From Tenacibaculum tangerinum (GTDB lineage: Bacteria; Bacteroidota; Bacteroidia; Flavobacteriales; Flavobacteriaceae): a stretch of DNA of 64,000 nucleotides. The first letter of the stretch is position 1. Every line of letters starts with the position of its first letter. Positions 1 to 64,000 of the stretch are shown piece after piece. The position numbers and the translations under genes were made by a program. The DNA lies in contig NZ_CP122539.1 in the NCBI RefSeq assembly GCF_029853675.1, forward strand, positions 2,003,001-2,067,000. The letters run 5' to 3'. Under the pieces are notes generated by a model that saw only the letters and a program-made list of their open reading frames with translations, was not told the origin of the DNA and did no database searches.

Positions 1-704
1 AAACTATTTATTAATTCAGTTCGAGAATACCAAAACCTATTAGAAAATGTTTTTTTAATTTGTAAGCTATCTAATGCGTCATTTACAGGTACTTCTGGGT
101 ATTCTTTTTGAAAAGTAAGCATCCTGTTTATTTTTATTTCTTTACCAGCAACATTTAAAAAAGGTTTTTTATTTTTTATTATTGAATCGATATTCACTAC
201 AGAATCTAGTTCATTGGCGGTTAGTGTAGAATCTATTTTTTTGTTTTTTAACTCGTCTAATACAATCGCTGCAACAGAATCTTTTTTACTATCGTAAAAA
301 GCATCTTGTACTCCTAAAATGGCAGCGTTAGCATTCTGTTTTTTATCGTTATTTAAGTTTTTAAAATCGTTGTAACTATCAGTTAAATTAACGATTAAAA
401 AGAAAATTACAGAAGTAGTGATATAAAAACGGAATGGGTTGGTATACCTGCTTCTTTTTCCATCAATATAATTTTTCGAAACTGTTCCAGGACTTATAAT
501 TAAAGGAATTAATGTTTTCCAAAATTTAGCATCCCATGAAAAAAAACCTGCAAATACTTCACGAATAAAACTACCAAAGGTTATTTTTTTACCTTTATTT
601 TTTTGACCGCATTCTGGACAGAATTTTTCGTTATGTGTAAAAGGATATCCACAGTTTAAACAGCTAGCGTCTTTGACAACTACTATAGTATTTTTCTTTG
701 TCAT
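1..704 (-). CDS. DUF3667-type zinc-ribbon membrane protein (C-terminus beyond window)
   Basis: My reverse translation begins MTKKNTIVVV and continues open to the window edge (234 codons), so the C-terminus is missing. Residues 15-36 form a zinc ribbon with two CxxC pairs (CLNC and CPEC). After it come basic residues and a hydrophobic membrane segment (FYITTSVIFFLIVNL). This order of zinc ribbon plus membrane helices is typical of the DUF3667 family of Bacteroidota, whose function is unknown. The ATG overlaps the stop of the apaG gene by one base (TAATG), so the two are probably co-transcribed and translationally coupled. Confidence 0.75.
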   Translation of the reverse strand, partial: MTKKNTIVVVKDASCLNCGYPFTHNEKFCPECGQKNKGKKITFGSFIREVFAGFFSWDAKFWKTLIPLIISPGTVSKNYIDGKRSRYTNPFRFYITTSVIFFLIVNLTDSYNDFKNLNNDKKQNANAAILGVQDAFYDSKKDSVAAIVLDELKNKKIDSTLTANELDSVVNIDSIIKNKKPFLNVAGKEIKINRMLTFQKEYPEVPVNDALDSLQIKKTFSNRFWYSRTELINS

Positions 705-1090
705 TAGTTTAAAGTAGGAGTAGTAGTTAGTTGAAAAGTTGGAATAATTACTAAAAACTCTTCAAGAGTTTCAGTATTTATCATTTTATAGTTCCCTCCC
801 ATAGCACCCGTAGTAGATAATAAAAAACAGTTAGATCGATAATTGTAAATATCATTGGGTTGTAAGATTGGTGTTTCGCCAACAACCCCTTCTCCTTCTA
901 CATACTCTATATCGTTCAAAGCATCGAAAATAACCCAAAATCGCTCTAAGAGTTGTACGGTGTCTTTAGAGTTGTTTTCTATAGAAATAAAATAACTAAA
1001 AGCATTATATTGCTGTTCTCCTCTGTAAACAGCTCCCAAAAAAGAGGTTTTTACAGAAATTTTTATGCCTTTTGTTACTTGTTGAAACAT
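704..1090 (-). CDS. apaG: ApaG-family protein
   Basis: A 128-residue protein covering a whole ApaG (DUF525) domain. The start VTKGIKISV, the central VQLLERFWVI, and the block GEGVVGETPILQP followed by a small-residue turn (TTGAMGGNYKM) are the family landmarks. ApaG is a small fibronectin-III-like cytosolic protein. In proteobacteria it is linked to cobalt/magnesium resistance, but its biochemical role is not settled. It sits between the T9SS plug gene upstream and the DUF3667 gene downstream on the same strand. The start at 1090 gives the normal N-terminus (MFQQVTKG). Confidence 0.9.
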   Translation of the reverse strand: MFQQVTKGIKISVKTSFLGAVYRGEQQYNAFSYFISIENNSKDTVQLLERFWVIFDALNDIEYVEGEGVVGETPILQPNDIYNYRSNCFLLSTTGAMGGNYKMINTETLEEFLVIIPTFQLTTTPTLN

Positions 1091-1142
1091 ACGCTAAAGA
1101 TAACTCTTTTTCGGTTTTTAAACAACGTTTCTTCTAGCACCG

Positions 1143-2375
1143 CTATCTATTTTGGTTAAAAAAACCATAGCCTACTCCAACTACTCTATCGTAAATACCA
1201 CCAAAAGGTCGGTAATATACGATAGCAGTATACTCATTTTCAGTTTGATAAAAAGAACCGTCAATCTCGTGTAAATTAATATTATTGTTACGATCTAAGG
1301 TAACATAACTGTAGTTATAGAAGCCTTGTTTAAAAGGTATAACGGCTTTATAAATCTGCTGCGACGCATCATAAGTCATTCGATTTTCTTCAGAAAGCTG
1401 GTAGTTGTTAAAAGCACCATAAACAAAAACATCTTTGTTTTCGTAAGGCTCGAAAGCATCTAATGAAAAATGAACTAGCGAATAGTCGGCTTCAGTATCG
1501 TCTTGATTATAGGCAACATTACGCTCAGTTGTTCTCACCACAAACTGTCCGTTGATATCAGGATTGTAGGTATATGTTTTCTCTGCTCTAGGCTCATCAG
1601 TATAAAGATAACTGTGATACACCTCTTTTTCTTCAACTCTGGCAACATTTAAACTAGCATTTCTAATAAACTTAGTATCGAAATTTAAAAACTCATTCCC
1701 ACCCCAAAAGTTGGTTTTCACAGTGTGATTGTACAATAACTGCTGAGGCTTTATAAAAACAGGTTCAAGGTTTGTAATAGCCGTATTCCAGTTATGATTT
1801 TGAAAAAGGGAAACATGAACTTCTTGGGTAGGGATATTTATTTGAAGTGTTGGGTGATTTACAATAAACTGCACCGTTTGTTGTCGGTTGGCTGTTGATG
1901 CATCTCTACTATTAAAAACAGCAACACCAACGGCGGTAATGTCTTCATAAAAAACACAGCGTCTGGTAAAAACCACTTCATACTCTTCATTAATAACTGA
2001 AATTAAATAATTACCACTTTTGGTAATAATCGTGTTTTGATTGGGAATTTCAACCGAATAGTGTGTATACGATTGTAAGGTATTAAACGAATTTGTAAAA
2101 TTGAGTATTTCATTTTGATTAAATCCTTCAATATACTGATTGCTTGTCATTGAGCTAGGCTTCCAGTCGTGTGTCATATGCTCAATTTTATATTGATATT
2201 GCTTACTATCTCCCTCGAGATCATCAAAAGAAAGTTCCAACACCCTTCCTAAACGAACAATTGGAGCATAAAAATTAGGATTATTTTTAGGCCTTAACTG
2301 TACCGTTTTTATGTTTTGTCCAAAGACAGACACTGCTGCTAAAAGAGCAAGTATAAATAGTTCTTTTTTTATCAT
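1143..2375 (-). CDS. DUF5103 / type IX secretion system plug protein
   Basis: A 410-residue secreted protein. Residues 1-19 are a signal peptide (hydrophobic run ending VSVFGQ). The mature part begins with KTVQLRP and has the all-beta DUF5103 pattern, including LELSFDDLEGD, a YxxEIPN segment and an aromatic-rich C-terminus. In Flavobacterium a protein of this family plugs the periplasmic side of the giant SprA translocon, so a role in type IX secretion is likely. The family commonly lies near apaG and nqr in Bacteroidota, as here. A minus-strand promoter-like box lies 8 bases upstream, so the 5' leader is very short. Confidence 0.8.
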   Translation of the reverse strand: MIKKELFILALLAAVSVFGQNIKTVQLRPKNNPNFYAPIVRLGRVLELSFDDLEGDSKQYQYKIEHMTHDWKPSSMTSNQYIEGFNQNEILNFTNSFNTLQSYTHYSVEIPNQNTIITKSGNYLISVINEEYEVVFTRRCVFYEDITAVGVAVFNSRDASTANRQQTVQFIVNHPTLQINIPTQEVHVSLFQNHNWNTAITNLEPVFIKPQQLLYNHTVKTNFWGGNEFLNFDTKFIRNASLNVARVEEKEVYHSYLYTDEPRAEKTYTYNPDINGQFVVRTTERNVAYNQDDTEADYSLVHFSLDAFEPYENKDVFVYGAFNNYQLSEENRMTYDASQQIYKAVIPFKQGFYNYSYVTLDRNNNINLHEIDGSFYQTENEYTAIVYYRPFGGIYDRVVGVGYGFFNQNR

Positions 2376-2382
2376 ACAATAA

Positions 2383-2412
2383 CAAAAGTATCAAAATATA
2401 AGCCAAAGACAA
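2383..2412 (-). promoter_or_regulatory. Bacteroidota-type promoter for the DUF5103-apaG unit
   Basis: On the minus strand TACTTTTG (2390-2383) matches the -7 consensus TAnnTTTG, and a TTG (2412-2410) lies 19 bases upstream, within the usual spacing. It is 8 bases before the ATG at 2375. Confidence 0.5.
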
Positions 2413-2472
2413 GTTTTTTATTTAGAATAATTATAAATAATAAGATTTCGGAAAGATAAAAATGGTTTTGTT

Positions 2473-2502
2473 CTGCAAAGGCTTTCAAAATTTTTAAATT
2501 TG
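2473..2502 (+). promoter_or_regulatory. Promoter of the nqr operon
   Basis: TAAATTTG (2495-2502) is an exact TAnnTTTG box. CTG (2473-2475), close to the -33 TTG, lies 19 bases upstream. It is placed 35 bases before nqrA, the first gene of the operon. Confidence 0.5.
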
Positions 2503-2537
2503 CATGTTTTTTAAGAGAATCAAATTAATCAGTTCCT

Positions 2538-3890
2538 ATGTCAAAAGACATCCGTATTAAGAAAGGCTTGGACATCAAGCTAGTTGGCGAGGCAGAACAG
2601 GTAACTACCGTACTTTCACTAGGTAGTGCTTTTGCAGTAAAGCCAGATGATTTTCACGGCGTTATTCCTAAAATTTTAGCTAAAGAAGGTACAGAAGTAA
2701 AAGCAGGAGAAGCACTTTTTTATTCAAAAAGTGATGAGCGTATTTTATTTCCTAGCCCTGTTAGCGGAAAAGTTTCTGAAATCGTTCGTGGAGCACGAAG
2801 AAAAGTTTTAGCAATTAAAATCACTGCTGATGCACAGCAGGAATACAAAGATTTTGGTAAAAAAGATGTAGACGCAATGTCTGGAGAAGAGGTGAAGAAT
2901 CACTTATTTGCTTCTGGTTGCTGGCCGTTTGTAAAGCAACGTCCGTACGACATCATTGCCAATCCAAATCAAGCACCAAAAGCAATTTTTGTATCAGCCT
3001 ACGCAAGTGCACCTTTAGCAGCCGATTATGATTATACTTTAAAAGGTAAAGAGGCAGCATTGCAAGCAGCATTAACTGCGTTAACAAAATTAACTACAGG
3101 TAAAGTGCACGTTTCTATTGGGAAAAATGCAACACTATCTCCGTTTAAAGATTTAAAAGGGATTGAGTTGCACAAAGTTTCAGGACCACACCCAGCAGGA
3201 AATGTAAGTACTCAAATAGCACAAATCGACCCTATTAATAAAGGAGAAGTAGTGTGGGTAGTAAGCCCTCAAGACTTAGTAGTAATAGGTGAGTTATTGC
3301 TAACAGGTAAGTTTAACAATACCCGTACCATCGCATTAGCTGGATCTAAATTCAACAAGCCTCAATATGTAACTGCTAAAGCAGGAGCACAAATTGCAGA
3401 TATTGTTAAAGGAAATTTAGAAGCAAGCAATGCTCGTATCATTAGTGGTAATGTATTGAGTGGCTTAGAAGTAAACGAAGATGGTTTCTTAGGATACTAC
3501 GACAACCTCATTACGGCAATTCCAGAGGGAGATGATTATGAATTCTTTGGATGGAACAAACCTGTTTTTGATAAGGTTTCTACTTCTAGAGCATTTACGT
3601 TTTCTTGGTTAAATCCGAAGAAAAAATATGACTTGAATACGAATACCAACGGAGAGCACAGAGCTTTTGTAGTAACAGGTTCGTATGAAGAGGTGTTTCC
3701 GTTAGATATATATCCGATGCAATTACTAAAAGCTTGTATGTACAAAGACCTTGATGAAATGGAAGGTTTAGGAGCTTACGAGATTGCACCTGAAGATTTT
3801 GCGTTAACAGAATTTATTTGTGTATCTAAACAACCTCACCAAAAAATAATTCGTGAAGGATTAGATTTAATGAGAGAAGAATTAGGATAA
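2538..3890 (+). CDS. nqrA: Na+-translocating NADH:quinone reductase subunit A
   Basis: A 450-residue, soluble, peripheral subunit of the sodium-pumping NADH:quinone oxidoreductase. The N-terminus KKGLDIKLVGEAEQ and the barrel-sandwich-like segment GTEVKAGEALFYSK followed by ILFPSPVSGKVSEIVRG are characteristic of NqrA. So are the segment GCWPFVKQRPYD and the C-terminal block SKQPHQKIIREGLDLM. NqrA contacts the quinone-binding region of NqrB. It is the first gene of the six-gene operon and is followed by nqrB after 3 bases. No frameshift or missing region is seen. Confidence 0.97.
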   Translation: MSKDIRIKKGLDIKLVGEAEQVTTVLSLGSAFAVKPDDFHGVIPKILAKEGTEVKAGEALFYSKSDERILFPSPVSGKVSEIVRGARRKVLAIKITADAQQEYKDFGKKDVDAMSGEEVKNHLFASGCWPFVKQRPYDIIANPNQAPKAIFVSAYASAPLAADYDYTLKGKEAALQAALTALTKLTTGKVHVSIGKNATLSPFKDLKGIELHKVSGPHPAGNVSTQIAQIDPINKGEVVWVVSPQDLVVIGELLLTGKFNNTRTIALAGSKFNKPQYVTAKAGAQIADIVKGNLEASNARIISGNVLSGLEVNEDGFLGYYDNLITAIPEGDDYEFFGWNKPVFDKVSTSRAFTFSWLNPKKKYDLNTNTNGEHRAFVVTGSYEEVFPLDIYPMQLLKACMYKDLDEMEGLGAYEIAPEDFALTEFICVSKQPHQKIIREGLDLMREELG

Positions 3891-3893
3891 GAT

Positions 3894-5105
3894 ATGGGCT
3901 TAAAACAAAATTTACATAATTTAAAAGAAAAATATAAAGGTACTAAGATGGCACCTGCGTTTAACGCAATCCACACCTTTTTATATTTGCCAAATGAGAC
4001 AACTCACGGAGGAACTCATATCAAGGCAGCCGATGATTTAAAACGTACGATGAATATCGTAATTATGGCATTAATCCCGTGTTTAATTTTCGGGATGTTC
4101 AATGCAGGTTATCAACACAATCTTCAAACAGAAGTCGTTTCAAAAGCAACCAGTTTCTTTTCTGGAGAATTTTGGAATATGGATAATTTCTTAATTGGTT
4201 TCATTAAAATTTTACCATTAGTAATTGTATCGTATGGAGTTGGTTTAGCAATCGAATTTGTCTTCGCTGTAATTAAAGGACACGAAGTTGAAGAAGGATA
4301 TTTAGTAACAGGAATGTTAGTTCCGTTAATTGTACCTGTAGATTTACCTTTATGGATGCTAGCAGTAGCGGTAGCTTTTGGGGTAGTAATCGGTAAAGAA
4401 GTATTTGGAGGAACTGGGATGAACATTTTAAACCCAGCTTTAACCATTCGTGCTTTCTTGTTCTTTGCCTATCCTACATGGATGTCTGGAGATAAAGTAT
4501 GGGTTGAAGGAGCTGTAGAAGCTGCTGGAACTGCCGATGCGATTTCAGGAGAAACCATCTTAGGAAGTTTAGCCCAATCGCAACCATTAAATTACTCAGT
4601 TTCTGATATGTTCTTCGGATTCATTCCGGGGTCAGTAGGAGAAACATCAACGTTGTTAATCTTATTAGGAGCGTTATTCTTAATCTTTACGAAGATTGGA
4701 AGCTGGAGAATCATAGTATCTTCAGTGATAGGAGCTTTGGTAATGGGATTCATCTTCAACCAAGTGGTGGCAATGGGGTGGATCGGTGAAACAAGCAAGT
4801 TTTACGGATTAATGAGTTTAGATTTCTGGAAACATTTAATCATTGGAGGGTTTGCATTTGGAGCTGTGTATATGGCAACTGACCCAGTAACAGCATCGCA
4901 AACGAACAAAGGAAAATGGATCTATGGATTCTTTATCGGATTCCTTTCAATTATGATTCGTGTATTCAACCCAGCATATCCAGAAGGAGTAATGTTAGCC
5001 ATTTTATTAATGAATGTGTTTGCTCCAACGATTGACCATTACGTTGTACAAGGTAATGTGAAGAGAAGATTGAAAAGAGCAAAAGTAAAAGTTCAAAATA
5101 CCTAG
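3894..5105 (+). CDS. nqrB: Na+-translocating NADH:quinone reductase subunit B
   Basis: A 403-residue polytopic inner-membrane subunit related to RnfD. It carries the covalent FMN site: the motif DAISGET places the flavinylated threonine at about residue 221, equivalent to the SGAT threonine of Vibrio NqrB. The loop GGTGMNILNPALTIRAFLFFAYP and the late GGFAFGAVYMATDPVTAS block are family signatures. NqrB forms much of the sodium path and the quinone site. The gene is followed by nqrC after two bases. Confidence 0.96.
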   Translation: MGLKQNLHNLKEKYKGTKMAPAFNAIHTFLYLPNETTHGGTHIKAADDLKRTMNIVIMALIPCLIFGMFNAGYQHNLQTEVVSKATSFFSGEFWNMDNFLIGFIKILPLVIVSYGVGLAIEFVFAVIKGHEVEEGYLVTGMLVPLIVPVDLPLWMLAVAVAFGVVIGKEVFGGTGMNILNPALTIRAFLFFAYPTWMSGDKVWVEGAVEAAGTADAISGETILGSLAQSQPLNYSVSDMFFGFIPGSVGETSTLLILLGALFLIFTKIGSWRIIVSSVIGALVMGFIFNQVVAMGWIGETSKFYGLMSLDFWKHLIIGGFAFGAVYMATDPVTASQTNKGKWIYGFFIGFLSIMIRVFNPAYPEGVMLAILLMNVFAPTIDHYVVQGNVKRRLKRAKVKVQNT

Positions 5106-5107
5106 TT

Positions 5108-5848
5108 ATGAGTAAAAAGACAGATAGTAATTTATATACAGTACTTTTCGCCATAGGAATGGTGTTAGTAGTAGGTGCGCTGTTAGCCTTTACAGCATCA
5201 TCACTACGCCCAACAATCGATGCAAATAAACGCATCGAAAAGCAACAAAATATTTTGTATGCTATGGGGGTAAATGAAAATGACGAGACAAGTGTAGAGT
5301 TTGTTTCAAAAGATAAAGTAGCAGATGAGTTTGCTAAATACATTAAAAAACAATTAGTAATCGAAGGAGATAAGGTTTCTGAAGATGACAAAGCGTATTT
5401 AATTGATGTTAAAAAGCAAAAAACTAGAGCTAAAGAAGGAAAAACAAGAAAGTTACCTTTGTTTATAGGAGAAAAAGAAGGAAAGACTTATTATATCGCT
5501 CCTATTAGAGGTAAAGGTCTTTGGGATGCTATTTGGGGTTTTGTTGCCATGGATAAAAATATGGTAGTACAAGGAGTTTTCTTTGATCATAAAGGAGAAA
5601 CCCCTGGTTTAGGAGCCAATATCAAGCAACGTTACTTTATGGATGACTTTACAGGAGAAGATTTAATGAATGGCGATGCTTTTAAAGGAATTGCAGTTTC
5701 AAAATCGAATAACGATCCAAAGAATGAAGATAAAACTGATAACGAGGTAGATGCAATTGCAGGAGCAACTATTACAGGTGATGGTGTTGCTGCAATGATT
5801 AAATCTGAATTAGGTTTATATGTACCTTACTTTAAAACATTAAAATAA
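5108..5848 (+). CDS. nqrC: Na+-translocating NADH:quinone reductase subunit C
   Basis: A 246-residue protein with one N-terminal membrane helix (residues 10-30) and a periplasmic FMN-binding domain. The motif DAIAGATIT (about 215-223) is the NqrC form of the flavinylation site, with the modified threonine at about 221. GLWDAIWGFVAMDK and HKGETPGLGANI are further family blocks. The first position of the usual SGAT is Ala here. Covalent flavinylation needs an ApbE flavin transferase, which is not in this window. Confidence 0.95.
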   Translation: MSKKTDSNLYTVLFAIGMVLVVGALLAFTASSLRPTIDANKRIEKQQNILYAMGVNENDETSVEFVSKDKVADEFAKYIKKQLVIEGDKVSEDDKAYLIDVKKQKTRAKEGKTRKLPLFIGEKEGKTYYIAPIRGKGLWDAIWGFVAMDKNMVVQGVFFDHKGETPGLGANIKQRYFMDDFTGEDLMNGDAFKGIAVSKSNNDPKNEDKTDNEVDAIAGATITGDGVAAMIKSELGLYVPYFKTLK

Positions 5849-5850
5849 TT

Positions 5851-6495
5851 ATGGGACTTTTATCAAAAAAAGATGCAGCATTAATTACTGACCCGTTAGC
5901 AGATAACAACCCAATTACGATTCAAGTATTAGGTATTTGTTCTGCATTGGCAATTACAGCAGAGTTACAAGCTTCTATCGTAATGTCAATATCAGTATTG
6001 TTTGTATTAGGCGTAGGAAATGTAGTTATCTCACTTATGAGAAATATCATTCCATCAAAAATTAGAATTATTGTACAGTTAATCGTGGTAGCGACCCTAG
6101 TAATTATTGTAGACCAGGTGCTAAAGGCATTTGCGTACGATTTAAGTAAAACTTTATCGGTATTTATTGGGTTAATTATTACCAACTGTATCATTATGGG
6201 ACGTTTTGAGGCATTTGCTTTAGGTAACGGACCGTGGAAATCATTTTTAGATGGAATAGGAAATGCTTTAGGATATGCAGTAATCTTAATTATCGTAGGA
6301 TTCTTTAGAGAATTATTTGGTTCTGGTACTTTATTAGGATTCAAAGTATTAGGAGATCCTATCGAGAAAACAGGATTGTATGCTTTAGGATATGAAAACA
6401 ACGGATTTATGTTATTATCACCAATGGCATTAATCGTTGTGGGAATTATTATTTGGGTACAACGTACAAGAAATAAAGCATTAATAGAAGATTAA
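5851..6495 (+). CDS. nqrD: Na+-translocating NADH:quinone reductase subunit D
   Basis: A 214-residue polytopic membrane subunit. Two cysteines, Cys30 (QVLGIC) and Cys113 (IITNCIIMGR), match the pair that together with two NqrE cysteines holds the intramembrane iron centre in the Vibrio enzyme. The segment GRFEAFALGNGPWKSFLDGIGN is a family signature. The gene begins two bases after nqrC. Confidence 0.95.
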   Translation: MGLLSKKDAALITDPLADNNPITIQVLGICSALAITAELQASIVMSISVLFVLGVGNVVISLMRNIIPSKIRIIVQLIVVATLVIIVDQVLKAFAYDLSKTLSVFIGLIITNCIIMGRFEAFALGNGPWKSFLDGIGNALGYAVILIIVGFFRELFGSGTLLGFKVLGDPIEKTGLYALGYENNGFMLLSPMALIVVGIIIWVQRTRNKALIED

Positions 6496-6572
6496 AATAG
6501 TTGTGAGAAGTTAAAAGAATTGAGCTATACAACCTCAACACTAACTACTCAATACTCAATACTATAAAAAAC
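6496..6572. repeat. 77-bp nqrD-nqrE spacer with short direct repeat
   Basis: This is the only sizeable gap in an otherwise tightly packed operon. It contains a simple repeat built on ACTCAATACTCAATACT (about 6546-6562). No hairpin terminator or TAnnTTTG box is evident, so read-through into nqrE is expected. Confidence 0.4.
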
Positions 6573-7322
6573 ATGGAACATTTAGAATTATTTTTCAAGT
6601 CGATATTTATAGATAACATGGTATTTGCTACCTTCTTAGGAATGTGTTCGTACCTTGCTGTATCTAAAAAAGTATCAACAGCTGTAGGTTTAGGAGCTGC
6701 CGTAATTTTTGTATTGGCAGTAACAGTTCCCGTAAACTGGTTGTTAGATCAGTATTTATTACAGCCTGGAGCCTTAAAATGGTTAGGAGAAGAGTACGCA
6801 GATTACGACTTAAGTTTCTTATCATTTATCATGTTTATTGCAACGATTGCAACCATGGTACAATTGGTAGAAATTATTGTTGAAAAATTCGCACCAGCAT
6901 TGTATAACTCTTTAGGTATTTTCTTGCCGTTAATTGCAGTAAACTGCGCCATTTTAGGAGGGTCTTTATTCATGCAATCTCGTGAAATACCCACTTTAGG
7001 CTTATCATTTACCTACGGTGTAGGTTCAGGAATCGGATGGTTTTTAGCAATCTTAGCCATTGCAGCGATTCGTGAAAAAATCAGATATTCATCTGTGCCA
7101 CCAGCACTAAGAGGCTTAGGAATTACCTTCATTATTACAGGGTTAATGGCTATCGGGTTTATGAGCTTCGGTGGAATGTTAACAGGAGGCGACGATGCAG
7201 GTAAAAAAGAAGAAACAGCCACTGTTAAAGTTGAAAAGAAAGAACTTGAAGAAAAGGCTGTTGAAAAGACTGAAGAGAAAGCAAAAGAAATAGCTAATAA
7301 CACTAAAGAAATTACAGAATAA
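6573..7322 (+). CDS. nqrE: Na+-translocating NADH:quinone reductase subunit E (with acidic/basic tail)
   Basis: A 249-residue six-helix membrane subunit. Cys25 (GMCSY) and Cys125 (VNCAILGG) correspond to the iron-ligand pair. The NqrE core ends near residue 206. Residues 207-249 are an extra hydrophilic tail made mostly of Lys, Glu, Ala and Thr, absent from the roughly 200-residue proteobacterial proteins. The stop overlaps the nqrF start (TAATGA), so translation is coupled. Confidence 0.94.
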
Positions 7323-8632
7323 TGATATTTTTAGAAACAAGTACAGGAGGAACAGTTGCTATAACAGTAGTAGCGTTTTTGGTAGTTATCTTAGTTTTAG
7401 TAGCCTTGTTATTATTTGTAAAGCAAAAGTTAGCACCATCTGGTCCCGTAAAAATTACCATTAACGGAGAAAAGACAATAGAAGTAGCTTCAGGAGGTAC
7501 ATTATTATCTACTTTAGGTAATGAAAAAATCTTCTTGCCATCAGCTTGTGGTGGAGGTGGATCTTGTATTCAATGTGAGTGTCATGTTAATTCAGGTGGT
7601 GGGGAAGCCTTACCAACAGAAACACCTCACTTTACGCGTAAAGAATTACAAGAAGGAGCTCGTTTAGCATGCCAGGTTAAGGTAAAACAAGACATGGATA
7701 TTTCAATTCCAGAAGAAATTTTCGGAATTAAAAAATGGGAAGCTACCGTAGTACGTAACTATAATGTAGCCTCATTTATTAAAGAATTCGTAGTTGAGAT
7801 TCCAGAAGATATGAACTACAAAGCAGGAGGATATATTCAAATTGAAATTCCACCATGCGAAGTAAAATTTTCTGATATGGACATAACCGCTCACCCAGAA
7901 GAACATGAAACTCCAGATAAGTTTCAATTGGAATGGGACAAGTTTAAGTTATGGCCATTAGTAATGAAAAACGATGAAACGGTAGAAAGAGCCTATTCGA
8001 TGGCTTCTTACCCAGCAGAAGGTCGTGAAATTATGTTAAACGTTCGTATTGCAACTCCTCCTTTCGATAGAGCCAAAGGAGGTTGGATGGATGTAAACCC
8101 AGGAATCGCATCTTCATACGTATTCTCAAGAAAAGTAGGAGATAAAGTAACCATCTCTGGACCTTACGGAGAGTTTTTCATTAATGAATCAGATGCTGAA
8201 ATGCTTTATGTAGGAGGTGGAGCTGGTATGGCTCCTATGCGTTCGCACTTATACCACTTGTTTAAAACATTAAAAACAGGAAGAAAAGTTTCGTACTGGT
8301 ATGGAGGTCGTTCTAAGCGTGAATTATTTTACTTAGATCACTTTTATCAGTTAGAAAAAGACTTTCCAAATTTCCGATTCCATATTGCGTTATCAGAACC
8401 TTTACCAGAAGATAATTGGAAAGTAAAAGATAGTATTGACGATGAAGGCGATGGGTTTGTAGGATTTGTTCACAACTGTGTAATTGACAATTACTTGAGT
8501 AAGCACGATTCACCAGAAGATATTGAGTTGTATTTCTGTGGGCCGCCATTAATGAACAAAGCAGTACAAAAAATGGGTGAAGACTTTGGAATACCAGACG
8601 AAAACATTCGTTTTGATGACTTTGGAGGTTAA
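7322..8632 (+). CDS. nqrF: Na+-translocating NADH:quinone reductase subunit F (NADH-oxidising)
   Basis: A 436-residue flavoprotein. Residues 13-33 are a membrane anchor. Residues 43-125 are a 2Fe-2S ferredoxin domain with Cys76, Cys82, Cys85 and Cys117. The FAD module carries the RAYSMASYP motif, and the NADH module has VGGGAGMAPMRS near the centre plus the C-terminal YFCGPPLM and FDDFGG. It takes electrons from NADH and passes them to the membrane subunits. It is slightly longer than the roughly 407-residue Vibrio protein. It is the last gene of the operon, followed 26 bases later by a strong hairpin. Confidence 0.97.
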   Translation: MIFLETSTGGTVAITVVAFLVVILVLVALLLFVKQKLAPSGPVKITINGEKTIEVASGGTLLSTLGNEKIFLPSACGGGGSCIQCECHVNSGGGEALPTETPHFTRKELQEGARLACQVKVKQDMDISIPEEIFGIKKWEATVVRNYNVASFIKEFVVEIPEDMNYKAGGYIQIEIPPCEVKFSDMDITAHPEEHETPDKFQLEWDKFKLWPLVMKNDETVERAYSMASYPAEGREIMLNVRIATPPFDRAKGGWMDVNPGIASSYVFSRKVGDKVTISGPYGEFFINESDAEMLYVGGGAGMAPMRSHLYHLFKTLKTGRKVSYWYGGRSKRELFYLDHFYQLEKDFPNFRFHIALSEPLPEDNWKVKDSIDDEGDGFVGFVHNCVIDNYLSKHDSPEDIELYFCGPPLMNKAVQKMGEDFGIPDENIRFDDFGG

Positions 8633-8658
8633 AAATAAAATACTTTTAAATATTGCAA

Positions 8659-8686
8659 AAAGCCGATACAAATTTGTATCGGCTTT
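8659..8686 (+). terminator. Intrinsic terminator after nqrF
   Basis: A perfect 28-base inverted repeat, AAAGCCGATACAAA joined directly to its complement; in RNA the centre opens as the loop. The arms end in TTT. It closes the nqr operon. Confidence 0.85.
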
Positions 8687-8814
8687 GTTATGCTCTAACT
8701 TTTACCATTCATGAACGATTTTTCATTATTTAAGAAATAAAATACCTATTATTTACCAAATAAAGTTACTTTGCACCCAAACCTACTATTACCAAAAATC
8801 TAACTAACTAACTA

Positions 8815-8949
8815 ATGAAATGTCCAAAATGCCAGTCTAACTTTATAAAAAGAATCAAAAGAAGTCTTTTTCAAAAACTCATTTTTTTTAATAAAAAAAG
8901 ATTCAAATGTTATGAATGTAAAACAGAATTTTTAGCTAGGTTAGGATAG
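8815..8949 (+). CDS. 44-residue zinc-ribbon micro-protein
   Basis: A 44-codon reading frame from ATG 8815 to TAG 8949. It encodes MKCPKCQSNF near the start and CYECKTEF near the end, giving two CxxC knuckles separated by a strongly basic stretch. This looks like a stand-alone zinc ribbon that could bind nucleic acid; no further function can be read. The sequence TTACTTTG about 40 bases upstream resembles a -7 box. The stop lies one base from the stop of the convergent gene at 8951. Confidence 0.6.
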   Translation: MKCPKCQSNFIKRIKRSLFQKLIFFNKKRFKCYECKTEFLARLG

Positions 8950-8950
8950 T

Positions 8951-9418
8951 TTATAGGTAGATAACATCAAATTTATACACAGGACTGTCCTTTTCATATT
9001 CAAAAATTTTAGAATAGTCCATAACGTTTGGTATATTATCAAGTGCACATAAATGCGATACCACTGCGCACAAACCATTAAACAGTGTTTCTTTATTTGT
9101 AGCGTTTTTAGGTTTCGGGTTGTAATGACATAAGGGCACTGTAAACCCACAGGCTTCTAAAAAAACTTTTTCAATTTGTAGTAATTCAAAGGGAGTGTAA
9201 CCGTTAAAAGTCCTTCCTAAATTTTGATGCACCCTGCCTACATAACTCAATTCTAAAGAACCATGCCCATTAGTTAAATGCTTCCAGCTATCTTGATTGT
9301 CTAAAATATTTCCAACCGCGCAAGCAGTACAGCATTCAGGATTCAATTCGTTATTATGAAAAGCATTGTAAAGCTTTATCAGTGCTTGTTCTAGTCGTTT
9401 AGGTATTTCCATAATCAA
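8951..9418 (-). CDS. Conserved 155-residue Bacteroidota protein of unknown function
   Basis: A small soluble protein with a recognisable conserved core. It has an ALxKLYxAFHN helix, a Cys pair region (ECCTACAVGN), a GxxELSYVG segment, FNGYTPFELLQIEKVFLEACG, and a C-terminal NVMDYSKIFEYE. The clustered cysteines at about 28-33 suggest a metal or Fe-S site, but this is inference. From memory, relatives in flavobacterial genomes are sometimes labelled NQR subunit F. The protein has no ferredoxin, FAD or NADH motif, so that name would be wrong; the real nqrF is at 7322. Two ATGs (residues 1 and 3) are possible starts. Confidence 0.7.
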   Translation of the reverse strand: MIMEIPKRLEQALIKLYNAFHNNELNPECCTACAVGNILDNQDSWKHLTNGHGSLELSYVGRVHQNLGRTFNGYTPFELLQIEKVFLEACGFTVPLCHYNPKPKNATNKETLFNGLCAVVSHLCALDNIPNVMDYSKIFEYEKDSPVYKFDVIYL

Positions 9419-9456
9419 AAAGAATTTGTGCCCTTAAATATACAAAATATTGGTTG

Positions 9457-9464
9457 TACCTTTG
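9457..9464 (+). promoter_or_regulatory. Promoter -7 box of the helicase gene
   Basis: TACCTTTG matches TAnnTTTG exactly and lies 16 bases before ATG 9481. It falls inside the longer reading frame that opens at 9454, which argues that the downstream ATG is the true start. Confidence 0.5.
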
Positions 9465-9480
9465 TACCAAACTATTGTTA

Positions 9481-10839
9481 ATGACAACTTTTCAAGATTT
9501 AGATTTATCAAATCCACTACGTAATGCTATTGAAGAATTGGGTTTTGTACACCCAACACCAATTCAAGAAGAATCTTTTCCAGTAATACGATCAGGAAAA
9601 GATATGGTAGGTATCGCACAAACAGGTACAGGAAAAACGTTTGGTTACTTACTACCCATACTCCGTGATTTAAAGTTTTCAAAACAACTACACCCTAGAG
9701 TATTAATTTTAGTACCTACACGAGAACTAGTAGTTCAAGTTGTTGAAGAAATTGAGAAATTGGCAAAGTACATTACACTAAGAACCATTGGTGTTTATGG
9801 GGGTGTAAATTTAAACCGTCATAAAGAAGCGGTAATGCAAGGGGCTGATATTATTGTGGCTACTCCCGGTCGTTTGTATGATTTGGCAGTAAGCAACGTG
9901 TTAAAACTAAAATCTATTCAGAAATTAGTGATTGATGAAGTAGACGTAATGCTCGATTTAGGATTTCGTTTTCAGCTATTAAACATCTTTGATTTGTTGC
10001 CGCAAAGACGTCAAAATATTATGTTCTCTGCAACGATGACAGAAGATGTTGAAGCATTGATTGATGATTTCTTTATTGCTCCTCACAAAATAGCCATTGC
10101 AGTCAGCGGAACACCTCTAGAGAATATTCAACAAATAAGCTACGATGTTCCGAATTTTTATACCAAAGTTAATTTATTGAATTTCTTACTAGAAGACAAA
10201 TCAGAATTTTCTAAAGTACTTGTGTTTGCCCCCAATAAACGAAATGCAGATAGGTTGTTTGATTGCGTTGCAGAAGCGTATCCTTCGCAAGCCTGTGTAA
10301 TTCACTCAAATAAAACACAAAATTATCGTTTGCGCTCTATAGAACAGTTCAATAAAGGAGAAAAGCGAATTTTAATAGCTACCGATGTAATTGCACGTGG
10401 ATTGGATTTAGAAGAAGTTACCCATGTAATTAATTTTAACACACCTCATTTTCCTGAAAATTATATGCATAGAATTGGTCGAACAGGTCGCGCAGAACGT
10501 AAGGGAAAAGCAATTTTATTTGCTACTGAAAAAGAACTGGAAGCAAAGCAACGCATTGAAGAGTTGATGGATTACGAAATTCCGAAGTTAACTATTCCAG
10601 AACAAGTTGAAATAGCAACAGAATTAACAGAAGAAGAGCGTATAAAAGAAGACCGAGAACTAAATAAAAATAGAACTTCTCAAGAATATATACCCGGACC
10701 TGCTTTTCACGAGAAAAAAGAAAAAAACAAAAAAACAAACCAAGGAGGCTCCTACAGAAGAGAAATTGCTAAAAAGTACAAAAAACCCAAAACAAGAGGA
10801 GATAAGAATTATAACAAACGCAATAAAAAGCGAAAATAA
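9481..10839 (+). CDS. DEAD-box RNA helicase
   Basis: A 452-residue ATP-dependent RNA helicase. In order from ATG 9481 the motifs are: Q motif (GFVHPTPIQ, 21-29), Walker A AQTGTGKT (46-53), PTREL, TPGR, motif II IDEVD (about 151-155), SAT, IATDVIARGLDL and HRIGRTGR. Motif II reads DEVD rather than DEAD. The last 80 or so residues are Lys/Arg-rich and probably bind RNA, as in RhlE/CsdA-type helicases. I chose ATG 9481 because it gives the usual TTFQDLDLS start and because a promoter box overlaps the alternative start at 9454. The stop overlaps the next start by one base. Confidence 0.93.
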   Translation: MTTFQDLDLSNPLRNAIEELGFVHPTPIQEESFPVIRSGKDMVGIAQTGTGKTFGYLLPILRDLKFSKQLHPRVLILVPTRELVVQVVEEIEKLAKYITLRTIGVYGGVNLNRHKEAVMQGADIIVATPGRLYDLAVSNVLKLKSIQKLVIDEVDVMLDLGFRFQLLNIFDLLPQRRQNIMFSATMTEDVEALIDDFFIAPHKIAIAVSGTPLENIQQISYDVPNFYTKVNLLNFLLEDKSEFSKVLVFAPNKRNADRLFDCVAEAYPSQACVIHSNKTQNYRLRSIEQFNKGEKRILIATDVIARGLDLEEVTHVINFNTPHFPENYMHRIGRTGRAERKGKAILFATEKELEAKQRIEELMDYEIPKLTIPEQVEIATELTEEERIKEDRELNKNRTSQEYIPGPAFHEKKEKNKKTNQGGSYRREIAKKYKKPKTRGDKNYNKRNKKRK

Positions 10840-11201
10840 TGCAAGTACTTACAGAACAAGAACTTCACAATTTGGGAATGAATATTGTGGGAAAGAAGCT
10901 ACAAGAAATGGGGTACGAATTTATTGCAGTAAATAGTGAGTTAAAAAAACACCCACAATTTGTATTATACAAAAAAGGAGAACCAACCATTTTTGTATTG
11001 GTCAAAACAACCAACAATATTCAAACACCTCAAGAATACGATGTATTATGGATGGAAACTTTTAAAAAACATGCAGAAAGGCAAAATGCCAAAGTTTGGT
11101 ACGCAGGTGTTGGTATAGCGAATGCAGAAAGTATAGAACTACCCATTTTCAAAAACAAACCGTATTATGTTGCTTTTGAAGATTTTGTGAAAATTTTATA
11201 A
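10839..11201 (+). CDS. Conserved 120-residue protein, possible nuclease-like fold
   Basis: Starts at the TAATG overlap with the helicase stop, so it is translationally coupled to it. The sequence begins with a helix (TEQELHNLGMNIVGKKLQEMGYEF) followed by strands with a central FVLVKTT segment. This helix-strand order recalls the PD-(D/E)xK-like fold, but I cannot point to a clear catalytic triad. Function is not assigned. The coupling suggests a role with the helicase, for example in RNA metabolism. Confidence 0.6.
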   Translation: MQVLTEQELHNLGMNIVGKKLQEMGYEFIAVNSELKKHPQFVLYKKGEPTIFVLVKTTNNIQTPQEYDVLWMETFKKHAERQNAKVWYAGVGIANAESIELPIFKNKPYYVAFEDFVKIL

Positions 11202-11328
11202 GAACCTCAATGTTATTTACATATTATTATTAACAGCTCATAACTAAAAACTTACCAATTATACATAAAGGGTGTTTTAATAAGTAGAAAAAGGGAAAAA
11301 TCCCTCTGTTTATCTTTTAGTTGTAGGT

Positions 11329-11336
11329 TAACTTTG
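11329..11336 (+). promoter_or_regulatory. Promoter -7 box of the 34-residue peptide unit
   Basis: TAACTTTG is an exact TAnnTTTG match, 29 bases before ATG 11366. No clear -33 TTG is seen at ideal spacing. Confidence 0.45.
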
Positions 11337-11365
11337 TAGTAAGGGAAATTAATAATATAATAACA

Positions 11366-11470
11366 ATGAAAAGACACTTACTAATTAAAAGGGGGAAAAA
11401 CTTAATGAAATCAATTTCAGCATACTTATCATATTTAGGTAAAGGTGCTAGTTATGCAATTAATCATTAA
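11366..11470 (+). CDS. 34-residue peptide in its own transcription unit
   Basis: ATG 11366 to TAA 11470 encodes a short basic peptide beginning MKRHLLIKRGKN and ending LGKGASYAINH. The second half (SISAYLSYLGKGASYAI) is Ser/Tyr/Gly-rich and could form an amphipathic helix. An internal ATG at 11405 would give a 21-residue version. It is flanked by a TAnnTTTG box upstream and an intrinsic terminator 31 bases downstream, so the locus makes a transcript of about 190 nt. It may be a real micro-protein or the RNA may act as a small RNA. No family is recognised. Confidence 0.4.
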   Translation: MKRHLLIKRGKNLMKSISAYLSYLGKGASYAINH

Positions 11471-11501
11471 GCTTTTAGAGTTTTAAAAATGTAAACTCAA
11501 G

Positions 11502-11535
11502 AAACACTCGATTACAGATGTAATCGGGTGTTTTT
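11502..11535 (+). terminator. Intrinsic terminator after the 34-residue peptide
   Basis: The stem AAACACTCGATTAC pairs with GTAATCGGGTGTTT (one T-G wobble) around a 4-base loop, followed by a T run. Confidence 0.8.
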
Positions 11536-11960
11536 ATGTATATGCGTTATACGATTTAAATGGATAAATCTTAAAAGTTGCAGTTGAATTGAAATCGAAT
11601 GTTCATTTTTTGAAAAAAAACTTTAGATACCTACATAGATTCATTACATATTTTACTACTAGAATTAATAATTACTCCATTTCTATTCAAAACCAATCAA
11701 AAAAAACCAAATTATTCTGTATCTTTTTAAATAAAATTGCAACTACATAATTATCAGTTGTTGTTGTTTATAAAACCTAAGAATACGTCACTCCTTGACA
11801 TAAAATTAATACGTGTTTCGGGTAAGTTGCTTTAAATTTCTATCTTATTTAACAGAACACAAAAACACAACTAACTGTATACCAGTATAATAAATTCCAA
11901 AAACAATAAAAAAAAGCTCTATATGGGGAAACGTCCATAAATTTATCTTTACAAACTACA
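11536..11960. other. Gene-free A+T-rich stretch
   Basis: About 425 bases with no convincing reading frame, tRNA or long hairpin on either strand. It separates the conserved chromosomal block from the mobile-element scar. Confidence 0.5.
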
Positions 11961-11968
11961 TACTTTTG
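11961..11968 (+). promoter_or_regulatory. Promoter -7 box of the response-regulator remnant
   Basis: TACTTTTG matches TAnnTTTG and lies only 4 bases before the GTG start at 11973, so the transcript would be almost leaderless. Confidence 0.35.
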
Positions 11969-11972
11969 TATT

Positions 11973-12218
11973 GTGGAGAAAATAACAGTACATATAGCGG
12001 ATAATCATCAAATTGTTGCAGACGGTATCAAAGAATTGCTAAAGTATGGCAATATAAAAGTAGTAGGAGTTTCTAACAACGGTAAAGAGTTAATAAAATG
12101 GTGCCAGAATAATCAATGCGATGTAATCGTGTTAGATATATCTATGCAGCCCATGAATGGTATTGAGGTACTCAAATATTTTAAAGAAAAAGGAATTGAG
12201 CATAAAGTTCTTGAATAA
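11973..12218 (+). pseudogene. Truncated response-regulator receiver domain (LuxR/NarL type)
   Basis: 81 residues remain, starting with GTG. The receiver signatures are present: acidic residue Asp10 (VHIADNH), the phospho-acceptor Asp55 (DVIVLDISMQP) and the MNGIEVLKYF helix. The protein then stops at KVLE, so the last receiver strands and the helix-turn-helix output domain are absent. The stop codon lies inside the 8-base target duplication of IS982 copy 1. It would still be in frame if the IS were removed, so the gene was broken before this IS arrived. It probably does not function. Confidence 0.8.
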
Positions 12219-13230
12219 CGTGAGTTCGGGATAAAAAAGTTTTTTAATTACACGAAAAAAAGCGAAAAATTTAGTAAATTAAAGTACTGATTTTTAATTG
12301 TATAACTAATTTTTTCACTATGATTTCTGATTTTAAAATTACTGAATTTTTCTGTTTAATTGATGATTTTTGTGCCGAAATTAATCAAGTTATTGATAAA
12401 AATGCTTTAGAAACCTGTTCAAAGATAGTTAGACGAAGAAAGCCTAAACTCACCCAAAGTGAAATAATCACAATTATGGTGCTTTTCCATTTTAGTGGTT
12501 TTAGGTGTTTTAAACACTTTTATATCGAATATGTTAGCAAACACTTGTCAAAAGAATTTCCAGATTTAGTTTCCTATAACCGATTTGTAGAATTGAAAAA
12601 GCGTTGTTCAGTGCCTATGATACTGTTTCTTCAAATGCACTGTTTAGGTCAATGTACAGGGATCTCCTTTTTAGATTCTACCACTATTAAAGTATGTCAT
12701 TATAAAAGAGAAAAGCAGAACAAAGTTTTTAAAAACACCGCAAAAAAAGGGAAAGGAACCATGGGGTGGTTCTTTGGTTTTAAACTTCATATTATTATCA
12801 ATGAAAAGGGCGATATCGTTGACTTTTTAATTACGCAAGGTAATATAGATGACAGACAACCACTTAAAGATAAAGCCTTTCATAATCGTGTGTTTGGAAA
12901 AATATTTGCCGACAGAGGGTATGTAGGTAAAGAACTGTTTGAACAGCTTTTTGTAGATGGAATACATTTGGTTACAAAAATTAGAAAGAATATGAAAAAT
13001 ACTCTTATGCATATCTATGATAAAATTATGCTTAGAAAAAGGGCTGTTATTGAAAGTGTGAATGATATTTTGAAAAACGTATGTCAAATAGAGCACACAA
13101 GACACAGAAGCTTCGATAACTTTATCTTAAATTTAGTCGCAGGGTTAATCGCTTATTCGTTTTATCCAACTAAACCTAATATCAATATCGATAACTTACA
13201 AAGAATAGGATAAACTATCCCGAACTCATG
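12219..13230 (+). mobile_element. IS982-family insertion sequence, copy 1 (1012 bp)
   Basis: The ends are CGTGAGTTCGGGATA on the left and the complement of CATGAGTTCGGGATA on the right, 15-bp inverted repeats with one mismatch. The element is flanked by a perfect 8-bp direct repeat, TTGAATAA (12211-12218 and 13231-13238), the target duplication. The transposase reads left to right. An inverted copy of the same length lies at 56036-57047, beyond the biosynthetic cluster. Confidence 0.92.
12320..13213 (+). CDS. IS982-family transposase
   Basis: A 297-residue DDE transposase. The catalytic-core blocks are FLDSTTIKVCHYKR (first Asp), KGKGTMGWFFGFKLH, GNIDDRQPL, IFADRGYVGKELFE (second Asp) and the C-terminal KRAVIESVNDILKN (Glu region). 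These match the IS982 family in order and spacing. The N-terminal 100 residues hold the DNA-binding part with RRRKPKLTQSEIITI. The frame is intact, so this copy is potentially active and could also act on the defective copy 2. Confidence 0.93.
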   Translation: MISDFKITEFFCLIDDFCAEINQVIDKNALETCSKIVRRRKPKLTQSEIITIMVLFHFSGFRCFKHFYIEYVSKHLSKEFPDLVSYNRFVELKKRCSVPMILFLQMHCLGQCTGISFLDSTTIKVCHYKREKQNKVFKNTAKKGKGTMGWFFGFKLHIIINEKGDIVDFLITQGNIDDRQPLKDKAFHNRVFGKIFADRGYVGKELFEQLFVDGIHLVTKIRKNMKNTLMHIYDKIMLRKRAVIESVNDILKNVCQIEHTRHRSFDNFILNLVAGLIAYSFYPTKPNINIDNLQRIG

Positions 13231-13240
13231 TTGAATAAAT

Positions 13241-13256
13241 TATCCCAAACTAAATG
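13241..13256 (+). repeat. Possible leftover end of a related IS
   Basis: TATCCCAAACTAAATG resembles the right end of copy 1 (TATCCCGAACTCATG) in the same orientation and sits two bases beyond the target duplication; both are followed by TTG. It may be the surviving tip of an earlier, deleted IS of this family that broke the response regulator. Confidence 0.35.
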
Positions 13257-13422
13257 TTGTATTTGTTTTTACATCAACAAAAACACATTATTTGATGCGT
13301 AAAATTACTACCAGCATTACCAAGCAGATGCAAATTCTTAAATCAAGAAAATGGATTTTTCATATCGAGGAAAGTAAAAGAAATACTTTTAGACATTGGA
13401 TGTTATCGACTAGCTTTTTACT

Positions 13423-14289
13423 GTGAGTCAACCAGAAGTTGATGATTTTATGGGACGTTTTTTACCAGAGGAGTATTTTGATGAATATCTATCGCTAATG
13501 GGAGCTTCTGAAGAAAAAACCTTCCAATCTATTATTATGTCCTTAAAGTCGGCTTTAGAGCAGCTTAATACCCCTGTATTACGTTATGTTTTAGAAAAAG
13601 ATAGCTTAAATTTTCAGGAGTTGCGCTCTCGCCCTACAGCCCTGTTCATACATTGTGAAGAACAGCGAATGCCGAAGTTAAAATTTGTTTTGAGTATTCT
13701 AATCAAACAATTACTAGAGTTCGCCATGAAGCCTAAAATAGCAGGACAACCGTATTTACCCATTCAGTTTATTTTTGAGGAGTTTAACGCTATGCATTTT
13801 GATATTGAAAACTACCTTGTAGTGCTCCGTAAAAAGCAATGTTCTATTGTCATTGTAATTCAGGATTTTTCACAGCTAGAAAAGTTAGGTTCATCGGCTA
13901 TGAAAACGGTACTTTCTAATTGTGTAAGTCGTATTATTTATCCTGGAGTAAGTCCCGAAGTGGCTTTATGGGCTTAAAATCTTATCGGAAATACAACCAT
14001 AGTAGAAGGAAATCATGTATATGGGAAATTACTTCTCAGTGCACAGGATATCCGTACGTTAAAATCCAACCAATTACTCTTCCTGCATGGAAATCAGAAT
14101 CCAACTATTTTAACGCTTAAACCTTGGTTTAAGCAATATAATTTAAAAAACGTTCAACCTAGCCAAGTATCAAATTATGTAAGACACTTAATCTGTTTTT
14201 TTGATATGGTAGTTTTTGGTATTGGAGCATTTAAAATCAAAAAAATTGTTTTGTTTTTATCTACACTAAAATTATTTAACATTCAATGA
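13423..14289 (+). pseudogene. TraG/VirD4-type conjugation coupling protein, broken
   Basis: C-terminal part of a type IV secretion coupling ATPase. The first 184 codons (GTG 13423) hold LFIHCEEQRMPKLKFVLSILI, FIFEEFNAMHF and KKQCSIVIVIQDFSQLEKLG, the Walker-B-side and TraG_C-like blocks. TAA at 13975-13977 interrupts the frame. The same frame continues for 103 codons with NLIGNTTIVEG, LLSAQDIRTLK, NQLLFLHGNQNP and LKPWFKQYN to TGA 14289. The N-terminal ATPase part with Walker A is missing, and an in-frame stop lies at 13411. This is a relic of a conjugative element beside the cluster. Confidence 0.75.
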
Positions 14290-14324
14290 ATTGTCTTTTA
14301 TAATATATCAAATCACTTCAACTA

Positions 14325-14351
14325 AAAAGCTAGAAGTTTAATCTAGCTTTT
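14325..14351 (-). terminator. Terminator at the end of the PKS/NRPS operon
   Basis: The 10-bp perfect stem AAAAGCTAGA/TCTAGCTTTT with a 7-base loop is followed on the minus strand by a T run. It overlaps the stop codon of the phosphopantetheinyl transferase gene. It could also stop plus-strand transcription. Confidence 0.75.
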
Positions 14352-15009
14352 AAAATTTAAAATGAATTAACTTGTATGTATCATTATGTTCTGAGCAACA
14401 TTTATCTTTCTTTTTAAACGCAATGTTACATTTATAATCACTATCAATTTTGAGTTCTTTAACATAGTAAACTTCATTATCAATAGTAGTTTTATTACTT
14501 TTTATTTCAAATGATTTCAAAGGAATGTGTAACCCTCTGCTATTCGATTTAATTACAGCTTCCTTCTCAGTCCAATAACTATAAAACCTTTCTAAGTTCA
14601 TTTTTACCCCTTCTTCAATTTTATTCAATTCATAATTGGTCATTTGATTTTTAAAGTGCTCTACATCTATACTTTTTATCATTTCAATATCAATTCCAAT
14701 ATCTTTTTTTTCTGAAATAGCACATACCGCTATATTCCCCGAATGCGATATATTAAAATGGTATTTTTTTGATTTAAAATAAGGTTTAGCGTACTGCATG
14801 TATTCTACATCGGAATCAATATAGTCGCTATTAAAATAATTTTCAAGCCCTTCTTTTAAAAGTAACCTTCCTAATAAGGATAATTGTGCATCTTCCCATT
14901 TTCTATATTTCAAAACTTTTTGTTGAAATCTATCAGAAAAAAAAGACAACTTTTCTAATAATCTATTATGTGAGGATTCAGATATATACGTGTAAAGTAC
15001 TACTATCAT
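14350..15009 (-). CDS. 4'-phosphopantetheinyl transferase (Sfp type)
   Basis: 219 residues. It installs the phosphopantetheine arm on carrier domains. The two signature motifs are visible: GIDIE at 105-109 (Mg ligands Asp107 and Glu109) and WTEKEAVIK at 146-154 (Glu150 and Lys154). HFNISHSG at about 84-91 is the CoA/ACP-binding block. The length fits an Sfp-type rather than an AcpS-type enzyme. It is the last gene of the cluster and ends inside the terminator, so it most likely activates the ACP and PCP domains encoded upstream. Confidence 0.92.
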   Translation of the reverse strand: MIVVLYTYISESSHNRLLEKLSFFSDRFQQKVLKYRKWEDAQLSLLGRLLLKEGLENYFNSDYIDSDVEYMQYAKPYFKSKKYHFNISHSGNIAVCAISEKKDIGIDIEMIKSIDVEHFKNQMTNYELNKIEEGVKMNLERFYSYWTEKEAVIKSNSRGLHIPLKSFEIKSNKTTIDNEVYYVKELKIDSDYKCNIAFKKKDKCCSEHNDTYKLIHFKF

Positions 15010-15043
15010 TTGTTATCTATAAAAAATAAGGTGTCGAAAAAAT

Positions 15044-17563
15044 TTAATTTACTCTACTTTTCTCGCTTTCATTACTTTGTTTTTCAGATGCTTTATTAAT
15101 TTTTGTTCCTGATTTAAAATTATACGTTAACGAAATTTTAAAAATTCGAGTATCAATTTTTTGAATGAATCTGCTTTGAAGTGAATTAAAGTTTACATTA
15201 ACATCATCTTTATATGTGTTAAAAATATCTTGCAACTCTAGATTCAAATTTAATTTATCTTTTAAAAAGGACTTTTTCAAACCTACTGACATCATAAAAT
15301 AATCACTTGTTTCATATAATCCATCAATAAAAGGAGATAAGTATAAACCTGTAATCTGTGCTTTTAAATCTTTTGAAATTGAAAAATTATTCACCACATT
15401 ACAACTCACACTTAACTTATTCATATCTAAACTACTACCTTCAAAATCATCTTGATAATATCTATCAAAGACACCTGAAATAGTATTGGTTATTTTCCAC
15501 CAATGATTTATTTTATTTTGAAAAATTCCTGTTGCTGAAAAGTTTTGTCTTTTTTGAATATTAACGTTTTGAAGTATTACGCTAAAATCTTCAGCATTTT
15601 GGAAAGGCATTTGTGTGATTTTGTCAAGAGTATGCGAGTAGTTTAATTCTATATTTCCTTTACCTTTATTAAAAGTATAACTCACCAAAAAATTATGAAT
15701 ATCTTCAGGAATTAGCGTAGCATTTCCTTCTCTAGAAATATAGTCACTTAAATAATATACAAAAGGACTTAACTCGTTATATAACGGACGTTGAATACGT
15801 CTATTATAACCAAAAGTTAATGCATTATTTGATTTAAACACAAGACTTAAATTCGCACTAGGGAACAATCTTGTATAGTCAGACATTGTAACCAAATTAG
15901 AGTCAGAAAAATTAAAATCAGGATTGGTATGTTCCAATCGAAGTCCTAACTGATAATTAACTGTTGTTATATTCTTATCAAAATTCTTTTGCCCACTATA
16001 ATTAGTAAATACCGAAAAAATATCTTCGTTATAATCAAAACTACTTTCACTAATTTCAGGAGATGAAGAAAAACTAAATTCCCTACGGCTATTATTTTCC
16101 GTATTACTATACTTTACTCCTAATTCTAATAAATGTTGCTCTTTAAGAGGAATAGAATAGTCTAGTTTAGAAGAAAAGATAGAAACATCATAAGGAATGC
16201 TAAAGTTAACTACATCATCGCGTAAAATATTTTGAGGAGTATCATATAAACTTAACGAAGTTTGCGCTTCAACATCAAAACTTTTATTGTATACAGAATA
16301 ATCTGTTGATAGATAAAGTGAATTTCCATTTTCGGCATCATGCTTCCAAAATAGTCCAGAGGAAATACTTTTTAATCTCTCTTTATTTTGTGAATCGGTT
16401 ATAGAAATGGAATCGGCAAAATGAAAGACTTCTGAGTTTATAGGTCTAATATGAGTGGTTGTTACAACTGGATTTTCAGTTTTATTATCAAAACCGTTAA
16501 CGAGTAAACCTATTACATTTTTATCATTAACTTCATATTTGATCGTGCTATTAAAATTCTTATTTCTGAACCCTTGGTTTTGAATAATATCAGCATCTGT
16601 TTCTAAACCATTATTTCTATACCAGAATATATTATCTACATCCAACAAACGCGAAGTATTACTAAAACCTATGCTTGTACCTATATACCATTTGTTTTGT
16701 TTTACGCGCATATTCCAGCTCCCAAGCAAGTTTGTTTCATTTCTAAAGTGTGTTGCTAGTGAAACATTGCTATCTATCCCGTTGCTTTGCTTCTCTTGAA
16801 TTTTAATATCTATGGTACCCGCAGCACCCGTAGCATCATTTTTTGCTGAAGGTAAGGTATTAACAAGAATGTTCTTTACCGATTGTGCATCGATACTTCT
16901 TAAAACAGCATTTAATCCCTCTGTGTTTAAAATTTGTGGCTGTCCGTTAATCATTACGGTAACTCCTTTTTTACCATTAAGAATAAGCTCTCCATCGCGA
17001 TTTATCCATACACCAGGTACCTGCGATAGTACTTCAATAGCACTTCCGTTTTGGGATAAGAGGTTTTTAGAAGGATCAATGGACTTTTCCGTTCCTTCAA
17101 TTGTCACTTGTTTTTTTTCTGATCTAATTACCACTTCCTCCAGTTGTCCAATATCTTCAAGTACAACCGTTCCTATATTTGTGTCTTTATCCAATATCAG
17201 CTCTTTGCTAAAAGGCATAAATCCATACGAGTCAACTTTAAGCAAAGAAGTAGCTCCTTTTTTAATTTTATTTGCACTTATAATTAACTTAAATTTTCCC
17301 GCCTCATTGGTTGTAGCATGCCCTAATAAAAGACTATCCGGAAGCTTATACGCAATTACACTTGCATATTCTATTGGTATATTTTCTTTATCTAAAATAT
17401 TTCCCTCTATTTCTATATTTTGGGAAGAAACTTTTTTTATGCAAAAAAAAGTTAAGACGATTAAAAAAAAATTAGTTTCATGTTTAGCTATTTTTATAGT
17501 TCGTATGTAACACCAAATAAACTTCAAAATGCCACATAAATACTTGTTCATCTTAAAATTCAT
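15044..17563 (-). CDS. Outer-membrane beta-barrel protein with carboxypeptidase-like and plug domains
   Basis: 839 residues. A signal-like hydrophobic run ends in KKVSSQ near residue 48, preceded by an unusually long N-terminus. A carboxypeptidase-regulatory-like beta sandwich follows (IEIEGNILDKENIPIEYASV). Next is a TonB-plug-like domain (SAIEVLSQVPGVWINRDG, ILNGKKGVTVMINGQP, GAAGTIDIKI), then a large beta-barrel rich in aromatic and Asn/Ser residues, as in the outer-membrane beta-barrel type 3 family. No TonB box was identified. Within the cluster it may take up or release the product, or serve in self-protection; the sequence does not decide between these. Confidence 0.8.
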   Translation of the reverse strand: MNFKMNKYLCGILKFIWCYIRTIKIAKHETNFFLIVLTFFCIKKVSSQNIEIEGNILDKENIPIEYASVIAYKLPDSLLLGHATTNEAGKFKLIISANKIKKGATSLLKVDSYGFMPFSKELILDKDTNIGTVVLEDIGQLEEVVIRSEKKQVTIEGTEKSIDPSKNLLSQNGSAIEVLSQVPGVWINRDGELILNGKKGVTVMINGQPQILNTEGLNAVLRSIDAQSVKNILVNTLPSAKNDATGAAGTIDIKIQEKQSNGIDSNVSLATHFRNETNLLGSWNMRVKQNKWYIGTSIGFSNTSRLLDVDNIFWYRNNGLETDADIIQNQGFRNKNFNSTIKYEVNDKNVIGLLVNGFDNKTENPVVTTTHIRPINSEVFHFADSISITDSQNKERLKSISSGLFWKHDAENGNSLYLSTDYSVYNKSFDVEAQTSLSLYDTPQNILRDDVVNFSIPYDVSIFSSKLDYSIPLKEQHLLELGVKYSNTENNSRREFSFSSSPEISESSFDYNEDIFSVFTNYSGQKNFDKNITTVNYQLGLRLEHTNPDFNFSDSNLVTMSDYTRLFPSANLSLVFKSNNALTFGYNRRIQRPLYNELSPFVYYLSDYISREGNATLIPEDIHNFLVSYTFNKGKGNIELNYSHTLDKITQMPFQNAEDFSVILQNVNIQKRQNFSATGIFQNKINHWWKITNTISGVFDRYYQDDFEGSSLDMNKLSVSCNVVNNFSISKDLKAQITGLYLSPFIDGLYETSDYFMMSVGLKKSFLKDKLNLNLELQDIFNTYKDDVNVNFNSLQSRFIQKIDTRIFKISLTYNFKSGTKINKASEKQSNESEKSRVN

Positions 17564-17574
17564 TTGGTATTAAT

Positions 17575-18096
17575 TTAGTTTTGCATTTTTCTCCAGTCTT
17601 CTTGGTTTATGCCATAAACTTTAACGTCATAGCCCATAACCTTCTGATCTCTTAGATACGACTGTCCTAATTTTTTAGATAATTTTATAGATGCCTCGTT
17701 TTCGGGATGAATTAAACTGATAACTTCTTTTTGTTCCAAGCTTTCAAAGGCATAATTAAGAGCTTTAACAGCGGCTTCAAAAGCATATCCCTTTCCCCAG
17801 AAATCGCTAGATAAAGTCCAACCTATTTCAAAACCTGGATAATCTTCTGGGTATAAATACCCAACTCTTCCTATCAACTTTTTAGATTCTTTTTCTTCTA
17901 CAGCCCAATGACCGTATCCTTTCAAGTGCCAATGTCCTACTAAAAATGCCATGTGTCTCCATGCTTCTAATTTGGAAAAGGTTTTACCCCCCAAGTATTT
18001 CATTACTTTTGGATCTTGACAAATACTTGTATAAGCATCAATATCCGTTGGTTTCCACTGTCTCAATAAGAGTCTTTGTGTTTCTAATTCAATCAT
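17575..18096 (-). CDS. GNAT-family N-acetyltransferase (RimJ/RimL-like)
   Basis: 173 residues from ATG 18096. It starts with the classic IELETQRLLLRQWKPTD strand-helix, continues with IGRVGYLYPED, and has the acetyl-CoA loop region FWGKGYAFEAA (a variant of Q/RxxGxA), then HPENEASIKLSKKLG. The frame stays open to 18177, but that longer start would overlap the preceding KS-AT gene and adds residues foreign to the family. It lies 4 bases after the KS-AT stop. It could acetylate the product or a free amine, for tailoring or resistance, or be a ribosomal-protein-type acetyltransferase caught in the operon. Confidence 0.82.
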   Translation of the reverse strand: MIELETQRLLLRQWKPTDIDAYTSICQDPKVMKYLGGKTFSKLEAWRHMAFLVGHWHLKGYGHWAVEEKESKKLIGRVGYLYPEDYPGFEIGWTLSSDFWGKGYAFEAAVKALNYAFESLEQKEVISLIHPENEASIKLSKKLGQSYLRDQKVMGYDVKVYGINQEDWRKMQN

Positions 18097-18100
18097 AATT

Positions 18101-20184
18101 TCAATCTTTATTTGTATTTGGCCAGCATCTTTTTTTGTCAAAAACAGGTAGCATAAGGTCTTGAAGAAAAGTACCATTTTTAAAATGCTTTTTTAAACTA
18201 AGATGAGCACCATGATTTATTATTATTTTCAATGCATCAACATATGGATTCTCATTTAAGCCTATTTTATACTTAGTAAAAGTATCATTAAGTTCGGTAA
18301 ATATATTAGAGATATCCTCTTTTTTTGTTAATAGCACATAGTTTTTATCGGGGGGCAATGATACTAAATATTTTATAAACTTATATTCATTAAAATCCTT
18401 TTTTTGGTCTAATACCACTAAATCCTTTGGGTATAAATGTCCCGACAGGAGTTTGGTGACATATTTTCCTATATTTCCGCCAATAAATCTAAAAGAGTTA
18501 TTGCTAACCTCAGCTAACAATTTAAAGGAAAAGTATTGTGCAATTATAGCTTTTTCGAGTACTGTAAGAGAGCTATTAGCCTCTATAATTGTTTTATATT
18601 CGTGATAGTATATACTCCGCTCTATTAAAGCAATACTTTGTTCTAATTCGTAAATTTCCGTGATAAGGTATATAAAATCAGCTTCAAAACTTTCCGTAAT
18701 CGTTTTATCTTCTTCTAATTGGTCTATCAGTTCCTTATAGGTTGTAAAAGCATACAGTTCACGACACTCATTGTTATCAAATAATCTATTAAGTGAATAA
18801 CTTAGGTCTCCAAAGCAGATATTTTTATGCCCTTTAAGATACTTTACAATATACTTTTTTACTGCCTTAAGTTGTAATTGGTCCTTACCCGCAATCAAAA
18901 ACAGATGCATTTGACCTAATTTCGATGCTATTTTTGACACATGATAATTCTCTAAAATAACACAAGCATTTGTTCCCGTCATTCCAAAAGAACTTACTCC
19001 TGCTAAAAGTCTCTTACTTTCCCAAGCCTGATTTTTGCTCATGATTTTTATTTTATTATCCTTTTCTTCAAAAATATTGGAGTATGAATAATTAAAATTG
19101 TATTGACCAAGTAGCTGTTTGCTTTGCAATGCATAAATTGCCCTGAACAAACCTACTAACCCCGATAAAACTCCTAAGTGACCAACCTGTCCTTTTACAG
19201 AACTTATATGGCAATTTTTATAACTCTGATGCTTATTTTTAGCTTTAGACAATCCTTCTAACTCAATAGTATCTCCTAATAAAGTTCCTGTACCTTGCCC
19301 TTCTATAAATTCAATATTTCCGAGAGGCACAGATGCATTTTCACATGCCAATTCTATAACTTCTGTTTGCGATTCTGCTTTTGGAACCGATATGTTTTTA
19401 GAAGCCATTTCTCCTCTGTTTAAAGCTCCTCCCTTAACTACTGCATAAATAGAATCATTGTCTTTAAGAGCATTATCTAATGGTTTTATTAAAACTCCCA
19501 TAACTCCTTCTCCAAAAAAAGTTCCATTAGCATCTTTATCGTAAGGAGAACATTTAAAATTCTTAGAATATATTGGATGGTTTTCCACTGCTTCTTTAAA
19601 TATAAAATCCGTAACTTCTCCACAAACAAAAGCTGCATCACAATCATTGTTTTTTATACTTTGGCATGCGTAATATAATGCCGATAATGATGATGAGCAA
19701 GCTGTATCTATGGCCGTTACAGGTCCTTTCCATTTAAAAAAATTTGCAATTCTGGTACCTGCCATAGGCAGATAAGAAGCCTCTGAAGAGTTTTTATTAA
19801 CTCTACGAAAAAAAGAATGATATTCGGACTCTTGCTGTACTACAAAAGTTGCTACACGCTTGTTTTTTAAATCATTATAATGGTAACCCGCATTCATTAC
19901 AGTTTTTACCGCTGCTTCAAGTAACAATCGGTTACCTGGGTACATTTTTTCGGCTTCAACTTTATCTAAATTAAAAAAATCATAGTCAAACAAATCTATC
20001 TCTTTCAAATAGCCTCCTTTTGCAATATCTTGATAAGATATTTTTTTGGAAACATCTTGAAATCTATTTTTTGGAAAATCAATACAAATGGTTTCTGATT
20101 TTTCTAAAAAAGAAAAAAATCAGGCATTGTTTCTATTTCGCCAATTTTTACAGAAGCTCCTATAATAGCAATATCATTACTCAT
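18101..20184 (-). CDS. Terminal KS-AT-like protein with inactivated sites; frameshifted
   Basis: ATG 20184 opens with MSNDIAIIGASVKIG, a normal KS start, but reaches TAG after 26 residues in an A/T run (20106-20119). Adding one base restores a continuous protein of about 694 residues. The KS keeps the nucleophile (DTACSSSLSA), but the usual EAHGTGT reads EGQGTGT, replacing the first catalytic His by Gln; KGQVGH keeps the second. After the linker, an AT-sized region ends in a post-AT-like LPVFDKKRCWP. Its GHSxGEY position appears as GGNIGKYV, with Ser replaced by Asn. No ACP follows. It is therefore probably a non-elongating KS with a dead AT, placed after the NRPS. Confidence 0.75.
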
Positions 20185-20194
20185 GTTTAAAGAA

Positions 20195-23100
20195 TTAAAA
20201 ATTTAATATTTCTATTTCGCCTTCCGATTCCTCTTGTTTACTTCCATCTATTTTTACATCTAACTTACTTGTTATAAAATCAGATAAATCAAGGATACTG
20301 GTGTATTCATAAAATATTGAAATATCAAAATTTGTATCAAAAATCTTTCTTAGTCTATTATTAATTTCAATAATCATAATGGAATTTCCACCTAAACTAA
20401 AAAAATTATCATCAAGTGTTATCTTATCTATTCTAAGTAGTTCTTCCCATAAAGAAAGTAGTTGCTTATCTATTTTATTTGGTACTCTTAGTTCTTCTTC
20501 CATGAAATGCGTTCCCTTTTCAGTTAGCTTATTTTCTAAAAGTTTATAATCTTTCTTACCATTTATAGTCAAAGAGATGCTAGGTACTTCAATAATATGA
20601 TTTGGGATCATATAAAACGCTAGTTTGTTTTTTAAATGTCGTTTAATTTCATGCGACTTCATTTTTTTATTGAGTACAACAAAGGCTATAAGTTCTTTGT
20701 TTTTAAGTTCGTTTTCCTTTACTATTAATGCTGCTTCTGAAATATTTTCATGTTCTATTAAAGTATGTTCTATTTCTTCAAGTTCTACTCTATAACCACG
20801 TATTTTTATTTGTGAATCTTTACGACCAATAAACTCAATATTACCATCAGGAAGCCACCTTCCTAGATCTCCTGTTTTATAAATTTTCTCTTCACTCCAT
20901 GGAGAGTCAATAAATCTATTATCGGTTAAAGCTTTATTATTTAAATAGCCCATAGTAACACCTTCTCCTCCAATACAAATTTCTCCTGTTGCCCCTAATG
21001 GAACTAAGACTTCTTTTGAATTTACAATGAACACTTGAGTCTGTGCTATAGGTTTTCCTATTATATTCTGCTCAAAACTGCTCAAATCTCTATTTACAAT
21101 TGCATCAATAGTTGTTTCTGTAGGTCCAAAATGGTTATTTACTTTTATGTTAGGTAATATTTGTTTTATTCTTTGAACCAATGAGCTGTTTAGAGACTCT
21201 CCTCCAATACAAATATGTGTTATGCCTTTTAATGCTTTCGCAACAGATTCTTCTTGAAAAAGAAGTTGTACAAAACTTGGAGTACCTTGTAAAACATTTA
21301 CTTTATGTTTTTTTATTGCCTTTACCAAATTACTATGTGAATCATTTTGCTCTTGAGTAGGTATAAGAACGCTTCCTCCAGTTAGTAAGGGTAAAAAGAA
21401 TTCAAGCAAACAAACATCAAATGCTGCATTTGTTGTATTTACGGTTATTATTTTTCCTTTTTTGTTTAGTATTTTAATCTCTGTTTGGATTCTTGATGCT
21501 ACATTTTTATTGCTTATAACACTTCCTTTCGGTTTTCCAGTGGTTCCTGAGGTATATATAACTGTAAAAGGCATTTGTTCTTTCACATTGTTTTTGAAAT
21601 TACCTCTCGAATACTGATTTTTATCCTGTGCAAAAGAATCGTATAACTGCTCGTCAATTAAGAATCGGGCATTTGTATCTTGTATAATGTAATCTAAACG
21701 ACTTTTCGGTGCATTAATATCTGCTGGTACGTAAGCAATGCCCAACTTTGCTGCTGCTAGAACAGATATTAAAAGCTTTTCTGTTTTTTGCATGTAAATC
21801 ACCAATAAATCATCCTTTTTCAATTGGTGATTACTTTTTAAATAATCTGCAAACTGGTTTGCTTTTTCATTAAGCTCACTATAATTTATTTCTTTGGTAT
21901 CGTGCAACACAGCTACTCTATCGGGGAACTGTTCTGTAGTAGCTTCAAACAAATCTTTAATTGAGGCATATTTCTTAGAAATTACAGGTTGGTTAAATTC
22001 ATGTAAAAGAATGTGTTTTTCTTTTTCATTAACCATTTCTAATTCATTAACAGCTACATTAACTCGACCATTTATTGAATTTAATAAATAGAAAAAATTA
22101 GCTACCATTCTTGCTATTGTTTCGCCTCGAAATAGATCGGTGTCATACTCTATCTCCAATTCAAAATCATCATTTCTTTTTACAAAGCTAAATGTTAGGT
22201 CTAGTAAACTGTATTCTCTTTTCTCTCCTTGATATGGAGCTGCTTTAGTTCCATAGAAGTTTAAACTGTCTTTTTTGTCTTCATCTAAATCTTGAAAAGC
22301 AATCATTACATCAAATAATGCATTTCTACTAATATCTCTTTCAATATTTATATGATCGAATAGCTCATCTATTGGATACATTTGATGTGCGTAACTTGCT
22401 AACATATTTTGTTTTACTGTAGTTAGTAAATCAATAAAACTATTTTGCTCTTCAAATTGTGTTCTTAAAGCTATTGTATTTACATAAAACCCTATTTGAT
22501 TATTCAAATCTACATGATCTCTTCCTGCGACAGGAACTCCAAGAACTATATCGGTTTGCCCCGAGTATTTGTATAAAAACAAGTTTAACAATGCTGTTAA
22601 TCCCATAAAAACAGTTGCTTCTTCTTGTTTTAAAATAGGATTTAACCAAGACAGTAAGTCTGCTTTTATTTCAAACACTTCAGAACGCCCTTGATATGTT
22701 TTCACCTTAGGTCTTATAAAATCGGTAGGTAAATCTAAAACTGGAAGAGTATCGTTAAATTGCGCTTTCCAATAATTACGAGCAGCTATTCCTTGAGAAT
22801 TGTTTAAAGTATTTTGTTGCCAATTTGCGTAATCTTTATAGTGTATATTTAGAGAGGGTAAATTTGAATTTTCATTATTACTTATTGCGTTATAGCATTT
22901 TTTTAATTCATTTTCTAAAATATCTATTGACCAACCATCTGCAACAATATGATGTACAACATAATGCAATATATATTCTTCTTCTTTTATTTTAATTAAT
23001 TGAGCTCGGATAAGTAATTCAGAAGATAAATCAAATATTTTTTGTGTAAAGTCATTTAATATTTCCGTAACATCCTTTTTCTTATCTCTCGTATTATGTT

Positions 23101-26100
23101 GTTCAACGGTAAAAGGAACTATATTTTTATTTCGTATTATTTGATAAACAGTACCATTATGATCTTCTCTAAAATTTGTTCTCAAACTTTCATGACGATT
23201 AATTATACTAATAAAAGCATCTTCTAAAGTATTAACATTTAATTTACCAGATACTATTTTTGTATTAGATATATTATACGCTCGGTTTAAGTTTGGAAAG
23301 CGGCATAGCACCCAAAGTCTTTTTTGCGAAGAAGACAGTACATAATTTGTATTGGATGCAACGGGTTTTATATGCTCAAAAACTTCCTTCTCAGAGTTAC
23401 TAATAAGTTTGGCTTGTTTTTCTATCGTTGGATTTAAATATAAACTCTTTAATTCAGCTTGAATATTAAATTGTTTTTTCAACTCTCCAAGTAATCTGGC
23501 AATAGTTAAACTATGACCTCCTAACCTAAAAAAGTTTTCTTTAACAGAAATATCATTTTTTAAACCCAATAGCTCCTTCCATATTTTAGCTATTTCTTTT
23601 TCTGTTTCATTTTCTGGCAACACTATATTTTCTTCAAATACAGTAAACATTTCTGCTTTTTTTAACTTTTTCTCGTCTACCTTCCCATTAATAGTCATCG
23701 GCAACTGCTCCATAAATATGTAGCGAGAAGGCAACATATAAGAAGGAATAAAATCACTAATAGTTCCCTCAATATATGTTGAGTCTATTTTTTCACTAGT
23801 TTCAATAAAAGCTACAATTTCATTTACTTGAAATTGGTTTTTTTCTACTAATATATGAGCAAGACGTACTCCTGTACATTTCTCTATATTCGTTTTTATT
23901 TCTCCAGTTTCTATTCGATAACCTCTTACCTTAACTTGATTGTCTAATCGTCCTACAAACTCTAAGTTACCTTGATAATTCCACCTAACTAAATCGCCTG
24001 TTTTATATAGTCTTGATACATTATCTTTAGGACTCTCCATAAAACTCTTATGGGTAAGCTCTTTATTATTTAAGTAACCTCTACCTACTGATTCTCCTCC
24101 TATATAAAGTTCTCCAATAGCTCCTACAAGCTGCAAGTCTAAATACTCATTAAGCACAAAACATTGTGTGTTAAAAATAGGGCGTCCTATGTCTAGCGGT
24201 TTATCTATAGCTACCTTTCCAATAGTTGTGATAACGGAAACTTCTGAAGGTCCATAGGCATTATAAATATCACAAACACCTTTCCAATTTTTAATTAACT
24301 CTTTACTCCAGTGCTCACCTCCGATTACTAATGCCGTGATATTTTTAAAATCTTCAGGGTTTAGATTTGAAATTAGAATAGGAGGAATTAACGCATGTGT
24401 TATTTTTTTTCTTTAATAAAAGAAGATAATTCTTCAGGAATTGTTCTGATTTCCTCTGGAACAATTATTAACGTACTACCAAGTGTTAAAGCGTTTATCC
24501 ACTCAAAAACAGAAGCATCAAAGCTTATTGATGCAAACTGAAGAACTCGAGAATTAGGGGTGAAGTTTAATATTTGGCGACAAGAGAGTATCAAATTTTG
24601 AGCATTACTGTGTGACAGTAGACAGCCTTTAGGTAAACCTGATGATCCTGAGGTATATATGGCATACGCCAAATCAGAAGAAACGCTTTTAACGAAAGTA
24701 TTGTCCGTTTCCTGTTTTTCTATAGCTTCAACGACTTGCTGGTCATTGAGGTTAATAATGGCATAATTCTCAAACGCTTTTTTGTCAATGTTTTTATCAC
24801 ATATAATAAATTGTGCTTTTGAACTTTCTAAAATATGTTTTATTCTACCCTTTGGTGTTCCTGAGTCTAGTGGTAAATAAATTCCTCCTGCTTTTAAAAC
24901 TGCTAAAATACAAGAGAATGTTTCTATAGATCTTTGTGCGTGAATAACTACAAAATCACCTTTTTTAAGCCCTTTACTAATTAGGTAGTTTGCTATTTTG
25001 TTAGACTTTAAGTTTAACTCTTGATAAGAAATTTTTGTATTGAGATATTCTATTGCAATACTCTCTGGGTTTTTTAATACTTGTTGTTCAAAGGCAGCAT
25101 GTATACAAGTATTATCAATTTCCTGTTCCTCTCCCTTGCTTAATGAAAGTATCTTTTTCTTAAACTTTTCAGTAGAAAGATTTATTTTTTTTATTGGAGT
25201 ATTGGGATCTGTAACAATACTTTCTAATAAATTTATAAAAGATTCTGCAATACGCTCGATAGTGTCTCCCTCAAAAAGCGTTGTATCGTATTCCCATTCT
25301 ATAGTAATATCTTCCTCTTTTTGATTCATATAAAGCGTTAAATCGAACTTAGAAGAATAGTACGCCTTTTTTACCTTATTAATAGTTACATCCTCGGCAA
25401 AAACTCCTGAGCTTTCTGTACTATTTTCTAGAGCAAACATAATTTGAAATATAGGAGAGTGCCCTAATTCTCTTATAGGATTTATGTTTTCTACTAGAAA
25501 ATTAAAAGGATAATCCTGGTATTCAAATGCTTGAATAATGTTTTCTTTGTTCTGTTCAATAAACGATAAAAATGAAATATTGTCTCTTACTTCGTTTCTC
25601 AAAATCATTGTATTTACAAACATTCCGATTAGGCCTTGCACCTCCTTTAATGATCGGTTGGCAACGGGTGTTCCCATAACAATATCTTGCTTACTACTCC
25701 ATTTTCTTAATAGTATAGCAAAAGCACTTTGTAAGGTAACGAACATGGTTACACCATGCTTTGCATTAAATTTCACTATTTTATCATAGAGTTCTTTTCC
25801 AACACTATGTTTAAATGCAGTTCCTTGATATGACTTTACCTTTTGCCTAGGGTGATCTAATGGCAAACTATGTAACAAAGGAATACCTTTCAATTTGTTA
25901 ACCCAAAAACTTTTTTGTTCCTCTAAATAAGTATCGGTAAACTTATTTCGTTGCCAAGTGGCATAGTCGGCATATTGAATAGGTAATTTTTGAAAGGTAT
26001 TTTTATTACCGTTGATAGCATTTTTATAAGCAAATTTTAATTCCTCTTTAAAAATGTTCATGGACCAACCATCTATTGCGATATGCGGAATTGCCAGTAA

Positions 26101-29100
26101 AAGGAAAGACTTTGTATCAGAAACTTTAACTAATCTAACTCTTAACATGTATCCTTTACTCAAATCGAAAATAGTTCTGAACACTTTTTTCTGCTGCTCT
26201 TTTAAAAAGTTTTCTGAAAATGCATGTTCATCACAGTTTACTATTTCCAATAAATCTGTTGGCTTGTCTAGTAAAATAGAAATTGGTGCATTGTTTTCAT
26301 TTAATTGGATAACTGTTCGCAATACTTCATGTCTTTCAACTATATCACATAACGCTTTGTTTAAAGCATTACTGTTAACTTCTCCCGAGAATTCAAAAAT
26401 TTCCGTAACATTATATATACTTCTATCTTCAACTACTTTATCTATTAACCAAAAGCTTTCTTGCTGAAAAGAAAGTACTCTTTCTTTGTTTTTTTCGGTA
26501 TGTACAGTGATTATTTCCGAATCGCTTTTTTGTTTGTCTTCTCGTTCTAAAAATTCAGCTAATAGCGCTATGTTTGAATACTTAAATATTTCTGTTAACG
26601 TTACTTTTCTACCTAATAAAGTTTGAATTTTTGCTATAATTTTCATCGCCGTTAACGAATGTCCTCCTATAAAAAAGAAATCGTCATAAACACCTATTTT
26701 ATCAAGCTCTAATGCATCCTGCCAAATCATACAAAGTATTTTCTCTATATCTTTTACGGGAGGTACGTAATCGTTCTTGATAACATTGTTTGTATCTGGT
26801 AATTTACTATAATCAACTTTCCCGTTGAGTGTCATCGGTATTTCTTCTATAAAAATAACCGAAGAAGGTAGCATATTGGTGGGTAAATACAGTTTCATTT
26901 TCTGAAACAACTCACTCTCGGTAATAACAATATCTTTATTTAAAACAAGATATACTACCAGTGAGTTAACATTGTTTGTGTCTTTTTTTGCCACAACAAT
27001 ACATTCACTTATCTCATCCATTTTATTGATAAGCGTCTTTACCTCTCCTAATTCAATGCGAACTCCTCTAATTTGAACTTGGTTATCTGATCTACCAACA
27101 TATTCTAACACTCCTCCAGGAAGCCATCTAACTATATCTCCAGTTTTATATAACCTACTCTTAGTTAATTCGGGAAGGTTAATAAACTTTTGCTCTGTAA
27201 GTTTTTGGTTGTTGTGGTATCCATTAGAAACGCCAACGCCTCCTAAAAGCAATTCTCCTTTGGCTCCTATAGGCACTTGTTGTAAAAGATTATTTACCAC
27301 ATAAGCTTCCACATTATCTAATGTTTTTCCTATAACTGGTTTTTCGTGATCTGTCATTACACTAATATGACTCACCACAGAGCATTCTGTTGGCCCATAT
27401 ACGTTAAACGCGGTCACATTGTATTGTTTACAATAGTTTTTAATTTCTTCCAGTAAACGCTGTCCTGTAGCCTCACCTCCTATTACCAAATTAGGTGCTG
27501 TATGTATGTTACCCGAAGAAAGTCCTGATAAAAGAAACTGCAGTTGAGAGGGACTAACGTCAACCACTTTAACTTCCATTCTATGTAAATATTTCCAAAA
27601 ATCTTCTGGAGACTTTTCTTTAGCATCTTCTAATAAAACCAAGGTTCTCCCTTGATAAAATTGTGTAAGTGCATTTAGAGAACCATCAAAAGTAAATGTA
27701 GAATTCCAACCCCAATTTTGATCTATATCGATTTCCTTTTCTTTGAAAAACACAGAAAAGTTATGAGCTAAATTTAAAATTCCTTTATGGTCAATTCTAA
27801 CACCTTTTGGTTTCCCCGTTGTTCCAGAAGTATACATTACATAAAGTAAATCTTCTCTACTCATTTCTAACGCTAAGTTAGCTGTGCTATTTTTTTCTAG
27901 AACTATTTGTAATTCAGGATTGTCTAAAATAATTTTCTTAGAATCATCTACAGGTAATTTTGAAGCATATTCTTCAATTGTAATAATAGAGCGAGCTACT
28001 GCATCGGTAATGAGCTGCGAAATTCTCGATTCTGGAAATTCTGGATTAATGGGTACATAAGCTAATCCTGCCTTCATAACTCCAAGGATACTAATAATTT
28101 GGTTAAACGATTTTTCTAAACAAATTCCAACTAAATCTCCTTTTTGGTAACCTTCATTGTAAAATTTTCTGGAAAGTTGATTCGCTTTTTCATTTACCTG
28201 CTTATAGGTGAGTTTATTATTTCCTTGAATTAATGCTATTTTGTTAGGCGTTAATTTCGCATTATATTCAAACAATTCATGGAAAGCATTTGTATTTTCA
28301 TGCGTTGTAACTCGATTACCTTGCCAATTTTGTACTTGTAATACATCGCTTTTAATACAATTACCAAGTGAAGAAATACTTGCTTTCGGATCTTTTATTA
28401 TGGTGTATAAAATATCTTCATAATATTTACAGAATCTTTCTATGGTTGTAATATCGAAAAGATCTGTATTATACTCAAGAGTCATACTCAACTCTCCATT
28501 AACCTCCATCAAATTTGGTACTAAATCGAGCTTTACATGTTCTTGTTTAAATACTTCCCAACTCACTTTTGCCCCATCCATTTTAGGCAATGTTAATCTA
28601 TCCCAGTTAAAAGCTACTGAGAAAAAAGGAAAACGACTTACATCTCTATTTTTTAATCCTTTTTGAATTAATTCACTAAAAGGATAATCTTGATTTTCGT
28701 AAGCACTAAATAGTTTATACTTTACTCTAGATAAAAAGTCAAGTATACTTTCTTCTGGCTCTATTTCACATAATATTGGATAAATATTAGCACAAAAACC
28801 AATCATTAAATCACTATTAGGTATTGTTCTACCGTTAAAAGCAACTCCAATTACCGACTTTTTTTGCGATGACAAACGGTAAAGAAGCACCTGAAAAGCG
28901 GCAAATACTACCATGAAATATGTGCAATTGTTTTCAACCGAAAAATCTTTAAGTTCTTTAAAGAAATCCTTTTGAAAATTCATTAAGTAAGATGAACCAT
29001 TATATTGATTGCTTAAAGGACGAGCATGATCTAATGGTAAATCTAATACTGGAATTTCGGTATTAACCTCATCTAACCAGTATTTTTCTTGAAGTTTAAA

Positions 29101-30741
29101 GTGTTTTTCCTCAGATTGAACAAGGCGCCATTTCACAAACTTATCAAAGCCCATTGTTTTATCGAGTTTGGCGTTCAAGTTGTTGTAATAAGCCGCTAAT
29201 TCAGTATATAGTACACTTACACCCACTCCATCAATCGTAATATGATTACAGCTCAACACAATTACAGAATAATTCTCGTTAATTTTCAAAACAGTAAGTC
29301 TGTGTAACGACTTACTTAAATCGTATTGTCTGCTAGCTTCTTGTTTTAAAAATTCTTCTATAAATTTCTCTGAATTTTGTTCTTCTTCCATTTGAAGAAC
29401 ACCAATAGATATTGCAAACTGTTGGTGAAATGTTTGTTCAAGGGTTTCTTCATCAATAGTTATTCGCATTCCATTATGACGGTCAGTAACTTTTTGATAT
29501 GCCTTTTGAAGTTTATCAATATCTAGCGCTCCCTCAACTTTTAAAGCCCAAGTTTGGGAATTTGTCATCATTGCTCCTTTACTAACTTTTGATAAAACTA
29601 GCAATGCCTTTTGGTCACCTGTTAACGGTAATGTGAAATTTTCCTGTTGAAAAATATCGTCTTCCCTGTCTTCTTTAATTACCCTTTGAGTTTCTATTTC
29701 CGTTTTAGCCTCTTCCATAAATTCTGGAGAAACAATCGGGCAAAGAGAATCACGTCTTGAATTTTCCTCACTTTCAACTTTTTCTTCCTGGACATTTTCT
29801 AAAAGCGAAATACTATTCCTAAAATTTTGTGATTCTATATTATGAGGAGACGTTATAAAATTAACTTCATTAATTCCTAAACTAAAGAAATATTGTATTT
29901 GCGCTTTACAATATTCTGTTGTTCCTATTAATACACGTTTTTTAATGCATTTATCTATATAACTCTTAAGTACATATTCTTTTTCTTCAGAACTTAATGT
30001 AGATAAAACTTCTCCTATTTTTTTATCATTAGTTATAAAGTTTAGCCAATAGCTATTGTTTTCTTTCGCTCTTTCATATAAAAATTGGTAAGCGTTGTCA
30101 ATAGCTTCTTTTTGTGTTTCTCCAGTAATACATAAAACTTGTAATGTAATATGTTTTGTTTGTAGATTTAAGTTGTTTGAATTTGAGTTCTTTTTAGAAA
30201 CAGCTATTTTTTCGGCAATTTTGCTATCTATGTCTTTAGTATACTGAATTACCGAATTCATACTCAAAGATTCTGCAAATTCATACTCTTCAAAATTGTT
30301 TTTTAAGGTTATCTGTAGTGATGTAAAATTATTACTTGCTATGCTTTTTTTACCTAATAAGTCTTCTGTAATATTAAAAAACAGTCTGTTATCGAGGGTG
30401 TAATTCCCTAGTGATTCATTTGTACTTGCAAAAGATCTATGATTCGTTTTTAATACAATATTAAAAGGTAAATCCAAGAGCTTATCGCTATTTGTTTCCA
30501 CCCAATTTTTAAGTGTATGTTCAGATACAGTTTCATCAAAATAGCAATGAAATACTACTTCTTTACTACCTATTTTATCTGAAAAAGAAAAAAATGATCC
30601 CTCAGTAAGATTATCCATATCTTTATCTGTAAGGAGCATTGAAATACCTAATTTATTTTTAAAAACCTGTTTCTCCTGAGAATGTAATTGTTGTTCTTTC
30701 TCAGTATATGCGTTCGCCTGAAATTCAGGTTCACGAAACAC
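20195..30741 (-). CDS. Three-module NRPS with N-terminal monooxygenase remnant; frameshifted
   Basis: Two frames (30741-24400 and 24157-20195, open further upstream) join if one base is added to the T8/A8 run at 24403-24410. Adenylation domain 2 then reads through as KEKK-ITHALIPP. The total is about 3,500 residues. Residues 1-365 are unusual: 195-305 resemble the C-terminal half of luciferase-like monooxygenases (GETQKEAIDNA, LIGTTEYCKAQIQ). Then come C1 (NHITIDG), A1, PCP1 (GGHSL), C2 (PHIAIDG), A2, PCP2 (GGHSL), C3 (HHIVADG), A3 and PCP3 (LGGNS). No epimerase or thioesterase is present. Specificity residues aligned by eye to GrsA are A1 D-G-N-D-V-G-V-V, A2 D-A-F-L-V-G-A-V and A3 D-V-L-Q-C-G-H-I. 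A2 looks hydrophobic and A3 is nearest to glycine-type codes; A1 is unassigned. Confidence 0.88.
24403..24410 (-). other. Homopolymer frameshift inside NRPS adenylation domain 2
   Basis: Eight A on the coding strand lead straight into TAA. One more A gives an uninterrupted, well-conserved A domain (ITHALIPP, then VIGGE and AYGPSE). It is either a sequence error, a real mutation, or a transcriptional slippage site. Confidence 0.8.
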
Positions 30742-30788
30742 CTTCTCTTTTGAAAGAGAAGCTATAGGATTAACGAGTCCTTTTCTTT

Positions 30789-32729
30789 TTAATTTAGGTT
30801 TAGTCTTTTTTTTTCAGCCCAGAAACCTGCTTCTTTCATTTTCTTGATAGCATTGTGAACGGCATCAATAATTTTATTTAAATCATCATCCGTATGTGCT
30901 GTTGAAATAAAACATGTTCTTCCTTCCCATACATACACCCCCTCCTTAATAACATGATAAAAGAAAATGTCAAGTTCTAAAGGTTGAAATGCGAAACTCA
31001 AATTACCAGACATTGAGAAACGGAAGTTCGAACCAAACCTATGAACTTTTAATGGAACCTTATGGTACGCTATTATATCGTCAAGAATAATACACATTTC
31101 CTCTGTTCTTTCATTCAATTCATTCTGTAATGCAGGACCTTTTGTTAGCATTTCTTTTATTGCGGCATTCACAGCTGTCATTGCTAAAGGATGTTTACAA
31201 AATGTACCTGCAGTATAGGTTTGGTTTCCTATTGGAGCAGAATCATCTCCATAGCTCCAGTATCCCCCATCAACCCAGTCCATACACCAACTTTTACCCG
31301 CTACAATACCAACAGGTATTCCCGCTGCTATAGCCTTACCATACGTGGTTATATCTGCCTCAATATCAAACCATTCCTGCGCTCCTCCTAACGCTAATCT
31401 AAACCCTACTAGAACTTCATCAAAAACTAGAATAATATCTTTTCTTTTAGTTATTTCTCTAATATTTTTTAAAAACTCTCCAGGGTTTTTGTTTCCTATA
31501 TAATTTCGTACAGGTTCAACAATTACTGCGGCAATATCGTGAGCATTTTCTTCAATAAAAGAAAGCGCCTTTACATTTCCATACGGAAGTATTAATGTAT
31601 CTTCTATAGCAGATTCGGGTATTCCAGGAACCATTCTTTTAGATTCAAATCTATCTGATTCTATATCTGGAACTACCAAAACGTTATCGCAATGTCCGTG
31701 ATACGAATTTTGAAATACTACAATTTTCTTTTTTCCACTAGCTGCTCTTGCTATTCTAATAGCTGTCATAACTGCCTCAGTACCCGTGTTGGAAAACAAC
31801 ACACGATCCATATTAACCGTTTCCGCAATTAATCTTGCATTTTCCGCAGTTAACTCCGATTCGGGGCCTATTTGATACCCTTTTTCTATTTGCTCTTGCA
31901 AAGATTTCTTCAAAAAATCAGGGTTATGTCCAAACAATGTTGATCCAAATCCCATTGCAATATCAACATATTCATTATTGTCAACATCCCATATTTTTGA
32001 TCCTTTGGAGGTATTGGTAACTATAGGGTATAAAAGTTCTTTTGTTTCTACTCTAAAGCCTGATGAACTTTTACGGTTATTACATAAATAAGGTCTTGAC
32101 TCTTGCGCTATTCTTTTTGAGCCTAATGTTTTAGCACTATATTCTTCAATAAATTCATTTAAATAAATTTCTTGCTCTGGAGTAAGTTCTTTAGCTTTTT
32201 TAGTATCCACCCATGCTGTTGACGCATCATCATTTTTACCATTCACTGCCGTAGATCCCGATTGCGAAAAGGTCATTTTTCTTGGTGTAAAAGTCTTGAA
32301 ATTCCCATTATGTGCTTTATCACTCTGCACATCAGAAACTCTGGAAAAACTTTTAATTTCCTTTGGTTTCTTTTTAAAAGAATAATTCTGTGAAAACTCT
32401 TTGGTAACTGTATTGTTTTCTATTTTTGGTAATGTTTTTTCAGCTTGAAACTTACTTTCGGCATAAACAGGTTCTTCAATTTCTTCTAAAGGTAATTCTT
32501 CAGAATTCTCTCTTACATAAGAGGTTATTTTTTCAATGGTGTTTATATTTTCAAAAATATCCCTCATCGATATCGCTACACCATAAGTTTCTTTTATTTT
32601 TCTAGTTACTGACATCATAGTAAATGAGTCTGCTCCTATTTCTAATAAAGGCACTTTTAATTCTATATCTTCTGCATCATACCCCATGGTATCAGCAAAA
32701 AGAGTTCTAATATTTTCTTGTAATTTCAT
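30789..32729 (-). CDS. ACP-aminotransferase (class III, PLP) didomain
   Basis: 646 residues. Residues 1-78 are an acyl carrier domain with the attachment Ser35 (EIGADSFTMM). A poorly conserved linker of about 110 residues follows. A glutamate-1-semialdehyde-aminotransferase-like domain comes after it, with GFGSTLFGHNP, SNTGTEAVMTAIRIARAA, YHGHCD, FDEVLVGFR and the PLP lysine at about 465 (TYGKAIAAG). In iturin/mycosubtilin- and microcystin-type synthases such a domain transaminates a beta-keto acyl chain on an ACP before condensation with the first amino acid. Here it precedes the NRPS gene. Its ACP probably serves the preceding KS-AT protein, whose own ACP lacks the serine. Confidence 0.92.
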   Translation of the reverse strand: MKLQENIRTLFADTMGYDAEDIELKVPLLEIGADSFTMMSVTRKIKETYGVAISMRDIFENINTIEKITSYVRENSEELPLEEIEEPVYAESKFQAEKTLPKIENNTVTKEFSQNYSFKKKPKEIKSFSRVSDVQSDKAHNGNFKTFTPRKMTFSQSGSTAVNGKNDDASTAWVDTKKAKELTPEQEIYLNEFIEEYSAKTLGSKRIAQESRPYLCNNRKSSSGFRVETKELLYPIVTNTSKGSKIWDVDNNEYVDIAMGFGSTLFGHNPDFLKKSLQEQIEKGYQIGPESELTAENARLIAETVNMDRVLFSNTGTEAVMTAIRIARAASGKKKIVVFQNSYHGHCDNVLVVPDIESDRFESKRMVPGIPESAIEDTLILPYGNVKALSFIEENAHDIAAVIVEPVRNYIGNKNPGEFLKNIREITKRKDIILVFDEVLVGFRLALGGAQEWFDIEADITTYGKAIAAGIPVGIVAGKSWCMDWVDGGYWSYGDDSAPIGNQTYTAGTFCKHPLAMTAVNAAIKEMLTKGPALQNELNERTEEMCIILDDIIAYHKVPLKVHRFGSNFRFSMSGNLSFAFQPLELDIFFYHVIKEGVYVWEGRTCFISTAHTDDDLNKIIDAVHNAIKKMKEAGFWAEKKRLNLN

Positions 32730-33028
32730 TTTGATTTTGATTTTGTTTGTTCTAATAACACCAGCTTAATTTTAAAATGTCAAATGCATAAAGTGGATTA
32801 TAGTTAAAGTTGATTTAGGCTAAAACTAAAATAACAGCAATAGCTACGAGTTAATTTTTTAACTGTAATCAAACTAAAAAGAAACGGTTTTTATGCGTTG
32901 TTTTTAAAATTTGTTGGGGTTAACTGGAAGTAGTAAAAAGAAACTATAGTTCTTATTTAATCCAATAAGAAAATTTCACATAATTTCTTTTTATTAAAAT
33001 GTATAAATATTTGTTTTAAACATATTCA
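32730..33028. other. 299-bp spacer inside the cluster
   Basis: An A+T-rich gap between the loading-protein gene and the ACP-aminotransferase gene. No reading frame, clear TAnnTTTG box (minus strand) or strong hairpin was found. It may hold an internal promoter of another type. Confidence 0.35.
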
Positions 33029-36000
33029 TCAGTTTGTTATCTGTAGCTTTTCACAAATAACTTCAACTAATGTGCTAACTGAACTATATTGAAAGAAATC
33101 TACTACAGATAATTCTGTATTAAATAGTTCGTTAATTTCATTTTGTGCTTGTGGTATCATTAATGAATTTAACCCAAGATCAAATAGGTTTTCTTCTTCA
33201 TCAATTTCATCAAGATTTAAAAGTTTTATCCAGATAGCTAAAACCTGTTCTTTTACTGACTCATAAGACTCCTTATCTTCTTGATTTGCCAGTTTGTTTC
33301 CAATTAAGTCTGAAATTTCTTGAACAGTGGTATGCTGAAATAAATCAACAATTGTTAATCCACATTTATATTTTTCTTCAATTTTATTGAATACTTGCGG
33401 TAAGATTAGCGAATTTCCTCCAAGATCAAAAAAGCTATCTTCTTTTGAAAATTCGTCTGTTTTTAAAACCTCTTCAAAAACTGTAGTTACGTAGTTTTCA
33501 ATACCACCTGCATTTAAAACAACATCTTCTGTATTTTCATTTAACGATGTTGTAAAATCTTCGGCAAGGACTTTTTTCAATACAGGAATTGTTGTTCCAA
33601 ACTCATCTTTTAAGTGCTTTTTAAAACTAGTATTCAAATCATCTTCTGATCCAAAAACTTCTACTTGTTTATACATTGAAGTTTTTAAAGATAAATAAGG
33701 CTGCATAAAAAGATTATTTTTATCAACACCAATAAATGAGTTTGATATTCCTTTAGCTAACACATTGTACATGGCATTTAAAGCGTTTTCAGGCTTTAAA
33801 ATATCAAAACCTTTTCGGGCTGCCAACTCTGGAAACTCAATGGCCTTTCCAAGTCCTGTATTTTCCCAAATAGACCAAGAAATATTCCAAACCTTTAACT
33901 TTTCTTGTTTCGTTGTAATTGATGTTAATGCCTTTTGAAAACTATTAGCTCCTGCATAAGCAATAACTCCTACTCCTCCAAAATATCCGTTTAACGAAGA
34001 AAAATTAATGAAATTAGATATTTCTAATTCAGATGCTACATTGTAAAGATTAAAGCTTCCTTTTACTTTTGTTTGAATTTGATGTTTAAATTCTTCGGTA
34101 GAGAAATTACCTAAAGCATCCATTTTAAAATCGGCTGCTAGATGAAAAATACAATCGATATTAAATTCAGTTAATTTTTGCTTTAATGTTTCGTAGTTAT
34201 TTAAATCTGCACTTAAATAGGTTATACTTGAGCTCATATTGGTGAGTTCTTTATATTCCTCTAGCTTTTCTTTATTCAGTGTATCAAAAGCACTTCTTCC
34301 TAAAAGTACTAGGTTTACATTGGCTCTTTTAAGTAAGCTTTTTGCTAAAGCTATGGCAATACCACCCAATCCTCCTGTTATAAGATAAGTTTCATTATCT
34401 TGAGGAATAAATGATTTTGCGTAATTATGTCCTTGCGCCTGGCTTAATTTAGAAACAAAACGTTTAGTATCGCGATAAGCAATTTCTCTTTCAAACTCAT
34501 GAATTGTTTTCGCTTCATTTATTAGTAAAGTCACATCAGTTAAGCTGTCTAAGTCAATGTGTTTACAAGAAATCCCCTTTAATTCTTCATGAATTGCATG
34601 CATCATTCCTATTTGAGAGCCTGCATTTATCTTGGTTACTTCATTTAAAAGAACCTGTTGGTTATTTTTACTAACCAAAATTAACTGTAAAGACTTTTTT
34701 TGGAGTTTACCAAGAGCCTTAGCAAGGTGTAAAAGGGTTAATGCATTTTTTTCTGCAATTATACTGGCATCCTTTTCATTTTTATATTCTCTTGATTCTA
34801 TAATAATAGTATCAAGTTGAATGTTACTTAAAGATATATCTTCTAAAAGTTTCAAAAAGTCTTCTGAACAATCTTGGTTAAGACCATATTGGTTCTTTGA
34901 AATTTTATGAAAACTGTCTGAATTTAAAGCAAATACAACGTTTGTATCATTAGGTAAAGCCTCAAAATTAATAGCGGATTCTTCTTGTGGAAAAACCAGT
35001 ACCGTTTTAGGTTCAATATCAATAGATTTTGAAAGTTTTTTTGGCTTCCAAGTTTGTTCTAAAACAGTAGTATCGTACGTATTATTTTCTGACACGGTAT
35101 TTGAACTAGAAGATTCCGTATTAAAATCTCCAGCCTCGAGCATTTTTGTAAGTTTCCCTTTTTGTATTTTTCCAATCGACGTTCTTGGAATTTCATTAGG
35201 TTCTACTCTTACAATTTTACTAGGCGTGAATCCAAAAAGAATGGAAACCTCTCTTCTTATCGTTTTTTCGATTTTTTCCGAAGCAGCCCCCTCTTTTTTA
35301 GTGTGATAAAATACGGCTACATTATCAGTAAAACTTCCTTCATTTCTATACGGAACTACAGCTGTAGATGATGGTTCTACATCAATATTAGCATCAATAT
35401 ATTCCTCTATCTCATGACATGAAAGGTTTTGACCATTAATAATTAAAATGTCTTTATTTCTTCCAACAATGGCTACTTCTTCATTTTCTACAAATGCAAT
35501 ATCACCTGTATCAAACCAATTATCATCAGTAAATGCTTCTTTATTAACATCTGGTCTCTTATAATAAGAATCAAGGATAGTAGCTCCTTTAATCTGTAGT
35601 TTTCCGTGCTCACCTTCCTTTAAAAGCTTATTATTCTCATTTACAATTCTAACATCTATTCCAGGAACAGGGCTTCCAACACTAACGTACTGATTACTTA
35701 TTAAAGTTAAATCAAAGTTTTTATTGAACAATACTGCCGAACAAGTTTCCGACATTCCCCAAGCTGGGAATACAGCTCTTGAACTCAATTTAAAAGGCTT
35801 AAATAATTTTAAAAACTTATGAACTTGTGAAGCTACTACCTGTTCTCCACTATTCATAATAAATCGAAGCATTGACAAATCAAGTCGTGATTTAGCTATT
35901 TCTTCTGTAAATGAGCTTATCAAGTTAAATGCAAAATTTGGTGCCCAAGTTATGTTTACTTTAAATTGACTACATAATTCCATCCAACGCAATGGTTTTT

Positions 36001-37168
36001 GTAGTATATAATTAGTATTTACCTGAATTTGAGAACACTTACTAACTACATCTCTAACATGAAACATAATTATTCCTCCAACATGATCTAAGGGTAACCA
36101 ATTTAAACTAATTTCTTCCTTTGTAAAACCATTCGCTGCAATAGTTGCCGCACACCTATTAATAAGTCTTCGATGCGTTTGTGGTACTAATTTTGGAGCA
36201 CCTGTACTACCAGAAGTCATTAAATAAACCGCAATATCGTCTGGCTTTACATCAAACGTATTTAATTTTTTAGTATTATTTATTACTTCTTCATAAGCAA
36301 TAACTTTTACCAAGGTGTTCGTGTTTTCTTCTAAAAAACTTTCTATAACTTCTATCTCATCCTTATTACAAACTACAATGCTTTTAGAGAATTGATTAAC
36401 AACAGATGCTAATTTACTAGCTGTTGGTACACTCTTAGTATACTGTTTTGGAAATGCCATTGGAATCATAGGAATTCCCTTTAAAATCCCTCCCCAAAAA
36501 ACCTCTATATACTGCTCCATATCGGGCAGTTGCATTATAACAGGTGTTTCTCTATCTATTTTAAGTTCCTCAAAAGCCCCTGCAACCGTTTTCGCATTTT
36601 CTAATAAACTACCATAAGTTACTGTATTAGTTCTTCCTTGGTTATTTATTAAAGTTATGCCTTTATCACTATTTTTTGAAGCCTCTACTAAACTTTCAGA
36701 AAGTGTGTTCTCTGCTACTGTATTAGCAACTACTCCTCCTGAAATAATTGCTTGTTTTGATACAGAAATTTGTTTGTTTGATTCTAATTCAAAACTTTCT
36801 TTTTGGCTATACTTAAGTTCCAAAGAAGGGTATTCATCTGTTAACTTTTTTGCTAGTAGCTCTGTATAAACTTCATCAAAAATTGGCGTTTCTGTTAAAT
36901 CCTTATTATCTAACTCACCATCCTCTGTTAATGGAAATCCCGTTAGTTGAACTATTTTGAATTCATCATCTACAAGCTCTACAATTTTACTCTTAATATC
37001 ATCTTCTTCAACTATCTGAGTACTTAATATGTAAAGTATCGTAATAGTAGTTCCTTCTTTCGTTTCTTTTTGTCTTAACTGACAATCATAAATCCCTTTT
37101 ATACCTATGATTGATTTTCGAATCAGGAATTCATTTTCTGTAATATTTTTTGTTGTTAATATATCCAT
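33029..37168 (-). CDS. Loading protein: acyl-AMP ligase-ketoreductase-ACP-ACP
   Basis: 1379 residues. After an N-terminal segment of about 140 residues comes an AMP-dependent ligase domain of the PKS loading type (YLMTSGSTGAPK, WLPLDHVGG, AWGMSETC, WFDTGDIAF and NGQNLSCHEIEEY, ending IPRTSIGKIQKGKL near 690). After a linker there is a ketoreductase with TGGLGGIAIALAKSL, LLGRSAFD, and a catalytic Ser plus Tyr-x-x-x-Asn (FSSLNGYF, YAGANSF). Two carrier domains end the protein (FDLGGNSL and FDLGLNSL). There is no KS or AT. It should activate a carboxylic acid, load it on an ACP, and reduce a keto group before handing over to the PKS. The doubled ACP may raise flux or hold the chain for the oxygenase and desaturase encoded next to it. 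Confidence 0.9.
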   Translation of the reverse strand: MDILTTKNITENEFLIRKSIIGIKGIYDCQLRQKETKEGTTITILYILSTQIVEEDDIKSKIVELVDDEFKIVQLTGFPLTEDGELDNKDLTETPIFDEVYTELLAKKLTDEYPSLELKYSQKESFELESNKQISVSKQAIISGGVVANTVAENTLSESLVEASKNSDKGITLINNQGRTNTVTYGSLLENAKTVAGAFEELKIDRETPVIMQLPDMEQYIEVFWGGILKGIPMIPMAFPKQYTKSVPTASKLASVVNQFSKSIVVCNKDEIEVIESFLEENTNTLVKVIAYEEVINNTKKLNTFDVKPDDIAVYLMTSGSTGAPKLVPQTHRRLINRCAATIAANGFTKEEISLNWLPLDHVGGIIMFHVRDVVSKCSQIQVNTNYILQKPLRWMELCSQFKVNITWAPNFAFNLISSFTEEIAKSRLDLSMLRFIMNSGEQVVASQVHKFLKLFKPFKLSSRAVFPAWGMSETCSAVLFNKNFDLTLISNQYVSVGSPVPGIDVRIVNENNKLLKEGEHGKLQIKGATILDSYYKRPDVNKEAFTDDNWFDTGDIAFVENEEVAIVGRNKDILIINGQNLSCHEIEEYIDANIDVEPSSTAVVPYRNEGSFTDNVAVFYHTKKEGAASEKIEKTIRREVSILFGFTPSKIVRVEPNEIPRTSIGKIQKGKLTKMLEAGDFNTESSSSNTVSENNTYDTTVLEQTWKPKKLSKSIDIEPKTVLVFPQEESAINFEALPNDTNVVFALNSDSFHKISKNQYGLNQDCSEDFLKLLEDISLSNIQLDTIIIESREYKNEKDASIIAEKNALTLLHLAKALGKLQKKSLQLILVSKNNQQVLLNEVTKINAGSQIGMMHAIHEELKGISCKHIDLDSLTDVTLLINEAKTIHEFEREIAYRDTKRFVSKLSQAQGHNYAKSFIPQDNETYLITGGLGGIAIALAKSLLKRANVNLVLLGRSAFDTLNKEKLEEYKELTNMSSSITYLSADLNNYETLKQKLTEFNIDCIFHLAADFKMDALGNFSTEEFKHQIQTKVKGSFNLYNVASELEISNFINFSSLNGYFGGVGVIAYAGANSFQKALTSITTKQEKLKVWNISWSIWENTGLGKAIEFPELAARKGFDILKPENALNAMYNVLAKGISNSFIGVDKNNLFMQPYLSLKTSMYKQVEVFGSEDDLNTSFKKHLKDEFGTTIPVLKKVLAEDFTTSLNENTEDVVLNAGGIENYVTTVFEEVLKTDEFSKEDSFFDLGGNSLILPQVFNKIEEKYKCGLTIVDLFQHTTVQEISDLIGNKLANQEDKESYESVKEQVLAIWIKLLNLDEIDEEENLFDLGLNSLMIPQAQNEINELFNTELSVVDFFQYSSVSTLVEVICEKLQITN

Positions 37169-37173
37169 TTTGA

Positions 37174-38145
37174 TTAGTTTAATGAGGTTCTTTTTAATTC
37201 TCTTTCGTCTAAAAACTTGTGAATTCTATTCCAAAAAGTAGGGTTATCATTTGACGAAAGAAATATTCCTCCCATATCAACATTTAGATCTCTGTATTTT
37301 TCATCCTCCATCATTACTTCATGTGCTTTTTTTAAATTCCAATAAGGAATATCAGGACGAAGATGGTGTGTTAAATGATAATTCTCATTATGTATACTTG
37401 AAAAAAAGGCTTCGATAGGATGACTAAACCTGTTCCATGATTGATTTATATCGTTAGGGTTTTTTATTAGTAAAAAATGTTCTGAGATACCAATAAACCA
37501 ACCCTGCCATGGAAATATAAGAAAGAAAGGAGCAAACCATAGAAGAATTAAGTATAATAGCCAACCTTGCCACGCAAAAACACCTATAATAGCAACCCAA
37601 TATCCCAATATTATTTTTGCTTCAAGTGATCCTTCTTTAATATAGCCTACACGATCATTAATTAAAGCTTTCGCATAAACAAACGCATTACCAAATAACA
37701 TAGGTTTTAATAAATGTTTTTTAATAAATGACTTTTTATCTAGATCTTCGTACAAACCAAAATGATTATAAAACCTCAAATCTGGATCTTTTTCTTCATT
37801 ACCTATATAATTATGATGATGTACTACATGAGAATTAATATAATCATCAAAACCTAAAAAAATAAGGTATCCTGTGAGGTATTTCCCTACAAAATCATTG
37901 AACCAAGTATTTTTAAAAAGTACTCCATGCCCAGCATCGTGTAATAATGTTACAAATGCTCGTTGTCTAGTACCTATTAATAACACTGCTAAAGGATAAA
38001 AATACCAGCTTTGAAGAACCAAGTAAACACTAGCACCTATAAATAAATAGTCAATCAATAGTCCAAATAAGGCTCGGTAATTATTGGGGTTAGATAAAAC
38101 ATCTAGTTTTTTAAGTATATCCCTATGGAATTTATGGTTTTTCAT
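37174..38145 (-). CDS. Membrane fatty-acid desaturase
   Basis: 323 residues with hydrophobic helices and the three histidine boxes of di-iron membrane desaturases: HDAGH (69-73), HVVHHH (106-111) and HLTHH (257-261). It inserts a double bond, or with some relatives a triple bond, into an acyl chain using O2 and electrons from a ferredoxin. It lies between a 2Fe-2S ferredoxin gene and the acyl-ligase/ACP loading gene. The same trio (ligase, desaturase, carrier protein) makes unsaturated or alkyne starter units in the jamaicamide-type systems. An acyl-ACP substrate is therefore likely, but this is inferred from context. Confidence 0.9.
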   Translation of the reverse strand: MKNHKFHRDILKKLDVLSNPNNYRALFGLLIDYLFIGASVYLVLQSWYFYPLAVLLIGTRQRAFVTLLHDAGHGVLFKNTWFNDFVGKYLTGYLIFLGFDDYINSHVVHHHNYIGNEEKDPDLRFYNHFGLYEDLDKKSFIKKHLLKPMLFGNAFVYAKALINDRVGYIKEGSLEAKIILGYWVAIIGVFAWQGWLLYLILLWFAPFFLIFPWQGWFIGISEHFLLIKNPNDINQSWNRFSHPIEAFFSSIHNENYHLTHHLRPDIPYWNLKKAHEVMMEDEKYRDLNVDMGGIFLSSNDNPTFWNRIHKFLDERELKRTSLN

Positions 38146-38270
38146 ATTTATAATAATTTTATTTTAATTCAAAAAAGTTAGTCTTATGACTAACCTATTT
38201 TGATAAAAACTTTCCCAAAACATTATTTTCATCATAAATAGTTTGGTAACAAGTTTTTACATAAACAATT

Positions 38271-38543
38271 TTAAATCAGAACTGGTAATACTTCAGAGTT
38301 TTCTTCTAATGTACATTGACAAAGTAGCCGGTGTTCTTCTATAGAAAAGCCTAGTCTCTTCAATAATTTTTTTTCCTTAGAAGTTATTTCTCCCAAGTCA
38401 CCGTAGTTTGTTTTTACAAGACACCTGCCACATCTACCCTTCAAACATTGAAAAGGTATCACTGTATCAAAATCATAAAGATCTGACATTGAAGTTCCTT
38501 TTTTAAATTCAAAGGACGATTCTCCAATAGTTATTTTCTTCAT
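38271..38543 (-). CDS. 2Fe-2S ferredoxin
   Basis: 90 residues with a plant-type 2Fe-2S pattern: Cys33, Cys38 and Cys41 (CLKGRCGRC), and Cys75 in LLCQC. The short acidic/basic surface and the lack of other domains indicate a free electron carrier. It starts 19 bases after the SyrB2-like gene ends and precedes the desaturase gene, so it most likely feeds electrons to the desaturase. The Fe/2-oxoglutarate enzyme would not need it. Confidence 0.88.
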   Translation of the reverse strand: MKKITIGESSFEFKKGTSMSDLYDFDTVIPFQCLKGRCGRCLVKTNYGDLGEITSKEKKLLKRLGFSIEEHRLLCQCTLEENSEVLPVLI

Positions 38544-38562
38544 TTAAAAATGTAATTTTCTT

Positions 38563-39468
38563 TTATTGACCTTTCTTAAAAAAAGTCCCTAAATTATTTT
38601 CTGTTCTTATCTCGTTATGATTAAAATTATCTTCTCCACTTACCAATACGCATCCGTAACCTGATTTTTTTAATTGAAAAAAACCTCCATGTCCATGAAA
38701 TTCATCATGCTCTGGATAAACTTTTACTTGAGTAGGAACAAATCGTGATGAAAACGCAAATCGTGTTGATCTTTCACTTACATTAGGATGTGAACCATGA
38801 ATACATTTTGATGTAAATAATATAAATTCTCCAGCCTTCATTTCAATGGATTTACTTTCCATTTGGTCTGGATCCCATTTAGGATCTATTTTGAATTCTT
38901 CAAAATCGTACCCATAAAAATTATCTTTTTCTATAGGAGTATATTCGCTATCTCTTCCTTCAGATACTGGTAATGCCTCGTTATAGTATTGTTTTTTATG
39001 TGTTCCTGGTAAAAATTTCATACATCCATTTTCAATGGTTGTATCGGTAAAAGCTGTCCATGCAGTAATTTCTATATCTTCGTTTTCGCCAGTAATAGTA
39101 GGTTGTAAAATTGGCGCACCTGTAACATATTGAAATGTTCCAACTTGGTGCCAATCTGTTCCCGAACTTTTAGGAAATTTTGGAAAAAACTCCGTTCTCC
39201 AACATAAAAGATCCTCCCCTAAAATAATTTTTACTTTATCTAAAACTTTTTCATTAGATATATGATCAGAAAGCTCTTGAACATCAAAATGTCTATCCCA
39301 ACCAACATTATTCTTATGCATTGCACGATCTTGAACCATACTTTTTGCTCGAATATTTTTTAGCATACTTTTTGCTTCTTCTTGATCGTATGCTTTAAAA
39401 GGTCCTACAACACCATCTTTATCAAAAATGGCCTTTATTTCTTCGGTACTTAGATGATCTAAATTCAT
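38563..39468 (-). CDS. SyrB2-like non-haem Fe(II)/2-oxoglutarate enzyme, possible halogenase
   Basis: 301 residues of the PhyH superfamily, closest by motif memory to carrier-protein-dependent chlorinating enzymes such as SyrB2 (about 310 residues). Shared landmarks are TDWHQxxTF (104-112), WTAFTDTTIENGCMKFLPGTH (variant), FYGYDF, MKAGEFILF, the distal ligand His224 (IHGSHP), the 2-oxoglutarate Arg242 (SSRFVP), and VYP. The facial-triad position normally Asp/Glu in hydroxylases and Ala/Gly in halogenases is Val109 (H107-Q-V). Thus the carboxylate ligand is absent, which leans towards halogenation, but valine is unusual. The substrate is probably tethered to an ACP or PCP of this cluster. Confidence 0.82.
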   Translation of the reverse strand: MNLDHLSTEEIKAIFDKDGVVGPFKAYDQEEAKSMLKNIRAKSMVQDRAMHKNNVGWDRHFDVQELSDHISNEKVLDKVKIILGEDLLCWRTEFFPKFPKSSGTDWHQVGTFQYVTGAPILQPTITGENEDIEITAWTAFTDTTIENGCMKFLPGTHKKQYYNEALPVSEGRDSEYTPIEKDNFYGYDFEEFKIDPKWDPDQMESKSIEMKAGEFILFTSKCIHGSHPNVSERSTRFAFSSRFVPTQVKVYPEHDEFHGHGGFFQLKKSGYGCVLVSGEDNFNHNEIRTENNLGTFFKKGQ

Positions 39469-39759
39469 TTTCTTACATTTTGTTTTTGTTAATTATATAA
39501 TTTAGTTATCTCCACATCTTAACACCTCAAATTGGTACTTTTTAAAAAAGTGTTTTTTTGAGAAAACTTTAGATTTTCTCAAAACATTAATCAAGACTGG
39601 AGTATTTTTTCACTTGTTAACCTTAATATTTGTACTACCAATTAAACCATAACGTAGCGCATACATAAAGTGAATCGGTATCAATAGTTTAAGGCAATTT
39701 TTTATTTTTTTGTTAGGAATAATTTCAATTAGAAAATTTATATTCAGTATTAAATCTCT
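39469..39759. other. 291-bp spacer between thioesterase and SyrB2-like genes
   Basis: It contains no gene. Its main feature is the hairpin at 39556-39584. The spacer may separate the aminomalonyl/PKS half of the cluster from the starter-tailoring/NRPS half. Confidence 0.4.
39556..39584 (-). terminator. Hairpin, possible partial terminator
   Basis: A perfect 11-bp stem TTTTGAGAAAA/TTTTCTCAAAA with a 7-base loop, 176 bases past the thioesterase stop. On the minus strand a T6 run follows after a short A-rich gap, so any termination is probably weak. Confidence 0.45.
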
Positions 39760-40518
39760 CTAATTTATTGCAGTGTAATTCGACGTTTTTTCTTTCATCA
39801 ATTTATGTAATTCATTCATATTGTTATTCATAAAAAAATGTCCTCCATCAAACTCAAAATAATTGAATTCATTTGTGGTATACATTTTCCAATTTTCAAC
39901 GTACTTTGGAGGGCAAACAAAATCATTACTACCTGCTATTGCTATTATGGGAATATTCAGAATTTTTTGCGGTTTGTAATTATAGCAATCAATTACTTTA
40001 AAATCAGCACGCAATATAGGTTCTATAAAATCTAATAACTCAGGCTCATTTAAAATTTCCTTCGGAAGTCCACCATATTCTTTAACTTGATTCCAGAAAT
40101 CTTCCTTCTCTAAATTGTAAAGAGGTTTTCTTTTTTGTATATCATGTGGCGCTGATCCTGCCGCTAAAACTAATTGCTTTATATTTTTCCCTTTTAAGGC
40201 AAGCGCCAATTCGTAGGCAATAAGTGTACCCAAACTATATCCAAAAAAATAGGTTGGAAGCTCAGGTAATTGGCTAAGTTCTTCTACTAAATTTTCCGTT
40301 ATGGTATCTATAGTATCAACAAGAGGCTCTTTTATACATTTTCCTCTTCCTGGCAGGTCTACAATTAAAACCTCTACGTTACTGTCCATCTTATTTGCGA
40401 TAGGATACATTACAGCGGAAGTTGCTCCTGCATAAGGAAAAAAGACCCATCTAGATTCGTAGTTTTTAATACCTTGGTCTCTAAAAGACAACCAAGGCGA
40501 AATATTTTTATACTTCAT
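39760..40518 (-). CDS. Type II thioesterase
   Basis: 252-residue alpha/beta-hydrolase of the external PKS/NRPS thioesterase class. Landmarks are FFPYAGATSAVMYPIA, DLPGRGKC, the nucleophile Ser95 in FGYSLGTLIAYELA, and the late His in FDGGHFFM. An acid lies in the AGSNDFVCPP segment. Such enzymes clear stalled or wrong acyl groups from carrier proteins. Because no thioesterase domain is fused to the last NRPS module, this free enzyme may also take part in product release. The start lies three bases after the adenylation-enzyme stop. Confidence 0.92.
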   Translation of the reverse strand: MKYKNISPWLSFRDQGIKNYESRWVFFPYAGATSAVMYPIANKMDSNVEVLIVDLPGRGKCIKEPLVDTIDTITENLVEELSQLPELPTYFFGYSLGTLIAYELALALKGKNIKQLVLAAGSAPHDIQKRKPLYNLEKEDFWNQVKEYGGLPKEILNEPELLDFIEPILRADFKVIDCYNYKPQKILNIPIIAIAGSNDFVCPPKYVENWKMYTTNEFNYFEFDGGHFFMNNNMNELHKLMKEKTSNYTAIN

Positions 40519-40521
40519 GAA

Positions 40522-42030
40522 TTATAATTCATCTATCAATTTTTTTCGATCTAATTTTCCACTGGATAGTAAAGGGAATTGTTCTTTAAACACAAATTTG
40601 TTCGGAATCATATAAATTGGTAGTTTCGTTTTTAACTGTTCTTTTATAAAGTTTTCCCTAAGTGCTGCATTGGATTTATAAAAAGCATATAAAAATTGAT
40701 TTCCATTTTTTTCGTTCATTAAAACAACCGTTTCCTGTATATTTTCAATAGTTTTAAGCTGTTTTTCAATATCTGCTAACTCTACACGCAAGCCTCTTAA
40801 CTTAACCTGAAAATCTTTTCTTCCTACAAAACATATGTCTAAAGACGTAACATCTCTATATACTATATCTCCTGTTTTATAAGCTCTTATGTTTCCATGG
40901 TTAGGAAGAGAAACAAATTTTAAATTGGTTAATTCTTCATTATTCACATAATTTCTAGCCAACCCTATACCTGAAATGTACAACTCTCCTTCCTCTCCGT
41001 TATTTTTATCTTTTAAATCGTTATCAAGTATCCATAGTTTAATATTACTAATAGCTTTTCCTATCGGCGCTATTGTATAATCTTGTTCTTTTTCTCTAAA
41101 TGCATAATGAGATACATCTATACTAGCTTCGGTAGGTCCATATAAATTAATTAATATTCCTTGTAGGTTTTTAAAAAATTGATTGAACGTGTTAACGCTG
41201 GATATAGCTAGTTTTTCCCCACTGGTAAAGACATACTTTAACGATGCTACAGCACTTGCATCTTCTTTTATAGATAAATATTCGAGAAACAAACGAAATA
41301 CAGAGGGTACAAAATGAATAACATTAATTTGGTGTTTATCAATTAACTTAAACATGAGTCTTACATCTTGCTCTCTACCGCTTGGAAGTAATACTACCGA
41401 AGCTCCGTACATTGACCACCAAAATATTTCCCATACAGAAACATCAAAAGTATATACTGTTTTAAAAAATAAGGTATCAGAAGAGGTAATAGGATATGCT
41501 TTTTGCTTCCAAATTAATCGGTTGTATAACCCGCCGTGTTCTATGGCAACTCCTTTAGGTTTACCTGTTGAACCTGATGTATAAATTACATACGCTAAAT
41601 CATTTCCAGAAACCGATATTTCTGGACTTTTTTTAGAAAATATGCTTAAATCTATTTCCTCTAGCGAAAACTGCTTTCCTTCAAAAGCATCATAAATATC
41701 CTTTGTACTTGATACAAGCGTTTTTATCTTACTATCTTCAAAAATAGAACGAAGTCTTTCTTTAGGGTAAGAAGGATCTAAAGGTAAATAAGCTGTTCCT
41801 ACCTTTGTTATTGCAAAAATAGTTGTCATCATTTCTATGGAACGCTCCATTAATATTCCAACTATATCACCTTTTTGTACTCCTGACTCAATAAGCATAT
41901 TTGCTAACTGATTCGAACGTTCGTCCAGCTCTGAATATAAAACTTTCTGATCACCTTGAATTATAGCTACTTTATTTGCATGTACGCGAAAAGCTTCTTC
42001 TATTATCGAAAGTATATTATTATTTTCCAT
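40522..42030 (-). CDS. Stand-alone adenylation enzyme, predicted serine-activating
   Basis: 502-residue amino-acid adenylation domain without its own carrier domain. Core motifs seen: LAYVIYTSGSTGKPKGVAIEH, YTFDVSVWEIF, NLYGPTEASID, YKTGDIV, LRGLRVEL and the final LLSSGKLDRKKL. Residues aligned by eye to the GrsA pocket give D-V-W-H-F-S-L-I-D, one change from the known serine code (DVWHLSLID). Together with the neighbouring ACP, acyl dehydrogenase and hydroxyacyl dehydrogenase this matches the ZmaJ role in aminomalonyl-ACP formation: activating serine and loading it on the free ACP. Confidence 0.9.
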   Translation of the reverse strand: MENNNILSIIEEAFRVHANKVAIIQGDQKVLYSELDERSNQLANMLIESGVQKGDIVGILMERSIEMMTTIFAITKVGTAYLPLDPSYPKERLRSIFEDSKIKTLVSSTKDIYDAFEGKQFSLEEIDLSIFSKKSPEISVSGNDLAYVIYTSGSTGKPKGVAIEHGGLYNRLIWKQKAYPITSSDTLFFKTVYTFDVSVWEIFWWSMYGASVVLLPSGREQDVRLMFKLIDKHQINVIHFVPSVFRLFLEYLSIKEDASAVASLKYVFTSGEKLAISSVNTFNQFFKNLQGILINLYGPTEASIDVSHYAFREKEQDYTIAPIGKAISNIKLWILDNDLKDKNNGEEGELYISGIGLARNYVNNEELTNLKFVSLPNHGNIRAYKTGDIVYRDVTSLDICFVGRKDFQVKLRGLRVELADIEKQLKTIENIQETVVLMNEKNGNQFLYAFYKSNAALRENFIKEQLKTKLPIYMIPNKFVFKEQFPLLSSGKLDRKKLIDEL

Positions 42031-42046
42031 ATATAAAAAATCGTGA

Positions 42047-43153
42047 TTAGGCGTATAAAAACTCTTTAGCTATAAGAACTTCATGTATTTCCGTTGAGCC
42101 TTCAATAAGTTCCATAATTTTTGCATCTCTATACAATCGTTCTGTAAAAGACGAATTTAAATGACATCCTTTCGCCCCTAAAATTTGAATAGCTTTAGAG
42201 CTTACGTTAGTTGCTGCCTTTGATGCGACATATTTTGCTAAAAGTGTTTTACGTATCATAGAAAAATCAAAAGTTTCTCTAGCTCCAGCCGCAGCGGTGC
42301 AAAAACTTTTAGCAGATTCTACTTCTACTATCATTTCGGTTAATAGTTTCTGAACAAGCTGATGTTTATTTAACCTATCTTTTTCTCTTAAATGTTTCAA
42401 GGTTTCCTCTAAGGCCAATTCTGCAATTCCATAACTTCCACAGGCAGTTGTGTATCGTCCTTCATCTAAGCCAAAATTAATCGCTGTCGATACACCATCT
42501 ATTTCGTTACCAATAGCGTTTTCTTTAGGAATTTTACAATCGGTAAATTCAATTTCAGCCAACATATTCGCACGTAAACCAAGCATGTTCGTTATTGGTT
42601 TAACTTTTACTCCATGTGTATCTTTTTCAACAATAACTGCAATTGTTTTATTGTTTAACTTACATAGTACCAAGAAAAAATCCGCTATTTGTCCTAATGT
42701 AATCCATCTTTTTACACCATTAATAGTAAAATGAGTTTGTTGATCTGTCAAATATGTATCAACAGCTCTTAAATCACTTCCTGCATTAGGTTCTGTTAGG
42801 GCTATTGCTCCAATTTTTTCACCAGAGGCTATTTTAGGCAGCCATTTTTCACGAATTTCTTTGGATCCAAATCGTTGAATAGGCTGAGTAACCATCCCTG
42901 TTACAGTTAACATATTTTCAACTGATCCGTGTCCTTTTGCCATTATTTTATGAAGAGACATCATGTCATAAGTATTCAAATCAAGCCCTCCATATTTACT
43001 TTTTACACAAGCTCCGAAATATCCCCTGTCTGCAATATTTTTTATTACAGAATCAGGGATATTTTGAGTTTCATCCATCTCAATAGCATGTGGTACAATA
43101 TATTCTGAAACAAAAAGAGCTACTTCCTCTTCAAATTTTGAATTAAATGCCAT
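42047..43153 (-). CDS. Acyl-CoA-dehydrogenase-like flavoenzyme (aminomalonyl-ACP pathway)
   Basis: 368 residues with the acyl-CoA dehydrogenase fold: ALTEPNAGSDLRAVDT, WITLGQIADFFLV, the LDEGRYTTACGSYG segment and the C-terminal MELIEGSTEIHEV, which supplies the catalytic-base region. FAD is the expected cofactor. In methoxymalonyl (FkbI-type) and aminomalonyl (ZmaI-type) pathways a homologue oxidises the carrier-bound C3 unit. It lies between the free ACP gene and the serine adenylation gene with very short spacers, which supports that role over ordinary fatty-acid oxidation. Confidence 0.88.
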   Translation of the reverse strand: MAFNSKFEEEVALFVSEYIVPHAIEMDETQNIPDSVIKNIADRGYFGACVKSKYGGLDLNTYDMMSLHKIMAKGHGSVENMLTVTGMVTQPIQRFGSKEIREKWLPKIASGEKIGAIALTEPNAGSDLRAVDTYLTDQQTHFTINGVKRWITLGQIADFFLVLCKLNNKTIAVIVEKDTHGVKVKPITNMLGLRANMLAEIEFTDCKIPKENAIGNEIDGVSTAINFGLDEGRYTTACGSYGIAELALEETLKHLREKDRLNKHQLVQKLLTEMIVEVESAKSFCTAAAGARETFDFSMIRKTLLAKYVASKAATNVSSKAIQILGAKGCHLNSSFTERLYRDAKIMELIEGSTEIHEVLIAKEFLYA

Positions 43154-43159
43154 CTCGCT

Positions 43160-43405
43160 CTAGCTATTTACTTTTAATCTTTCGTCGATAATTTCTGCAA
43201 TAGCATTTACTGAGCTAAGATTTTCTAACGATACCTCTTCTGGGTCAAGTTCTATTTTGTATTCTTTTTCAATAAATAGAATAATTTGCATTGCAAATAA
43301 CGAATGAACTAGTCCTAATTCAAAGAAGTTCTCATCATCATCAATTTCATTTCCTTGAAGAATTGGCTTAATACGCTCTCTAATTTTAACTTTAATGTTT
43401 TCCAT
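43160..43405 (-). CDS. Free acyl carrier protein (aminomalonyl-ACP type)
   Basis: 81 residues. The attachment serine lies in LGLVHSLFAMQIILFIE, the SLFAMQ form typical of FkbJ/ZmaH carrier proteins used for unusual extender units rather than fatty-acid ACPs. The helix pattern is complete. It starts 20 bases after the hydroxyacyl dehydrogenase gene ends and is followed by the acyl dehydrogenase gene. It is expected to carry seryl, then aminomalonate semialdehyde, then aminomalonyl. Confidence 0.9.
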   Translation of the reverse strand: MENIKVKIRERIKPILQGNEIDDDENFFELGLVHSLFAMQIILFIEKEYKIELDPEEVSLENLSSVNAIAEIIDERLKVNS

Positions 43406-43425
43406 TATTAATAATTGTTTAAATA

Positions 43426-44283
43426 TTATACGTTATATGAATAAAATCCTTCACCTGACTTCATACCAAGGAGGTTTGCATTTACCATTTTTTTAAGTAA
43501 GAAACATGGTCTAAATTTATCGTCATTAAAACCATCTTGTAGCATGTAGAGTGATTTTAAAATTGTGTCTAAACCTATCAAATCAGCCGTTTCGAGTGGC
43601 CCCATAGTATGACCAAAACATTCTTTAAACAAAGTGTCAATATCTTTAGCTGAAGCAACTCCTTCTTGTAACATAAAAACGGCTTCGTTTACAAAAATCA
43701 TCATGGCTCTATTTGTAACAAAACCTGGTGAATCGTTAACAACAAGTGTTCTCTTGTTTAATACACTCATTTGATCTTGTAAAAAAGCTACTGTTTCGTT
43801 ATTAGTATGGTAGCCTTTAATTAATTCGACCATTGGTTTTAAAGGAACGGGATTCATAAAATGTACTCCAATTACATTTTCTGGTTTTGGTAATAAATTT
43901 GCAACCTTTGTAATAGATACAGCAGAGGTGTTTACCGCCCATTTCGCGTCTTCTTTACAAATGTTTCTTAATTTTTTATATACTTCCTTTTTTATATCCC
44001 AATCTTCCGTAACATTTTCAATTATCAAATCAGCATCTTTTGCTTCAGAATAATTGGTAGTAAAATTTATTCTTTCGATAATTTCATCTACCGACTCTTT
44101 CGATTTATAATGATTTTTATGAAACTTGTATAATCGAAGGTTTTTTCTAATTTGTTTTTCACTATTTTCTAATTGTTTTTCAGATATATCAATTAGAGTT
44201 ACTGGAATTCCATATTGAGCGAAATTGTGGGCAACACCTGTTCCCATAACCCCTGCTCCCATAATTGTTATGTTAACAGACAT
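43426..44283 (-). CDS. 3-hydroxyacyl dehydrogenase (aminomalonyl-ACP pathway)
   Basis: 285 residues. An N-terminal NAD-binding Rossmann motif (IMGAGVMGTGVAHNFA), VNTSAVSIT, the catalytic-region GVHFMNPVPLKPMVELI, DSPGFVTNR, and the C-terminal helical domain (GPLETADLIGLD) define the 3-hydroxyacyl-CoA dehydrogenase family. In zwittermicin and guadinomine biosynthesis a homologue (ZmaG type) oxidises the seryl hydroxyl on the ACP. It is the first gene of the cassette, directly after the second PKS gene. Confidence 0.9.
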   Translation of the reverse strand: MSVNITIMGAGVMGTGVAHNFAQYGIPVTLIDISEKQLENSEKQIRKNLRLYKFHKNHYKSKESVDEIIERINFTTNYSEAKDADLIIENVTEDWDIKKEVYKKLRNICKEDAKWAVNTSAVSITKVANLLPKPENVIGVHFMNPVPLKPMVELIKGYHTNNETVAFLQDQMSVLNKRTLVVNDSPGFVTNRAMMIFVNEAVFMLQEGVASAKDIDTLFKECFGHTMGPLETADLIGLDTILKSLYMLQDGFNDDKFRPCFLLKKMVNANLLGMKSGEGFYSYNV

Positions 44284-44405
44284 TTTTATTATGTTTTAGT
44301 TGTTTTTATTAAATAATTTCTTGTAGCAAAAGAGTTTTCTAACCTTTAACACTTATGATAAAGTGTATATTTTTTTCTATTGTAGGATAAAAACTATAGA
44401 ACCTT

Positions 44406-47400
44406 TTATTTGGTATTACTTTTGCAAATAGCAGCTATTTCTTGTAAATTACTTTCCCCTATTGTTTTCAGCGTTATACTTATTCCTAATTCTTGTTTAA
44501 TTCTATTTCTAAAACGAACAATGCTTATAGGGTCTTTGTCAGCTAACGTTAGCTCTTTATTTTTTTCAAAAGACTCTTCAAAAATATCCGTGTAAATATT
44601 TTCAATTGATTTATGTGGCAATATTTTAGCAGAGGTATTAAATTTTGTATTATTGGTGTCGGCAAACCAAAACCTGCTTCTATTAAATGTATAAGCTGGA
44701 ATTTCTATTTTTTCACATGAAAAAGGTTTTAATACCTCCTCCCAATTCACATTTATTCCATAGCTAGATAAGTTTGTTAGTGCGGTTAAAAGAGCAGTTC
44801 TTTCAAAACCAGGTTGACTAATACTTATGGTTGTAGTGTCAGGGTTTGACTCCCGTATTAAAGGCGTTAACGCCGCCTTAAATCCTATCTCTAAAAAACA
44901 ATTCACACCACGATCAAGAATAGTATTCACGCCTTTTTGAAACCTCACTGTATCTCTTAAATGATTTGCCCAATACTGTTCTGTAATTTCCTTATCTGTT
45001 ATAAATTCACCTTTTATATTAGATACTATATCTAATTTGGGTTTATTGATCTTTACATTCCTAGCATATTCGGTAAATTCTGCCATTATTGGATTCATAA
45101 AACGTGAATGTGCTGCGTGAGAAACAGAAAGATAATTAACGCTGATTTGTTGTTCTTTAAAGGCTTTTTCTACTTTTTCAAGTTCCTCTAAATGACCCGA
45201 AATTACGATGGCTTCTTTTCCATTAATAGCGGCAAAATCAACATCTGCTCCATTTTCTTTTATCACTTGTTTTACATGGGCTTCTTTCGCTATTATGGCC
45301 AGCATTCTACCTTCATCACCAACACTCTCCATTAACGACGCTCTTTTTTCTATTAGCTGTAATGTTGATTTTATATCCAAAATCCCTGCTAAACAAATTC
45401 CTGTATATTCCCCTATACTATGCCCTATTAATGAATCAGGGGTAACTCCCCAATGCATTAATTGTTTTGCAAATGCAATTCCAAAACTAAATATAACTGG
45501 ATGTGCTGTTTGGGCAGACTCTAAAGCTTCTTCCGAGGCTTCAAACATGTTCTTTTTTAAGTCGTTACCACTAATTTGATAATATGCTTCTTGGCATTCA
45601 TCTATCACCGAACGGAAAACAGGGTAATGTTTAAACATCCAACTTCCGATTTTTTTACCTTGTGACCCATGGCCAGAAAACACAAAAGTTAATTTAGAAG
45701 CTTTATTATTACCTAAATAATTAAAAAGTCCTAATTTCTTTTTTCCTTCTAAAAAAGCATGTAGCCTTTTAGCAAGCTCTTTTTTAGTTTTTCCTACAAC
45801 ACCGATTCTATAATTAAAAGTTTTACCTTTAATGGCTTGTGTATAGCATATATTTTTCACGGATTCTTCGGTATATTCCAAGAATTTTAACATACTATTT
45901 ACCTGCGCTTCTATATTGTTTTCTTTATGAGCTCCTAAAATTAGCCCATATAACTCGTCTTTACTTGACGTATTCTCTTTGTTTTCTACCAAAGGTGTTT
46001 TTATAACAACATGAGCATTACTACCACCAATTCCAAAAGAACTCACTCCAACATATACTTCTTCTTTTTTCTCTTTTAAATCCTTTACTTCTATAGGAAC
46101 TTCAATAGGGTATTGATTCCAATCTATTTGTGAATTTGGAGTATGATAATTCACTTGGGGAGGGATGGTTTTATTTTTTGCTATTAATGCAGCCTTTATT
46201 ATGGATAATATACCTGAAGCAGCTTCTGCATGTCCAAAATTAGCCTTTAAAGCACCTAAATAAAGTTTAGACTTGCGGTTATTATTGGTACAATAAGTAT
46301 TTGCTAAAGAATAATATTCTATTGGGTCTCCCAAACTTGTTCCTGGTCCATGAGCCTCAATATAATCAACCTTTTCAGGATCAACTTCTCCTACATTTAA
46401 ACAATTATTAATAACTGTTTCTTGACTCTTTCCGTTAGGTGCAGTCATTCCATTACCTCCTCCATTATGATTAATAGCAGAACCGCATATAACAGCTTGA
46501 ATATTATCTTTGTCTCTAACAGCATCTTGAAGTCTTTTTAAGACAATTACTCCACAACCTTCTCCCAAAGCAAACCCATTTGCATTTTCATCAAAAGACT
46601 TACAGCTGGCATCATCACTTAAAGCTCCTAGTGCACAACGTGAAATAACTTCTTGTGGAGTTAAAATTAAATTAACCCCGCCTATTAAAGCGCAATCGCT
46701 TTCTTTCAAAAGCAAACTATTAATCCCTAAATGTAGGGCAGTCATAGAAGAAGAACAAGCTGTGTCTACCGTTAAGCTCGGTCCATTAAAACTCATTAAA
46801 TATGATATTCTTCCAGCAGCAACACCTCTACTATTACCTGTTCCGGAGTAAAAGTTAATATTATCAAGACTATCCTTATTTACTGATAGAGAGCGATAAT
46901 CACTAGTTCCAACCCCAATAAACACTCCTGTTTTTCTATTTTGTAAATCTTTTAATGATAAGCCACCGTTTTCAATTGCCTTGTAAGTTGTTTCAAGAAT
47001 CAAGCGTTGTTGTGGATCCATTTGAATTGCTTCATTGGGAGAAATCCCAAAAAAACTCGGATCAAATAAATCAATATCGTTAATAAATCCTCCTTGATTT
47101 ACATAAGTTTTCCCCCTAGTATCTTTATCAGCACTATAAAAATCGTTAATATCCCATCCTCTATTTTTGGGATAGTCTGTAATTCCCGATTGTCCATTCA
47201 ACAAAACTCTCCATAAGTCATCTGTTGTATTTATATTGGCAGGAAGCTTACAGCCAATTCCTACAATGGCTATACTTTCTCTTTTTTCTTTTTGCGATTT
47301 TATTTTTTTTATCGTTGTTAAAAACCCATTTAACAAATCTGGAGAAACATTATTGTTCTTTAACTTGTTAATAAAAAGCTTTATATCTGAATTCATTTTT

Positions 47401-47411
47401 GTGTATTTCAA
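44406..47411 (-). CDS. PKS module KS-AT with a serine-less ACP
   Basis: 1001 residues. Residues 1-45 are a possible coiled-coil docking region. The KS has MDPQQR, Cys219 (DTACSSS), EAHGPGT and KANFGH, so all catalytic residues are present. The AT has FSGHGSQ, the nucleophile in GHSIGEYTG and the specificity motif VSHAAHS (malonyl enzymes usually show xAFH). After the post-AT motif YTFNRSRFWF comes an ACP-like tail in which the usual DSL attachment site reads DPIS, so the serine is replaced by proline and the FxLGG part is lost. No reductase domains are present, which leaves a beta-keto group for the aminotransferase. Its AT is the best candidate for aminomalonyl transfer, by context only. Confidence 0.9.
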   Translation of the reverse strand: MKYTKMNSDIKLFINKLKNNNVSPDLLNGFLTTIKKIKSQKEKRESIAIVGIGCKLPANINTTDDLWRVLLNGQSGITDYPKNRGWDINDFYSADKDTRGKTYVNQGGFINDIDLFDPSFFGISPNEAIQMDPQQRLILETTYKAIENGGLSLKDLQNRKTGVFIGVGTSDYRSLSVNKDSLDNINFYSGTGNSRGVAAGRISYLMSFNGPSLTVDTACSSSMTALHLGINSLLLKESDCALIGGVNLILTPQEVISRCALGALSDDASCKSFDENANGFALGEGCGVIVLKRLQDAVRDKDNIQAVICGSAINHNGGGNGMTAPNGKSQETVINNCLNVGEVDPEKVDYIEAHGPGTSLGDPIEYYSLANTYCTNNNRKSKLYLGALKANFGHAEAASGILSIIKAALIAKNKTIPPQVNYHTPNSQIDWNQYPIEVPIEVKDLKEKKEEVYVGVSSFGIGGSNAHVVIKTPLVENKENTSSKDELYGLILGAHKENNIEAQVNSMLKFLEYTEESVKNICYTQAIKGKTFNYRIGVVGKTKKELAKRLHAFLEGKKKLGLFNYLGNNKASKLTFVFSGHGSQGKKIGSWMFKHYPVFRSVIDECQEAYYQISGNDLKKNMFEASEEALESAQTAHPVIFSFGIAFAKQLMHWGVTPDSLIGHSIGEYTGICLAGILDIKSTLQLIEKRASLMESVGDEGRMLAIIAKEAHVKQVIKENGADVDFAAINGKEAIVISGHLEELEKVEKAFKEQQISVNYLSVSHAAHSRFMNPIMAEFTEYARNVKINKPKLDIVSNIKGEFITDKEITEQYWANHLRDTVRFQKGVNTILDRGVNCFLEIGFKAALTPLIRESNPDTTTISISQPGFERTALLTALTNLSSYGINVNWEEVLKPFSCEKIEIPAYTFNRSRFWFADTNNTKFNTSAKILPHKSIENIYTDIFEESFEKNKELTLADKDPISIVRFRNRIKQELGISITLKTIGESNLQEIAAICKSNTK

Positions 47412-47437
47412 TTGTTATAACTACTCTGGTATTACTA

Positions 47438-50400
47438 TTATTCAAACAGTTCTTTCTCAAGTAAGTCTATTAAGTAGTCTTTATCGGATATTTCTAATTC
47501 CTCAGACACTTTTTCCTTTTCAATTACCTCTTCCTTTATTGGTGCTGTTTTTTCAAGTATACATAATGCAAGAGCCGTTACACTTGAATTACTATAAAAA
47601 TCTCCAATAGTTAATTTTACAGGCAATTTCTTATTTAGAAGATTTTTAAGTTGAATCAATGTTAAAGAATCAACACCAAGGTTATGAAAGCTCTGATCTT
47701 CCTGAAGATGTTTATTTTCGTTTATCCCTAATACATTTTTAACTTCTTGAATAACTTCTTTAGTTATCAGTACTTCTTTCTCATGAGAAGAAAGTCCGTC
47801 TAAATTGATAGTAGTATTTGCGTCTTTCTTAGTTTGGCCAGTGTAATGACTGCTCCAAAATTGCTTTCCAATTTCATTTAAGTTTTTATTATCTGAAATT
47901 TCACTTAAAATATTATCTGAAAATTTATTAATAATTAAATGATGAGAATTATCGTTTAAAGCTCCTAGCATTAATTTATAAGCTTCTTCATTGGTAATTT
48001 TATACGCTTCATTTAAACTTTTACCAGCAACTCCTCTCGATGCCATACCTATATTTTTCCATGCTCCCCAACTAATACTTGTAGCTTTGATTCCAGAGTT
48101 ACGCAAAATTTTTGAATAATCATCAAGAAACGCATTTGCAGCAGCATAATTACTCTGACCCGCTGCTCCAAAAGCGCTTGCTACCGACGAGAAAAACAGC
48201 ACTCTCTTAGGCGTACATACTTGCATCATATTTAAGAGCCCTGTTACTTTTGGTGATACAACATTTTTTATCTTTTGATAATTCATATTTTTAACCACAC
48301 CATCAGATAATTTTCCTGCTAAGTGAATAAGTAAATCTAAAGAATTCGCGATACCATTTGTTTTATTAATTAATTCTCTTACTTCATCTTCAATGGTTAT
48401 ATCGCATAAATAATATTCAATTTTTTTATCATCTTTATTCCACTGCTCTATCTTATTTATTATTTCCTCATTAGGGGCAGACCTACCTATTAACACAATT
48501 TTTTCAACAGTTTTCTCTTTTAACATTTTCTCAGCTAAATATAGGCCTATCTCACCTAAACCTCCTAAAATCATGCACTTTCTTATCTCTGTTGGTAGTA
48601 AAAATGAATTTTCGTGAAAAGAAATGTTTTTTAATTGAGGTGCTGCTACATTGTTATTAATCATTCGTTCATAGAACCTTTTTTTATCGGAACTATCGGC
48701 TCTATGAATAAAATTAATAATTTCTTGATTTGCATTTAAGCTAGCTATTTCGGTAATATAACAATGTAGGTTTTCTAATTCATATTGGGCACTTTTCACA
48801 ATTCCCGTAAGTGCATGAGAAATTGATTTTTGTGAATCCGTAGTTGTTTCTGCTGTATTATTATCAAATACATAATGAAAATCAACTGCCTTACCTCCTT
48901 CTAGCTCTGCATCTAATTGCCCCATTAATGTTGTTAGAAAAAATGCTTGCTCTGTAAAGGGAAGCTCTTTATTTGGCACAAAAACTACTTTTGTTTCCAT
49001 TCCTCCCTGTTCCGCTTTTAAAGAATTAATAGTTGCTTGAATTTCTTCTTTATCTTGCGGAGTTTTATAATGGATAACAGCGTTTTTCTGCGCTGTAAGT
49101 GATTCGTTAATTTTTATTGAAAGAGGATTTTTGTCGTCTCCAAAAAGTACCCATAGCGTATTAGTTTCAATATTTTTTTCTCTATTATTTATGGAAATTG
49201 ACTTTGTATTCCAGTCAATTTCAAATATATTATTTTGGTCCTGCTTGTTATTTTTTGAGGGCAACCAAAAGCTTTTCTTTTCAAAAGGGTAATTTGGTAA
49301 AAGCAATTTTTTAAAACTCTTCGCTCCGTATATCTTATAAAAATTCAAGTCTAACCCTAGCAAAACACATTTTCCTATAGCTTTTTTAAAATCATGTGAG
49401 CCGTGAATACTTTTAGAGCAAAAAATGGTTTCAGCTTGTTCAAAAGAATCGTTAATAAAATTAGAAAGTACTGGCTTAGGACCTAGTTCAAAAAAGATTT
49501 GATTTTTTTTGTTTACCAGGTATTCAATACTCTTGTGAAATTTTACGCTATTCATTAAATGCTCTAACCAATAATCTACTGTAGCTATAGAGTCGGTAGC
49601 AGGTAACCCTGTTAGATTTGAAATTAATTGAAGTTTTGGTTTTTTGAGTTTTTTATTTTTCCACTTCTCTCTCAGTTGTTCCATTGCTGGCTTCATTAAA
49701 TAAGAATGGAAAGCATTTGAAACTTTAAGTTTTTTAATTGTTATTTCTTGTTCTTTACACCATTTTTCAAAAAATAAAATGTCCTTTTCATGTCCAGATA
49801 CAACAATTGACTTTTCAGTATTTTCAGCGGCAATATTTATGTTTAACTTTAATTTACTAAGTGTTTCGAGCAACGTTTCTAAAGGCAGAAACACTGCTGC
49901 CATTGCTCCATTTTTTTCCAAGCCTCCCATGATACTTGCTCTTTGCATTATCAGCTTAAAACCTTCTTCCATAGTGAAGACTCCTGAGACTGCCGCTGCG
50001 GTGTATTCTCCTACACTATGCCCCAACAATGTTTTTGGTTTTAAACCAAATGATTCCCACAGTTTGTACAACGCAAATTCAAAAGCAAAGATTGCTGGTT
50101 GTGCATTTTCTGTTAAGGTTAAATTTTCTTCTGGCCCATTAAACATTAACTCCAAAAGACTTTCTTTTCTTTTATCATAAAAAAGCTTTTCAAACGTATG
50201 GAGAATTTCTTTAAATAGTGGAAACGAATCGTAAAAAGTTTTCCCCATTCCTACAAACTGACTACCTTGCCCTGTAAATGCGACAACAACAGACTGTTTT
50301 ACTTTCTTGGTTTGTTTGTAATATTGAGTATTTACGGAATATTTCTGACTTAGAAAATAATCTATTTTTTTTATTGCATTTTCTTTGCTTTCGACAGGTA

Positions 50401-51919
50401 TCGATAATCTATGATCAAAATGCTCCTTACACAGTATACTATTGATGCAAATTTCTCTAAAATCAATATCCTGTTTTAGGTACTCTTTATATAATAATGC
50501 ATAATCTTTTAAAGATTTTTCTGATTTAGCACTTATAAAAAGCGGGAAATAGTTGCTTTTCGTTGTGCTTTTTTCTTTTTCAGTACTATCATACTCCGAT
50601 AAGATAACATGTGCATTCGTGCCTCCTGCACCCAAAGAGGCTATAAGACAGACTCTAGGTTTTTCGCTACTTTCCCACTCCTTTGTTTCTTTGTTTATAT
50701 GAAATGGCGTATTTTTTAAGTTAATAAATGGATTTGGTTTTTCATATCCAGTAAGTAATGGTTGCTTTTTTTCTTTAATTAGCAGTAAACATTTAATAAA
50801 TGCCGCAATTCCTGCTGAAGTATCTAAATGACCTAAGTTAGCCTTTACAGATCCTAAAGAACAAAATTGACTATTTACATTTTTTCCTTTTGATTGAAAG
50901 GCATTTGTTAAGGCCGTAATTTCAATAGGATCTCCCATTTTAGTTCCTGTACCATGCGCTTCTACATATCCTATTTCATTAGATGAAATTCCTGCATCTT
51001 CAATTGCATTTTCAATATTTTCTTGCTGTCCTTCAATACTTGGAGCGGTAAAACTTACTTTTTTTGCTCCATCATTATTTACTGATACTCCTTTAATTAC
51101 TCCACAAATTGTATCGTTATCTTCTAATGCTTTGTCTAACCTTTTTAAGACGACCACACCTACGCCATTTCCTCCAATAATTCCGTCAGAATCCGATGAA
51201 AAAGGATTACATTTTCCAGAAGGAGAATATATACCTCCTTCATAATACTGATAGCCACATTTTCGAGGAGTGTGCACGGAAGCACCCCCTGCCAAAGCAA
51301 TATCACAGTCTCCATATCTAACACTTTTTACCGCTGTGCTTAGCGCTACTAAAGATGATGAACAGGCCGTTTGAATGGTTAGTCCTGGGCCTCTTAAATT
51401 TAATGTGTATGACAAAAGTGTTGCTAAATAATCTTTATCATTCAGTAATTTAACCTTAACACTATCTACAGATTCTAATACTTCTTTATGATGCTCTACG
51501 TTATTTTTAAAATAGGTATTTCTATTTTTTCCAGAATATAAGGCCATCCCACAGGAAGCAAACACCCCACATTTTACTGAATTTGTTTTATTTATGTATC
51601 CCGAATTCTCTAATGCATGATAGGATTCCTGAAGAAATAGACGAAACTGAGGATCCATAATCTCAGCTTCTCGATTAGAAAATTTAAAAAAATTAGCATC
51701 AAATTTATCAACATCGGGGAAATATCCGGATATTGGTTTGTAATCCGCACTACTTACTATTTCTTCTGAAACTCCTTCTTTTATAATGGCTTCTTTTGAA
51801 AAGTTTGTAGTCGCTCTTTCCCCATTCATTATTATTTTTGAATATTCTTCGAGACTTCCTGCACTCGCAAATTTTCCAGAATATCCAATGACTGCTACTT
51901 GTTTTCTTAAATCTTTCAT
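47438..51919 (-). CDS. PKS module KS-AT-KR-ACP
   Basis: 1493 residues. KS: MDPQFRLFLQE, Cys186 (QTACSSSL), EAHGTGT and KANLGH, all intact. AT: FTGQGSQFVGMG, GHSVGEYTAAA, and specificity motif SNAFHS, matching malonyl-type enzymes. KR: GGLGEIGLYLAE for NADPH, the Ser in FFSSVASAFG and the Tyr/Asn in SNYAAANAF. ACP: LGVDSLTLIQL, with the attachment serine present. The C-terminus is a charged tail that could dock with the next protein. It should add one malonyl unit and reduce it to a beta-hydroxyl. It is the first synthase gene of the cluster, after the transporter. Confidence 0.95.
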   Translation of the reverse strand: MKDLRKQVAVIGYSGKFASAGSLEEYSKIIMNGERATTNFSKEAIIKEGVSEEIVSSADYKPISGYFPDVDKFDANFFKFSNREAEIMDPQFRLFLQESYHALENSGYINKTNSVKCGVFASCGMALYSGKNRNTYFKNNVEHHKEVLESVDSVKVKLLNDKDYLATLLSYTLNLRGPGLTIQTACSSSLVALSTAVKSVRYGDCDIALAGGASVHTPRKCGYQYYEGGIYSPSGKCNPFSSDSDGIIGGNGVGVVVLKRLDKALEDNDTICGVIKGVSVNNDGAKKVSFTAPSIEGQQENIENAIEDAGISSNEIGYVEAHGTGTKMGDPIEITALTNAFQSKGKNVNSQFCSLGSVKANLGHLDTSAGIAAFIKCLLLIKEKKQPLLTGYEKPNPFINLKNTPFHINKETKEWESSEKPRVCLIASLGAGGTNAHVILSEYDSTEKEKSTTKSNYFPLFISAKSEKSLKDYALLYKEYLKQDIDFREICINSILCKEHFDHRLSIPVESKENAIKKIDYFLSQKYSVNTQYYKQTKKVKQSVVVAFTGQGSQFVGMGKTFYDSFPLFKEILHTFEKLFYDKRKESLLELMFNGPEENLTLTENAQPAIFAFEFALYKLWESFGLKPKTLLGHSVGEYTAAAVSGVFTMEEGFKLIMQRASIMGGLEKNGAMAAVFLPLETLLETLSKLKLNINIAAENTEKSIVVSGHEKDILFFEKWCKEQEITIKKLKVSNAFHSYLMKPAMEQLREKWKNKKLKKPKLQLISNLTGLPATDSIATVDYWLEHLMNSVKFHKSIEYLVNKKNQIFFELGPKPVLSNFINDSFEQAETIFCSKSIHGSHDFKKAIGKCVLLGLDLNFYKIYGAKSFKKLLLPNYPFEKKSFWLPSKNNKQDQNNIFEIDWNTKSISINNREKNIETNTLWVLFGDDKNPLSIKINESLTAQKNAVIHYKTPQDKEEIQATINSLKAEQGGMETKVVFVPNKELPFTEQAFFLTTLMGQLDAELEGGKAVDFHYVFDNNTAETTTDSQKSISHALTGIVKSAQYELENLHCYITEIASLNANQEIINFIHRADSSDKKRFYERMINNNVAAPQLKNISFHENSFLLPTEIRKCMILGGLGEIGLYLAEKMLKEKTVEKIVLIGRSAPNEEIINKIEQWNKDDKKIEYYLCDITIEDEVRELINKTNGIANSLDLLIHLAGKLSDGVVKNMNYQKIKNVVSPKVTGLLNMMQVCTPKRVLFFSSVASAFGAAGQSNYAAANAFLDDYSKILRNSGIKATSISWGAWKNIGMASRGVAGKSLNEAYKITNEEAYKLMLGALNDNSHHLIINKFSDNILSEISDNKNLNEIGKQFWSSHYTGQTKKDANTTINLDGLSSHEKEVLITKEVIQEVKNVLGINENKHLQEDQSFHNLGVDSLTLIQLKNLLNKKLPVKLTIGDFYSNSSVTALALCILEKTAPIKEEVIEKEKVSEELEISDKDYLIDLLEKELFE

Positions 51920-52095
51920 TCTTTTAAATATTTTTTAGCTTTTATACCAAATGGATTTTAAAATGACACAAGAAAGGTGACCTTGATTTTTTTCTTTTTT
52001 TGAGAGCGTAAAACTATAGCATAGCTACAGTTACCGAATTGTTTTCCAATACAGAAAAAGAGAAATTAAACCTGTATTTATTTCGCCCTTAAAAT

Positions 52096-53429
52096 TTATT
52101 TAGTATTACTTTTTAACCACTTTTTCCATAAAACATAATTAAATCCTGCTCTTAAAATCTCATCTAGAAATATACCTAGTAGTATACCTGACAATCCCAT
52201 TTTAAAGTAAAAAGCAAATACAAAAGAGCCTAAAACTCCAAGTATCCAATTACTTGAAACACTAAATACAGATATTAATTTAGGGTTTCCAACCCCCCTT
52301 AACGTTGGTGAAATAATTAATGAAATAGCCTGAAAAGTCTCACTAAAAATAAAATAAGGAATAATAATACCTATGAAAAGTAATACCTCCTTATTAATGG
52401 TAAAAACACTAAACACTAAATCTGAAAACAGGTAAACTATTAGCATTGTAAAAAATAAAATTGGTATATAATATTTTAACGATTTTTTAATGTAGGCGTC
52501 GGCTTTAGAATAATTTTCTTTTCCAATATTATAACTAGAGAAAATTTGAACGGTAACCCCAAGCGCACCTGCCAATACGGTGGTTAGAAAAATTAAAATA
52601 TTTTTTGAATAAGTATAAGATGCTATTGCTATAGAACTAATATTGCCAATAAAGGCAATAATAAATATATCTTTAAGATTAAATGAAATCGGTTCTAAAG
52701 AAAGTGGTAACACTCGTTTTAAAATTACCAGTGATTCCTTTTTCGCTTCTTTTCTAATTTTAAAATAATCAAGTAATGGATTTTTTTCTTTTTTTAAATG
52801 ATATATTAAAATTAATATAGCTGGGAACTGACTTATTATTGTAGCCATCGCTAATGTTTTAGGAGAAATTTTCACTTCTGGAACTAATCCTAATAAAATA
52901 ATAAAGTTGAATACAATATTAGATATAAATAATACCGTAGAAGAATACGATATACTTTTACTGTTTTTTTTGCCATTAGTATCGATGAAAAATTTGAATA
53001 AAGAGAATCTATAATACAAATGGGTAACATATAAAACAAGTAACTTAAAAAAGCATCTGATGCTTCAGGTGTTAAACCAATCCAATTACTTATTTTTTCA
53101 GATAAAAAATACTGTAGTAAGGTAAAAATGATCGCCATTCCTATGGATAGCCATATCAAGACCCCTGATATAGTAATAAATTTACGGTTATTATTTTCAC
53201 CTTCAGCAATGGACAAAAAGCTAACTCCAACCATTGCTATGACACTAATCATAGATAGTAAAGATATTAATAAAACAACAGCTGAACCTACTCCTGAAAC
53301 TGCTTCATCCGAAGTAAGACTTAAAAAATATGTGTCTGTAAAAAATATACCACACATTAATAACCTTTGTAAGGCGATACTAAAAAAAATATTAAAAAAC
53401 GATTTTCTTGAATTATTGCTTTCGCTCAT
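52096..53429 (-). CDS. MATE-family exporter; frameshifted
   Basis: Two overlapping frames make one multidrug/toxic-compound exporter of about 445 residues. The first (ATG 53429) carries the N-terminal helices (FFTDTYFLSLTSDEAVSGVG and ILMAKK). The second carries the C-terminal half (VTVQIFSSYNIGKENYSKAD, SPTLRGVGNP). Adding one base to the A8 run (T8 on the plus strand, 52964-52971) joins them as LMAKKNSKSISYSS. About twelve hydrophobic helices are expected. It is the second gene of the operon and probably exports the product. If the frameshift is real, export through it would fail. Confidence 0.82.
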
Positions 53430-53457
53430 AAGTAAGTTTTTATTGAATAAGAACTTT

Positions 53458-53960
53458 TTAATTCAAAGCAAAAAGTGGGATTGTTACCATTATATTCTGC
53501 TGTAACGAATCAATTCGAACTATAATTTTGTTGTGGTTATCTGCTTTAATAATTTTACAATCCAATCCGTTTAGAGGGCCATATGTAATTTTTTTTACTT
53601 CACCTATTTTTGGAAGCTCTACATTAGTTTCTATCTCTGAAATATTCTTATCTCCAATAAGTAGCTTTATTTGATTGATTTCTTTTTCAGTCACTCTAGC
53701 ATATTCTTTTCCAAATTGGATATATGCATATGCTCCATTAACAGATAGTGCTTTATGGAATTCTAAAGAAGAATTAATATTCACAAAAACATAAGATGGA
53801 AATAGTGGTTTAAGGATTGTTTTTTTCTATCACTCCATTTCCTGATTATTTTAATTTCAGGCATAAATGATTCTATAGAAATATCTCTTAAGCGCTCATA
53901 AACCTTTTTCTCAGAATTAGGATTTACATATATAACATACCATCCGTTCTTAAAACTCAT
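53458..53960 (-). CDS. Specialised NusG/UpxY-like transcription antiterminator; frameshifted
   Basis: ATG 53960 opens a NusG N-terminal domain (GWYVIYVNPNSEKKVYERL, FMPEIKIIRKWSDRKK). A one-base addition in the A7 run (53820-53826) continues it as KTILKPLFPSYVFV, the typical NGN end of UpxY/RfaH-like proteins. The C-terminal part has a KOW-like segment (PKIGEVKKITYGPLNG). The total is about 168 residues. Paralogs of NusG placed at the head of long operons (UpxY, RfaH, LoaP, TaA) let polymerase read tens of kilobases. Here it precedes a 39-kb co-directional cluster, so the same role is likely. A new gene starts within 30 bases downstream. Confidence 0.85.
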
Positions 53961-54048
53961 AACAACAAAAATTACTAATTAAACATAGCTTCGCTACCGT
54001 CAGTCACATGACGTTTATAATAAAAAAAGAAAAATTTAAATAGGAAAA

Positions 54049-54081
54049 TTCAGCAATCTTTCAGCAATCTTTCAGCAATCT
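54049..54081. repeat. Three perfect tandem copies of TTCAGCAATCT
   Basis: An 11-bp unit repeated three times without change, about 90 bases upstream of the NusG-like start. The 11-bp period is close to one helical turn, which suits side-by-side binding of a regulator. Confidence 0.85.
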
Positions 54082-54154
54082 AAAATTCCGACTGCAAGAA
54101 TAGTAAAAAAAATATTACGTTACAACTTTATTTAAAAAAAGTAGGGCAAAGTCA

Positions 54155-54173
54155 CACTTTGTAAAACAAAGTG
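54155..54173. repeat. Small palindrome upstream of the cluster
   Basis: CACTTTG and CAAAGTG flank a 5-base spacer TAAAA. It is a possible operator or RNA hairpin. Confidence 0.5.
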
Positions 54174-54363
54174 AACTTGGGCAAAAATCAGATTCAAATC
54201 ACTTAAAATTTGAGGCTATTTTCAAGTTTTGGCTAACTTAAATCAACATTAAAAATAAGAATATTTAGATTTTTAGCTAAAAGCTCTCTAATTTAAAAGT
54301 ATAATTTTGCCTTGAAAAAAAGAGCCTATAATATTTGGATAACAAAATTCCGCTGAAAGGGGT

Positions 54364-54444
54364 TAAGGGGAAATTCCCCTTACAAGTCAGCGTGTTGGTA
54401 ACGGAAACTTCAGTTTTACTGTTTACGTCAACACGCTTACTTGT
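54364..54444. repeat. Pair of adjacent hairpins
   Basis: The first is a 9-bp perfect stem TAAGGGGAA-A-TTCCCCTTA (54364-54382). The second has 16-base arms ACAAGTCAGCGTGTTG and CAACACGCTTACTTGT (15/16 paired), extended by an inner ACGGAAAC/GTTTACGT stem, spanning 54382-54444. It could be a REP-like element, a terminator for the zinc-ribbon gene at 54531, or a structured leader RNA. Confidence 0.7.
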
Positions 54445-54477
54445 TTTAAATCTAAACCTTAAAAATGATAAAATTAT

Positions 54478-54495
54478 TAGATTTAAAGACTTCAA
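54478..54495. repeat. 18-bp direct repeat, copy A
   Basis: TAGATTTAAAGACTTCAA, identical to 55615-55632. The two copies enclose the two zinc-ribbon genes and the frameshifted unknown gene. Confidence 0.85.
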
Positions 54496-54530
54496 CTTCC
54501 TTTGAAAAATTTTGGATTATAATATAAATG

Positions 54531-54680
54531 TTAAGCTCTACGAGTTTTCTTTACATAGCCACATTTATAACATTGTTGTGTTCTAAAAAATTTAGTGTTT
54601 TGTACAGTATGGTCTCTAGAACACTTACAAGAATCACATCGCATAGAGCACGTGTATTTTAAACTATCAAATATCCCCAT
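54531..54680 (-). CDS. 49-residue zinc-ribbon micro-protein
   Basis: ATG 54680 to TAA 54531. It starts MGIFDSLKYTC and contains CDSCKC early and CYKCGY late, with a basic C-terminus (KKTRRA). These Cys pairs can form a zinc ribbon. The size and pattern recall the 44-residue zinc ribbon at 8815. Function unknown. Confidence 0.5.
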   Translation of the reverse strand: MGIFDSLKYTCSMRCDSCKCSRDHTVQNTKFFRTQQCYKCGYVKKTRRA

Positions 54681-54734
54681 CTTAATTAAGAATTTATGTG
54701 TTTCCACTTTCTTTTAGCATCCTGTGCTGTTTCT

Positions 54735-54842
54735 TTAATTAGTAAACCAACTTACTGTGTTTTTGCCACATATCTTACAAGGTATGCCTTCTCTAGTTTG
54801 TTGTTGACGATCACATTTCCCGCAAAAATAAACTTCACTCAT
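54735..54842 (-). CDS. 35-residue zinc-ribbon micro-protein
   Basis: ATG 54842 to TAA 54735. It starts MSEVYFCGKCDRQQ and has a second knuckle CKICGKN, then ends SWFTN. It is 23 bases downstream of the unknown gene at 54865 and 54 bases upstream of the 49-residue zinc ribbon, all on the minus strand. Function unknown. Confidence 0.5.
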   Translation of the reverse strand: MSEVYFCGKCDRQQQTREGIPCKICGKNTVSWFTN

Positions 54843-54864
54843 AGTATTGTACTTTTAGATTTCT

Positions 54865-55571
54865 CTAAAATACAATATTATTCAATAATAAAAGAGGCAC
54901 CAATTCCCCCAATAAGAATAGGCCATTTGACCACTTTCCTAATTCAATTGCTACACCACTAGTATATATTTGATGACTATCTCCTTCTTCCGTTTGGCTA
55001 TTTAAACGCATAAAATTACCCGTAAACACTAAATCTTCTCTAAAAACAATATAATTGATTACAAAAGCCAAATACGCATCACCATATAACTCAGAATTTT
55101 TACCCATAACTTCTCTTTGAAATTCTTTTTGCTCAGTATATAATTTTTGTTTTGAATCTTGCAGACATGAAGAAGACCATGCTTTTAAATGAGAATCCCA
55201 AACCCTATTTAAAACATCATCAGAAACATTTTCGATAAATATTTTTTTTACCTCATTGTTTGACTGATTTACTATCTCCATAACTTCTCGAAGCGTTTGA
55301 ATTGTAAAATCATTTTCTACATCATTTACAAGAATTTTAGCAGGAATTTGAGTAATAATGGGTGTGCTATTATTTTCAGATTTTCTTGTAATAATTCTAA
55401 TTTTCCAAAAGTTTTATTACTCATTTTTTCTGGAAATAAAGATTGTAATCTTTTTAATTCATCTTTTGGGATTTCAACTGAAACATTAGGAAGTTCTTTT
55501 AGTTTTGTGTTGAAAATATCTACAGAAATAAATCTTTTTTGTAATGATTTTGGAAGTAGAGAAGAATTCAT
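54865..55571 (-). CDS. Unknown protein, frameshifted
   Basis: Two frames, 55571-55326 (starts MNSSLLPKSLQKRF) and 55281-54865 (open further upstream), join if one A is added to the run at 55381-55384. The junction then reads LLQEKSENNSTPIITQIP. The joined protein is about 235 residues. The first half is charged; the second has an NYIVFREDLVFTGNF segment and ends in a hydrophobic GLFLLGELVPLLLLNN. No family is recognised. Without the added base the first frame ends in a low-complexity Leu-rich tail, which argues that the joined form is the natural one. Confidence 0.5.
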
Positions 55572-55614
55572 CTTTTTAAATTAATAGATATTTATAGTAT
55601 ACCACAATAATCTC

Positions 55615-55632
55615 TAGATTTAAAGACTTCAA
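55615..55632. repeat. 18-bp direct repeat, copy B
   Basis: TAGATTTAAAGACTTCAA, identical to 54478-54495; the following 20 bases are also partly alike. Confidence 0.85.
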
Positions 55633-55657
55633 TCACTTTCAAATTTTAGAGAGTAAA

Positions 55658-55692
55658 AAAAGAGATTATCTGATGTACAAATAATCTCTTTT
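55658..55692 (-). terminator. Terminator of the IS-interrupted gene
   Basis: The 12-bp perfect stem AAAAGAGATTAT/ATAATCTCTTTT with an 11-base loop and a T-rich flank on both strands lies 58 bases past the stop at 55750. Confidence 0.7.
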
Positions 55693-55749
55693 ATTTATGT
55701 CTAAATCAGGAGTAAGTTCAAAAATGAATACTTTAGATTTTTATAGGTG

Positions 55750-56035
55750 TTATTTTGCTTCTAATGAATAATCAAAAGAAAAAACAACACTTTGAGGTTG
55801 ACACTTTTTTGTTGGTGAGTTAATTTTTACATCCTTATTTTTCATTATTTCATCTACACTACTAAGAAAGCTTCTTTTTGATCCACCTTGCTTATCCGAA
55901 CCATCCCTGTGAAGATTTTCAGCAGCTAATCTATTACCTTTTTTATATTCAATAACGGTGTTTTTATAGTTTCCTTTTTCATTAAAAACGATAGAGATTT
56001 CTGCTCGTACATCTTTCGTATAATCACTTAAATAA
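55750..56035 (-). pseudogene. Gene interrupted by IS982 copy 2, 3' part
   Basis: An open frame of 94 codons runs from the IS edge to TAA 55750. It encodes YLSDYTKDVRAEISIVFNEKG, IEYKKGNRLAAENLHRD and a C-terminal CQPQSVVFSFDYSLEAK. Its 5' part appears beyond the IS: ATG 57069 reads MITFIN up to the edge, in the same frame. Without the IS the gene would encode about 100 residues. The family is not recognised. Confidence 0.55.
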
Positions 56036-57047
56036 CGTGAGTTCGGGATAGTTTATCCTATTCTTTGTAAGTTATCGATATTGATATTAGGTTTAGTTGG
56101 ATAAAACGAATAAGCGATTAACCCTGCGACTAAATTTAAGATAAAGTTATCGAAGCTTCTGTGTCTTGTGTGCTCTATTTGACATACGTTTTTCAAAATA
56201 TCATTCACACTTTAAATAACAGCCCTTTTTCTAAGCATAATTTTATCATAGATATGCATAAGAGTATTTTTCATATTCTTTCTAATTTTTGTAACCAAAT
56301 GTATTCCATCTACAAAAAGCTGTTCAAACAGTTCTTTACCTACATACCCTCTGTCGGCAAATATTTTTCCGAACACACGATTATGAAAGGCTTTATCTTT
56401 AAGTGGTTGCCTGTCATCTATATTACCTTGCGTAATTAAAAAGTCAACGATATCGCCCTTTTCATTGATAATAATATGAAGTTTAAAGCCAAAGAACCAC
56501 CCCATGGTTCCTTTCCCTTTTTTTGCGGTGTTTTTAAAAACTCTGTTCTGCTTTTCTCTTTTATAATGACATACTTTAATAGTGGTAGAATCTAAAAAGG
56601 AGATCCCTGTACATTGACCTAAACAGTGCATTTGAAGAAACAGTATCATAGGCACTGAACAACGCTTTTTCAATTCAACAAATCGGTTATAGGAAACTAA
56701 ATCTGGAAATTCTTTTGACAAGTGTTTGCTAACATATTCGATATAAAAGTGTTTAAAACACCTAAAACCACTAAAATGGAAAAACACCATAATTGTGATT
56801 ATTTCACTTTGGGTGAGTTTAGGCTTTCTTCGTCTAACTATCTTTGAACAGGTTTCTAAAGCATTTTTATCAATAACTTGATTAATTTCGGCACAAAAAT
56901 CATCAATTAAACAGAAAAATTCAGTAATTTTAAAATCAGAAATCATAGTGGAAAATTTAGTTATACAATTAAAAATCAGTACTTTAATTTACTAAATTTT
57001 TCGCTTTTTTTCGTGTAATTAAAAAACTTTTTTATCCCGAACTCACG
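56036..57047 (-). mobile_element. IS982-family insertion sequence, copy 2 (1012 bp, inverted)
   Basis: Same length as copy 1 and nearly identical, in the opposite orientation. Both ends are a perfect CGTGAGTTCGGGATA inverted repeat. The flanks TTAAATAA and TTATATTA match at only 6 of 8 positions, so a clean target duplication is absent. Confidence 0.92.
56053..56946 (-). pseudogene. IS982-family transposase with nonsense mutation
   Basis: Matches the copy 1 transposase with two visible substitutions in the first 244 residues (Leu to Phe in TIMVFFHF, Lys to Arg in KQNRVF). Codon 245, GAA in copy 1, is TAA here, removing the conserved C-terminal Glu region. The rest of the frame continues after the stop. 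The protein should be inactive, but its intact ends could still be used by the copy 1 transposase. Confidence 0.92.
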
Positions 57048-57069
57048 TTATATTAATAAAAGTAATCAT
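57048..57069 (-). pseudogene. Gene interrupted by IS982 copy 2, 5' end
   Basis: ATG 57069 followed by six to seven codons (MITFINI) up to the IS boundary, in frame with the fragment ending at 55750. An in-frame stop lies four codons further upstream. Confidence 0.4.
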
Positions 57070-57247
57070 TATTAATTGCTCTTATTAATAGTTGAAACAA
57101 ACCTGAAATCTATAAACTTCATCAAAATTATAAAAGCATTTTATGCTTATAACAACTCGTTCCAAAGGGTATTTAGCTCATAGAAATAGGGTGAAAAACC
57201 CAACCAAAAAGAGCTATTTCACACTCATAATTTTAAAACAATCAAGC

Positions 57248-57255
57248 TAGTTTTG
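57248..57255 (+). promoter_or_regulatory. Promoter -7 box of the region 5 operon
   Basis: TAGTTTTG matches TAnnTTTG and lies 29 bases before ATG 57285. No clear -33 TTG. Confidence 0.45.
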
Positions 57256-57284
57256 TTTCCACTAATTACAATTAATACTCTTTT

Positions 57285-58343
57285 ATGAATCATTCTATTA
57301 TAATTAATTCTATTGGAACAGCCACACCGGGGGCTTCAAAAATTTTATCAGATGCTTTAAAAGTACCACAAGATTACATCTTAAAATTGTTGTACAATGC
57401 ACCATCTATTTTATTTCAAAAGGTAGATAAAAATACCGCATTAAAAGCAGAAGACACTTTAACTAAATTAGGTTTAGACATATCTGTTTATAAAGAAGAT
57501 GACAAATTTGATTTAACTACGGAACTTGTAGATATTAGTGTGAGTTTTGAGAATGTTTTACAGCTTCCAAAAGTAACGGAACAATTGGCCACCTTTTTAG
57601 GTTGTAAACAATCAGAAGCACTGAACTTACTTTTAAATAACCCAAGTATAGTTCTTGGCAATGTGTCTGTTGCTACAGCAAAAGCATTACAGAAAAGAAT
57701 AGATGCAAACGTGCATTACTCAAACCCCAAAAAAGACAGCTATACTATTTTAATTAACGATGAAATTGGAAGTTCGGAGTTAAAAAACATTGAAAATCAA
57801 CTAAAAAAAGCTATCAAAAAAGAAGAAGATGTTTATGTGATTGAAGATGTGTCGTATAATAATTCTCAATTGTTATGGAGAAAATACCAATCTAAAAAAA
57901 CGGTAAAACTATTAAATCAAAGCCACCAATTAGTTCATATTGTGATGAATGAATTTGATTTAAATAACCAAAAGCATGTTTCTTTTTTAGTTAATAAAGT
58001 AGGCCTGCCAGAAGTAATTTTAGAAGATGTTAAAAATGCCTTACCTATAACCTTATTTGAAAACATCAATAGAAAAAATGCTGAAGAAATTATGGGGTCA
58101 TGCATAGAAATGGGAATGACCGTTGATTTAAAAAGAGAGGTCAATTTCAAGAAAAAAATTCAAATAGAAGACATCGAAGACTTTGAAAATGTTACCAAAG
58201 TACTAAGTCAGTTTATTGCTAAAGAAGACTTGCCTAAAGAAGGAACTAAAAATTGGGAAAGCAAAGAAGCCATTCCTTCAATAATTGCAAGATATCTACT
58301 AGCGCAATTAGAACAATTAATGTGTAACCCAGAAATTATATAA
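57285..58343 (+). CDS. Triple-repeat protein with L7/L12-C-terminal-like domains
   Basis: 352 residues, no signal peptide or membrane helix. About 65-residue units recur near 5-75, 85-150 and 220-290. Each begins with a hydrophobic strand, then a helix ending near an LG or VGLP motif, a helix into a P-containing turn (LLYNAPSILF, LLNNPSIVLG, VKNALPITLF), then an A/E-rich helix and a strand with G..V (LGLDISVY, MGMTVDLK). This pattern is like the C-terminal domain of ribosomal protein L7/L12 or ClpS, which bind proteins. It may act as an adaptor. It is the first gene of a tight operon and is followed after one base by the next. Confidence 0.55.
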   Translation: MNHSIIINSIGTATPGASKILSDALKVPQDYILKLLYNAPSILFQKVDKNTALKAEDTLTKLGLDISVYKEDDKFDLTTELVDISVSFENVLQLPKVTEQLATFLGCKQSEALNLLLNNPSIVLGNVSVATAKALQKRIDANVHYSNPKKDSYTILINDEIGSSELKNIENQLKKAIKKEEDVYVIEDVSYNNSQLLWRKYQSKKTVKLLNQSHQLVHIVMNEFDLNNQKHVSFLVNKVGLPEVILEDVKNALPITLFENINRKNAEEIMGSCIEMGMTVDLKREVNFKKKIQIEDIEDFENVTKVLSQFIAKEDLPKEGTKNWESKEAIPSIIARYLLAQLEQLMCNPEII

Positions 58344-58344
58344 G

Positions 58345-58887
58345 ATGGAACAAAACATGTTACACTACAGAATTGCAGAAAGAGGCAAAATGCACGCCTT
58401 AGATAAAAACTACACAGAAGCTCTACGACATTATAAAGAGGCTTTAAAATTAACACAAAAACAACAAGACAGCGAATTGTTTTTTCAGCACTACAGTCAG
58501 TGTGTTATGGAGTCTTTAGAATTATCAGGAGCACATGATCAGGTTATTTCGTTTTGTGAAAATTACAGGTCTTTTTTAGAAGAAAAACAACAAGACGTTT
58601 TAGTGCGAAAGCATAAAGCCTTTGTAAGTGAGCGTCAAGCAATTCAACATATACTTAAAGGAGAGCAAGAAGAAGCTAAAACGCTGTTACTCGAAGTTCA
58701 AAAAGATTTAGGTAAAGGAAAACAACCTATTACAGATGAATTGTTGAATTGGTTACTTAGAGGGTATCAGGTTAATGCAAATCAATTAAAAAGATTACAG
58801 CAGAAACATAATTATTTCATTGTGAGAAAAGAATCGGTTAATCCTAAAATTGCCATGGATTTACCCGAAGGCGTTTCTCCATTTTAA
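58345..58887 (+). CDS. TPR-like helical protein
   Basis: 180 residues, all helical by pattern. The segment RGKMHALDKNYTEALRHYKEALKLT is a clear tetratricopeptide-type helix pair. The next helices (FFQHYSQCVMESLELSGAHDQVI and further) continue a superhelical array. TPR arrays bind partner proteins. The ATG follows the preceding stop directly, and 19 bases separate it from the next gene. No enzyme motif is seen, so a scaffold or chaperone role inside this operon is the most that can be inferred. Confidence 0.6.
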   Translation: MEQNMLHYRIAERGKMHALDKNYTEALRHYKEALKLTQKQQDSELFFQHYSQCVMESLELSGAHDQVISFCENYRSFLEEKQQDVLVRKHKAFVSERQAIQHILKGEQEEAKTLLLEVQKDLGKGKQPITDELLNWLLRGYQVNANQLKRLQQKHNYFIVRKESVNPKIAMDLPEGVSPF

Positions 58888-58906
58888 ACTACTAAATAAG
58901 TAAAAT

Positions 58907-60733
58907 ATGGCAGACATTAAAACTTTTGACCAAGGGGCAAAAATACTACAAAACGTAGACGTAAGTAGTATGGTTACAGCATTAGCCCTGGGTATTGCTA
59001 GCGCTCAAGAGCGACTAGACAACAATTCGGTATCTCAACTTATCCGACTTTCAGAAACCAAAATAGCTGGGAAGTCCTTATTGGAATTTGGATTTCAACC
59101 AGCGTTTTATGCTTTTGATTATGCAGATATTTCTGCGTCAATTAGCCTAAAAATGGCAGTTAAAGAAGAAGTAGAGGTAGATTTTAGCTTGGCTGTGGAT
59201 TATAAAAATAATACCACATTTGATAAAGATTTCTTTGATCAACTAAAAGAAAGCAGAAGTAAATCGTTAAGCAAAAATTCTAAAACTCAGAAAGAAATTG
59301 CATTAAAAGCAAGTACATCTGAAGAAATTAGTATTAACGAAAAATCATTTGAAATTCACAAAGAAGAGGGCTCATATTCTAAAGTTGAAGAAACTAAAGA
59401 AGAGATGAGAGATCAAGCTAGTGATTTACGAGTAGACTCAGTAATTGAAGATGAAAAAATTTTAGAAGAAAACACTTCTAACAATTTATTAATTATCAAA
59501 GAAGATGGGTTTGTAGTTGTAGCAGAACCTTATGTGCATACGTCAACAGAAGGATTATTAAAAATGCCTTCAACCTATTTACCATTAAACGACCCTAGCG
59601 CTCCAAATATTACTTTAAAAGGAGGAAGTACTCCTAAAAATTTCAAAAAAGAGAAAGATTTTGCACATACCTTATCAAGTGCCAGAACTAGTAATGGAGT
59701 GAATGGAACTGTTGTAGGAATAAATTCTGAAGGAATTCATAGATCTGGAGGTAAAAAAGTATTGGAATTCTTTTTTGGTTGGGATAAATATGATATCAAT
59801 TATGGGTATTCTACCGGAGTTAAATCTGATTCGGTACATAAAGATGATGTTACACTTTTAGCTTTATTGTTAGAAAGAGATCCTTCATTAACTATTACCA
59901 TTACCGGATATACAGATGGAAGTGGTAATGCAACCAAGGAAAATGCAGATTATAATAAAGCTTTGGGTAAAAAAAGAGCTAAAGCCTTTAAAGCTGAGCT
60001 AGAAAAAAGAGGAACTTTTACCTTAGCTGAAAGCAGAGTTACTATAATAACTAAAGGTGAAAGCTTAGCCAATGGTAGTTCTGCTAAAGACCCAAACATT
60101 AGAAAAATTAAAGTAGAGCTTCCTTCAGATTATGATTATATCCATTTTAATGGAGGAGAAATCACAAAAACAGGTGCTAATGCTCCTACTCCTAACGCCT
60201 TTGTTTATCTGGAAAATGATAACTCAGCAGGTAATACAGGGTTGCCAATTACTTTTAAGTATAACGGAAAAAGCTATACGTTTACTGCTGCAGATATAAG
60301 CAATGCCCTACAATCGGCAAATAATTTTAAGAGTAAACTACAAGAGTTGTATGCTGAAAAGTATAACGATTACTACTATTTCTTACATGAAGAAACCAAG
60401 GTAAATTACTTTATTCATTCTGAGCAAAATAAAGAATTAGATGTAAAAATAAATAAGCAAGCTTCAGCAGATATTAATAAAGATACTACCAAGGTATTTG
60501 TAAGTGATACAAAAAATGATCTTTCTAAATTGAAAGAATCTTCTAAAGACTTTAAAGGAGACAGATCTTTAGCTATTAGCGGGTCATTAGATGTACGCTA
60601 TGCACGTCAGTTTAACATGTCTGTAGAAGGAAACGCCTCTATTGCTGCACGTATGATTTCAGTACCGCCTCCTTCAGCTTTAGAAAACTATATTCAATCG
60701 TTAACAGGAGGAAGTAATACATCTTCAAACTAA
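58907..60733 (+). CDS. Paralog 1: helix-beta family protein with nested OmpA-like domain
   Basis: 608 residues, no signal peptide. Residues 1-110 share the operon's common N-terminal half: a helix with MVTALALGIASAQERLDNNS and then LLEFGFQPAFYAFDYADISASISL. The C-terminal 55 residues carry the common second half (YARQFNMSVEGNASIAARMISVPPP). Between them lie a charged linker and an OmpA-like domain at about 280-410 (LLERDPSLTITITGYTDGSGN, a helix KALGKKRAKAFKAEL, and RVTIITKGE), then a further region of about 150 residues. OmpA-like domains usually bind peptidoglycan in the periplasm; here the protein appears cytosolic. The insertion of one domain into another is clear from the split motifs. 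Confidence 0.6.
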   Translation: MADIKTFDQGAKILQNVDVSSMVTALALGIASAQERLDNNSVSQLIRLSETKIAGKSLLEFGFQPAFYAFDYADISASISLKMAVKEEVEVDFSLAVDYKNNTTFDKDFFDQLKESRSKSLSKNSKTQKEIALKASTSEEISINEKSFEIHKEEGSYSKVEETKEEMRDQASDLRVDSVIEDEKILEENTSNNLLIIKEDGFVVVAEPYVHTSTEGLLKMPSTYLPLNDPSAPNITLKGGSTPKNFKKEKDFAHTLSSARTSNGVNGTVVGINSEGIHRSGGKKVLEFFFGWDKYDINYGYSTGVKSDSVHKDDVTLLALLLERDPSLTITITGYTDGSGNATKENADYNKALGKKRAKAFKAELEKRGTFTLAESRVTIITKGESLANGSSAKDPNIRKIKVELPSDYDYIHFNGGEITKTGANAPTPNAFVYLENDNSAGNTGLPITFKYNGKSYTFTAADISNALQSANNFKSKLQELYAEKYNDYYYFLHEETKVNYFIHSEQNKELDVKINKQASADINKDTTKVFVSDTKNDLSKLKESSKDFKGDRSLAISGSLDVRYARQFNMSVEGNASIAARMISVPPPSALENYIQSLTGGSNTSSN

Positions 60734-60740
60734 TTGAACG

Positions 60741-61241
60741 ATGGAAACACCTAAAGTAATACAACAAATTGCCAATGCTCCATTACCAATGATGTTGGAA
60801 AAGCTAGGAATGTCTATTGCCAATGCGCAATCTGCACTCGATGCTAATTCAATTCGATTGGCCAATGAAATGGCATCAATAAAAGTTAACGTAGGTGATG
60901 AAGAGTATAATTTATTAAGCCTTGGATTTACGCCAACATTTTATGCTTTTACAGAAGCATCGCTAGAAATGAAAATGGAATTTTCCATGGCAGAATCAGA
61001 AAATTACGGAGGTGCCGTTGCATTTAATTACGGAAAAAGTAAAAATGATAATTCTGGAGGAGAGGAACAAAGCGGAAACACCTCAACACAAATGTTTGGT
61101 GTTTCAGTATCGGCACACTATTCAAGAAAATTCTCTGCTTCTGCCGAAGGATCATCATCTATTGCTGCCAAAATTGTATCGCTACCTCCACCTGATATAT
61201 ACTTAGAAATATTAAAGTCAACATTAAATAAAGAAGAATAA
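60741..61241 (+). CDS. Paralog 2: minimal helix-beta family protein
   Basis: 166 residues and the shortest version of the family. It has an N-terminal amphipathic helix (IANAPLPMMLEKLG, SIANAQSALDANS), then LLSLGFTPTFYAFTEASLEMKMEFSMAES, a short Gly/Ser/Asn-rich loop, and the closing motif YSRKFSASAEGSSSIAAK, ending PPPDIYLEIL. The order of helix, strand pair and closing strand with PPP recalls DUF2589-type proteins, a family of unknown function; this link is by architecture only. No signal peptide. It lies 7 bases after paralog 1 and 12 before paralog 3. Confidence 0.6.
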   Translation: METPKVIQQIANAPLPMMLEKLGMSIANAQSALDANSIRLANEMASIKVNVGDEEYNLLSLGFTPTFYAFTEASLEMKMEFSMAESENYGGAVAFNYGKSKNDNSGGEEQSGNTSTQMFGVSVSAHYSRKFSASAEGSSSIAAKIVSLPPPDIYLEILKSTLNKEE

Positions 61242-61253
61242 AAAGAACTTATT

Positions 61254-62168
61254 ATGAATATGTTTAGAGATACGCCCAGAATAGGGCAACAATTATTAGA
61301 TGTTCCAATGGGACAAATGATAGAGCAAATGGCAATGTCTATTGCCAAATCACAAATGGCATTAGATGCAAACTCTATTGAAGTAGCTGAAATGATGGGA
61401 GGATTAAGTCCTGTCAAGTACGAAAAAGATGGTAAAGAATTTATCAATTTTAAGGACAGTCGTGTTTTCTTTGGTAAAGAAAAGGTGTCACTTGCAGGTG
61501 CAGTAGAATTGTACAATGCAAATACAGACCAAGCATATAGAGCTTCTATAGAAGATAAGATTAAAAATGATACTGAAGCTGCTTATGATAGACCTGTAGT
61601 AGATGTAAGTGGTGCTGTGCCATCTAATAGCTCAGCTAAATTTACTCCTGATGATCAGAAGAATCCAGAAGTATATTACAGAAATGGGAGTAATTGGTTT
61701 GAATATGATTCAACTACATCGTCATATCAAGCAATTGCAAACCCACCAACAGCTTCTACAACAAGACTTATGGTAAAGCCTGGTACTACAGAAAAAACAT
61801 TGTTTTTACCCCAACGTTTATCTATGCTTGAATTAGGTTTTTCACCAACATTCTATCAATTTGTAGATACTATGATTCAAGTAAGAATTGCCATTAAGTT
61901 TTCAAGAGAAGGTTCGTCATCATTTTCATATAACAGAAAAACAGATAGTACCGACAGAAGTACAAGTTTTAGTTGGAGAAGTGGTTTAAAAACTAATAAA
62001 ACTGTAACCACCACCCAAGTTAACGCAGAATACTCACAGAAGTACAGTTATTCTGCTGAAGGATCTAGTTTATTACAAACAAAATTAGTACCTATTCCAC
62101 CCCCAGCAATTTTAGAAGAACGCATTCAACAGCAAATGGAAATAGCAAGAGAGGAAGCTGAAAACTAG
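61254..62168 (+). CDS. Paralog 3: helix-beta family protein with inserted region
   Basis: 304 residues. The N-terminal helix (LLDVPMGQMIEQMAMSIAKSQMALDANSI) and the core LSMLELGFSPTFYQFVDTMIQVRIAIKFS match the other paralogs. Residues of about 55-190 are an extra segment not found in paralogs 2 and 4, with NTDQAYRASIEDKI and a stretch on which a WFEYDSTTSSYQ repeat-like strand can be seen. The closing motif YSQKYSYSAEGSSLLQTKLV ends PPPAILEERIQQQ. Start: the ATG at 61254 is 12 bases after the previous stop. Function unknown. Confidence 0.6.
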   Translation: MNMFRDTPRIGQQLLDVPMGQMIEQMAMSIAKSQMALDANSIEVAEMMGGLSPVKYEKDGKEFINFKDSRVFFGKEKVSLAGAVELYNANTDQAYRASIEDKIKNDTEAAYDRPVVDVSGAVPSNSSAKFTPDDQKNPEVYYRNGSNWFEYDSTTSSYQAIANPPTASTTRLMVKPGTTEKTLFLPQRLSMLELGFSPTFYQFVDTMIQVRIAIKFSREGSSSFSYNRKTDSTDRSTSFSWRSGLKTNKTVTTTQVNAEYSQKYSYSAEGSSLLQTKLVPIPPPAILEERIQQQMEIAREEAEN

Positions 62169-62173
62169 TGTAA

Positions 62174-62677
62174 ATGGGTAGAATAACCAGAGAAATACAA
62201 AATGCACCCTTACCAGAAATGGTTAAAAGTTTGGGTATTGGTATTGCACAGGCTCAACGTGCCTTAGACAGAGTTTCTATGGATTTAGCGAAGGAGCTTG
62301 TTCATACCAAAATAGAAATGGGAGGAGAAGAGTATAGCCTACTAGCACTAGGCTTTACTCCTACTTTCTACCAGTATGTAGATACTTTTTTTGAATGTAA
62401 AATGTCAGTATCTATGGTGGAGTCTAGAGAATTTGGTGCCTCAGTATCGGCTAGTGCCGGATTTAACGTAGGTTTTGCTGCTGTTAGCGCTACAGTATCT
62501 GCAAGCTACTCTCAAAAATATCAATATTCTGCTGAAGCAAGCTCACTTATTAGAACCAAATTGGTTACAGTGCCTAACCCGCCGGTGTTTGAGCAACGTT
62601 TACAAAGTATGATTGAAGCAGAACTAGAAAGTAAAAGAAATCCGAATACCACAACACCTACTAATACCAATTCATAA
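62174..62677 (+). CDS. Paralog 4: minimal helix-beta family protein
   Basis: 167 residues. Family landmarks in order are the helix IQNAPLPEMVKSLGIGIAQAQRALDRVS, then LLALGFTPTFYQYVDTFFECKMSVSMVES, a small-residue stretch rich in Ala, Ser and Val (SASAGFNVGFAAVSATVSA), and the closing YSQKYQYSAEASSLIRTK with a modified PPP (PNPPVFEQRL). It is closest in layout to paralog 2. The repeated retention of the same motifs in four adjacent genes suggests that the proteins assemble together. It lies 5 bases after paralog 3 and 3 before the next gene. Confidence 0.6.
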   Translation: MGRITREIQNAPLPEMVKSLGIGIAQAQRALDRVSMDLAKELVHTKIEMGGEEYSLLALGFTPTFYQYVDTFFECKMSVSMVESREFGASVSASAGFNVGFAAVSATVSASYSQKYQYSAEASSLIRTKLVTVPNPPVFEQRLQSMIEAELESKRNPNTTTPTNTNS

Positions 62678-62680
62678 ACC

Positions 62681-63955
62681 ATGGCTAAGCATTGGAAAAG
62701 TTTTGTTAAGAAAGAAAAAACTCCAGAACAAAAAGAAGAGTTGGATTTTAAAACTCTTCTTTCTTCTGGAGAACAAACAAGCAAGTCTTTAGAAGAGGTA
62801 GCAGACTTTAATGCTAATCTAAAATCATTATTAGATGAGCAAAAGCAGCTTGAAGACAAAATGGCTGAGCTTACTGGTAAGAAAGAAGCATCCAATACTA
62901 ACAAAAAGTATGAGCATGAAATAAAATCAATCGATCAGAAAAAGAAAGAAGAAAGAACAGAAGAAAAGAAAAGACAAAAAAGTAACAAAAAACAAGAGGA
63001 TAGATGGAAGGTTGACATACCTGTTCAAAAAAAAACAAAAGAACCTTCTATTTCTATTCCCTCAAAAATCTTAACTAAAAAGAAAAAAGAAAATGGTTTC
63101 ATTCAAGCTAAAAAAACAATTGATGCTTCTATAACAACTATTAAGCAGCGTAAGAAAAAAGCAGAAAAATCAGGAATAAAAATTACCAAACAAAATAAAA
63201 CGAACCTAACTAACACAATTAGGAAAGTTAAAGAAGGAAAAGACCAAATAGAAATAGTACAAAAACAGCTAAAAAAATCGCTTTTTAGTGTTGATCAAAA
63301 AACAAAACAAAAAACTAAACCTGTATCCACACTTATTAAAAAGGCTAAAAAAGTACAGAATTTAGTTATTGAAACACGGAAAGAGAGTAAAAAAACAAGC
63401 AGTTTAATAGCAAACCCTATTCAAAAGAAAGAAAAAAACACGAACGAATCATTTCCTAAATTAAAGGAAAACAAGCCCCTGAAAACTACAATGACAACTG
63501 TTAAAAAAGCGGTGAATACTTACCAAAATATCAAGCAAGTAAGTCCCAAAGTAATTTCAGGATTACAACAACTCTCTACAAACGCAAAGGCTATAAGTGT
63601 TGGCAATAATATTTCCAAAAGTGCAACGCTTGTAAATAAGTTAGATAATAGTATTAGCAAAGTAGATCAGCTTTTTAATACTGCTAACAAATATCTAAAT
63701 AAGACTACGAAAACAGTTGGGTTGATAGATAAGAAAGTAGAAATATTTAATACAATTTATAATAAAGAAAAGAAAACAGCTAATGCCTTTGATTTAGGCT
63801 TTATTCAAAATCAAAAATCAAAAAAAGAAGAAAATCAAAACTTTAATGTGAGTAATAAAAAACTTTCAGTAGATATAAATACGATAAAAAAAGTAAAAAA
63901 AGGAATAGACACATTAAAGAGTTCTAAAAATAAAAAAGATAGTTTTTCATTTTAA
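62681..63955 (+). CDS. Lys-rich, largely coiled-coil or disordered protein
   Basis: 424 residues with an extreme Lys content and few aromatic residues. Residues 40-65 (LLDEQKQLEDKMAELTGKK) are a short coiled coil. The remainder alternates basic helices (KEERTEEKKRQKSNKK, TIRKVKEGKDQIEIVQKQLKK) with Ser/Thr/Asn stretches. No known domain. Such a protein could bind nucleic acid or act as a linker for the paralog proteins encoded immediately upstream. The frame and start (3 bases after paralog 4) are well supported by operon spacing. Confidence 0.55.
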   Translation: MAKHWKSFVKKEKTPEQKEELDFKTLLSSGEQTSKSLEEVADFNANLKSLLDEQKQLEDKMAELTGKKEASNTNKKYEHEIKSIDQKKKEERTEEKKRQKSNKKQEDRWKVDIPVQKKTKEPSISIPSKILTKKKKENGFIQAKKTIDASITTIKQRKKKAEKSGIKITKQNKTNLTNTIRKVKEGKDQIEIVQKQLKKSLFSVDQKTKQKTKPVSTLIKKAKKVQNLVIETRKESKKTSSLIANPIQKKEKNTNESFPKLKENKPLKTTMTTVKKAVNTYQNIKQVSPKVISGLQQLSTNAKAISVGNNISKSATLVNKLDNSISKVDQLFNTANKYLNKTTKTVGLIDKKVEIFNTIYNKEKKTANAFDLGFIQNQKSKKEENQNFNVSNKKLSVDINTIKKVKKGIDTLKSSKNKKDSFSF

Positions 63956-63966
63956 AACGCAATACA

Positions 63967-64000
63967 ATGAGTTCAGTTAATAACGCATTAACCTTAAAAC
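63967..64000 (+). CDS. Start of a further gene in the same operon (partial)
   Basis: ATG 63967 begins MSSVNNALTLK and runs off the window. It starts 11 bases after the previous stop, so it belongs to the operon. Nothing about function can be said. Confidence 0.45.
   Translation, partial: MSSVNNALTLK

Follow-up and report, generated by a model that had tools for sequence, protein, structure and literature searches.

Aminomalonyl units derived from serine are known from colibactin, whose biosynthesis involves the adenylation domain of ClbH, and from guadinomine, made by a Streptomyces cassette that follows the same serine route. In the zwittermicin A cluster of Bacillus cereus UW85 the route is described for zmaG, zmaH, zmaI and zmaJ (PMC6395733), which encode the same four enzyme roles as the genes considered below, namely a 3-hydroxyacyl-CoA-dehydrogenase-like protein (HAD), a discrete acyl carrier protein (ACP), an acyl-CoA-dehydrogenase-like flavoenzyme (ACAD), and a stand-alone adenylation (A) enzyme. 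The colibactin proteins ClbD-G are reported to make and attach the unit, the acyltransferase (AT) ClbG handing it to several PKS proteins (PMC5923317), and the Xenorhabdus rhabdobranins contain it too (PMC9177418). A preliminary description of the DNA studied here, which had placed the known examples mainly in Bacillus and actinomycetes, therefore omits colibactin of Enterobacteriaceae and the Xenorhabdus compounds.

The window, a 64,000-nucleotide stretch of the Tenacibaculum tangerinum genome, encodes these four proteins behind a gene for a type I PKS protein with ketosynthase (KS) and AT domains, all five genes being consecutive on the minus strand (Table 1). The 16S gene of this genome supports its placement in Bacteroidota: among 519 plasmid-collection records, the 15 best matches all come from genera of that phylum (79-84% identity). 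The gaps along KS-AT, HAD, ACP, and ACAD are 122, 20, and 6 bases, and 16 bases separate the ACAD stop from the A gene; Pfam assigns the expected fold to every cassette protein. The preliminary description had put four contiguous cassette genes at 42047..47411, and all are indeed present, but the A gene lies beyond that range. The most likely product of the four genes, as judged from these sequences, is aminomalonyl-ACP. The A enzyme would activate L-serine and attach it to the phosphopantetheine arm on Ser35 of the discrete ACP, the HAD-like enzyme would use NAD to oxidize the CH2OH group of serine to an aldehyde, and the flavin-dependent ACAD-like enzyme would convert the aldehyde, probably as its hydrate, to the carboxylate, giving aminomalonyl-S-ACP. 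We hold it to be quite probable that the four genes act in this way and that the adjacent KS-AT protein uses the unit, its AT likely handing it to a carrier in trans; one decarboxylative extension with aminomalonyl would place an α-amino-β-ketoacyl chain in the PKS/NRPS product.

Table 1. Features of the putative aminomalonyl-type locus and its surroundings (positions in the window).
Feature	Position	Strand	Basis
PKS module KS-AT(NAFH)-KR-ACP, predicted malonyl	47438..51919	-	Pfam, motifs
Type I PKS protein KS-AT-degenerate carrier, 1001 aa from TTG (ATG at 47396)	44406..47411	-	Pfam KS + AT
Ketosynthase; Cys219, His354, His394 present	46146..47279	-	Pfam, motif positions
Acyltransferase; GHSIG Ser665, Arg690, HAAH 765-768	44850..45689	-	Pfam, motif positions
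Carrier-like tail; Pro961 at the phosphopantetheine-serine position	44406..44606	-	Alignment, AlphaFold model, Foldseek
3-Hydroxyacyl-CoA-dehydrogenase-like (HAD), 285 aa, ZmaG-like role	43426..44283	-	PF02737 E 5.7e-54, PF00725
Discrete ACP, 81 aa, ELGLVHSLFAMQII, attachment Ser35 in VHSLFAMQ	43160..43405	-	PF00550 E 1.1e-9
Acyl-CoA-dehydrogenase-like flavoenzyme (ACAD), 368 aa, FkbI/ZmaI-like role	42047..43153	-	PF02771/PF02770/PF00441
Stand-alone adenylation enzyme, 502 aa, predicted L-serine, ZmaJ-like role	40522..42030	-	PF00501 E 7.7e-80
Type II thioesterase-like hydrolase	39760..40518	-	PF00975 E 4.7e-31
SyrB2/CytC3-type iron halogenase family protein	38563..39468	-	TIGR01762 300 bits (cut-off 226); 2FCT 229.6 bits
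2Fe-2S ferredoxin-like protein	38271..38543	-	PF00111
Membrane diiron hydroxylase-like, near GntB	37174..38145	-	NF041365 330 bits (below cut-off 380); PF00487
AMP-ligase - KR - ACP - ACP protein	33029..37168	-	Domain scan
ACP - class III aminotransferase protein	30789..32729	-	Domain scan
NRPS C-A-T-C-A(cut), frame ends within second A domain	24400..30741	-	Domain scan
NRPS continuation A(rest)-T-C-A-T	20195..24157	-	Domain scan
4'-Phosphopantetheinyl transferase	14350..15009	-	PF01648

The substrate pocket of the A enzyme reads DVWHFSLIDK by alignment, one residue off the E. coli EntF pocket (DVWHFSLVDK), which bears out the one-step distance from the serine code noted previously; the identical pocket occurs in Aquimarina agarivorans (locus L003) and in all four zwittermicin-like cassettes of Bacilli (L092-L095). 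Its best solved relative is 8xjz_C (446 bits over the best stretch), which we take to be ClbH and in whose pocket the alignment likewise shows DVWHFSLID. An alternative use of the serine enzyme, which seems quite improbable to us, would have it supply seryl units of the NRPS or a substrate of the halogenase, with HAD and ACAD working on another acyl-ACP: SyrB2-family proteins act on carrier-bound amino acids, and one is encoded two genes downstream of the A gene. However, the cassette agrees with the four zma-like ones in both gene order and pocket, no halogenase is among the matches listed in their 20-kb stretches, and chlorination of a seryl substrate is at odds with the absence from serine of the unactivated methyl groups on which, to our knowledge, the known chlorinating enzymes act.

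HAD, discrete ACP, and ACAD are also common to the FkbH-type cassettes (FK520; L021-L025), which further carry FkbH (detected with TIGR01686 in L021 and L023-L025, and by tblastn in L022). Moreover, FkbH is the partner in a majority of the relatives, with 37 of 70 ACAD-tree rows so labelled (we assigned as label the nearest partner within 2.5 kb). Nevertheless, a cassette making hydroxymalonyl- or methoxymalonyl-ACP is very hard to credit here, and we reject it: FkbH was not found with TIGR01686 in either Bacteroidota genome searched (G000, that of the window, and G773), the same model matched all four FkbH-cassette plasmid loci picked as controls for their HAD-IIIC phosphatase annotation (L021, L023-L025), no O-methyltransferase is present among the 18 cluster proteins scanned, and a serine-code A enzyme stands where FkbH would be. 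The sensitivity of this search rests on the four picked controls because none of the 14 standing control genomes gave a match.

The ACAD tree has 70 rows, left after removal of matches that covered fewer than 300 query residues, held stops, or lay within another match. It places the window protein and the five further serine-cassette rows together in a set of eight (98/92), of which two rows are FkbH-associated; when three long rows are deliberately omitted, two of them from FkbH cassettes (L055, L060, L040), the serine-cassette ACADs form one clade (SH-aLRT 88). FkbI (1R2J) is among the PDB matches of the window ACAD at 122.6 bits, ranking under many general ACADs. The trees of the A domain (matches under 400 residues or with stops dropped) and of HAD (under 240 residues or with stops dropped) speak otherwise: the window A enzyme joins the in-line serine-code A domain of locus L004 (95/84), the HAD joins locus L030 (SH-aLRT 83), and neither is sister to its Bacilli counterparts. 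The ACAD tree thus points to ancestry shared with the zma-like cassettes and the other two do not, so that the trees do not establish inheritance of the cassette as a single unit. In the HAD, Ser120, His141, Glu153, and Asn191 are in place by motif position, and the SLFA motif of the ACP recurs in many of the extender-unit ACPs found, though some lack it. The pocket code, the FkbH result, the ACAD grouping, and these intact residues argue for the serine-derived aminomalonyl-ACP cassette of the preliminary description, against which stand the A and HAD trees.

The HAD-ACP-ACAD-A order is kept in A. agarivorans (88, 91, 83, and 79% identity, respectively), where 13 cluster genes lie in L003 and five further ones in L107, and it adjoins a free AT in the four Bacilli loci. 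These free ATs all carry GYSLG and GPFH, the published ZmaF motifs (PMC4207774 Table 2), which makes L092-L095 good stand-ins for the zma cassette; our comparison with zwittermicin was made through them, the UW85 Zma proteins entering by their published description. Being kept in A. agarivorans and in four Bacilli genomes, the gene order is not a matter of chance. It remains improbable, if less so than the FkbH-type alternative, that the cassette is a relic in a decaying cluster. Such decay would agree with the frame break in the NRPS, with a MATE gene lying in two overlapping pieces, and with IS copies on both sides (12215-13232 and 56034-57051). Yet both species have intact copies of the cassette genes, which rank with the better-conserved genes of the cluster (79-91% identity), and A. 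agarivorans L107 reads without interruption through the NRPS junction at which the frame breaks in the window. The IS positions say little because the genome holds about 20 near-full copies of the element, which also weakens the idea of a composite transposon formed by the flanking copies. An active product is not assured, given the NRPS frame break and the breaks in the A. agarivorans draft, one set of which falls in its KS-AT gene.

The KS-AT protein departs from the zma-like systems in its C-terminal tail, which gave no PP-binding match in the Pfam scan and reads KDPISIV in the window and KDPINIV in A. agarivorans, with proline for the attachment serine in both species. An AlphaFold model of the tail, built with two sequences, has a pLDDT of 68, and carrier proteins make up nearly all of its Foldseek matches, of which the best has E 0.059 and none reaches 0.001. 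Loss of the carrier serine is not general next to such cassettes: the PKS/NRPS proteins of L092, L093, and L094 all have two PP-binding stretches, with SSL in the last and intact carriers following the AT (3/3; in L095 the stretch ends within the protein). Neither this serine-less carrier nor the lack of a detectable free ZmaF-type AT had been raised in the preliminary description.

The AT combines GHSIG as first motif, which is CoA-type, with HAAH and, at the RXR position, SVN, which is neither the positive residue of the CoA type nor the hydrophobic pair of the ACP type; the atypical HAAHS reported earlier is present in both the window and A. agarivorans. According to the published motif tables (PMC4207774 Tables 2, 3), ATs specific for ACP-borne extenders have GYSxG, GAAH or GPFH, and a hydrophobic RXR position; the ZmaA AT, specific for hydroxymalonyl-ACP, has GAAH, and both it and ZmaF have GYS as first motif. 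HAAH thus resembles the GAAH of ZmaA, whereas GHSIG differs from GYS and is like that of the malonyl-CoA AT ZmaK (PMC4207774). The AT tree has 28 rows, each a match of at least 220 residues in a frame of at least 300 aa; in it the HAAH ATs of the window and of A. agarivorans form a long branch among in-line ATs, and the free ATs form a separate clade. The phylogeny that had been proposed as a check accordingly separates the HAAH AT from ZmaF-type ATs, this exclusion being its only outcome, and gives it no supported neighbour. A ZmaF-type query found no free ZmaF-type AT in the genome of the window or in that of A. agarivorans; its three AT matches in the former are one FabD-size protein and two in-line domains (NAFH, HAAH). 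For the earlier suggestion that the HAAH AT may accept aminomalonyl, the motifs point both ways.

With no attachment serine in the KS-AT protein's own carrier fold, the unit should either be delivered in trans or be taken by the KS directly from the discrete ACP. The latter would leave the AT idle or proofreading and the tail a docking remnant; we regard this as unlikely, though deserving more weight than the other alternatives considered. It is favoured by the proline in both species, the lack of a free ZmaF-type AT in either genome, the CoA-type first motif, and the position of the KS-AT gene directly upstream of HAD-ACP-ACAD-A, and if true it would mean a type I module working with a free extender carrier, the unit never residing on a module carrier. 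Conversely, the catalytic Ser665, Arg690, and His768 are intact, retention of HAAH in both species suggests selection on AT function, and the usual route given in a review runs from ACP through AT to an integral ACP (PMC5331325). The HAAH AT would therefore most likely move the unit in trans, as the missing serine suggests, to the tandem ACPs of the AMP-ligase protein or to the ACP of the aminotransferase protein (Table 1).

The locus hence shares order and pocket with the zma-like cassettes and differs from zwittermicin in having an in-line HAAH AT rather than free ZmaF, an adjoining KS-AT protein predicted to lack a functional carrier, and no hydroxymalonyl half (FkbH/ZmaN). The colibactin pks island, likened here by description, has the delivery AT ClbG, whereas no free ZmaF/ClbG-type AT was found in our searches; this AT is a delivery enzyme rather than a feature of the cassette proper. 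In Bacteroidota, such a cassette next to a protein whose AT is in-line and carries HAAH and whose carrier lacks the serine suggests that delivery is solved in another way here, and it offers a lead to an uncharacterized PKS/NRPS product, possibly chlorinated and hydroxylated. In the open-access literature searched, none of the 23 papers that mention 'aminomalonyl' also names 'Bacteroidetes', a result that leaves room for published cases elsewhere.

Among the further ACAD matches, 22 tree rows had no labelled partner; from their place in the tree, eight are generic ACADs and 14 are of the extender type. In the wider surroundings of five of these 14, a tRNA-synthetase-like ligase occurs in L104 and L106 and not in L098, L103, or L105. 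The ACAD places in Bacilli number 35, of which 30 were classified as loci and three of the remaining five are covered by L092, L094, and L095. Two Bacteroidota ACAD matches (G569, G751) are generic in the tree, and their surrounding 18-19 kb hold no HAD, ACP, A, FkbH, or ligase matches. An ACP match on a Persicobacter plasmid is unrelated and belongs to a different, type II ketosynthase cluster. Nine of the ten matches in the genus lie outside the genome of the window, at 34-36% identity, L109-L111 being three of the nine.

The PKS/NRPS cluster extends over approximately 37 kb on the minus strand of the window, which represents positions 2003001-2067000 of a 3.61-Mb single-contig genome. The closest counterparts of the 16S gene of this genome are from Bacteroidota: the best 15 of 519 matching records all come from genera of that phylum, with 79-84% identity across the full length. 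The four genes of the cassette named in the preliminary description are all present, though its range, 42047..47411, starts 16 bases beyond the adenylation enzyme and so omits it. This enzyme is followed, in order, by a thioesterase, a SyrB2-family halogenase, a ferredoxin, and a GntB-like diiron protein, and then by an AMP-ligase-KR-ACP-ACP protein, an ACP-aminotransferase protein, and NRPS genes. The last genes in transcription order code for a further KS, a GNAT protein, an outer-membrane barrel, and a phosphopantetheinyl transferase.

Leading genes of the cluster, with positions in the window
Feature	Position	Strand	Transcription order
KS-AT-KR-ACP	47438-51919	-	first
KS-AT	44406-47411	-	second
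HAD (3-hydroxyacyl dehydrogenase)	43426-44283	-	directly after KS-AT
Discrete ACP	43160-43405	-	after HAD
ACAD (acyl-CoA-dehydrogenase-like)	42047-43153	-	after ACP
Stand-alone adenylation enzyme	40522-42030	-	after ACAD

A syntenic cluster is found in Aquimarina agarivorans HQM9, another member of Flavobacteriaceae (loci L003 and L107), with identities to the window of 88% for the HAD, 91% for the ACP, 83% for the ACAD, 79% for the serine enzyme, 87% for the halogenase, and 86% for the GntB-like protein. Among 397 genomes of the window's family, ACAD matches at E 1e-60 came only from its own genome and one other (G021); a phylum sample of 395 genomes gave its own genome and two generic matches, and a genus sample of 97 gave its own and nine at 34-36% identity (E 1e-55). 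Beyond A. agarivorans, the cluster is thus rare in the genomes sampled.

The HAD retains Ser120, His141, Glu153, and Asn191, with what we take to be the spacing of the catalytic residues in L-3-hydroxyacyl-CoA dehydrogenase, and the ACP serine lies in HSLFAMQ, in agreement with the SLFAMQ first noted. The pocket of the adenylation enzyme, as read by alignment, is DVWHFSLIDK, with all ten residues shared by the A. agarivorans and four Bacilli enzymes; it is indeed one step from the serine code, as had been claimed, the pocket of E. coli EntF (annotated as serine-activating) being DVWHFSLVDK. The solved protein most like it is 8xjz_C, presumably ClbH of colibactin, whose pocket is identical in the printed alignment; its best stretch scores 446 bits, ahead of LgrA at 334 bits. 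The top NCBIfam name, solanimycin SolG (390 bits, far under the model cut-off of 2200), reflects the common serine A domain; the aminomalonyl genes of the sol system are described as located outside its cluster (PMC10204066).

By themselves, the HAD, ACP, and ACAD fit hydroxy-, methoxy-, or aminomalonyl units alike and do not decide between them. FkbH, the enzyme of hydroxy-/methoxymalonyl-ACP cassettes, had no match in the window's genome or in that of A. agarivorans in a search with a model that was positive in 4/4 plasmid records, chosen for an annotated HAD-IIIC phosphatase beside HAD-ACP-ACAD, and in 0/14 standing control genomes. ACAD searches matched 29 of 398 Bacilli genomes (E 1e-60) and 20 of 295 Streptomyces genomes (E 1e-55), and a serine-type enzyme lies beside the ACAD in four places, all in Bacilli (L075, L078, L079, L081), a count covering 30 of the 35 Bacilli ACAD places and all 21 in Streptomyces. 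The wider stretches of these zwittermicin-like Bacilli cassettes (L092-L095) have the order second ACAD and second ACP (either order)-free AT-HAD-ACP-ACAD-serine enzyme-large PKS/NRPS; in L094 and L095 one extra ORF separates the free AT from the second ACAD, and in L092 and L093 FkbH adjoins the second ACAD/ACP set. Because the motifs of their free ATs, GYSLG and GPFH, exactly match those printed for ZmaF, the free AT of the zwittermicin pathway, in Table 2 of PMC4207774, these loci appear to be good stand-ins for the zwittermicin genes. The window cassette, judged by its defining enzymes, is predicted to be of the ZmaG-J type and to make aminomalonyl-ACP; the published enzyme roles are the same (PMC6395733). 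Such cassettes reach beyond Bacillus and actinomycetes, from which known examples had been said mainly to come, since colibactin has ClbD-G for aminomalonyl (PMC5923317) and a Xenorhabdus product is reported to include the unit (PMC9177418). The open-access literature searched yielded nothing on aminomalonyl together with Bacteroidetes or on Aquimarina together with aminomalon; judged from that literature, the host group is new, and further new aspects are the absence of a free AT among those found and a serine-less carrier.

The ACAD tree (70 rows) has an eight-member group (98/92) made up of the ACADs from the window, A. agarivorans, and the four Bacilli serine cassettes, together with two long-branched FkbH rows; with these two and one other long row removed, a single branch (SH-aLRT 88) separates the six serine-cassette ACADs from the rest. 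The second ACADs found in those Bacilli clusters sit elsewhere, among FkbH rows. The window adenylation enzyme is placed beside a serine-code, in-line A domain from locus L004 (95/84) and does not join the Bacilli serine enzymes in the A-domain tree (50 rows), and the window HAD lies near that of locus L030 on long branches (29 rows, SH-aLRT 83). The placements in these last two trees would speak against inheritance of the cassette as a single unit.

The usual route for such extender units, according to a review, leads from the discrete ACP via an AT to an integral ACP (PMC5331325). The KS-AT protein has no PP-binding match in Pfam; its last ~65 residues align with carrier domains, with a shortened loop ahead of the serine position and a proline for the serine itself (KDPISIV in the window, KDPINIV in A. 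agarivorans). In an AlphaFold model of this tail (two sequences, pLDDT 68), four helices follow one another as in a carrier, and Foldseek returned no match at 0.001, with carrier proteins making up almost all of the best 50 of 293 matches (E at least 0.06); the modeled resemblance to the carrier fold is suggestive, not strong. In contrast to this serine-less tail, zma-like PKS/NRPS proteins have an intact carrier after the AT in the three of three checked. A ZmaF-type query recovered three ATs in the window genome, two of them in the cluster (the NAFH AT of the KS-AT-KR-ACP protein and the HAAH AT of the KS-AT protein) and one, of 295 aa, outside it; A. agarivorans likewise gave three. By the published table (PMC4207774), the signature of the HAAH AT appears mixed: its YASH site is close to ZmaA-AT (GAAH), and its GHSIG to ZmaK-AT of the malonyl-CoA type. 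Its RXR site is SVN in both species, and that of the in-line AT of L092 is EHS, the criterion itself not being clean. We propose that the pocket of the HAAH AT is probably widened and that delivery of the unit is to a carrier in trans; the main rival is direct use of the unit from the discrete ACP, with no transfer to another carrier.

Locus L030 of the family genome G021 (12934-16637) has a HAD-ACP-ACAD set with a ligase between the ACP and ACAD and no A enzyme there. This is a seryl-tRNA-synthetase-like amino acid:carrier-protein ligase (NF005479, 165 bits, under the cut-off of 357), whose nearest solved relative is 4h2w, amino acid--[acyl-carrier-protein] ligase 1 (111 bits). Similar ligases occur near extender-type ACADs in L096, L097, L104, and L106, where, as in L030, they replace an adenylation enzyme or FkbH, and alongside FkbH in L021. 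At the position that we presume to contact serine, L030 and L097 have Asn, and L096, L104, L106, and L021 do not. Such ligases may be a second way of loading the amino acid for these extender units, and the sets possibly an undescribed loading route.

The SyrB2-type halogenase (38563-39468; L003 12386-13282) has HQV at the third metal-triad position in both species, as against HQA in SyrB2 and CytC3. In both enzymes, this position, which we take to be the halide site, has no carboxylate and a bulkier residue than in SyrB2/CytC3. Since the gene for the GntB-like diiron hydroxylase adjoins those for the 2Fe-2S ferredoxin and the halogenase (37174-38543), this neighborhood suggests a hydroxylated, chlorinated amino acid unit.

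Near the cluster end, a gene overlapping the GNAT gene codes for a KS-only protein (18101-20008) whose KS fold lacks its initial part and which is also kept in A. agarivorans. An NRPS reading frame is broken within an A domain at 24157-24400, reflecting either sequencing error or decay; A. agarivorans crosses the same junction in one uninterrupted frame (L107 8676-14237), its own NRPS being broken elsewhere. A MATE exporter gene adjoining the cluster (52096-53429) is split into two overlapping frames. On either side of the cluster are two inverted, 99% identical copies of a DDE_Tnp_1_3 insertion sequence (12215-13232 and 56034-57051), of which there are ~20 near-full copies across the genome.
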